A stretch of 28,000 bases of DNA, taken from a virus. This document shows positions 1-28,000 of the stretch, piece after piece. The position numbers were made by a program, and so were the translations under genes. The notes under the pieces were generated by a model. It was given only the letters and a program-made list of their open reading frames with translations. It did no database searches and was not told the origin of the DNA. Within the stretch, counting starts at the first letter, position 1. Every line of letters begins with the position of its first letter. The stretch is taken from positions 1 through 28,000 of the IMG/VR virus record IMGVR_UViG_3300044971_000138; one strand, 5' to 3'.

Positions 1-649
1 CAGCCTCAAAACTGCACTCGTACTCCTGCAAGTACTGATCCTCGGCCAATTGCGCCCTCGCGGCGGCTAGTTCGCCGACAGGAAGCAGCCCGCTGGTTGC
101 GGCTGGAAGGCGTAGCAGGAACCACTCGCTAGGGAGTCGAGTGGCTGTTTCGTAAATCTCCCAAAACTGATTCTTTCCCTTTGGCGTTCCACCAAAGACC
201 GCCCAGCCTTGTTTGTCTGAGAGGGCAGGACGTATGACGTTGCCGAACACGCTGGGTTTGAAGTCGCCGTATTCGTCCATGTACACGCCTGAGAACCCAA
301 GACCGCGCATAGCGTCTGCATTGTCGGCACCGTACAAGCGTATTTGACTGCCGTTCATTAGCGTGATCGTCAGTTCTTGCTCGTTCTTGGCTTGCGTGAT
401 TGGCGCAGCGAACTCTTGGAAGTATTGCCACGCCACGGCCTTTGCTTGGCTGCGGTAAGGGGCGATGTAGGCGAACAGTCCACGCTCACCTTGGTAGGTG
501 ACGGCAGCGCGGATGATGTCGTTGACGGCTGCGACTGTTTTACCAGCGCGACGATGAGCCACGAGACAGGCCCAGCGTTGCGTTCGGTTATGGAACGGCA
601 GGAACGCCTTACGTGGGCGATAGGGGATAACTACTCGGGAGCCATCCAA
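1..649 (-). CDS. terL: Terminase large subunit, partial (N-terminal ATPase)
   Basis: This is the packaging motor ATPase that, with the small subunit, cuts and pumps phage DNA into the prohead. About 216 codons are visible and the C-terminal nuclease domain lies beyond the left edge. Counting from the chosen start, Walker A is HRRAGKT at residues 32-38, Walker B is GVYMDEY with D125/E126, and the coupling segment GGTPKG is at about 153-158. The frame has no ATG before the conserved region. A TTG at 649, with AAGG about nine bases upstream, is the best start I can find, and it lies inside the end of the small-subunit gene, implying translational coupling. The identification is secure; the start is not. 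Confidence 0.93.
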   Translation of the reverse strand, partial: MDGSRVVIPYRPRKAFLPFHNRTQRWACLVAHRRAGKTVAAVNDIIRAAVTYQGERGLFAYIAPYRSQAKAVAWQYFQEFAAPITQAKNEQELTITLMNGSQIRLYGADNADAMRGLGFSGVYMDEYGDFKPSVFGNVIRPALSDKQGWAVFGGTPKGKNQFWEIYETATRLPSEWFLLRLPAATSGLLPVGELAAARAQLAEDQYLQEYECSFEA

Positions 650-885
650 CTGACTTCTACCTTGATCTTGTCGCCGTTGTTGCCTGTGTGTTCGTGTCGG
701 GCGAGTTTGGGTACGTGGTATTCAATGACATCCATCATGCAGCGCCATGCGGCTTCTGCGCCTTTCGTCTCGTAGATTTCGTCCAGCCAGATGTTAAGGC
801 GGTGTGCGTTACCGTCCACAAGTCGGGCAATGGCCTCTCTTGCCTCTGCGGTTGCCTTGTTGGGCGATCCTTTAGGTCTTGGCAT
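631..885 (-). CDS. terS: Terminase small subunit
   Basis: An 84-residue protein directly upstream of, and overlapping, the large terminase. The basic, glycine/proline-containing N-terminus (MPRPKGSPNKAT) followed by a helical segment with WLDEIYE is a common look for short phage small terminases or terminase-associated DNA-binding proteins. Such subunits recognise the packaging site and stimulate the large subunit. The ATG at 885 has only a weak ribosome site, and the region just upstream (886-924) is AT-rich and could hold a late promoter, though I see no convincing -10/-35 pair. The family call rests on position plus N-terminal style, so a different small DNA-binding protein is possible. 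Confidence 0.72.
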   Translation of the reverse strand: MPRPKGSPNKATAEAREAIARLVDGNAHRLNIWLDEIYETKGAEAAWRCMMDVIEYHVPKLARHEHTGNNGDKIKVEVSWMAPE

Positions 886-924
886 AGGGCTTATTTATGC
901 ACAATTGAAACAATAGTTAAAGAG

Positions 925-2229
925 TCAACGCTTAAATATGAGTTCTTCTTCCGGCACATCCAACGATTGCCACGGGGGAGTTTGGCGGCGTACCGTTGGA
1001 CTCATGTTCATACGTTTCTGCACCGCCCGCGCTTCGGCCTCGCCAGCCAATCGTAGGTATTGTTCATACGGATCAGCCCGTTGTTGACCAATTTTAAGCG
1101 TTCTCAAAATCGCGTCTGGACTGTCCATGCCATGTTTTTGGGCAATTTGTTTCAATTTATCCTGTTCTATCAAATCAAAGTTGTTGAAAATTTCTTGCAA
1201 AGAACTGCTGCTATTTCCGACAAGTGCTTTGCTCAAATCGTCCTTTAACGCTTTTAGTTGATCGTCAAATTTGGTTGTAAATTGCGTTGGGCTGCCGCCT
1301 TTTGCAAACCCTTCCCTTTGTTGTACCGCGTGTTGCAACTCATGTAACGCTGTTGATGATGCAGCGGTCGGCTTGTAACTAACAGCCGTTCCAATGTCTA
1401 TGCGTGCTGCGTCTGGGAAATATGCGCCTCGCGTTGACTCCCCTAGAAGTTGGTTGCGGCGAATTATCAATGCTTGCCCAAGATCGGGATACGCCTCAAA
1501 AAGTTCAGGGTGTTGCATTGCCAATCTTGCCCGACTGCCCAATAACCCCGTCCGACCATATTCCAGCCCGTAATTGCCTTTAATGTCCTCTTGCAACGGC
1601 TTTTTAGTCGCCGCTAGTTCTCGGACGCTTTTATTAAACTCTCGGGGAAACAAGTCTGGTTGTGTTTTTGCGCCTTCTTTCAATTGCCGCACTTGTTGGT
1701 TAATTGCAGCAATTTGCGCTTTCCGCTGATCTATTGCAGCATCAAAATCAATGTCTTGCCGTAAGTAAGCATCAGCATCACTTATTTCTTGTTTCCAGTC
1801 TGGGCCAAACGCTCTGCCTGTCCCAGTTTCACGCCAAATGGTGTCGCGGTCAACGCCCGCCTTTTCCATTTCTATTGCGCGTTGCTCGGCTTTTGGGTCG
1901 TAAGTCTTTGCAGACTTGCCAATAAAAATTTCGGCGCGGGTTGGGTCGTAGCGTTTGAGCAGCCCTGCGAGTTTCCCGCCCGGGACGGCGCTGGCAGCGG
2001 CCATACCCATACCTACGGGATCGTCGGCGCGTCTGGCGCGTTCGAAGTCGCGTGCAGCGAGGGCGGGGCCGACGCCCGGGACAAGGCTTGCGCCCGTCTC
2101 CACGGCAATGTCAGCCAAGTCTTGCTCTTGGGGGTCTAGCGAGGTGGCGCGTTGCAGACGGCCACGCAGGTCGGCTTTGTCCTGCAAATAGCGCAGGGCG
2201 GCAGCAACCTGTTCGCGGCGCATCGCCAT
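925..2229 (-). CDS. Polyvalent-type phage protein with zincin (HExxH) metallopeptidase-like domain
   Basis: A 434-residue protein with HELQH at residues 296-300 followed by AVQQREGFAKGG. This is the zincin motif found in large phage polyvalent proteins, where it is thought to be a protease delivered with the DNA. Preceding segments (HPELFEAYPDL, about 240-250; YFPDAARIDIG, about 270-280) match the usual run-up to that domain. Residues 45-90 are Gly/Ala/Pro-rich (VPGVGPALAARD, AVPGGKLAGL), resembling linker or membrane-associating parts of virion proteins. The gene starts immediately after the stop of the DUF5856-like gene and ends close to small terminase, so it belongs to the late group. Base composition changes sharply near 1950. 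Substrate and true protease activity are unknown. Confidence 0.7.
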   Translation of the reverse strand: MAMRREQVAAALRYLQDKADLRGRLQRATSLDPQEQDLADIAVETGASLVPGVGPALAARDFERARRADDPVGMGMAAASAVPGGKLAGLLKRYDPTRAEIFIGKSAKTYDPKAEQRAIEMEKAGVDRDTIWRETGTGRAFGPDWKQEISDADAYLRQDIDFDAAIDQRKAQIAAINQQVRQLKEGAKTQPDLFPREFNKSVRELAATKKPLQEDIKGNYGLEYGRTGLLGSRARLAMQHPELFEAYPDLGQALIIRRNQLLGESTRGAYFPDAARIDIGTAVSYKPTAASSTALHELQHAVQQREGFAKGGSPTQFTTKFDDQLKALKDDLSKALVGNSSSSLQEIFNNFDLIEQDKLKQIAQKHGMDSPDAILRTLKIGQQRADPYEQYLRLAGEAEARAVQKRMNMSPTVRRQTPPWQSLDVPEEELIFKR

Positions 2230-2598
2230 TTACTTAAACCGCCCCAACTTATACGAAAGCGCAGCGATCTCGCCCACGATCTCGTCAATGATGTTCTGCA
2301 AGTCGGTGTCTTTCGGCAAATCGCCTCGGATGCCCTTTACGAACGTCAGCAGGCTGTTGGCGTAGGCGGCGGCGTCCTTTTGCACCTTGAACCCATCGGG
2401 ATAGTCGTCGAGCGGGATGATGCCGTGATGCCCCTGATACGCCTCGGCGTACTTGTCGGCCAAATCCACGATGTTTTCGTAGTAATGGCCGAGGGCTTTG
2501 TGAGCGGCGTAACTCGCGGTGTTGAGGTGCAGGTAGTGAGCCGCTGTGCTGCTGTGCAGCAATACACCGACAAATTCTGCTGCGTCTTTATGCGACAT
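2230..2598 (-). CDS. DUF5856-like (Dps/ferritin-like helical) phage protein
   Basis: A 122-residue protein. The pattern AHYLHLNTASYAAHKALGHYYENIVDLADKYAEAYQG resembles the DUF5856 family of phages, with regularly spaced His, Glu and Asp residues on predicted helices that recall small four-helix Dps/ferritin-like proteins. No biochemical role is established that I know of. The start at 2598 is chosen over an in-frame upstream start at 2643 because CGGAGG lies at ideal spacing before it and the residues upstream look like untranslated leader. It is the first gene of a short minus-strand group (this gene, zincin, small terminase) and is divergent from the glycosyltransferase at 2646. Confidence 0.62.
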   Translation of the reverse strand: MSHKDAAEFVGVLLHSSTAAHYLHLNTASYAAHKALGHYYENIVDLADKYAEAYQGHHGIIPLDDYPDGFKVQKDAAAYANSLLTFVKGIRGDLPKDTDLQNIIDEIVGEIAALSYKLGRFK

Positions 2599-2645
2599 AA
2601 AACCTCCGCGTGACGAGGTTAGCACAGCGTAGTATCGTTGCAACT

Positions 2646-3287
2646 ATGTTCGTGTTTTTCCATGTCGGTGAAGATTTAACCCTTCCGACCTCCCTCGTCC
2701 GTTCCATTCGCGCCCACAACCCGGGGGCCGAGGTCATCCAAGTCACCGACCGCGACACCCCGACCGTCCCCGGCGTCACATGGTCGCACGCCGTCGATGT
2801 AGACCCGCAGTACCTTATGCTTTGTCGCACGGGCGCGTGGGCTGATTTGGGCCTCGACGAACCTGCCCTATACCTAGACACCGACATGATCGTAAACGGC
2901 CCCATATCGCCTGTGCGTGCGTTAGGCGAGGGGTTAGTAGCCATGTGTCGCCGTTCGTATAACCGGGACGCGTTTTTTAACCCTCACCAACGGGGTTTGG
3001 ACTTTTCCGAGTACGCCGGAAAGACGCTGGACGAGGTGTATCCATACGTCGGCTGCTGCACGATCACGCTGGACGCTGGGGTGTGGGCTGACCTCACCGA
3101 ACTCTACTACGCGCTGCCCGACAAGTTTTGGCGCTGGTACGGCGATCAGGAGGTTTTGCGGGAGTATGCCAAGCGTCACCCCGTCGTTGATCTCCCAGAG
3201 GCGGTGTATGCGGGGCTTCCCGAGTTTGGCGGTCATCCGCTGATTACCCACTACAAAGGCGCTCGCAAGAAGTTGCTATCGCATTAA
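2646..3287 (+). CDS. Glycosyltransferase-like protein (GT-A fold, DxD)
   Basis: A 213-residue protein that looks like a small GT-A glycosyltransferase. The N-terminus has a beta-strand then helix (MFVFFHVGEDLTLPTSLVRSIR), and ALYLDTDMIVNGP carries the DxD metal/nucleotide-sugar motif (D78, D80). The C-terminus (GGHPLITHYKGARKK) resembles the closing His/Lys region of GT8/GT32-like enzymes. It would transfer a sugar from a nucleotide sugar to an unidentified acceptor, such as virion protein, DNA base or host glycan. It is the only plus-strand gene in this part of the window, has no clear ribosome site, and its end overlaps the convergent nuclease gene by 12 bases. A GTG at 2610 is an alternative start. 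Confidence 0.72.
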   Translation: MFVFFHVGEDLTLPTSLVRSIRAHNPGAEVIQVTDRDTPTVPGVTWSHAVDVDPQYLMLCRTGAWADLGLDEPALYLDTDMIVNGPISPVRALGEGLVAMCRRSYNRDAFFNPHQRGLDFSEYAGKTLDEVYPYVGCCTITLDAGVWADLTELYYALPDKFWRWYGDQEVLREYAKRHPVVDLPEAVYAGLPEFGGHPLITHYKGARKKLLSH

Positions 3288-3596
3288 CTCGGGCCGGATC
3301 GCCGCCGTGTAACGGTCGTAGAGTTCTCGTACCGTCTCCTCGGGGTCGCGGGCAATGTAGAACTCCCCGCGTGGCTCGAATATCAGCCGGAACCGCTGCT
3401 GGCTGTCCGTTACACGCCCCTTTGGGGCTTTGACCTCGACCCAGCAGACCCATTGGGTGCCGTCGGGGAGGGCTTTCGTGACGAGTTTATCGGGGACTTC
3501 ACCCACCCGAGCGTAATCGTGGACTTGGAAGCCCGCTTTCTTGAGCGCCTCCGCGATGATTTTGTCGTTGGCGTCTCGTCGGGCAGCGTATCGCAT
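3276..3596 (-). CDS. VRR-NUC-like / PD-(D/E)XK phage nuclease
   Basis: A 106-residue protein with the layout of small VRR-NUC nucleases: an N-terminal helix (RRDANDKIIAEALKKAGFQV), then VPDKL with the metal-binding Asp, WVEVKAPKG with the ExK pair, and TDSQQRFR with the conserved Gln. Such proteins are thought to act on branched or damaged DNA (Holliday-junction-type resolution) in phage recombination. The ATG at 3596 is preceded by CGAGG at good spacing. It is the last gene of the minus-strand arm that begins with the Cro-like repressor. The structural class is fairly sure, but the substrate is inferred. Confidence 0.75.
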   Translation of the reverse strand: MRYAARRDANDKIIAEALKKAGFQVHDYARVGEVPDKLVTKALPDGTQWVCWVEVKAPKGRVTDSQQRFRLIFEPRGEFYIARDPEETVRELYDRYTAAIRPELMR

Positions 3597-3662
3597 GATC
3601 TTGCCTCGTTAATGCAGCGTATCAGCCATATTTTCCACCATATTTGGTTTGATCGGCATTTG

Positions 3663-4199
3663 TTAAGCGGCGGCACGCGCACGAATCTTTTTCACTCCAC
3701 GCTCGCCCCAGAACTGGCAGACCATCGCGGTAAGGCTTGGGTCACCCGCAACGAGTTTGGCATCAGATTCCCGCAGCAGGTCAGCCACCCGCTCCTGTAG
3801 CCACTCCATCCGTTCGTCGTGGCCGGGTTCGTCATTTCTGACGTTGTAGCGAGCGAGCAAGGCGTCTGCAAGTTTGAGTTTAGCGAGCGGTTCACCAAGG
3901 CGCTTATCCCACTCCCGGGCGTTACGGTCTTGGGCTTGCTGCCAGCGTTCGTTGTCAGCGGCAACCTGTTTGTCGGTCTTGACGGGTTTTTCGCCGAACC
4001 CGGGCTTGGACTTTTTAAGGTCAAACAGCCCTTGCCATTGGTTGCTGATCGACTGGTTGACGACTTCTTCTTGATCGTTACCGAACTTTGCCAACTTCAT
4101 CTGCATCGCATGGGTTGACGCTTCCTTGATCGGCTTGCGTATCGCCTTGCGGAAGGCTACCCACCGCTCCCATGCCACAACGTCTAATCCTTCTACCAT
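3663..4199 (-). CDS. Replication-initiation C-terminal-domain-like protein
   Basis: A 178-residue protein whose N-terminal 50 residues (WERWVAFRKAIRKPIK, then AMQMKLAKFG, then VVNQSISNQWQGLF) match the C-terminal segment common to phage primosomal/replication O-type proteins. There it follows a winged-helix DNA-binding part. Here that upstream part is absent and the segment opens the protein. A Lys/Glu/Arg-rich helical remainder follows (KPVKTDKQVAADNERWQQAQDRNAREWDK). It may recruit host helicase or loader. The ATG at 4199 with AGAGG upstream is preferred over an in-frame upstream start at 4328 that would run through the repeat-rich region. The family resemblance is clear; function as a stand-alone domain is inference. 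Confidence 0.6.
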   Translation of the reverse strand: MVEGLDVVAWERWVAFRKAIRKPIKEASTHAMQMKLAKFGNDQEEVVNQSISNQWQGLFDLKKSKPGFGEKPVKTDKQVAADNERWQQAQDRNAREWDKRLGEPLAKLKLADALLARYNVRNDEPGHDERMEWLQERVADLLRESDAKLVAGDPSLTAMVCQFWGERGVKKIRARAAA

Positions 4200-4324
4200 G
4201 TTATTTACCTCTAATACCCTGATGACTGATGGTGAATCCGCACGGAGTTGTAGACGGAGTGCGCCTACGTTGAGTCGTGCGGAATTGATGACTGACGGAG
4301 CCATCCGCTGTCGGCTACTTTTGC
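4200..4324. other. Repeat- and hairpin-rich non-coding region upstream of the replication gene
   Basis: No convincing gene here. The 125 bases contain a near-perfect direct repeat (GATGACTGATGG at 4221, GATGACTGACGG at 4287) and three copies of ACGGAG (about 4242, 4255, 4294). There is an imperfect inverted repeat (AATCCGCACG at 4235 against CGTGCGGAATT at 4276) enclosing a smaller hairpin (GTAG at 4250, CTAC at 4265). Short iterated motifs plus a branched fold next to a replication gene suggest an origin or an operator/leader. This is inference from layout only. Confidence 0.4.
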
Positions 4325-4344
4325 TCAAGGTTCGTCCCCTTGAG
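4324..4344. other. Perfect 7-bp stem-loop at the end of the small basic ORF
   Basis: CTCAAGG (4324-4330) and CCTTGAG (4338-4344) form a 7-bp stem with a 7-base loop. The stop codon of the minus-strand ORF (4325-4327) lies in the stem. No T-run follows on either strand, so a classical terminator is unlikely; it may stabilise or pause the transcript or belong to the adjacent repeat region. Confidence 0.4.
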
Positions 4345-4717
4345 TGCCATTTGCGCTTCCCGACTTACGCCGCGCACCTACAGGCTGGCCGCCCCGGTGT
4401 AGGTTTAAGGATTTGCTGCGCGTTGTTACCCCGACCAGCAATCCCGAGTAGTTCGGCGTGGTGGGGTGGTTGACATGACTAGAACAGTCAGTCAGACTTC
4501 CATCACGCTGAAACCGCAAATCAAGCGTATTGCCATTCCCCGGCAGCGTCAACCCCCCGTTTGGGGGGTTTTCGTTTCTGGCGTCTGTAACGGCTTCACA
4601 GACGATGCGGATAACCGCTTGCCATTCCCTAGCCTTACGCCTTGCCGCCCGTGCAGAGGCTCTACGGCGTTCTACGTTGGCCCAGTAATACGCACGGTGG
4701 TAGGTCGTGCGGCTCAC
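4325..4717 (-). CDS. Small basic protein of unknown function (uncertain ORF)
   Basis: A 130-residue ORF beginning with a GTG whose bases overlap the methyltransferase stop (GTGA junction), as do most genes here. The N-terminus is strongly basic and aromatic (YHRAYYWANVERRRASARAARRKAREW), suggesting nucleic-acid binding. The second half is Ser/Thr/Gly-rich with PNYSGLLVGV and RGGQPVGARRKSG. I do not recognise a family. Against it: a perfect GC hairpin lies in the middle (4551-4570), the C-terminal half looks like low-complexity translation, and a plus-strand frame is also open. The coupled start and basic helix favour at least the N-terminal half being real. Confidence 0.42.
   Translation of the reverse strand: MSRTTYHRAYYWANVERRRASARAARRKAREWQAVIRIVCEAVTDARNENPPNGGLTLPGNGNTLDLRFQRDGSLTDCSSHVNHPTTPNYSGLLVGVTTRSKSLNLHRGGQPVGARRKSGSANGTQGDEP
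4551..4576 (+). terminator. Rho-independent terminator-like hairpin on the plus strand
   Basis: AACCCCCC (4551-4558) and GGGGGGTT (4563-4570) form a perfect 8-bp stem with a GTTT loop, followed on the plus strand by TTCGTTTC, a fair T-tract. On the minus strand the hairpin is followed by GACG, so it should not stop the minus-strand arm. It lies antisense inside the small basic ORF. It could end rightward transcription from the glycosyltransferase or from a short antisense RNA. Confidence 0.5.
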
Positions 4718-5817
4718 AGTTCGCTGACTTGTTGGATACGCTTGCCGATCCACGCCATGACAGGCACAGCCATGCTGTTGCCGAGTGCCTTGTAACGCGG
4801 ACCGTCTGGGCTTTCTGGCTTCTTACGCCACGGGATGTTGGTGTAGCCGTCAGGAAAGCCTTGCAGACGCTCGCACTCTACCGGCGTGAGGCGGCGCACT
4901 TGCATAGCAGTAGCAACGCCAGCCACGCTGCTTGAATCTCTTTTTAATGTTGGCGAAGCGTCAATGCCAACCCCGCCACCTTGAGAGCCAAGGTTTGAGT
5001 AAAAACCAACTGATTGCATGGCCGTTATAATTCCACCTCTCTGCCCTTGATTGCAGTTTAATGTGCCTGCCATATTGACTGCGCGTTCTGCATTGGCTTG
5101 GTCGCTACTAGACCAAACCGGCAAATACATTCCTGCATCTACTTCCGGCGCACCCATCGCATTGCCGCCAAATCGCGCTGTTATTGCGCCTGTCACAACT
5201 GAGATGCTACTGCCCTCAAGGCCACCACTAACGCTTGGGGCAGTTCCTTGCCGCGCTTCTCGGCTCGGCGCAGGATGCCCTTGCAGGCTGTGGGACTCAA
5301 AAAGAACCGCTGCGGCACGTTGCCAACTTCTAGCGTTTGCGACAACGAACACACGGCGGCGTCGCTGGGCCACTCCGAAGTATTGAGCGTCCAGAACCCG
5401 GTAGGCGAACCCATACCCGAGTTCTGCCAACATTCCGAGGAAGGTTCCAAAATCCCGTCCTCCGTTAGACGACAAGACACCGGGGACGTTCTCCCATACC
5501 AACCACTCGGGCCTATATCGGCGAGCAATTGCGCCGTAGGTGAGCATGAGATTGCCACGCGGGTCAGCCAGTCCTTTTCGCAATCCTGCGACGCTGAAGG
5601 ATTGGCAAGGGGTTCCTCCCACAAGAAGGTTGATTGGTTCATTCGGCCATTCCTCGTATTTGGTCATGTCGCCGTAGTTCGGGACGGCGGGATAATGGTG
5701 TTTCAGCACGGCGCACGGGAACGGCTCTATTTCGCTGTACCACGCTGCCTTCCACCCAATCGGATGCCATGCCACGGTAGCCGCCTCTATACCGCTGCAT
5801 ACGCTGCCGTACCTCAC
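4714..5817 (-). CDS. C5 cytosine DNA methyltransferase
   Basis: A 367-residue enzyme that transfers methyl groups from S-adenosylmethionine to cytosine C5. Conserved motifs appear in order: I (SVCSGIEAA, residues 5-13), IV with catalytic Cys (GGTPCQSFS, Cys71), VI (WENV, 108-111), VIII (QRRRR, 151-155), then a variable target-recognition region. Motifs IX-X follow near the C-terminus (RLTPVECERLQGFPDGY; YKALGNSMAVPV). The GTG at 5817 is chosen because it overlaps the repressor stop (GTGA), has AAGGTG eight bases upstream and places motif I at the N-terminus; an in-frame start at 5886 would lie inside the repressor gene. No cognate restriction enzyme is visible, so it probably protects phage DNA or marks it for regulation. 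Confidence 0.93.
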   Translation of the reverse strand: MRYGSVCSGIEAATVAWHPIGWKAAWYSEIEPFPCAVLKHHYPAVPNYGDMTKYEEWPNEPINLLVGGTPCQSFSVAGLRKGLADPRGNLMLTYGAIARRYRPEWLVWENVPGVLSSNGGRDFGTFLGMLAELGYGFAYRVLDAQYFGVAQRRRRVFVVANARSWQRAAAVLFESHSLQGHPAPSREARQGTAPSVSGGLEGSSISVVTGAITARFGGNAMGAPEVDAGMYLPVWSSSDQANAERAVNMAGTLNCNQGQRGGIITAMQSVGFYSNLGSQGGGVGIDASPTLKRDSSSVAGVATAMQVRRLTPVECERLQGFPDGYTNIPWRKKPESPDGPRYKALGNSMAVPVMAWIGKRIQQVSEL

Positions 5818-5972
5818 GGGGCTTTCACCTTGCCAGCCTGTAACTGCCAAAGGCGAGCATCTGGCACTTTGCCCGCCTTCACCCATTGCTGCACCGCCGC
5901 CCGGGTAACCCCGAAAGCCTTGGCAACAGCGTATTGGGAACCGTATCGCTTGATGAGTTGTTGCGGTTTCAT
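5814..5972 (-). CDS. Cro-like helix-turn-helix repressor
   Basis: A 52-residue DNA-binding protein resembling phage P22 Cro and related YdaS/Cro proteins. The stretch YGSQYAVAKAFGVTRAAVQQW contains the helix-turn-helix, with AVAKAFGV as first helix and turn and RAAVQQW as recognition helix, and is followed by the typical K-x-PDARLWQL end. It is the first gene of the minus-strand arm, and its stop overlaps the methyltransferase start. The ATG at 5972 is preferred over an in-frame GTG at 5999, which lies in the promoter. The predicted transcription start is only about two bases from the ATG, suggesting a leaderless or near-leaderless message. It probably binds the palindrome at 5993-6009. Confidence 0.87.
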   Translation of the reverse strand: MKPQQLIKRYGSQYAVAKAFGVTRAAVQQWVKAGKVPDARLWQLQAGKVKAP

Positions 5973-5980
5973 GGAAAAGA

Positions 5981-6009
5981 AGGATAGGGGGGTTGACACC
6001 CTATGTCAA
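5981..6009 (-). promoter_or_regulatory. Sigma-70-type promoter for the repressor-methyltransferase arm
   Basis: Reading leftward, TTGACA (complement of 6004-6009), a 17-base spacer and TATCCT (complement of 5981-5986). The -35 is consensus and the -10 matches at four of six positions. The expected start is around 5974, immediately before the repressor ATG at 5972. Confidence 0.75.
5993..6009. promoter_or_regulatory. 17-bp palindromic operator shared by both divergent promoters
   Basis: TTGACACCCTATGTCAA is a 6-bp inverted repeat with a 5-base centre. Each arm is also the -35 box of one promoter, so a bound dimer would block both. Its length matches the operators of lambdoid Cro/CI proteins, and the Cro-like gene is adjacent. 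Binding by that protein is inferred. Confidence 0.68.
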
Positions 6010-6021
6010 GGCAACTATCCT
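5993..6021 (+). promoter_or_regulatory. Sigma-70-type promoter for the rightward early operon
   Basis: TTGACA (5993-5998), a 17-base spacer and TATCCT (6016-6021), with the same -35 and -10 as the opposing promoter. A start near 6028 would give about a 28-base leader ending in AGGAG before the ATG at 6056. A further TTGACA at 6029-6034, just past the start site, could be an additional repressor half-site. Confidence 0.78.
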
Positions 6022-6055
6022 ATCAGCGTTGACACACACAACAGGAGCAACAGAG

Positions 6056-6349
6056 ATGCTTACAACCACCACCATTGTCCTGCTCGGCGTAGCCTTTGAG
6101 GCTGAAGTTGAGTACGCCGTACACCATGCCGATCCCTCGGTCGGCGTACCCGAGACGCTGGAGATTTGCAGCGCGTACATCCTCGGTGTTTACCCCGACG
6201 GCATAGAGAGCAGCGACAAGAAATCCAACGCGGTCTACGTCAACTACAAGTGCGACCTTGAGTATCTGACCATCGAAGAATTCGACACGTTGGAGAACTC
6301 TTGCTGGAACCACTACCGCAAAACTCAAGAAGAGGCGTACGACGTATGA
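6056..6349 (+). CDS. Unknown early phage protein, first gene of rightward operon
   Basis: A 97-residue protein with no family I recognise. The N-terminus is hydrophobic (LTTTTIVLLGVAF) but short of a clear signal peptide. The rest is acidic and tyrosine-rich (DPSVGVPETLEI, VYVNYKCDLEYLTIEEFDTLE), consistent with a compact soluble protein. The ATG at 6056 has ACAGGAG nine bases upstream and lies downstream of the predicted transcription start, which excludes the in-frame upstream start at 5993. It is the leading gene of the early operon; such positions often hold host-takeover or anti-defence proteins, but nothing in this sequence shows that. Confidence 0.7.
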   Translation: MLTTTTIVLLGVAFEAEVEYAVHHADPSVGVPETLEICSAYILGVYPDGIESSDKKSNAVYVNYKCDLEYLTIEEFDTLENSCWNHYRKTQEEAYDV

Positions 6350-6462
6350 AGCGCAGCAAACTCGCCATTTTTGGCATCGTCATCGTTTACCTGCTGGCTG
6401 CCCTCGTTGAACCCTGCGACGGTCACAGTTGTGATGCGGAGGTGACGCATGGAACCCGATAA
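6346..6462 (+). CDS. Small membrane or exported peptide (38 aa)
   Basis: A short ORF starting in an ATGA overlap with the previous stop. The N-terminus is a basic KRSK followed by a hydrophobic stretch (LAIFGIVIVYLLAALV) and a short Cys-containing tail (EPCDGHSCDAEV). This is a typical single-pass membrane peptide or signal sequence, with Cys residues that would face the periplasm. Tight coupling to both neighbours supports translation. No function can be assigned. Confidence 0.55.
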   Translation: MKRSKLAIFGIVIVYLLAALVEPCDGHSCDAEVTHGTR

Positions 6463-6595
6463 CGTCTGGCAAGACGATGACAGTTGGTGGCACCAGCAGG
6501 ACTTGGAACTACAGCAGCGCGAGGAGCAAGAACGCATTGAGGCTTGTAACCGCGCCATTGCAGCATTAACGGAGAACAACCATGAAGGTGTATGA
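6449..6595 (+). CDS. Small acidic Gln/Trp-rich protein (48 aa)
   Basis: A 48-residue ORF with a strong GGAGGTGA ribosome site before ATG 6449; that site sits inside the preceding small ORF. The product is acidic and Trp-rich at the start (WQDDDSWWHQQDLEL) and then one helix (QQREEQERIEACNRAIAALTENN) that could form a coiled coil. Its end overlaps the ERF gene start by 14 bases. The tight packing and good ribosome site support a real gene of unknown role. Confidence 0.6.
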   Translation: MEPDNVWQDDDSWWHQQDLELQQREEQERIEACNRAIAALTENNHEGV

Positions 6596-7151
6596 AAAGA
6601 TCGCAAACATTACCGCCGACCTGTCCAAGATCGGCATAAGTAAAGACAGCAAGAACCAGAGTCAGGGCTATAAGTTTCGTGGCATTGACCAAGTGTACGG
6701 TGCGCTGTCACCGCTCCTTGCCAAGCATGGTCTTTGCATCCTGCCTCGCGTCACGGCACGCGAGGTAGTGGAGCGGCAGAACCGCCAAGGTGGTGCGCTG
6801 TTCTACGTCACGCTCACCGTGGAGTTTGATTTCGTCGCCGCCGAGGATGGCAGCAAACACACGGTCGTCACGATTGGCGAGGCAATGGATAGCGGCGACA
6901 AAGCAAGCAACAAGGCCATGTCTGCCGCCTACAAGTACGCCGCATTCCAAGCGTTTTGCATCCCAACCGAGGGCGACAACGACGCCGATGCAACGACGCA
7001 CGAAGTTGCCGCGCAAGACCCCGAGGTGCTGGCGCAGATCGCTGCGTGCGATAGCAAGAAGGCGCTGCGTGCGCTGCTTAACGATCTGCCCGTCCCGGTG
7101 CGTGAATTGCACATGGATGCGTTTATGGCTCGCAGCAAAGAGGTGCAGTAA
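6582..7151 (+). CDS. erf: ERF-family single-strand annealing recombinase
   Basis: A 189-residue ERF protein that pairs complementary single strands during phage recombination and genome circularisation. The family hallmarks are present: KFRGIDQVYGALSPLLAKHGL near residues 31-51, DSGDKASNKAMSAAYKYAAFQAFCIPTEGDNDAD near 103-136, and a variable C-terminal tail. It immediately precedes a YqaJ-type exonuclease (stop and start overlap as TAATG), forming the usual exonuclease/annealase pair comparable to lambda Red. Family membership is secure. Confidence 0.92.
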   Translation: MKVYEKIANITADLSKIGISKDSKNQSQGYKFRGIDQVYGALSPLLAKHGLCILPRVTAREVVERQNRQGGALFYVTLTVEFDFVAAEDGSKHTVVTIGEAMDSGDKASNKAMSAAYKYAAFQAFCIPTEGDNDADATTHEVAAQDPEVLAQIAACDSKKALRALLNDLPVPVRELHMDAFMARSKEVQ

Positions 7152-7765
7152 TGGAACAGCGCACGAACGAATGGAGACAAGCGCGGTTGGCGAAAGTTAC
7201 CGGTTCCCGCGTGGCCGATGTGATCGCCAAGACCAAGACAGGTTACGGCGCGTCCCGGGCAAACCTAATGGCCGACCTCATCGTGGAACGGTTGACGGGG
7301 CAGCCCGCCAGCACGTTCACGAACGCGCACATGGAGTGGGGTACGGAGCAGGAACCCCACGCCAGAGCCGCCTACAGCGCCCGTACAGGCGAGTTGGTAG
7401 AGGAGGTGGGCTTTATAGACCACCCGCGCATTTTGAACTCTGGCGCGTCCCCTGACGGCCTCGTAGGCGATGAGGGGCTGGTGGAGTTCAAGTGTCCCGC
7501 GACCGCCACCCACCTCGACACGTTGCTGGCTGGCGAGGTGCCGTCCAAGTACATCCCGCAGATGCAATGGCAGATGGCGTGTACCAACCGAGCGTGGTGC
7601 GATTTCGTGTCTTACGACCCTCGGCTGCCGGAACACCTGCGGATGTTCGTTAAGCGCGTGGAGCGTGACGATGCCTACATCAAGATGCTGGAAACCGAGG
7701 TAACGAAGTTTTTGACCGAGTTGGAAGAAAAACTGACGCAACTACAGGAGTTAAACCGTGGCTAA
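7151..7765 (+). CDS. YqaJ/lambda-exonuclease-family recombinase
   Basis: A 204-residue nuclease that should digest double-stranded ends to give single-stranded tails for the ERF protein. The N-terminal RTNEWRQARLAKVTGSRVADV is the typical opening of YqaJ proteins. GASPDGLVGDEGLVEFKCP (about residues 98-116) carries the catalytic Asp and the E-x-K pair, and the Gln-rich helix YIPQMQWQMACT follows. The C-terminal 40 residues form a charged helix. Start and stop overlap both neighbours, so the pair is probably made in fixed ratio. Identification is firm. Confidence 0.93.
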   Translation: MEQRTNEWRQARLAKVTGSRVADVIAKTKTGYGASRANLMADLIVERLTGQPASTFTNAHMEWGTEQEPHARAAYSARTGELVEEVGFIDHPRILNSGASPDGLVGDEGLVEFKCPATATHLDTLLAGEVPSKYIPQMQWQMACTNRAWCDFVSYDPRLPEHLRMFVKRVERDDAYIKMLETEVTKFLTELEEKLTQLQELNRG

Positions 7766-8021
7766 TTACGACACCCCTTACGACCCGAATATGCGTGGCG
7801 TTCTCTTCAAGAACGACCAGAAAGGAAACGCCAAGGCACCGCAATATCGCGGGTCATGCGTGATTGACAACGTAGACCTCAACATTTCGGCGTGGATCAA
7901 GGAGTCCAAGAAGTCGGGCGATAAGTTCATGTCGCTGAAGTTTGAGTCAAAGCGTCCGGCACCGCCAAAACAGAAAGCGATCACCGAGGATAATTGGAGC
8001 GATCCCGATGCTCCGTTCTGA
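7758..8021 (+). CDS. Small phage protein, possible ssDNA-binding type
   Basis: An 87-residue protein starting within the end of the exonuclease gene. The core, MRGVLFKNDQKGNAKAPQYRGSC then AWIKESKKSGDKFMSLKFE, alternates beta-strands with basic residues, as in small OB-like or DUF736-like proteins often found next to phage recombination genes. The acidic tail (EDNWSDPDAPF) recalls the C-terminal tip of single-strand-binding proteins, although it lacks the exact ending. A ssDNA-binding role beside the annealase and exonuclease is reasonable, but I infer it from shape and position. Confidence 0.6.
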   Translation: MANYDTPYDPNMRGVLFKNDQKGNAKAPQYRGSCVIDNVDLNISAWIKESKKSGDKFMSLKFESKRPAPPKQKAITEDNWSDPDAPF

Positions 8022-8685
8022 AGAACTGCCAATCTTTATCGGTTACGACAGCCGAGAAGATGTGGCCTACCGTGTGGCGCGGCGCTCGATTGAGCGCCAT
8101 GCCCGCCAACCTGTCCACATCCAGCCGATTGACCAGCGGTACATGCGGGCGGTGGGGTTGTACTACCGTCCCGACGATCCGCTTTCATCAACGGAGTTTA
8201 GTTTTACGCGTTTTCTCGTCCCGTACTTGTGCGAGTACAAGGGTTGGGCGGTGTTTATGGACTGCGACTTCCTTGTGCGCCATGACCTGACGCAGATATG
8301 GCGTTATGTCGATGAAAGCAAAGCGGTGCTTTGTGTACACCACGACTACCGGCCTGCCGAAACGGTCAAAATGGACGGCAAGGCGCAGCATCAGTATCCA
8401 CGAAAGAACTGGTCATCGTTCATGCTCCTAAACTGCGAGCATCCACAAACGAAGCAACTTACGCCAGAGGCAGTCAACACGGAGTCGGGCAAGTACCTTC
8501 ACCAATTTGGTTGGTGCGCTGACGAATACTTGGGCGAACTGCCGGTGACCTTCAACTATCTTGAGGGCTGGAACAACAAGGCGCAGGAACCCGATCCCGT
8601 GTGCGTACACATGACCCGTGGCGGCCCGTGGTTCCCCGGCTACCAAGACGTTGAGTACGCCGATGAGTGGCGGGCGTATACGTGA
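8008..8685 (+). CDS. Glycosyltransferase-like protein (GT8-type, DxD)
   Basis: A 225-residue protein. LPIFIGYDSREDVAYRVARRSIERHA is the beta-strand and helix opening of GT8-like enzymes, and FSFTRFLVPYLCEYKGWAVFMDCDFLVRHDL holds the DxD at D85/D87. The later VCVHMTRGGPWFPGYQDVEYADEW matches the C-terminal His/Gly region of phage-encoded members. Donor and acceptor cannot be read from sequence. The ATG at 8008 overlaps the previous gene, and the stop overlaps the next start (GTGA). A sugar-transfer gene inside a recombination operon suggests a DNA or early-protein target, or it may simply be a host-surface modifier. Confidence 0.75.
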   Translation: MLRSEELPIFIGYDSREDVAYRVARRSIERHARQPVHIQPIDQRYMRAVGLYYRPDDPLSSTEFSFTRFLVPYLCEYKGWAVFMDCDFLVRHDLTQIWRYVDESKAVLCVHHDYRPAETVKMDGKAQHQYPRKNWSSFMLLNCEHPQTKQLTPEAVNTESGKYLHQFGWCADEYLGELPVTFNYLEGWNNKAQEPDPVCVHMTRGGPWFPGYQDVEYADEWRAYT

Positions 8686-9083
8686 AACGCATCTTTACGC
8701 CCGGGACGCCGGTTGAGCAGGTGATGAAGGCTGTAGCCGCCATGATGACGGCGCTGCCTGCAAAGCCCTTTGCGGTGACCGTAGAGGTGTGGAAGAAGCC
8801 CCGCACCAACCAGCAGAACGCCTACCTGTGGGGTGTCGTTTACCCCGCCGTCATAGAGGGCGGTGGCGAGGCGCTAGGCGGCTTTACGAGGGATGATGTC
8901 CACGAATGGCTGCTCGGGGAATGCTTCGGTTGGCAGACGCTAGAGGGCTTTGGGCGCAAACGTATGCGACCGCTCAAACGATCCTCTGCGCTGAACAAAC
9001 AAGAATTTAGCGATTACCTGACGTTTATAGACACCAAATGTGCCGAGTTTGGCATTGTGATACCAGAGCCGTATGAAGGTTGA
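8682..9083 (+). CDS. NinB-like recombination protein (tentative)
   Basis: A 133-residue protein with the PRTNQQNAYLWGVVYP motif near residues 45-60, like the R-T-x-x-QNA segment of NinB/Orf recombination mediators. It continues with DDVHEWLLGECFGW and LKRSSALNKQEFSDYLTFIDTKC, a helical C-terminal part seen in many phage homologues. NinB binds single-stranded DNA and helps load recombinases. GTG 8682 overlaps the glycosyltransferase stop; a GTG at 8667 is an alternative. The neighbourhood (ERF, YqaJ, DUF1364) fits this role, but the assignment rests on a short motif. Confidence 0.55.
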   Translation: MKRIFTPGTPVEQVMKAVAAMMTALPAKPFAVTVEVWKKPRTNQQNAYLWGVVYPAVIEGGGEALGGFTRDDVHEWLLGECFGWQTLEGFGRKRMRPLKRSSALNKQEFSDYLTFIDTKCAEFGIVIPEPYEG

Positions 9084-9567
9084 GCGCCCCATCATTGCAT
9101 TGCACCCGTGGGAGTACGAATGGGCTTCTCACGTTGGAGCGCGGCGTTACATTGAAAACTGGAATCGTCAAAACGCGGCGCATTATCACAAAAACCGCAT
9201 GGAAGATGACCGAACGGCGCAAGTAGCAGCGTGCGTAGCAGAGTTAGCCGTTGCTAAATACACTAATCGTTATTGGTCTGGACACGTATGGCCTGCATCA
9301 ATGCACCAAAACTACAAAGACATTCCCGATGTTGGGAATAACATTGAAGTACGTCGGCTGCGAACAAAAGATTACGCAGCGGTACGCCGAAAACAATTAG
9401 GTAAAGGGCTTGTTTTGTTTGTTGCAAAACCCGCAATGCCGGAACTGCGACAAGTAGAAATATACGGCTTTATTGATTACGACCACGCGTGGAATCTTGC
9501 TGTTCCAACTGAATATGACCCAGACAATACCCGAGAAATTGGGCCGGAATTTTTGAGGTTGAAATGA
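9073..9567 (+). CDS. Phage protein with possible PD-(D/E)XK nuclease-like core
   Basis: A 164-residue protein of a type frequent in phage recombination clusters. VAACVAELAVAKYTNRYW offers a helix with a Glu, DIPDVGNNIEVRRLRT a PD...E-x-R core, and GKGLVLFVAKP a following strand. Together these resemble a degenerate restriction-endonuclease fold, with the usual Lys replaced by Arg. Catalysis is therefore uncertain. The gene is visibly more AT-rich than its neighbours, suggesting separate acquisition. It overlaps the previous gene by 11 bases and the next by ATGA. Confidence 0.5.
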   Translation: MKVERPIIALHPWEYEWASHVGARRYIENWNRQNAAHYHKNRMEDDRTAQVAACVAELAVAKYTNRYWSGHVWPASMHQNYKDIPDVGNNIEVRRLRTKDYAAVRRKQLGKGLVLFVAKPAMPELRQVEIYGFIDYDHAWNLAVPTEYDPDNTREIGPEFLRLK

Positions 9568-9851
9568 GCCTACGCAAAGAAGCCAAAGGGCGCGGCTGCA
9601 CGGTGCGTATACCGGGCGTCTGTAACTTCAACAGCGAAACGACTGTGTTGGCGCATATCCGCATTGCAGGCGTGTCAGGCATGGGCCTCAAGGCACCCGA
9701 CCTTTTGGGGGCGTGGTGCTGTTCTGCCTGTCACGCAGAGGTTGACGGCCAAACGCATACGAGCGGCCTTACCCGCGATGAGTTGCGCCTTGCGCTGTAC
9801 GACGGGATGGCGCGAACGATCTGGCAGTTACACAAAGAGGGGCTGATATGA
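9564..9851 (+). CDS. DUF1364-family phage protein (Cys/His-rich, HNH-like)
   Basis: A 95-residue protein with the DUF1364 signature: LRKEAKGRGCTVRIPGVCN, then TTVLAHIRIAGVSGMGLKAPDLLGAWCCSACHAEVDG. Cys12, Cys20, Cys52, Cys53, Cys56 and the His residues would hold a zinc ion, and the arrangement resembles small HNH-type nucleases of lambdoid nin regions. A role in DNA recombination or repair is the usual proposal, unproven for this protein. It starts and ends in ATGA overlaps. Confidence 0.82.
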   Translation: MSLRKEAKGRGCTVRIPGVCNFNSETTVLAHIRIAGVSGMGLKAPDLLGAWCCSACHAEVDGQTHTSGLTRDELRLALYDGMARTIWQLHKEGLI

Positions 9852-10396
9852 ACTTCTGGTGCGACACGCCCTATACCACCGCTCATGTGCGTAACGAGTT
9901 CCTGCACGACCATGAGAAGGGCAAAGGTGAATTTACCCTCTGCACCGTGTTCGGCTTTCGCGCTGAACCCATGCGCGTCCCTATGTTCCAAATCATGCTG
10001 GAGAACGGCGCACAATGGGCGCGTATCCCGATCCACGCGCTGTGCAGTAAGCCTTGCCCAGAAATGGCGCTGCCGCTTGTCGTGTGGTGGGATTCGTTCT
10101 CGCGCAACTGTCAGGTCAAGGAGGTGGCGTTCCTGCGTAACCACCGGGTCAAGGCGATAGGCCGCGACGGGGTGCAGCGCCCGGGGACGTACCTGATGAC
10201 GGTATTCTGGTGCGACGGCGGGTGGAGCGAAGTGCCGGATCAGAGCAAAGACCATCACCTAATCGCATTAGACTCTGGACAATGGATCGCCTATCCCAAC
10301 AACCGCCTACTCTGGTCAGACCCGTCGTGGATCAGCGGGGACGTTCCGCGAGGTTGGAAGTCACCATCGACGAACTACACCGTGGAGGGCGTATGA
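9848..10396 (+). CDS. Conserved phage protein of unknown function
   Basis: A 182-residue protein that resembles uncharacterised phage proteins with the sequence features FWCDTPYTTAHVRNEFL, FGFRAEPMRVPMFQIMLENGAQWARIPI, HRVKAIGRDGVQRPGTYL and HLIALDSGQWIAYPNNRLLW. It is rich in Trp and beta-strand, with no membrane segment or catalytic motif I can point to. ATGA overlaps on both sides place it in the early operon. I do not know a function. Confidence 0.68.
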   Translation: MNFWCDTPYTTAHVRNEFLHDHEKGKGEFTLCTVFGFRAEPMRVPMFQIMLENGAQWARIPIHALCSKPCPEMALPLVVWWDSFSRNCQVKEVAFLRNHRVKAIGRDGVQRPGTYLMTVFWCDGGWSEVPDQSKDHHLIALDSGQWIAYPNNRLLWSDPSWISGDVPRGWKSPSTNYTVEGV

Positions 10397-10503
10397 GGCC
10401 GATTCTGGAGGCATTACAGCGGTTTTGGCAGTATGACTGGCGTCATGTCCCGCCCCCCAATTGGGCCTGCTCACGGAGGCGCACCGGAGGGCTTTACTGG
10501 TGA
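10393..10503 (+). CDS. Very small basic phage ORF (36 aa)
   Basis: A 36-residue ORF (MRPILEALQRFWQYDWRHVP...) opened by an ATGA overlap and closed by a GTGA overlap. It is Trp/Arg-rich with one short amphipathic helix. The two coupled junctions and the lack of any gap support translation; function is unknown. It may serve mainly to carry ribosomes to the next gene. Confidence 0.45.
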   Translation: MRPILEALQRFWQYDWRHVPPPNWACSRRRTGGLYW

Positions 10504-10700
10504 CTATAGACACCGAAAGCCCGCCCGGGGCGTGGGCAAACGAAATGAAGGCAGCGCCGTGGGGTTACGGGCAGTCCCAAGCGGATCGGGTGCGCTGGGC
10601 GCTTGCCGAGGTCGCCCAGAAAGGGCTGTGGGAGGCCGCCCGGGTGCTAGAGCAGGAAATCAAGACGCTGCGGGCCGAGGTTGAGCATTTACGCAAATGA
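10500..10700 (+). CDS. Small coiled-coil phage protein (66 aa)
   Basis: A 66-residue protein starting at GTG 10500, with GGAGGG eight bases upstream and a GTGA overlap with the previous stop. The first third is Pro/Trp-rich (ESPPGAWANEMKAAPWGYGQSQ). The rest is one long helix (RVRWALAEVAQKGLWEAARVLEQEIKTLRAEVEHLRK) with Leu/Val heptads, suggesting a dimer. It is the last protein gene of the early operon; its stop codon forms the start of the outer tRNA-like acceptor arm. A TTG at 10461 in the same frame is less likely. Confidence 0.55.
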   Translation: MTIDTESPPGAWANEMKAAPWGYGQSQADRVRWALAEVAQKGLWEAARVLEQEIKTLRAEVEHLRK

Positions 10701-10835
10701 GGGATCGTCTAACGGCAGGACATTAAGTATACTCACCTGTAGTTCAATGGTAGAACCCCAGACTTTGACTCTGGTAATCCTTGTTCGAGTCAAGGCAGGT
10801 GATCCATGCAACCCCGAGTCCTAGTCCCTCAACCA
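10698..10835 (+). pseudogene. Decayed tRNA whose halves flank the intact tRNA-Gln
   Basis: TGAGGGA (10698-10704) is fully complementary to TCCCTCA (10825-10831), which is followed by A and CCA, as in an acceptor stem. After the 5' arm comes GTCTAACGGCAGGAC, a good D-arm with the GG pair. Before the 3' arm comes CCCGAGT, a damaged T-loop followed by CCTAG. The anticodon arm and the 5' side of the T-stem are missing, replaced by the complete tRNA-Gln. The two acceptor arms also supply the stop codons of the flanking convergent genes. Confidence 0.6.
10733..10806 (+). tRNA. tRNA-Gln (anticodon TTG)
   Basis: A complete cloverleaf. Acceptor TCACCTG pairs 7/7 with CAGGTGA, then T discriminator and encoded CCA. 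The anticodon stem CCAGA/TCTGG holds the 7-base loop CTTTGAC with anticodon TTG. The T-arm is CCTTG-TTCGAGT-CAAGG. It reads CAA, and by wobble CAG. It follows the early operon on the same strand and is probably cut from that transcript. The 1065-residue virion fibre in this window is about 19 per cent Gln, a plausible reason to carry it. Confidence 0.95.
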
Positions 10836-11203
10836 TAACTCCAAACGGTAGGGCGGGTTGCGCCCGTCAACGTGTCGAGGTGCAGGAATCTGCCCACCCC
10901 CTTCTGTTGCACGCCGATACCCGTAAACCCTGCGGCCATAGCGAGCGTTAAGAGCCTGTGGGCCTCCGCGCCCTCCACCCCTACGTCACAGGCACAGCCC
11001 GATGCGTGCGCCCCCGGGGCCGCCTTCTTCGCTTCTATGGGGTGCTTGGGGCAGCGATAGCCCGAGGTGATGCGCATGGGTTTGCCGTAGGCGGTGCGCA
11101 GGGTTTGGAGTTTCGCCATAAAGTCAGGCGTCATCTTGTTATCGCCGCAATGCGAGCAGTTAAACTCGGTCGCGGTGAAATTGGGGTAGGCTTTCCAGTC
11201 CAT
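10829..11203 (-). CDS. Endolysin, peptidase M15A type
   Basis: A 124-residue M15 peptidase that should cut peptidoglycan cross-links at lysis. TSGYRCPKHP (about residues 46-55) begins the fold. GAHASGCACDVGV holds the first His and Asp zinc ligands (His66, Asp73) and GRFLHLD the third ligand (His108). An N-terminal CSHCG...K motif is common in these phage enzymes. There is no signal peptide, so export depends on a holin. The start overlaps the holin stop (TGATG). It is the last gene of the late operon, ending inside the tRNA element. Confidence 0.9.
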   Translation of the reverse strand: MDWKAYPNFTATEFNCSHCGDNKMTPDFMAKLQTLRTAYGKPMRITSGYRCPKHPIEAKKAAPGAHASGCACDVGVEGAEAHRLLTLAMAAGFTGIGVQQKGVGRFLHLDTLTGATRPTVWSYG

Positions 11204-11595
11204 CAGCGTTTTCTCATTACATCAGCAATGGAAGGGGCGATCTTCTCCACGCTGCGACCTACCACATAGCCGCCTAACCCAAACTCAACGATAGACCACA
11301 GTTTGATGTACTCGGCCTCTGAGAGGTTCGGCGCAGCCCACCCAAACCAGCGGGCGACGATCAGGCACACAAATACAATCATGGTCAGCGGTCGCCAGTT
11401 CGCCGCCAGCCAATGCTGCGAGGCCGCCTCCGTCTGAATGATCTTGGCTGCCGCACCCTCTATCTCGGCTTGGTGCGCGAGCAGCGTTTTCATCATTTCG
11501 GCTTCGGCCTTGGCTTTCTGCTCGGGGTCGGGGAACAGATTGCCAACGACCTTGCCCAAAATCGGCGCGATGGTCGGTATCAACGCTTGGATCAT
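11203..11595 (-). CDS. Holin (3TM family)
   Basis: A 130-residue protein typical of Holin_3TM. It has a hydrophobic N-terminal stretch (LIPTIAPILGKVVGNLF) and a charged middle helix (PDPEQKAKAEAEMMKTLLAHQAEIEGAAAKIIQTEAASQ). The family block HWLAANWRPLTMIVFVCLIVARWFGW follows, then SEAEYIKLWSIVEFGLGGYVVGRSVEKI. It forms membrane lesions that release the endolysin. It is coupled to both neighbours by ATGA/TGATG overlaps. Confidence 0.9.
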   Translation of the reverse strand: MIQALIPTIAPILGKVVGNLFPDPEQKAKAEAEMMKTLLAHQAEIEGAAAKIIQTEAASQHWLAANWRPLTMIVFVCLIVARWFGWAAPNLSEAEYIKLWSIVEFGLGGYVVGRSVEKIAPSIADVMRKR

Positions 11596-11786
11596 TTCAG
11601 CGCGTCTACCAACATCACGGCCATGCTGCCAAGCGCACCGATCAGCACAAGGATAACCGTGCCGCCGACCGAGATAACCAGACGCTCAAGACGTTTAAGC
11701 CGAGCGTGGATGGCCTCGTAGCGAACCGCACAAACGTCAATGTGACTCGTTACAGTCACCTCCAATTCTTGCACCGTTGTCATCAT
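11592..11786 (-). CDS. Small membrane protein of the lysis cassette (XhlA/holin-accessory type)
   Basis: A 64-residue protein with a soluble, charged N-terminal coiled coil (YEAIHARLKRLERLV) and one C-terminal transmembrane helix (GGTVILVLIGALGSMAVMLV). This layout resembles XhlA-type holin accessory proteins and small antiholins. Position directly before the holin, with ATGA overlaps on both sides, supports a lysis role. ATG codons at 11786 and 11783 are equivalent choices. Confidence 0.65.
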   Translation of the reverse strand: MMTTVQELEVTVTSHIDVCAVRYEAIHARLKRLERLVISVGGTVILVLIGALGSMAVMLVDALK

Positions 11787-12052
11787 TTGCCCTCAATCAC
11801 TTTCCAGTTGTTAATCACAACCCAGACGTACAAGGCACACGCGCCTGCGGTAATCAGATAAAAGTCTGCGTACCACAAAAGCCACGTTGCCGCGACCTTC
11901 ATCACGACCATCGTCCCCACGGGGTCGAAACGCTGAAAGAGCCAGTTGAGCAAGGGATTAGCCTCGCGTTTGCCCATCTTCAGCGCACGATCCGTCGTCC
12001 AGATATCAGCGATCTGGAGCAGGAAGAAGATCAGTAGGAAGGCGGTGTTCAT
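11783..12052 (-). CDS. Multi-pass membrane protein (DUF5658-like)
   Basis: An 89-residue membrane protein. An N-terminal helix (TAFLLIFFLLQIADIWTT) is followed by the DUF5658-like signature DRALKMGKREANPLLNWLF. Two further hydrophobic stretches (VGTMVVMKVAATWLLWYA and LITAGACALYVWVVI) complete about three to four helices. Its place at the head of the lysis genes makes a holin-like or accessory role possible. ATG 12052 is preferred over GTG 12058 because it forms an ATGA overlap with the upstream stop. Confidence 0.65.
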   Translation of the reverse strand: MNTAFLLIFFLLQIADIWTTDRALKMGKREANPLLNWLFQRFDPVGTMVVMKVAATWLLWYADFYLITAGACALYVWVVINNWKVIEGK

Positions 12053-12366
12053 GCCCACGGCAACGGCGGGCTGACGATGGGAGGATTGATCTGGTTCTCA
12101 ATCTGCTGCGCAACCGCAGCCTCTGCGCTGTCTTTATCGACGCCGTTCGCCCAGCACCATCCCAGCACTTGATCCTGCGTGAGATCGGCATACGGGGTGA
12201 ACTGCTCGCCCTGCACGACCGCAAAGCCACAGGTGCTGTACACGCTGCCGCTATAGGTGCCGTCGGTGCCGGAGAGGTTCCAATGCGCCGTGACAACGTA
12301 ATCCGCGCCTTCGGGTGCCTGCGGTACGCAGTTCAACTGCGAGATGTTCCATGTGTAGGTAATCAC
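12049..12366 (-). CDS. Tail-associated small protein (DUF7936-like)
   Basis: A 105-residue protein beginning VITYTWNISQLNCVPQ, with VVTAHWNLSG, GTYSGSVYSTCGFAVV, FTPYADLTQDQVLGWCW and a proline-rich end PPLPW. This is the pattern of small beta-rich proteins encoded after phage tail fibres, possibly fibre-tip or assembly factors. GTG 12366, with GGAGG ten bases upstream and a GTGA overlap, is the likely start; the longer upstream frame reads through the preceding gene. The exact role is unknown. Confidence 0.6.
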   Translation of the reverse strand: MITYTWNISQLNCVPQAPEGADYVVTAHWNLSGTDGTYSGSVYSTCGFAVVQGEQFTPYADLTQDQVLGWCWANGVDKDSAEAAVAQQIENQINPPIVSPPLPWA

Positions 12367-12515
12367 TTCGCTTCCTCCTTCGGCAACAGCGGCTCGACCT
12401 GTGCCTTGAGTTTGGCCCACAGCGGGTGTGCGCCTTGGCTCGTCGGCAGGGTGCCGAGCAGATTCACGATAGCGACCGCTTCTTCAAGCGTGACCTTCAG
12501 TTCAACTTCAGACAT
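12363..12515 (-). CDS. Small helical phage protein (50 aa)
   Basis: A 50-residue protein (SEVELKVTLEEAVAIVNLLGTLPT...PLWAKLKAQVEPLLPKEEAK) of two short helices separated by a Gly/Pro turn. Similar tiny proteins accompany tail-fibre genes in many phages. ATG 12515 sits in a TAATG overlap with the upstream gene; an in-frame start at 12545 would only add residues from inside that gene. Function unknown. Confidence 0.58.
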   Translation of the reverse strand: MSEVELKVTLEEAVAIVNLLGTLPTSQGAHPLWAKLKAQVEPLLPKEEAK

Positions 12516-12751
12516 TACTGCACCTGCGGGGGAAGGGTTGACCATGCGTTGTTAGCGATGCCGAGATACCACGGCTCCGCGCCAAGTACCTCGTTAGCCT
12601 GCGGATCGTTCACCGCCAGCACACAGCGCCAGTAGGTCTGCGAGATGACCTCGCCATCCTTTAGCACTTCTGTCGTCTTGCGAACGCCGATGCTGCCGTT
12701 GGGCTGCACGTTAAATTCGCTGATAAAAACTCGTTCTTCAAAAGTCGCCAT
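12515..12751 (-). CDS. Small tail-fibre-adjacent protein (78 aa)
   Basis: A 78-residue protein (MATFEERVFISEFNVQPNGSIGVRKTTEVLKDGEVISQTYWRCVL...) made of beta-strands, a common small protein encoded just after phage tail fibres. AGGAG precedes ATG 12751. A 50-base gap separates it from the fibre, holding a CTGCA/TGCAG hairpin without a T-run. It may assist fibre folding or attach to it; this is inference from position. Confidence 0.58.
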   Translation of the reverse strand: MATFEERVFISEFNVQPNGSIGVRKTTEVLKDGEVISQTYWRCVLAVNDPQANEVLGAEPWYLGIANNAWSTLPPQVQ

Positions 12752-12801
12752 GTTTATCTCCTATGGTAGGACTGTCCGTCTGCACCGTCCGATGCAGATA
12801 A

Positions 12802-15072
12802 TTAAGATGCCGGATATGTTGCTGAAATGTAAATATAAGCCGCTTCATTAACGCAATCTTGTTCCGTAATTGCGCCATCATCAGCAGAACCAAAAATTCT
12901 ACCGGATGAACTGTTAAAATAAGCCGTTAGCATTGTTCCACCAGTCCAATTCAAATTATTAGTCATTACTGTTCCAATTGCTTCTGCGGTTGTATTAAAA
13001 GGCAAACCGCCAATGCTTACTTTTCCAGTTCCAGTTAGGGCCGTGTACTCCAAATAAATGTTTATAGATACCAATCGCCCGACTTTTGTGTAATTTCCAA
13101 CTTGCGAAACATATGTTGTAGTTCCTGGCGTGGTTGATCCGTTAATCGTCGGCGTAAATGTCCCCTCCTCATAATCATCCAGCGTGTTCGCGTTGGACGC
13201 TGCCGATTGCGTGGCGGGGAAGGTGATGCCGTTGCTGACTTGGATGACGCCGCCGTTTGCGGTTGCTGTGTTGACGCCGACCAGCAGTTCTCCCGCCGCC
13301 GTGATGCGGGCGCGTTCGGTGGCGTTGGTGGCAAAAATAAGTGGCGAGTTTATGTAATTGTAAAGGTAAGCATTTTCGCTAGAGTCAATGCCAACCGCTA
13401 ACCCGCTTGACGTTGTGGTTCCTGTAGTGCTGTTTTGAAAAAGAAAAAATGCTTCGTCGCTGGTAGAGTTGCGAACGCGGTTGCGATTTGTTGAACTACC
13501 AGAAACAACATCAAGACGGTCAAGCGGACTCGCCGTGCCGATGCCGACGTTGCCCACGGCCCCTGTCTCCGTGGAGATTTTGAAATAACTAGTTGTATCG
13601 GTAGGGTCTAAAACATGAAGCGCATAACGCGCAGAGGCGCTGCCACCAGCAGTTATTTTTAGCCCAAATCCGTTGGTTGCATCACTATTTGTAATTATTT
13701 GAGCAACGCCACTAGACGTTACAACTTGCAACTTCGCCGCCGGACTCGTCGTGCCGATGCCGAGGTCGCCGGAGGCGGTTAGCGTCATATTGATATTGCG
13801 GGCTGATGCTCCAGATGAAAAATTTATCGGCCCGTTATATGCGCCAAGGTACAAACCGCCCGTAGACGTGGCTTCAATAATTCCAGCGTTTGCCCACCCA
13901 GTAACGCCAAACCCTAACGAGCCGCCCATTGCAAAAACAATGCGTTCGTCTGTGATGCTGCTACCGGCTGCGTCTGTGTTAACAATAGTATTGAAAATAG
14001 TCCCGGTTGAATTCCCGGTGTTTGTTAACGTGCTGCCATCAAACGTCAGCGCACTCCCGCTCGTCGCCACCTTGCTGCCGTCCAGATACACCACGCCTCC
14101 GGCGGTGCCGGAGGAGAGGGTGAGGTTGCCCGAGAGTACCGCTGCACCGACGTTGACCGACGCGATAGAGGCACCCGTGACCGTGAGGCCCGTGACCACC
14201 GCCGTGCCGAGGTTAGCCGAGGCGATGCTGGCCGAGGTGCTGGTAAGGTTCGTGACCGTTCCCGTAGTGACGAGCGCCACCGCCGCATTAGCAGACGCAA
14301 TGGAGGCCGACGTAGAGGTGAGATTAGTCACCGTGCCTGTGGTAACAACCGCCACAGCCGCGTTTATAGAGGCCGTGGAGACGGTCGGCAGGTCTGACTT
14401 GCCCGTGACCGAGAGGGTGCTGCCGAGCGTTGCTGCGCCCGTAACGTTGAACGTGCCGCCGACCGACAGCGCCGAGGTGATCGACACGTTGGCCTGTAGC
14501 CCCGTGTTACCCGTCACCGTCAGCGTGCCGTTGATCGTCGTATTGCCGAACGAGTTGGCGGCGTTAATCATTTGGAAGCGCGTGCCGTCATAGACGATGA
14601 CGACGACTTCGCCCGAGTTGATGTCACCGGCTGCGAGGGCGGTGCTGCCGTCGCGGGTGATCGCCTTTGCGCCGAGGCCGTCTACGTTGATCGTGACCGC
14701 GCCTGTGTTGGCAGCGTTGGCGATGAAATAAAGAAGTTGACCGGCAGCGTAGGCGGTCAATTGCGGTGACATCGACCCTGTGATCGTGTCTGTCCCCGTG
14801 ACCGTGATGAGTTTGGCGGCTGTGGACTGCACTTGACCCAAGTTCGCAGCGTCTGTGGCGGCGGTGCCTGCTCCAAGCGTCGTGATCTTGTTGTTGCCAA
14901 ATGGGATGTTGGCCGTAACGGTGGTTTGGCCGTCCTTGGTGATAGCCGTAGAGAGGCCCGTCGCAAGGTCAGCGGTCAGCGAGTTAAAGACCGTGGCCGA
15001 AATGACGGTGTTAGCGACGACAGGTTGGCCTGCCGAGTTGATAAGGAACGTCCCGCTGCCGTTGTAACTCAT
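12802..15072 (-). CDS. Tail fibre protein
   Basis: A 756-residue fibre. The N-terminus (MSYNGSGTFLINSAGQPVVANTVISATVFNSL) and the segment NKITTLGAGTAATDAANLGQVQ are typical of phage fibre attachment regions. A long Ser/Thr/Ala/Gly-rich beta-repeat shaft follows. GIGTTSPAAKLQV, GIGTASPLDRLDV and RARITAAGELLVGVNT are the usual modules of receptor-binding fibres. The end (PTINGSTTPGTTTYVSQVGNYTKVG...AAYIYISATYPAS) is a likely tip domain. No S74 chaperone is present, unlike the 1065-residue fibre. GAGAGG precedes ATG 15072. Base composition switches between GC-rich framework and AT-rich inserts, suggesting domain exchange. The host receptor is unknown. Confidence 0.85.
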   Translation of the reverse strand: MSYNGSGTFLINSAGQPVVANTVISATVFNSLTADLATGLSTAITKDGQTTVTANIPFGNNKITTLGAGTAATDAANLGQVQSTAAKLITVTGTDTITGSMSPQLTAYAAGQLLYFIANAANTGAVTINVDGLGAKAITRDGSTALAAGDINSGEVVVIVYDGTRFQMINAANSFGNTTINGTLTVTGNTGLQANVSITSALSVGGTFNVTGAATLGSTLSVTGKSDLPTVSTASINAAVAVVTTGTVTNLTSTSASIASANAAVALVTTGTVTNLTSTSASIASANLGTAVVTGLTVTGASIASVNVGAAVLSGNLTLSSGTAGGVVYLDGSKVATSGSALTFDGSTLTNTGNSTGTIFNTIVNTDAAGSSITDERIVFAMGGSLGFGVTGWANAGIIEATSTGGLYLGAYNGPINFSSGASARNINMTLTASGDLGIGTTSPAAKLQVVTSSGVAQIITNSDATNGFGLKITAGGSASARYALHVLDPTDTTSYFKISTETGAVGNVGIGTASPLDRLDVVSGSSTNRNRVRNSTSDEAFFLFQNSTTGTTTSSGLAVGIDSSENAYLYNYINSPLIFATNATERARITAAGELLVGVNTATANGGVIQVSNGITFPATQSAASNANTLDDYEEGTFTPTINGSTTPGTTTYVSQVGNYTKVGRLVSINIYLEYTALTGTGKVSIGGLPFNTTAEAIGTVMTNNLNWTGGTMLTAYFNSSSGRIFGSADDGAITEQDCVNEAAYIYISATYPAS
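14212..14361 (-). repeat. Tandem 25-residue repeat in the tail fibre with divergent codons
   Basis: Two adjacent 75-base copies (14287-14361 and 14212-14286) encode peptides that agree at 24 of 25 residues and contain TTGTVTNLTSTSASIASAN. Sixteen of the 24 shared residues use different synonymous codons. A shorter, looser copy follows (LGTAVVTGLTVTGASIAS). Confidence 0.88.
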
Positions 15073-15074
15073 CG

Positions 15075-17183
15075 TTAAATCCTCTCTCGTTGTGCCGCGC
15101 CAGTTGCGCCTATGCGCCCTGATGCTTGCTGTGCTGCCTTTTGCGCCGCCGCACGCCTGTCTATATACAATCTCAAGTTGCGCAGTTCATCTTGCGCAGG
15201 CTGGCCTTTTAACAACAACAATTCTGCCAACTGTTGTCGTTGCCGTTCCGTTAATTTTTTTGCACCGCCCTTTTCTGCAATCGTTGCTGCCGTTGTCAGT
15301 ACGTCGCCTTGCGCCGCTTGTGTTGCTCGAAGCGCCTGTGCAAGCACGTTTTGATCTTGTTCGCCCATAATTAAGCGGCCAGTCTGCGAACCTTCACCCA
15401 TTCGGGCAGTTTTTTGCAGTTCTGCCTCACGCAACACCGTGGCTTGAAAATCTCTAAAGTTGTTTCCAAAGATCAACCGCAACCGCTTCTGCATTGCAGG
15501 CGATTTCTGCAAATTCATCAGTTTGGTTTGCCCTGCCGGTGTTCCGGCCTGATCCCTTAACGCTTGGGCAGCGCCAAGACGGAATGCCCGCAACTGCGAA
15601 GGTTCCATGTCGTCAATAATGTCGGATATTTCCTCAACATCCTCGTTCATCACCTTGCGACCGCGCTCCATCGCGGTTTTAAGTTGCGTTTCGCTACCAA
15701 AGTTTGCGCGAGCAAGTTGGTAAATGCTTTGACCTTGATTGTCTTTCGGAGAAATCTGGTCAAGTTTGTCAATAAACTCGCGGCGCAAATTAGTGTAGGC
15801 GCGGCTTTTTTCGGTTGCTTTTCCAATGGGCGTTCTTGCGGCATCTTCAATGTCGTACAACGTCTTTTTTAGCGTGTCCAACACTTCAAACGGCACTCTG
15901 TCGCCCGGGCGCAAATTGCCAAGGTTAAGTTTTTCCATGCCTTCAACTAACGCCAGTTCTTCAGCCTCTGAAAACGCTTTGCTGGCGCGGCTAATTAATT
16001 TTGCAAGCCCAGCGTCAACCGGAAAATCAACATTTTCAAGTTGCGCGTAGTACGGCGCTGACTTTGCTCTGGCTTGTTCTGTGTATTGGTTGACAGTAGC
16101 GCGGTAGGGGATGTTTTCCGCGTCTAAAGCGCGATCTGAAGCGGCAATAAGTCTATCGCCACGCTGATTGACAAGTGGCCGAGTGCCACGCTCAATCATG
16201 CCCATCGTTGAACCGGGCTGATTGCGGAGCAACCCTAATTCGCTACGTGTTGCCGCGCCTGTTGCGGCAATTGGAGCCTCTGGCCCAAGACCGCCGCCGC
16301 GAGGGCGTTGCAATCGCGCAGCAGCAACGGCAATCGGGTCAGCCTCAATGCCGCTCGTCAACATGTCCAATTCTTCTTGCAACTGCGCCTTTAGTTTAGA
16401 CGGCCCGGGCAGCACTTTGAGTTGTCGCTCAAGTTCTGTAACGCGGTCTTGTTTCGAAATAGTGTCTGGCGGCATCCGCGCATACAGATCGCGCTGCAAC
16501 AACTGTGCAAGACGTTCCCGCGCAGGTTGCAATTCAAAATCTTGACGCATTCCCGGCACCATTCTACGAATGGCCGCACCGCCGCCCTTAATGCCAAGGC
16601 CAGCCGCGCCGCCCGTAGCAATACCTGCGCCAGTTCCGTACAAAACGTCTGTCGCTAATTCTTGCGCGGTTTCCGCTTCACTTGCGCCTGCCGCACCCAA
16701 TGCGCTTTGTCCTGCAATTGGGGCGATATAACCAGCGCCTCGACGAATTGCGTTAGCGCCCAACGGGGCGGCTGAACCGCCCATCGTGAACGGCACCGTA
16801 GCAAGGCCGCCTGCCGTTTCAAGAACGGGGGCCAATACGGGATTTCTTTCTGCAAACGCCGTCGTTGCGCCACGCACAAACTGCTGCATTGGCGGGCCTG
16901 CTTGCATAGGATCAAACTGCGGCCCTTGAATGCCCGCCATGCCCATGCCGCGCTGCATTTGAGAAGCGCCGCGCATAGCCTCTGCGCCAGCCAACTCATC
17001 CAAGAATTGCGAGGTAAGCCCTTGGCCCGTGGTCAATACGCCTTGCAAAAATGGCGATGCTTGCGACCCCGCTTGGAAAGCGGTTGGCTTCAATTGTTGC
17101 AATTCTTCCCATTTGCCGCCGCGAAAAACGTATCGCTGGCCCGTTTCTTTGTTGGTTGCTGTTGCGCCTTCTTGGTAAGCCAT
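15075..17183 (-). CDS. Internal virion / DNA-ejection protein (putative)
   Basis: A 702-residue protein. It begins AYQEGATATNKETGQRYVFRGGKWEEL, a small beta module often seen at the N-terminus of phage internal proteins. Gly/Ala-rich hydrophobic stretches follow (GGLATVPFTMGGSAAPLGA and GTGAGIATGGAAGLGIKGGGA, about residues 125-205) that could insert in membranes. A long charged helical region fills the rest, and the end (RRAAAQKAAQQASGRIGATGAAQRER) is basic. Size, composition and position between nozzle and fibre genes match T7/P22-type ejection proteins that form a DNA channel through the host envelope. I see no lytic transglycosylase motif. AAGGGGAG precedes ATG 17183. Confidence 0.62.
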   Translation of the reverse strand: MAYQEGATATNKETGQRYVFRGGKWEELQQLKPTAFQAGSQASPFLQGVLTTGQGLTSQFLDELAGAEAMRGASQMQRGMGMAGIQGPQFDPMQAGPPMQQFVRGATTAFAERNPVLAPVLETAGGLATVPFTMGGSAAPLGANAIRRGAGYIAPIAGQSALGAAGASEAETAQELATDVLYGTGAGIATGGAAGLGIKGGGAAIRRMVPGMRQDFELQPARERLAQLLQRDLYARMPPDTISKQDRVTELERQLKVLPGPSKLKAQLQEELDMLTSGIEADPIAVAAARLQRPRGGGLGPEAPIAATGAATRSELGLLRNQPGSTMGMIERGTRPLVNQRGDRLIAASDRALDAENIPYRATVNQYTEQARAKSAPYYAQLENVDFPVDAGLAKLISRASKAFSEAEELALVEGMEKLNLGNLRPGDRVPFEVLDTLKKTLYDIEDAARTPIGKATEKSRAYTNLRREFIDKLDQISPKDNQGQSIYQLARANFGSETQLKTAMERGRKVMNEDVEEISDIIDDMEPSQLRAFRLGAAQALRDQAGTPAGQTKLMNLQKSPAMQKRLRLIFGNNFRDFQATVLREAELQKTARMGEGSQTGRLIMGEQDQNVLAQALRATQAAQGDVLTTAATIAEKGGAKKLTERQRQQLAELLLLKGQPAQDELRNLRLYIDRRAAAQKAAQQASGRIGATGAAQRERI

Positions 17184-17194
17184 TGCTGCTCCCC

Positions 17195-18475
17195 TTACCG
17201 TCGATCCAGCGTTGCGCCGGGAGGCAACTGGCTGCCATAAACCGCTGGCGCAACAATATCAGGCAACATTCCCGGCATATTTCGGAAATTAGGCAACTCT
17301 CGGTAACGCGATCTAACGGCATTGCTGCGAACAATGTTGGCTCGCGCTGCTTTGTCGTTCAAATCGGCAAGATAACGCAAATTTTCATTAGTCATTTCAA
17401 TTTGACCCGCTGCCGCTTTTTCCAAGAATTTGCGGTCGTTATCAGTAAATCCTTGACCAGAACCTAAACCGCTTGTCTTGACAAGAGAAAGCGTTGTTTT
17501 TGCAAGATTTGCCGACAAATTTTCCGTAACGCTTGCGCGATCACCGGCAATAAAGCCTGCACTTGAAAGCGCTTGCTCAAGACCAAGACGAGCGTTTGCG
17601 CCAAACCCTGTAATTGGGTTTTTTACTAATAGGTCGCGCACATTGTTTGCAACTTCAATTTGCCCCAGCGCGGCTTCGCCTGCCTTAATTGTTTCAAGGT
17701 CTTGCGCTGCAATGCCCTTGGCAAATTCATCAGCCAATACGTTAGTTGTTCTTTCGCCCGGCAACACAATCGTTTTGTTGCCTGTGGTGTCAGTTAAAAA
17801 CTTTGCAAACGCCGGGTTTTGTGACGCGATCAAAAATTCTTCGTATTTGTTTGGCAAATTAGGCGCTTTTGGCGGCTTTGCCAACGCAAACGGATCGCCC
17901 GTTTCTTGGTATTTCTGACGGCTTTCTGGCGATGCTTCCATGATCGCCTCAAGACTGACCTGCGGCTGACGCGACAGCATCAATTGTGCGTACCGCTGCG
18001 CCATTGGCGTACCGCTTGCCAGCGCACGGCTCAATGTTTCCTCGCGCTGTTGATACGTCGGCATCACGGTTTCCATCATGGGCTGTTGCGCCATTTCTGG
18101 TTGGTATGCACTTGCAATGCCCGTGACATCAGTTTCTGGCAATGCACCACCCGTGACGCTGCGGGTTTGTGGGCCAAGGTCGCGGCGCAACGCTTCAAAG
18201 GCTTCCACATCAGCCTGACGCGCTTTGGCTTCAGATTGCTCTGCTTTTTCGCCTAACTTCTTGGATGTATACGCCGACAACACGCGAGCAATTGCGTTGG
18301 CGGGAGTCGGTGTAGCCCGAAACCCTTGGAACGTATATGGCTCTGCTTCTGGCTCAAAAGCCTGTTGACGCAACATTTCTGCCAATTGCTGCTGACGCTG
18401 CGCTCGCAGCATTTCCTCCTCGTAAGCCGAGGGAGCGCGAAATGTTGGGACGTTGCGAACTCTATTCTGCGCCAT
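17195..18475 (-). CDS. Internal virion protein, helical (putative)
   Basis: A 426-residue, mainly helical protein. The first 40 residues include RAQRQQQLAEMLRQQAF, a motif shared with the two genes upstream. Later segments such as KYEEFLIASQNPAFAKFL, DLVVKNP-like turns, and GSGQGFTDNDRKFLEKAAAGQI near residues 345-365 resemble internal proteins of related podoviruses. It lies in the block expected to encode ejection proteins, coupled to its neighbours. The ATG at 18475 with AGAGGAG upstream is preferred to the TTG at 18481. Function is inferred from context. Confidence 0.6.
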   Translation of the reverse strand: MAQNRVRNVPTFRAPSAYEEEMLRAQRQQQLAEMLRQQAFEPEAEPYTFQGFRATPTPANAIARVLSAYTSKKLGEKAEQSEAKARQADVEAFEALRRDLGPQTRSVTGGALPETDVTGIASAYQPEMAQQPMMETVMPTYQQREETLSRALASGTPMAQRYAQLMLSRQPQVSLEAIMEASPESRQKYQETGDPFALAKPPKAPNLPNKYEEFLIASQNPAFAKFLTDTTGNKTIVLPGERTTNVLADEFAKGIAAQDLETIKAGEAALGQIEVANNVRDLLVKNPITGFGANARLGLEQALSSAGFIAGDRASVTENLSANLAKTTLSLVKTSGLGSGQGFTDNDRKFLEKAAAGQIEMTNENLRYLADLNDKAARANIVRSNAVRSRYRELPNFRNMPGMLPDIVAPAVYGSQLPPGATLDRR

Positions 18476-18848
18476 CGTCAAAGTCTCCTCTGTACCGACC
18501 GCCCTGCGGGGTCGTCATCCCCGGCGACGACACGCGGGGACGCTGCATGTTGCCGATCTGCGGGGATCGCATTTGAGATGGCCGCATCGGCGTTGATCCC
18601 ATGCGACCGGGTGCGCCCATCATCCCCGTTGTGCCGGGTTGTGCGGTCATTTGGGGGCCGTTGAAGTTCATCATCTGTGGGGCAACGCCCGTAGCGGTGT
18701 TTGGCGTAGCGCCGCTGTAGGCGAGGCTAGGACGCATTGCGGGCATGCCGTCACGCTGCCCCGGCGGTGCGCTGATGGAGCGGTTGCGTTCTTGCAGCGC
18801 CAGCATCTGCGCCATGCGCTGCGGTCGGTCGGGTCTAAATCCGTTCAT
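18462..18848 (-). CDS. Pro/Met/Gly-rich low-complexity virion-block protein
   Basis: A 128-residue protein. Residues 10-25 hold QRMAQMLALQERNRSI, a helix nearly identical to one in the next upstream gene. The rest is disordered: repeated Pro-Met-Arg-Gly elements (MMGAPGRMGSTPMRPSQMRSPQIGNMQRP) and an acidic tip (GDFDDGAE). It starts in an ATGA overlap with the 83-residue gene and overlaps the 426-residue gene by 14 bases. A flexible linker or scaffold-like component of the internal complex seems possible; no family recognised. Confidence 0.55.
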   Translation of the reverse strand: MNGFRPDRPQRMAQMLALQERNRSISAPPGQRDGMPAMRPSLAYSGATPNTATGVAPQMMNFNGPQMTAQPGTTGMMGAPGRMGSTPMRPSQMRSPQIGNMQRPRVSSPGMTTPQGGRYRGDFDDGAE

Positions 18849-19096
18849 GCTAACCCCTGCGTGTTGATGGGCGTTACGGTGTCGTATGTGTTGCGGCCTA
18901 CGCTTTGGCCGACGCGCTTGTTAGCCATTTGGCGCATTTTGAGCAGTTCAAGCGGGTCAATAGAGGCGGTGGGCGTAGCCATTGACGGAACGTTTGCGTA
19001 ATCGGTGTTGATGCGCTGATTGGCCTCTTGCAGCGCCAGCATTTCTGCGAGGCGTTGCCCATCGGTGCGGTCTTTGTACGTTTTGGCGTAGCGCAT
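18845..19096 (-). CDS. Small helical virion-block protein (83 aa)
   Basis: An 83-residue protein with QRLAEMLALQEANQRI at residues 14-29, the same helix as in the two downstream genes, then PLELLKMRQMANKRVGQSVGRNTYDTV. It starts in a TAATG overlap with the 1065-residue fibre gene and ends in ATGA. It is probably helical and partly disordered, and may bind a partner through the shared helix. No family recognised. Confidence 0.55.
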   Translation of the reverse strand: MRYAKTYKDRTDGQRLAEMLALQEANQRINTDYANVPSMATPTASIDPLELLKMRQMANKRVGQSVGRNTYDTVTPINTQGLA

Positions 19097-22000
19097 TAGA
19101 GCATCCCGTAGTTGACCATTTGGAAGCCATCATCGCGGGTAATGACCGCTTCTGGCCGTACCTGCTCCACTTCATCAGCCATTACGCCGCGTTGGCGAGT
19201 GCCGAAAATGTCGTATTCGTACACGCCGATGCCGAGCGGGTGCGTGCCGATGCGCACAATGTTGGACTTCAAGCGGCGATCCGATGGGAAAACGCCGCCT
19301 AGCATCGCTGCGCTGCCGAGCGACCCGGCAAGGTTAAACAACCCGCCCATGTTGCTCGCGGCTTGGTTGGCTTGGATGCCATACCGCTGCATCGCGGCTG
19401 CATCCTGCGCTTGACCACCTTGGAAAATGGGCGCGGGAGCGACCGTGACGCCGCTGTAGCCTTGGAACTGCGGCACGCTGACCTGCCCGCCTGAGAGCAA
19501 TGCGCTGATCTCGTTGACTGGAAGGCTGCGGATGGCCGCTTGCTGTGCCAACGCTTGTTGCACCGCCGTGTTGTAGAACTGCTGCTGCGCAATGTTCTGC
19601 TGGAACTGCTGTTGTTGCGCGGCGTTCTGTGCGGCAAGGCGCTGGAAGTCCTGCGCTTGGTTTTGCGCGAGGGCTTGGTTGCGCAAGCCTTGGTAATCCA
19701 TGACTTGCCCGAACCGTTGCGCTTGGGCTGCGTTCTGCGCGGCTTGCTGGGCAAGTTGACGCTGATACGCTTGTGCTTGCGCTTCGTTGTAGAAACCAGC
19801 CTGTCCCGCCGCTTGTGCCGCTTGCTGCTGCTGGCGTGCAAGGTTGAACTGTGCGGCTTGTTGCTGCTGTGCAAAGTTTTGTGCAGCGGCAGCGTTGGTG
19901 AGTTCTTGAGCCTGCTGGCCCATGCCGAACTGCTGCATCAAGGCTTCGCGGTTGAATTGCTGGCCTTGGAGCGCCTGCTGGTAAGCCTGCTGCTGCGCTT
20001 GGTTAAACGCCTCACGCGAGGCCAACGCTTGCTGGAAGTTTTGCCCCCCAGCGGCGTTGATGATCTGCTGCAACTGCGCCTGCTGACCAAACTGCTGTGC
20101 GCCAAGTTGCGCCTGCAATCCGGTGACATCCTGCGCTTGGCCGAACCGTTGCGCCTGCGCGGCACGCTGCGCCTCCTCTGCGGCGAGGGCGCTCTGCAAG
20201 TTCTGCTGAACCGCTTGGTTCTGCATCTGCTGTGCGGCTTGGCCTTGGGCAAAGTTCTGCGCAATGGCTTGGTTGGCTGCTTCTTGCGCTTGCTGACCCA
20301 TGCCGAATTGAGCAAGGGCTTGTTGCTGGGCGAATTCGCCACCCGTAACTGCTTGACCAAACCGCTGTGCTTGGGCTGCGCGATCTGCCTCGGTTCCCGC
20401 CATCGCTTGCTGGAAGTTTTGGGCGATAGCGCGGTTGACGGCATCTTGCGCTGCCTGACCCGTCTGGAACGACGCCAATTGAGCCTCTCGCCCAAACTCT
20501 CCCGCCGCAAGACGTTGCGAGAACTGCTGCGCTTGCGCTTCGTTGGCGAACTGACCTGACTGCAACGCCAACTGCGTGTTTTGCGCGATAGCCTGATTGC
20601 GAGCCTGTTCGCTTTGCATCCCTGCGCCAAATCGTGCCAGTTCTGCTTCTTGACCGAACTGCGCACCCGCGAGGCGCTGCTGGAACGCTTGCTGCTGCGC
20701 TTGGTTTGCTGCGGCTTGGGTGGCAAGTGACTGCTGCACGTTTTGGCCGAGGCCGACGTTATAGAGGCCCGCCTGCTCCATGCCAGCGCCAAAGCCTTGC
20801 AGTTGCGCTTGGTTGGCGAACATTGCGCGGGACTGCTGTTCAGCAAACCCTTGCTGCCGCGCTGCTTGGTCAAGCGCAATGCCCTGCGCTGCGGCTTGCA
20901 GCAGCAGATCGTTTTCTTTTTGCGCTTGTGCCGACATTGCAGCGTTAAACGCTTCACCGCCGGGGGCAAGCCCTTGGTTGACAAGTTGTGTGTACAGTTG
21001 TTGGCGTTCGCCCTGTAACTGCGGCTGCAACCGCGACATGATCGCTTGCTGCGCCGTCGTACCGGCTTGGATCGGCGCTGCGGCCAACCCTTGTATGTCA
21101 ATCTGACCTTGTAACTGCGGGCCTTGGACGAACTGCTGTGCGTAACCGAATTGACCCTGCGCAGGAGCGCCTTGCGGGCCACCGATGCCAGAGAGGTCAA
21201 GGCCGCGAAGTTGTGGGCCAGCGACCATGCCGCCTTGCGCTTGGCCGAACTGCCCAACGCCGCCTTGGATGCCCATAAGGCCGGAGGTATCAAGCCCTTG
21301 GAACTGCACGCCGCCGGGGCCACCAGCCGCCATGCCAAACTCGCGGCCAGTCATGCCGCCTGCTACACCGCCGACACCTGCGAGGTTTAATCCCTGCAAC
21401 TGCGCGGCTTGCGGGCCACCGCCAGCCATGCCGTAAAGGCCGCCCGTGGGGCCGCCAAAGGCTTGTCCATAGGTGAAGGGGCCGGTGCCTTGCCCAACGC
21501 CGCCGACGCCCGAGTAGTCCACGCCGTACTCACGCGGAATGCCGATATAACTTGAGCCAGCGGGCGCAAAACCTGTTTCGCCTATTGCTGTCTGCGGACC
21601 GCCATACTGAAACTGTCCGAGGCCGGGTGCGGCAGGGCCGCCAAAGGCTTGCTGACCCGTTCCCATTTGCCCGGGGAGTTGTTCGGTGTAATACCCCGTC
21701 GTTGGGGCATATCCACCCGCGCCCGGGGCGTTTAATTGCATATCGCCCGTGGCAAACCCCATGTCCACAAATCCGGCCTCGCCGCGATAAGGGACATAAC
21801 TGCCGGGGGTCGCAATCGCGCCTGCACCCGGCACGCTGTATTGCAGCCCGGGGATGCTGCGAGCGTCAAAGGCCGAGGCTATTCCAAGGTCACGCAAACC
21901 GCTTGCTGCGCTTTCGGCGGCCTGCGACATGGATAACTGCGCACGCTCTTGGGAGCGCAACGCTTGCAATGCGGCATCGCTACCCAACGACTGCGTAATT

Positions 22001-22293
22001 GTCGGTTGTTCAATGTAGGTGGTGAACTGCTCTTGGGTCGGTGCTTCGCCCACATACGCGAGCGGATCGGCTAACTGCGCCGCACGGAATTGTTCCATCG
22101 CCTTGTTATAGGCGTCGGTGTCCACCGTGGGCGTTTTTGTCCAACTAACCGTTTGGCTGCCCGTTGGCCCGTAAACGTTCGGGTTAGACATATAGGCCGA
22201 TTGCTTGGCGGCTGCCAAGTTGGCCTCACCCTGCTTGATCGCAAGGGTGGTGTAATCAGGTGCTGGCGGCGGTGCCGGTGATCTTTTGCCCAT
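19096..22293 (-). CDS. Gln/Ala-rich 18-residue-repeat fibre or needle protein with C-terminal S74 chaperone
   Basis: A 1065-residue protein in four parts. Residues 1-290 are mixed with Gly/Tyr-rich stretches. Residues 290-400 hold three to four Gly-rich repeats around the elements QLQGLNLAGVGG, QFQGLDTSGL and QLRGLDLSGIGG. Residues 466-915 are twenty-five consecutive 18-residue units rich in Gln and Ala. Residues 1004-1065 form an intramolecular chaperone of the peptidase S74 type, beginning SDRRLKSNI, where Ser1004 and Lys1009 fit the self-cleaving pair described for endosialidase tail spikes; VMADEVEQV follows. S74 domains trimerise fibres, so a trimeric, mostly helical rod is likely. Gln is about 19 per cent of the protein. 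Its place between nozzle and ejection genes also allows an ejection-tube or needle role. Confidence 0.82.
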   Translation of the reverse strand: MGKRSPAPPPAPDYTTLAIKQGEANLAAAKQSAYMSNPNVYGPTGSQTVSWTKTPTVDTDAYNKAMEQFRAAQLADPLAYVGEAPTQEQFTTYIEQPTITQSLGSDAALQALRSQERAQLSMSQAAESAASGLRDLGIASAFDARSIPGLQYSVPGAGAIATPGSYVPYRGEAGFVDMGFATGDMQLNAPGAGGYAPTTGYYTEQLPGQMGTGQQAFGGPAAPGLGQFQYGGPQTAIGETGFAPAGSSYIGIPREYGVDYSGVGGVGQGTGPFTYGQAFGGPTGGLYGMAGGGPQAAQLQGLNLAGVGGVAGGMTGREFGMAAGGPGGVQFQGLDTSGLMGIQGGVGQFGQAQGGMVAGPQLRGLDLSGIGGPQGAPAQGQFGYAQQFVQGPQLQGQIDIQGLAAAPIQAGTTAQQAIMSRLQPQLQGERQQLYTQLVNQGLAPGGEAFNAAMSAQAQKENDLLLQAAAQGIALDQAARQQGFAEQQSRAMFANQAQLQGFGAGMEQAGLYNVGLGQNVQQSLATQAAANQAQQQAFQQRLAGAQFGQEAELARFGAGMQSEQARNQAIAQNTQLALQSGQFANEAQAQQFSQRLAAGEFGREAQLASFQTGQAAQDAVNRAIAQNFQQAMAGTEADRAAQAQRFGQAVTGGEFAQQQALAQFGMGQQAQEAANQAIAQNFAQGQAAQQMQNQAVQQNLQSALAAEEAQRAAQAQRFGQAQDVTGLQAQLGAQQFGQQAQLQQIINAAGGQNFQQALASREAFNQAQQQAYQQALQGQQFNREALMQQFGMGQQAQELTNAAAAQNFAQQQQAAQFNLARQQQQAAQAAGQAGFYNEAQAQAYQRQLAQQAAQNAAQAQRFGQVMDYQGLRNQALAQNQAQDFQRLAAQNAAQQQQFQQNIAQQQFYNTAVQQALAQQAAIRSLPVNEISALLSGGQVSVPQFQGYSGVTVAPAPIFQGGQAQDAAAMQRYGIQANQAASNMGGLFNLAGSLGSAAMLGGVFPSDRRLKSNIVRIGTHPLGIGVYEYDIFGTRQRGVMADEVEQVRPEAVITRDDGFQMVNYGML
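19549..20898 (-). repeat. Twenty-five tandem 18-codon repeats without indels
   Basis: Residues 466-915 of the fibre divide exactly into 18-residue units. Position 18 is Phe or Tyr in 19 of 25 units, and position 11 is Asn in 16. A higher-order 54-residue period is clear in the first half (AIAQN in every third unit), with one extra unit inserted in the third super-repeat. DNA copies have diverged, so the periodicity is kept at protein level. Confidence 0.93.
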
Positions 22294-22699
22294 ACCGAGG
22301 CTCCAAATATCGACACTTGTCAGGTGTCTGCGTCATCAAAACAATGTCCCCAGAATCGTGCGCGGCTCCTTTGATTCGCGCTTCTTCCGAAAACCCCATC
22401 TTGCTGACCAATGCGAGCGCCCGGGTATGGTTGCTGCTGATTGGCCCAATGATCTTATCAACTTTCGCAACGTTGTAGGGATAGTCATACACCGCTGCCA
22501 AATACGCCGGGGTCACTTGCTGCCAAACGATGTGGCACATCACGCTGACCCCGTTCCAGTTCTCGTATACCGTCCCAGCGACGATTTCGCCGTCGCGTTC
22601 TAGGCCGATGGCAACTGACCGATTAGGGTCAAACCCGCCCTCTGTCTGAGCGGTGACCCATGCCCCAACATGGGGGCCGGTTACGATGCGCCAGCCCAT
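22256..22699 (-). CDS. GNAT-like acetyltransferase of phage tail region
   Basis: A protein of about 147 residues resembling GNAT-fold proteins in phage structural clusters. VAIGLERDGEIVAGTVYENWNG matches the central strands. VDKIIGPISSNHTRALALVSKMGFSEEARIKGA matches the acetyl-CoA-binding helix and the usual N-x-A-x-x-x-x-x-x-x-GF ending. It could acetylate a virion or host protein, or be catalytically idle. The start is uncertain: ATG 22699 overlaps the nozzle gene end by 19 bases, and a GTG at 22732 in the same frame has a weak GGAG. Its end overlaps the fibre gene start by 38 bases. Confidence 0.72.
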   Translation of the reverse strand: MGWRIVTGPHVGAWVTAQTEGGFDPNRSVAIGLERDGEIVAGTVYENWNGVSVMCHIVWQQVTPAYLAAVYDYPYNVAKVDKIIGPISSNHTRALALVSKMGFSEEARIKGAAHDSGDIVLMTQTPDKCRYLEPRYGQKITGTAAST

Positions 22700-24258
22700 C
22701 CGAGTTGGTACACGATGTCCGTTGACGCCCACTCCAATGTCAGGTTCTTGCTGCTGCTGTTGAAATTAACGCCCGCGCAATACCCGATGCCTTGGAGGCC
22801 CACGAAGTTGTTGGTAACGACCGTATCCGACCCCCAGAGTGCTTGACCCCACAACCCTACGTCCCAGAGGCCGTAAGCGGTAGGCGAAAACGAGAGGGGG
22901 CCAACGATGTCAGCGGTCTGGAAATCCACGTTGACGCCGATGCTGATGGATGGAACGCCATTGCTATAGATCGTCGGTCGCCCACGGGTGAAATACTTGA
23001 TGACGCCGCGAGTTTCAAAGTAGTTGAAGGCTTGCAATGCGCGAGCGGGGATGGCAGCGCCGTTATCTGCGAACGACGTTGTACCTGATCCCGTTGTCCA
23101 CGCCTTTGCCACAACGCCGTCGGTGCCGAAATAGGGCGTGTCGTTTAGCAGCGTCCAAGCGTTTGCATACCAGCCCGTAAACCGGCACCACGCCTTCGTG
23201 ATGTTGTTCATCACAAACTGTTGTTGCTGGCCCGTGCTGACGGGAATGTTGATGATGAGGGCGTTGTTGAGCGGGTTGTAAAGCAGTCCCCACCCAAAAT
23301 TGGCCTTGTACTGCCGTGTCGCTGCTGCAAATGCGCCTTGAATCTTGTCAGAAAGGGCTACTTGCGGGTCTAAACGCGATGATTGCAGCGCCGAGGCGAG
23401 CGGGATTAGTCCATCCAACGTCAACACCAGCAAATCGCCGCCGTATTTCGTAACGCACCGACGAGAAATAGGCGAACCGACCTGCCAAACGCCAATCAGC
23501 GCCCATGTTGATGCGCTTGAGGGATCGGTGCCGCGATAGACGATGATTTCGCCTTGATCGGTTATGAAAACAAGGTTGTCGTCAACGCCATAGCCCGCGT
23601 CTATCGTCCATGTCGCCATCGCAATCAGTCGCCCACCGTTGCGAGCCACCGATGACAAGTCAAGAACGTTTGCCGCGCCGCCTACCGATGCCGTGGGCAA
23701 ATACCACGCCTTCAACGTGTCCTTTTGGATAAACCACATGCGGTTTTTGAACAGCGTGGGGCCGTGCAAATCCGTTGTGGTGACGCCTGTGATGGCAGGA
23801 CTGCTGCTGCCGTCAATCGGTGTCCACGTTGACCCGTTGTAGAGCAGCGGCTTGTCTACGCCGTTGGCTGCGTAAAGAAAACTGCCGCCCGCAGTCGTGA
23901 TATTGGCGTATTCAAAGCGGCTGTTGGTTAGCCCTGTGACCACCGCAGCGCCCACCGCCCCTGCTGCGGTAACGTCGAAAATTTCGCCGCCTACGATGGC
24001 GAACATTTCGTCGTTGGTGCCGCCGTTGAAGGTCATCAGCGTTTCAATCTGCCCCGACATTCCCGTAGCGTGCGGTTCCCAGCCACCACGCAACCCAACA
24101 CTTGAAACGCCGGGGAACAGATTGTCCAGCGTTACCGCGTCGGTCGGAGCCATATTGGCGAGCGAGTCGCGGGCGTTCCAGCCGCCCACGGGGGCGGGGA
24201 GCGAGGCGACGTTGTTGCTCGTCCTCTGGATTAACCGGCGGCGAACGGGCGATGCCAT
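22681..24258 (-). CDS. Tail nozzle / hub beta-propeller protein
   Basis: A 525-residue protein. The opening GGWNARDSLANMAPTDAVTLDNLFPGVSSVGLRGGW is typical of short-tailed phage nozzle or stabilisation proteins (T7 gp12 / P22 gp10 class). The body is repeated beta-blades with motifs such as LFKNRMWFIQKDTLKAWYLP, DNLVFITDQGEIIVYRGTDPS and GGDLLVLTLDGLIPL, fitting a propeller. It would form the distal tail tube that opens for ejection. It follows the adaptor gene with only the HNH gene between them. ATG 24258 has GGGGATG upstream. Confidence 0.8.
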   Translation of the reverse strand: MASPVRRRLIQRTSNNVASLPAPVGGWNARDSLANMAPTDAVTLDNLFPGVSSVGLRGGWEPHATGMSGQIETLMTFNGGTNDEMFAIVGGEIFDVTAAGAVGAAVVTGLTNSRFEYANITTAGGSFLYAANGVDKPLLYNGSTWTPIDGSSSPAITGVTTTDLHGPTLFKNRMWFIQKDTLKAWYLPTASVGGAANVLDLSSVARNGGRLIAMATWTIDAGYGVDDNLVFITDQGEIIVYRGTDPSSASTWALIGVWQVGSPISRRCVTKYGGDLLVLTLDGLIPLASALQSSRLDPQVALSDKIQGAFAAATRQYKANFGWGLLYNPLNNALIINIPVSTGQQQQFVMNNITKAWCRFTGWYANAWTLLNDTPYFGTDGVVAKAWTTGSGTTSFADNGAAIPARALQAFNYFETRGVIKYFTRGRPTIYSNGVPSISIGVNVDFQTADIVGPLSFSPTAYGLWDVGLWGQALWGSDTVVTNNFVGLQGIGYCAGVNFNSSSKNLTLEWASTDIVYQLGWAGAS

Positions 24259-24296
24259 TATGGTAACATCCCCATATGTGCCAAATGGGAGGATGT

Positions 24297-24782
24297 ATGG
24301 AAATTTGGAAACCTGTAGTTGGTTATGAGGGGTTGTACGAGGTTTCTGATGCTGGACGTATTCGTAATATGCGTACGGGCAAAATTAAGACGTATACGCA
24401 TGACCGGCAAAAACGTCGGCCTTTTGTTGGGCTTTGGCGTAACAACAAAATTCGCATTATTTACCCGCACAAAGCGGTGTTGGAGGCTTTTGTTGGCCCA
24501 CGCCCATCGCGCATGGAGGCTTGCCACAACAATGGCGATCCGTTTGACAATCGGCTTGAAAACTTGCGATGGGATACTTCGCGCAACAATCAACTGGATC
24601 GCATTAAACATGGCACCTCCAACAGAGGGGAGCGATGCGCTGCGGCTAAATTGACCGAAGCGCAAGTGCTGGCTATTCGTGCCGATACGCGGTTTCAACG
24701 TGAAATTGCTGCGGATTATGGCGTTCAGGAAAACACCATTAGTCGCATCAAATCGCGGCAAAGGTGGAGCCACGTTCATTGA
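24297..24782 (+). CDS. HNH homing endonuclease (NUMOD4 + HNH + HTH)
   Basis: A 161-residue free-standing homing endonuclease. EIWKPVVGYEGLYEVSDAGRIRNM is a NUMOD4 DNA-binding module (residues 2-25). The HNH core is HKAVLEAFVGPRP...ACHNNGDPFDNRLENLRW (about 54-93). The C-terminal KLTEAQVLAIRADTRF...IAADYGVQENTISRIKSRQRW is a helix-turn-helix found in many relatives. It would cut phage DNA lacking this insertion and spread by repair. It lies on the strand opposite its neighbours, between adaptor and nozzle genes, and overlaps the adaptor end by 7 bases. GGGAGG precedes ATG 24297; the upstream ATG at 24276 is less likely. Confidence 0.93.
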   Translation: MEIWKPVVGYEGLYEVSDAGRIRNMRTGKIKTYTHDRQKRRPFVGLWRNNKIRIIYPHKAVLEAFVGPRPSRMEACHNNGDPFDNRLENLRWDTSRNNQLDRIKHGTSNRGERCAAAKLTEAQVLAIRADTRFQREIAADYGVQENTISRIKSRQRWSHVH

Positions 24783-25687
24783 CTGTCGGTTCCGTAATTT
24801 GAGTCCGGCAAATTGTCGTAGCCGATGAGAACGGTGCCGGGGCGCGGCGCAAACGAGAGGTTAGCGGCTGCCGTGTCTTGCCCCACCGCTGTCTCAAACT
24901 CCATGAGGTAATCGCGGTAAAGGGCGGTCGTGTCAAAACCCTTGGCCTCAAAATACTTGAGTTTTGTACCCAGCACCATGAGGCGGTCGGGGTAGATGCA
25001 GGTATCGGTGTCAGCGGTAAACGAGTTCTTTGGCGTGCCGTCTGCGGCCTCTGCCCATGCCTTGCTGCGGTACTCAAACCCGAGCAATTCGCCCGCATTC
25101 ATACCCGGCCAAATCTGGAAGTATTTGCCGAGCAGACGCCAGCGGATACGTGGGCCGGTGCTGATGTACCCCGAGAGCAGCCATTCCCATTGCTGCGGGG
25201 ACTCGGGGCCGAGCATTTCCCAACGCTTGCTCTTGTCCCAATGCGTGCGGTTGACCGTGCTGACGTAATCCGCAGGCAGGTCGTATTTGACCTTTTGGAA
25301 AAGCACCTGCCCACCTATCTGCGCCTCAGTTGGCGTGTAGTTGAGCGTCACGCTGGTCGGGCCTACGCCTGTGACGTAGGTGGCGTTCGGGATGCCCACG
25401 CCTTGCACTTGATACTGCGTTGACAGCCCTGCTGTAGACGGTATGCCGGTGATTGTCGCTGCCGAGGTTGTCCACGTTCCCGTGGTCGTGATCGCCTCGG
25501 TGTAGAACGTATGCTGGCGCGTCAGTTCTCGCCAGTCAGCACGACGGAGCAATTCGTAACCACACGCATTCATCAGCGCCAGCAACTGCACAACGTCTTG
25601 GCTGTTGTTGCCCGCTACGGTGGTCGGGGTCGGGATGCCTAATTCTTGCGTGCATTCCGTAATCAATTGCACCATCGTGCTGCCCAT
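24776..25687 (-). CDS. Head-tail adaptor / tail tube protein
   Basis: A 303-residue protein. VQLITECTQELGIPTPTTVAGNNSQDVVQLLALMNACGYELLRRADWREL (residues 6-56) is the helical opening of podovirus adaptor proteins (P22 gp4 / T7 gp11 class). A beta insertion follows (TTGTWTTSAATITGIPSTAGL...), then KVKYDLPADYVSTVNRTHWDKSKRW and a helical end (RLMVLGTKLKYFEAKGFDTTALYRDYLMEFETAV). It would form the ring below the portal that receives the nozzle. GGAGG precedes ATG 25687; ATG 25675 is an alternative. The 3' end overlaps the HNH gene. Confidence 0.75.
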   Translation of the reverse strand: MGSTMVQLITECTQELGIPTPTTVAGNNSQDVVQLLALMNACGYELLRRADWRELTRQHTFYTEAITTTGTWTTSAATITGIPSTAGLSTQYQVQGVGIPNATYVTGVGPTSVTLNYTPTEAQIGGQVLFQKVKYDLPADYVSTVNRTHWDKSKRWEMLGPESPQQWEWLLSGYISTGPRIRWRLLGKYFQIWPGMNAGELLGFEYRSKAWAEAADGTPKNSFTADTDTCIYPDRLMVLGTKLKYFEAKGFDTTALYRDYLMEFETAVGQDTAAANLSFAPRPGTVLIGYDNLPDSNYGTDSQ

Positions 25688-25688
25688 A

Positions 25689-26228
25689 CTATGCCTCCGC
25701 TAATTCTTTCGGGGGTCGGCCTCGACGCTTCGTTTCCATCAGCGTCGCCATCTGCGCTTGCAATTCTGCAAGTTGCTTCTTCGTGTCCTCAAGTTCCGCG
25801 CTCGCTTCGCTGCGGTTCTTGCGGTTCAGATACAAACGCGCACGGTCGCGCAACCCGATGCCGCCCATACCGATACGCTGAAGTTGCGCATCCGAGGCCA
25901 GCGCCAGTTGCTCGACGGTGACAAATTTCAAGATGTTTAACTCCGCGATCTGGTCGCGGTTGATTTCCTCAGGAGCGTCCTTGTTCCATTGCGTGAGCGG
26001 CGTACCGATCTCTTGCGCTGCACCCTCGCTCTGCTGCATCTGGTAATACAGCCATTGGCGCGGAAACCGTGCCTTGTGATCGTCGCGCAGGGGCTGGTCA
26101 AGGATGTTGGTCTTGTCGCCGGGGGACATGATCCGAACGTAAGTCTTGCCCTTGTTTGCACCTTCGTCGCGGGTGTAGAACTCAACGTGCAGTTGGGCGT
26201 CGGCGTTGCTGATGTCGCTGTCTAACAT
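25689..26228 (-). CDS. Structural-module protein with coiled coil and AT-hook-like tail
   Basis: A 179-residue protein of the structural cluster. Its N-terminal half (QLHVEFYTRDEGANKGKTYVRIMSPGDKTNILDQPL) is beta-rich, followed by RFPRQWLYYQMQQSEGA. A helical hairpin follows (VEQLALASDAQLQRIGMGGIGLRDRARLYL), then a coiled coil (ASAELEDTKKQLAELQAQMATLMET) and RRGRPPK at about residues 168-174, the core of an AT-hook. It may be a head protein in contact with packaged DNA. ATG 26228 has ACAGGAG upstream; the in-frame start at 26279 lies inside the preceding gene. Confidence 0.6.
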   Translation of the reverse strand: MLDSDISNADAQLHVEFYTRDEGANKGKTYVRIMSPGDKTNILDQPLRDDHKARFPRQWLYYQMQQSEGAAQEIGTPLTQWNKDAPEEINRDQIAELNILKFVTVEQLALASDAQLQRIGMGGIGLRDRARLYLNRKNRSEASAELEDTKKQLAELQAQMATLMETKRRGRPPKELAEA

Positions 26229-26248
26229 TTCCGTTGCTCCTGTGGGGA

Positions 26249-27076
26249 TTACAGGTTGTTGACCTGTGTTACGGTACAAATTACAGAGGGAATTGCGGGA
26301 TAAACGCTTGTGGCGCTTGCCGCGAGTAAAACTACGTCGGTGTCGTCGGCCTCGTACATCAATTCTACATAATTGGTGGCGTCAAGTTGTATCAAGAAGT
26401 TCCAAGCGGCGACTACCTCTGCTGAAGAACCTTGAATAACCACTCGGCTTGCCGTGTTCGGCACGTTGGTGCCGTTTTTGCGTAGCCAAATATGGATAAC
26501 TGCCGCTGCGCCAGAGGTTTTATCCAACTGCGCCGAAAACTGGACGTTGTAGACGCCTTGATTGTCCACCACGATGCGCGACGTAGGCGAGCCAATGCTG
26601 ACGCCGTTTGCCGCGTCGGTGGTGGTAAACGTCATTGCATAAGCGGTATTGATTGATGCAACGGTCTGAAGTGCTGTGCTTGAAAACGCACCGTAGTGCA
26701 GGATCGGAACCGCGCCGTTAAACCCTTGCAGTTCTTCCCACGCGCTGTTGCTAACGGCAAAAAACGCCGCTGCGCTGCCGATATTAATTACCGCTGAACT
26801 TGCACCGTTAATTGTAGATGCTGCCTCATACGGGTACACCGTCAGCGCGTTTGCACCCGAGTTGGTTATCCATATCAACTCGCCCATTTCGGTCGGCGGC
26901 AGTTTGACGCCAGCGCCCGAGGCCACCGTGGTGATGTTGTTGTAGACAAACGTGATCGCTGTGGCGTTGCCCGCTGACGTTCCTGCTGCGCTTACCGAGG
27001 CATTACCGTCACCGCAAATGGAAACGGTGGACAGGCTGTTGACGCCTGACCCTAGCACGCGAGACGGGATCGCCAT
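26249..27076 (-). CDS. Virion jelly-roll (C1q/TNF-like) protein
   Basis: A 275-residue Ser/Thr/Ala-rich protein. Residues 1-120 form a beta-rich domain (GVKLPPTEMGELIWITNSGANALTVYPYE resembles phage decoration proteins). Residues 125-272 (YGAFSSTALQTVASINTAYAMTF ... IVVDNQGVYNVQFSAQLDK ... VIHIWLRKNGTNVPNT ... FLIQLDATNYVELMYEADDTDVVLLA) have the strand order of a C1q-like jelly roll. Such proteins decorate heads or form short trimeric fibres. Starts in a TAATG overlap after the DUF115-like gene. Confidence 0.7.
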   Translation of the reverse strand: MAIPSRVLGSGVNSLSTVSICGDGNASVSAAGTSAGNATAITFVYNNITTVASGAGVKLPPTEMGELIWITNSGANALTVYPYEAASTINGASSAVINIGSAAAFFAVSNSAWEELQGFNGAVPILHYGAFSSTALQTVASINTAYAMTFTTTDAANGVSIGSPTSRIVVDNQGVYNVQFSAQLDKTSGAAAVIHIWLRKNGTNVPNTASRVVIQGSSAEVVAAWNFLIQLDATNYVELMYEADDTDVVLLAASATSVYPAIPSVICTVTQVNNL

Positions 27077-27852
27077 TAGGCCGCCTCGGCTTGGTTCTTG
27101 CGCACGTACATGATTTCTGCAATCAGTCCGTCGCCTTTTACGTCAAGGTTGAGGTCGGGCATGACCTCAAACAGTTTCTGAAACTCGTTGGCCTGCTGGG
27201 CCATTGCCATGTTGCAGTTAAACTTCCTGCCAAGCGGGCCGCCTACCCAAATGTCCACAGTTGCACCCGGCATTTCGCCGCCGAACCGCTTGCGACCGTC
27301 TGGGCCGTTGCATGAATCGTATCCGTACATCGTGAAGTTACGGAATCCAAGTACATAGCCGATATTGATGGCTCGTAGCCCCGAGGTCGTGCCGCCACCC
27401 ACAGCAACCTTGCCGGGGCCGATGGCTTCCATTTCCGGCCCGGGCGCCCATGAATGCCACAGCAGCACTTTGCGCCCTTTCAGATAATCAAACATGGAAG
27501 GCGGGCAGCGCGAAGCGGGCATGTACGTGGTGTCATCGTTCAACCGCTGTATGCAGTTGGTGCGGTCGCGGGGGTCTAGGCTGATCCACAGCGTCGGATT
27601 GATGCCGTGTTCTACGAGGAAGTCATGTGCGCCCTTAATGGCGACAATTGGGCGTCCTGCCTTTTGGTGCGCCCGTATTTCTTCAACAAACTCGGGCATT
27701 GACCACCCGCTCGCCACCAGCACCATGTTGCCATCGTGTTTGGTGGGAGCGAGGGTCAACTCTGGCAGACCACGGCCAAGCGCCGAGCGGATGTTGGAAC
27801 ACAGTTCCTCCTCCGTACCCGCCGCCTGTACCGTGATCTCCAGCGGTTGCAT
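27076..27852 (-). CDS. DUF115 / MptE-like Rossmann protein (glycosylation-linked family)
   Basis: A 258-residue protein of the DUF115 type. HDGNMVLVASGWSMPEFVEEIRAHQKAGRPIVAIKGAHDFLVEHGINPTLWISLDPRD is the nucleotide-binding Rossmann half. VGGGTTSGLRAINIGYVLGFRNFTMYGYDSC is the conserved Gly-rich segment with the final aspartate. Relatives include 6-hydroxymethylpterin diphosphokinase MptE and Maf proteins that act in flagellin glycosylation with nonulosonic acids. In the structural module it may modify a virion protein; this is inference. ATG 27852 forms a TAATG overlap with the previous stop; the in-frame upstream start at 27900 would add a Cys-rich run from inside the previous gene. Confidence 0.72.
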   Translation of the reverse strand: MQPLEITVQAAGTEEELCSNIRSALGRGLPELTLAPTKHDGNMVLVASGWSMPEFVEEIRAHQKAGRPIVAIKGAHDFLVEHGINPTLWISLDPRDRTNCIQRLNDDTTYMPASRCPPSMFDYLKGRKVLLWHSWAPGPEMEAIGPGKVAVGGGTTSGLRAINIGYVLGFRNFTMYGYDSCNGPDGRKRFGGEMPGATVDIWVGGPLGRKFNCNMAMAQQANEFQKLFEVMPDLNLDVKGDGLIAEIMYVRKNQAEAA

Positions 27853-28000
27853 TAGGTCGTGACCGAACCCGTTGCAACGTGGACATAACCCGCAATGCAA
27901 GTCACCGCAGAGGCCGAGGCCGCCGAGGTGGTTGCAACGAGGCCCGCCACAAGGCCACCCGACACCACGGCGTCGTCAAGCGACCCGGCGGTGGAGGTGG
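27852..28000 (-). CDS. Virion structural protein, partial (C-terminal end)
   Basis: The last 49 codons of a gene entering from the right edge, ending at TAA 27854-27852. The peptide is Ala/Val/Thr/Gly-rich (SLDDAVVSGGLVAGLV, ATTSAASASAVTCIAGYV, HVATGSVTT), like the ends of beta-rich phage head or decoration proteins. The start of the next gene overlaps its stop. Nothing more can be said from this fragment. Confidence 0.6.
   Translation of the reverse strand, partial: TSTAGSLDDAVVSGGLVAGLVATTSAASASAVTCIAGYVHVATGSVTT

Follow-up and report, generated by a model that had tools for sequence, protein, structure and literature searches.

What kind of virion component is built around an uninterrupted array of 18-residue repeats? 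The question is raised by an open reading frame encoding 1065 aa (19096..22293, minus strand) in the window, the whole 28,000-nucleotide stretch analyzed here (positions 1 to 28,000 of IMG/VR record IMGVR_UViG_3300044971_000138), which comes from a freshwater short-tailed phage. The protein, which is 19% Gln, matches the profile of PHROG 6121 (virion structural protein) with an E value of 7.7e-46 and shares an N-terminal domain, a core, and a C-core with other members in alignments. PHROG 6121 covers the family, while Pfam and NCBIfam contain no model for it apart from S74. Relatives are numerous in IMG/VR, prophage versions are found in bacterial genomes, and array-less members occur in annotated Sulfitobacter, Rhizobium, EBPR, and Microcystis podoviruses.

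The array itself (19549..20898, minus strand; residues 466 to 915) divides without gaps into 25 units, as originally predicted, and an identity-lag analysis against 2,000 composition-preserving shuffles agrees. Identity at lag 18 is 122, compared with 73 ± 7 in the shuffles, and values at lags 54 (146 versus 67) and 72 (136 versus 64) are similarly raised. None of the 2,000 shuffles matched the array at lag 18, 36, 54, or 72, so that both the 18-residue period and the predicted 54-residue super-period are real. Position 18 is Phe or Tyr in 19/25 units and position 11 is Asn in 16/25, as had been claimed, and we also find Gln at position 16 in 22/25 units and Ala at position 13 in 21/25. Asn11 recurs in 387 of the 513 distinct array units collected from the family, and proline is found in none of the 513. 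In the array-unit analysis, Asn11, Phe/Tyr18, and Leu4 lie together on the same side of the helix. Position 18 lines up along the helix, with positions 9 and 13 on the opposite face. The single straight aromatic stripe of the original prediction is not recovered, as the hydrophobicity period of the family is 4.5 residues (P = 0.002) rather than 3.6. Such a period is unusual for a simple helix and counts against the stalk model developed below.

The original prediction had further compared the array, through aromatic spacings of 11 and 18 residues, with tape-measure proteins. Tape-measure proteins, for example those of lactococcal phages, are helical, vary in length, and do carry aromatic residues at repeated intervals, and to this extent the ruler of a long tail resembles what is seen here. 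The comparison fails on the spacing, because the aromatic pairs of the array lie at lag 9 (14 pairs) and lag 18 (15 pairs), with zero at lag 11. The tubeA/tubeB order of the neighboring genes is that of a short-tailed phage, neither the window nor its annotated relatives showed a tail-tube or tail-chaperone gene, and no PHROG tape-measure match was obtained. A tape-measure function is thus extremely improbable.

The array is one of several segments. An N-terminal domain (21886..22257, minus strand; residues ~13 to 136), predicted as helix, beta-hairpin, and helix with a pLDDT of about 70 to 94, is conserved as far as array-less homologues. It is followed by a Gly-rich linker (21079..21885, minus strand; residues ~137 to 405) with a 32-residue repeat of its own (z = 18.5) and by a central core (20899..21078, minus strand; residues ~406 to 465; RLQPQL...NQGL.PGGEA...END), where pLDDT reaches 94. 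The core thus separates the two repeat regions, with the linker on its N-terminal side and the array on its other side. The array leads into a C-core (19429..19548, minus strand; residues ~916 to 955; RSLPVNEISALLSGGQV.VPQFQGY) that is strongly conserved across the family.

Array length was taken as the HMM-measured distance from the conserved core before the array to the conserved C-core after it. Comparing repeat counts between related phages, as the original prediction had suggested, gave whole-unit steps throughout: all 93 long-array sequences, which include the window and two identical copies and comprise 62 distinct arrays, are offset from the window array by whole multiples of 18 residues and range from 15 to 28 units. 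A single sequence that seemed to depart from whole-unit steps (L057) is explained by an anchor error. Near relatives whose cores are 98 to 99% identical differ by 1 or 3 units. Mid-length arrays of prophage lineages mostly sit on the same 18-step ladder (127, 145, 163, 181, 199, 217, 235, and 253 residues), while some other short-array lineages sit off it. Quantization alone does not prove structural selection, because the units are alike at lag 18 but not at a lag of 9, and misaligned recombination could therefore also favor 18-residue steps.

A biased Gln/Ala and Gly-rich composition, together with low AlphaFold2 confidence, is what one would expect if array and linker were low-complexity filler without a defined fold, expanded by slippage. 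The array, however, is under purifying selection, with a dN/dS of about 0.09 (median of 327 non-independent pairs), compared with 0.055 for the core. Two units of one relative (L004) are identical in protein (18/18) at only 78% DNA identity, exact 18-residue steps are kept in all 62 distinct arrays, proline is lacking from all 513 units, and array length is coupled to that of a separate segment. Filler is accordingly a very improbable explanation. Recent tandem duplication as the sole cause of the array was likewise rejected, as no tandem repeat is detectable at the DNA level and identical units differ synonymously.

The coupled segment is the Gly-rich linker. Its length follows 56.2 + 10.57 × units (r = 0.9994; n = 217 homologues with 0 to 28 units), a gain of 10.57 residues per 18 array residues; the relationship was first found in long-array members alone (r = 0.998) and holds in the short-array branch alone (slope, 10.34; r = 0.976; n = 124), all these correlations overstating the independent evidence owing to kinship among the homologues. 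Independent contrasts on the core tree retain an r of 0.93, with 57/58 contrasts of the same sign for array changes of at least 9 residues. With the HMMs and the fit frozen, linker length was then predicted for 72 newly fetched, non-identical homologues of 2.8 to 9.8 units, array lengths mostly new to the sample, and all 72 fell within 11 residues of the prediction (RMSE, 4.7; mean residual, -3.3; refit slope, 9.7; r = 0.986). The ratio of the linker period to the array super-period, 32/54 = 0.593, is the same as the coupling ratio. Unrelated linker sequences in distant lineages, such as DRTGELQRGVL repeats (L127) and GKIQTALGAA-like repeats (L138), obey the same rule. N-terminal domain length is weakly related to array length (rho = 0.26). 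This length-coupling rule is a new result and formed no part of the original prediction.

One clear break in the coupling was observed. A near-perfect 47-residue array duplication in two relatives (L154 and L156) is absent from a third (L182) with an equal linker, possibly because of a collapsed assembly.

The coupling suggests that linker and array join the same two points, as both must then keep equal physical length. It would be predicted equally well if the two segments did not touch and each spanned a fixed distance in the virion or cell envelope, for example from the inside of the head to the tip of the tail, with some third ruler determining both lengths. We consider this improbable, as unit number does not correlate with the length of tubeA, of tubeB, or of either of two downstream genes, and close relatives with near-identical cores change linker and array together.

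Structure prediction bears on the array in part. The original prediction had envisaged one continuous helix of about 67 nm; AlphaFold2 monomer models do place helices over most of the array, yet these are mostly of low confidence (10-residue mean pLDDT of about 35 to 72) with several breaks, so a single continuous helix is not shown. The linker is modeled as disordered, with pLDDT mostly below 50, and helix-linker packing is not readable from the model. Foldseek searches with the full model and with a one-unit homologue gave no PDB match at E < 0.001; the viral matches were for the most part S74 proteins from uncultured phages. Sequence searches of the PDB found one relative only, the S74 region of a long tail fiber (6f45; E = 6e-4). 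The lack of proline, the exact 18-residue steps in 93 sequences, and the length-matched second segment nevertheless make a helical rod-like element likely.

With slightly better than even confidence, we propose that the virion of this ejectosomal (P22/Mx8-like) podovirus contains the protein as a stalk whose length evolution can adjust, putatively folded as a hairpin and belonging to the ejection module. The stalk, the hairpin fold, and the helix rise are all inferred from sequence. After the N-terminal domain, the chain would form an extended Gly-rich strand, turn at the conserved central core, which would form the stalk tip, and return as the helical array to the C-core, packed near the N-terminal domain at the base. 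Each gain or loss of n units, about 27 Å apiece if alpha-helical, would be matched by about 10.6n strand residues, which corresponds to a linker rise of about 2.5 Å per residue if the helix rises 1.5 Å, a plausible value for an extended Gly-rich chain. Several copies may form a rod or a conduit wall whose length is set by unit number, with the protein acting as the first ejection-position protein. Against the model stand the low AlphaFold2 confidence for array and linker and the lack of a solved structure among the Foldseek matches. In addition, for a phage whose genome measures ~40 kb, a straight rod of 67 nm would be hard to store inside the head.

The C-terminal end bears on where such a stalk might act. 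A Gly/Ala-rich hydrophobic segment (19285..19362, minus strand; residues ~978 to 1003), with a mean KD of 0.4 to 0.5 versus -0.5 elsewhere, resembles the tails of P22 gp7 and LUZ24 gp53 and is itself the C-terminus in S74-less relatives. In the window protein it is followed by a short S74-like domain (19099..19284, minus strand) that starts with SDRRLK and thereby holds the Ser-Lys motif SDxRLK (S1004...K1009). Against Pfam PF13884 this domain scores 19.2 bits, with a curated cut-off of 22; among relatives, 38/65 match at E ≤ 0.01, and one (L161) is above the cut-off. SDRRLK is present in 87/108 S74 members. A C-terminal coiled coil after the VNY motif is not found in the window protein, and 100/108 S74 members end 3 to 7 residues past that motif. 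The original prediction had coupled the array to a trimerizing S74 domain. Dependence on such a domain is not supported across the family, as S74 is absent from 40 to 42 of 91 long-array relatives, a figure that varies with scoring, and is truncated in nearly all the others. The S74 "chaperone" thus recurs as an optional addition to a non-fiber podovirus gene. Intramolecular chaperone (ICA; S74) domains are known to cleave at Ser. If cleavage occurred at this Ser, the mature C-terminus would resemble the end of S74-less relatives, and the short S74 may serve as an optional cap, probably a cleavable one, over the hydrophobic tail.

The short-tailed gene order inferred in the original prediction is supported. 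All on the minus strand, tubular tail A (adaptor; 24776..25687), tubular tail B (nozzle, of the Mx8/Pr lineage and related to Mx8 tubeB; 22681..24258), and an N-acyltransferase-like gene in the P22 gp14 position (22256..22732) are followed by the stalk gene, by injection proteins, among them a 702-aa protein related to pCB2047-C gp11 and placed like the injection protein of phiGT1 (15075..17183), and by a fiber-like protein (12802..15072). The same order is found in phiGT1, which has been described as ejectosomal (PMC10386132), and in P22 as gp14-gp7-gp20-gp16, which places the stalk gene in the slot of the first ejection protein (P22 gp7/T7 gp14).

Profile comparison did not extend the match to the sequences, with hhalign probabilities of 0.6 and 1.0 percent for P22 gp7 and LUZ24 gp53, and the assignment of the stalk protein as a homologue of either was rejected. 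The phiGT1 member taken without S74 has no ejection PHROG match, and a candidate link of phiGT1 to PHROG 4287 was discarded, as it vanishes once the S74 part is removed. S74 does occur on ejection proteins, as shown by an "ejection protein" encoded at this position in a Pseudoalteromonas phage, in which a gp7-like half (PHROG 598; 2e-15) is joined to an S74 end. Literature searches on 18-residue phage repeats or on S74 in ejection proteins found nothing specific. As there is no gp7/gp53 homology, the proposed role in DNA ejection is drawn from synteny and S74 sharing, and we regard it as moderately supported.

The same stalk might instead be an external helical tail fiber, needle, or side appendage attached to the exterior of the nozzle, its core or S74 end reaching the host. 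The geometry suggested by the length coupling also fits this reading, S74 domains are mostly found on fibers and spikes, and a rod of 40 to 76 nm is easier to accommodate outside a podovirus than inside its head. We nevertheless think it rather unlikely, though to be taken seriously, as the gene lies between the gp14-like acyltransferase and the injection proteins with separate fiber genes downstream, array-less members of ~300 aa occupy the same slot, and S74 is optional and truncated. As between a needle or fiber and a part of an ejection tube, syntenic position thus favors the ejection module for the putative stalk.

Several features of the neighborhood were noted along the way. The tubeB/nozzle gene is called an "amidase" by PHROG 5107 and in several records, a label without Pfam support that is probably a misannotation. 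The length of the fiber-like protein tracks unit number in 11 loci (rho = 0.99), which, as the sequences are few and related, may reflect phylogeny or truncation. The three small to medium-sized genes directly after the stalk gene (18845-19096, 18462-18848, and 17195-18481) have in common a short "Q..AEML..Q"/"RMAQMLALQE" motif, as if partly duplicated. Antisense to the array lies a 339-aa open frame (19540-20559, plus strand) that looks like a by-product of repeat composition. An MptE-like gene (27076-27900) adjoins the structural module, and the window also contains a C5 cytosine methylase, an ERF and YqaJ recombination pair, and a PHROG "ferredoxin" moron (4714-5886, 6582-7765, and 9848-10396). 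The window also carries a single tRNA gene, tRNA-Gln(ttg), at 10733-10806 (plus strand). It is the sole tRNA in the fetched records, found in the window and in 3/16 long-array but 0/14 short-array records; from these small numbers it was possibly acquired once. No CAA enrichment was found in the array codons.

The coupling provides a quantitative rule, predictive for 72/72 new sequences, in an abundant virion protein family lacking functional annotation. Should the stalk interpretation be right, the stalk length of each phage could be read from its sequence, a role in envelope crossing or receptor reach would become directly testable, and nature would have supplied a new design of protein rod dialed by whole units.

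The true relatives of the window protein are those of Sulfitobacter phages phiGT1, NYA-2014a, and pCB2047-A/C, Rhizobium phages RHph_I3_18/N2, and EBPR podovirus 2, named as PHROG 6121 or S74 "structural protein," which have the N-terminal domain, core, C-core, and gene slot seen in the window. The annotated relatives checked, however, either lack an array or carry about one unit at most and are about 300 to 345 aa long, whereas the window protein has 25 units and 1065 aa. With S74 ICA domains, many members have in common the SDxRLK motif and the profile match; here the domain is short, lacks the trailing coiled coil, is attached to a non-fiber gene, and is absent from many relatives. Like P22 gp7 and T7 gp14, the protein is encoded after a gp14-like acyltransferase and before larger ejection proteins and has a Gly-rich hydrophobic C-terminal tail. 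Homology to these proteins is undetectable, however, and their known members, of about 180 to 240 aa (PMC8954989), lack an array.

A structural analogue may be the stalk of streptococcal antigen I/II, in which separated helical (A) and extended (P) repeats intertwine and the N- and C-terminal domains lock at the base, with the stalk of the antigen I/II protein BspA pairing through an Asn seam (PMC7732690). By this analogy, the phage protein likewise has two separated repeat regions flanking a putative tip, with matched lengths, and Asn11 of its array shares a helix face with Phe/Tyr18 and Leu4. The antigen I/II strand is Pro-rich, the order of the repeats is reversed, and the protein belongs to the cell wall, whereas the phage strand is Gly-rich, and homology is not expected. 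We therefore suggest, tentatively and at somewhat less than even confidence, that a phage-specific class of paired-repeat stalk has evolved independently as a length-adjustable part of the ejection machinery, in which length is quantized, ranging from about 0 to 28 units among proteobacterial and freshwater podoviruses, and each 18-residue helical unit is matched by a Gly-rich strand of ~10.6 residues (54 to 32 per super-repeat).
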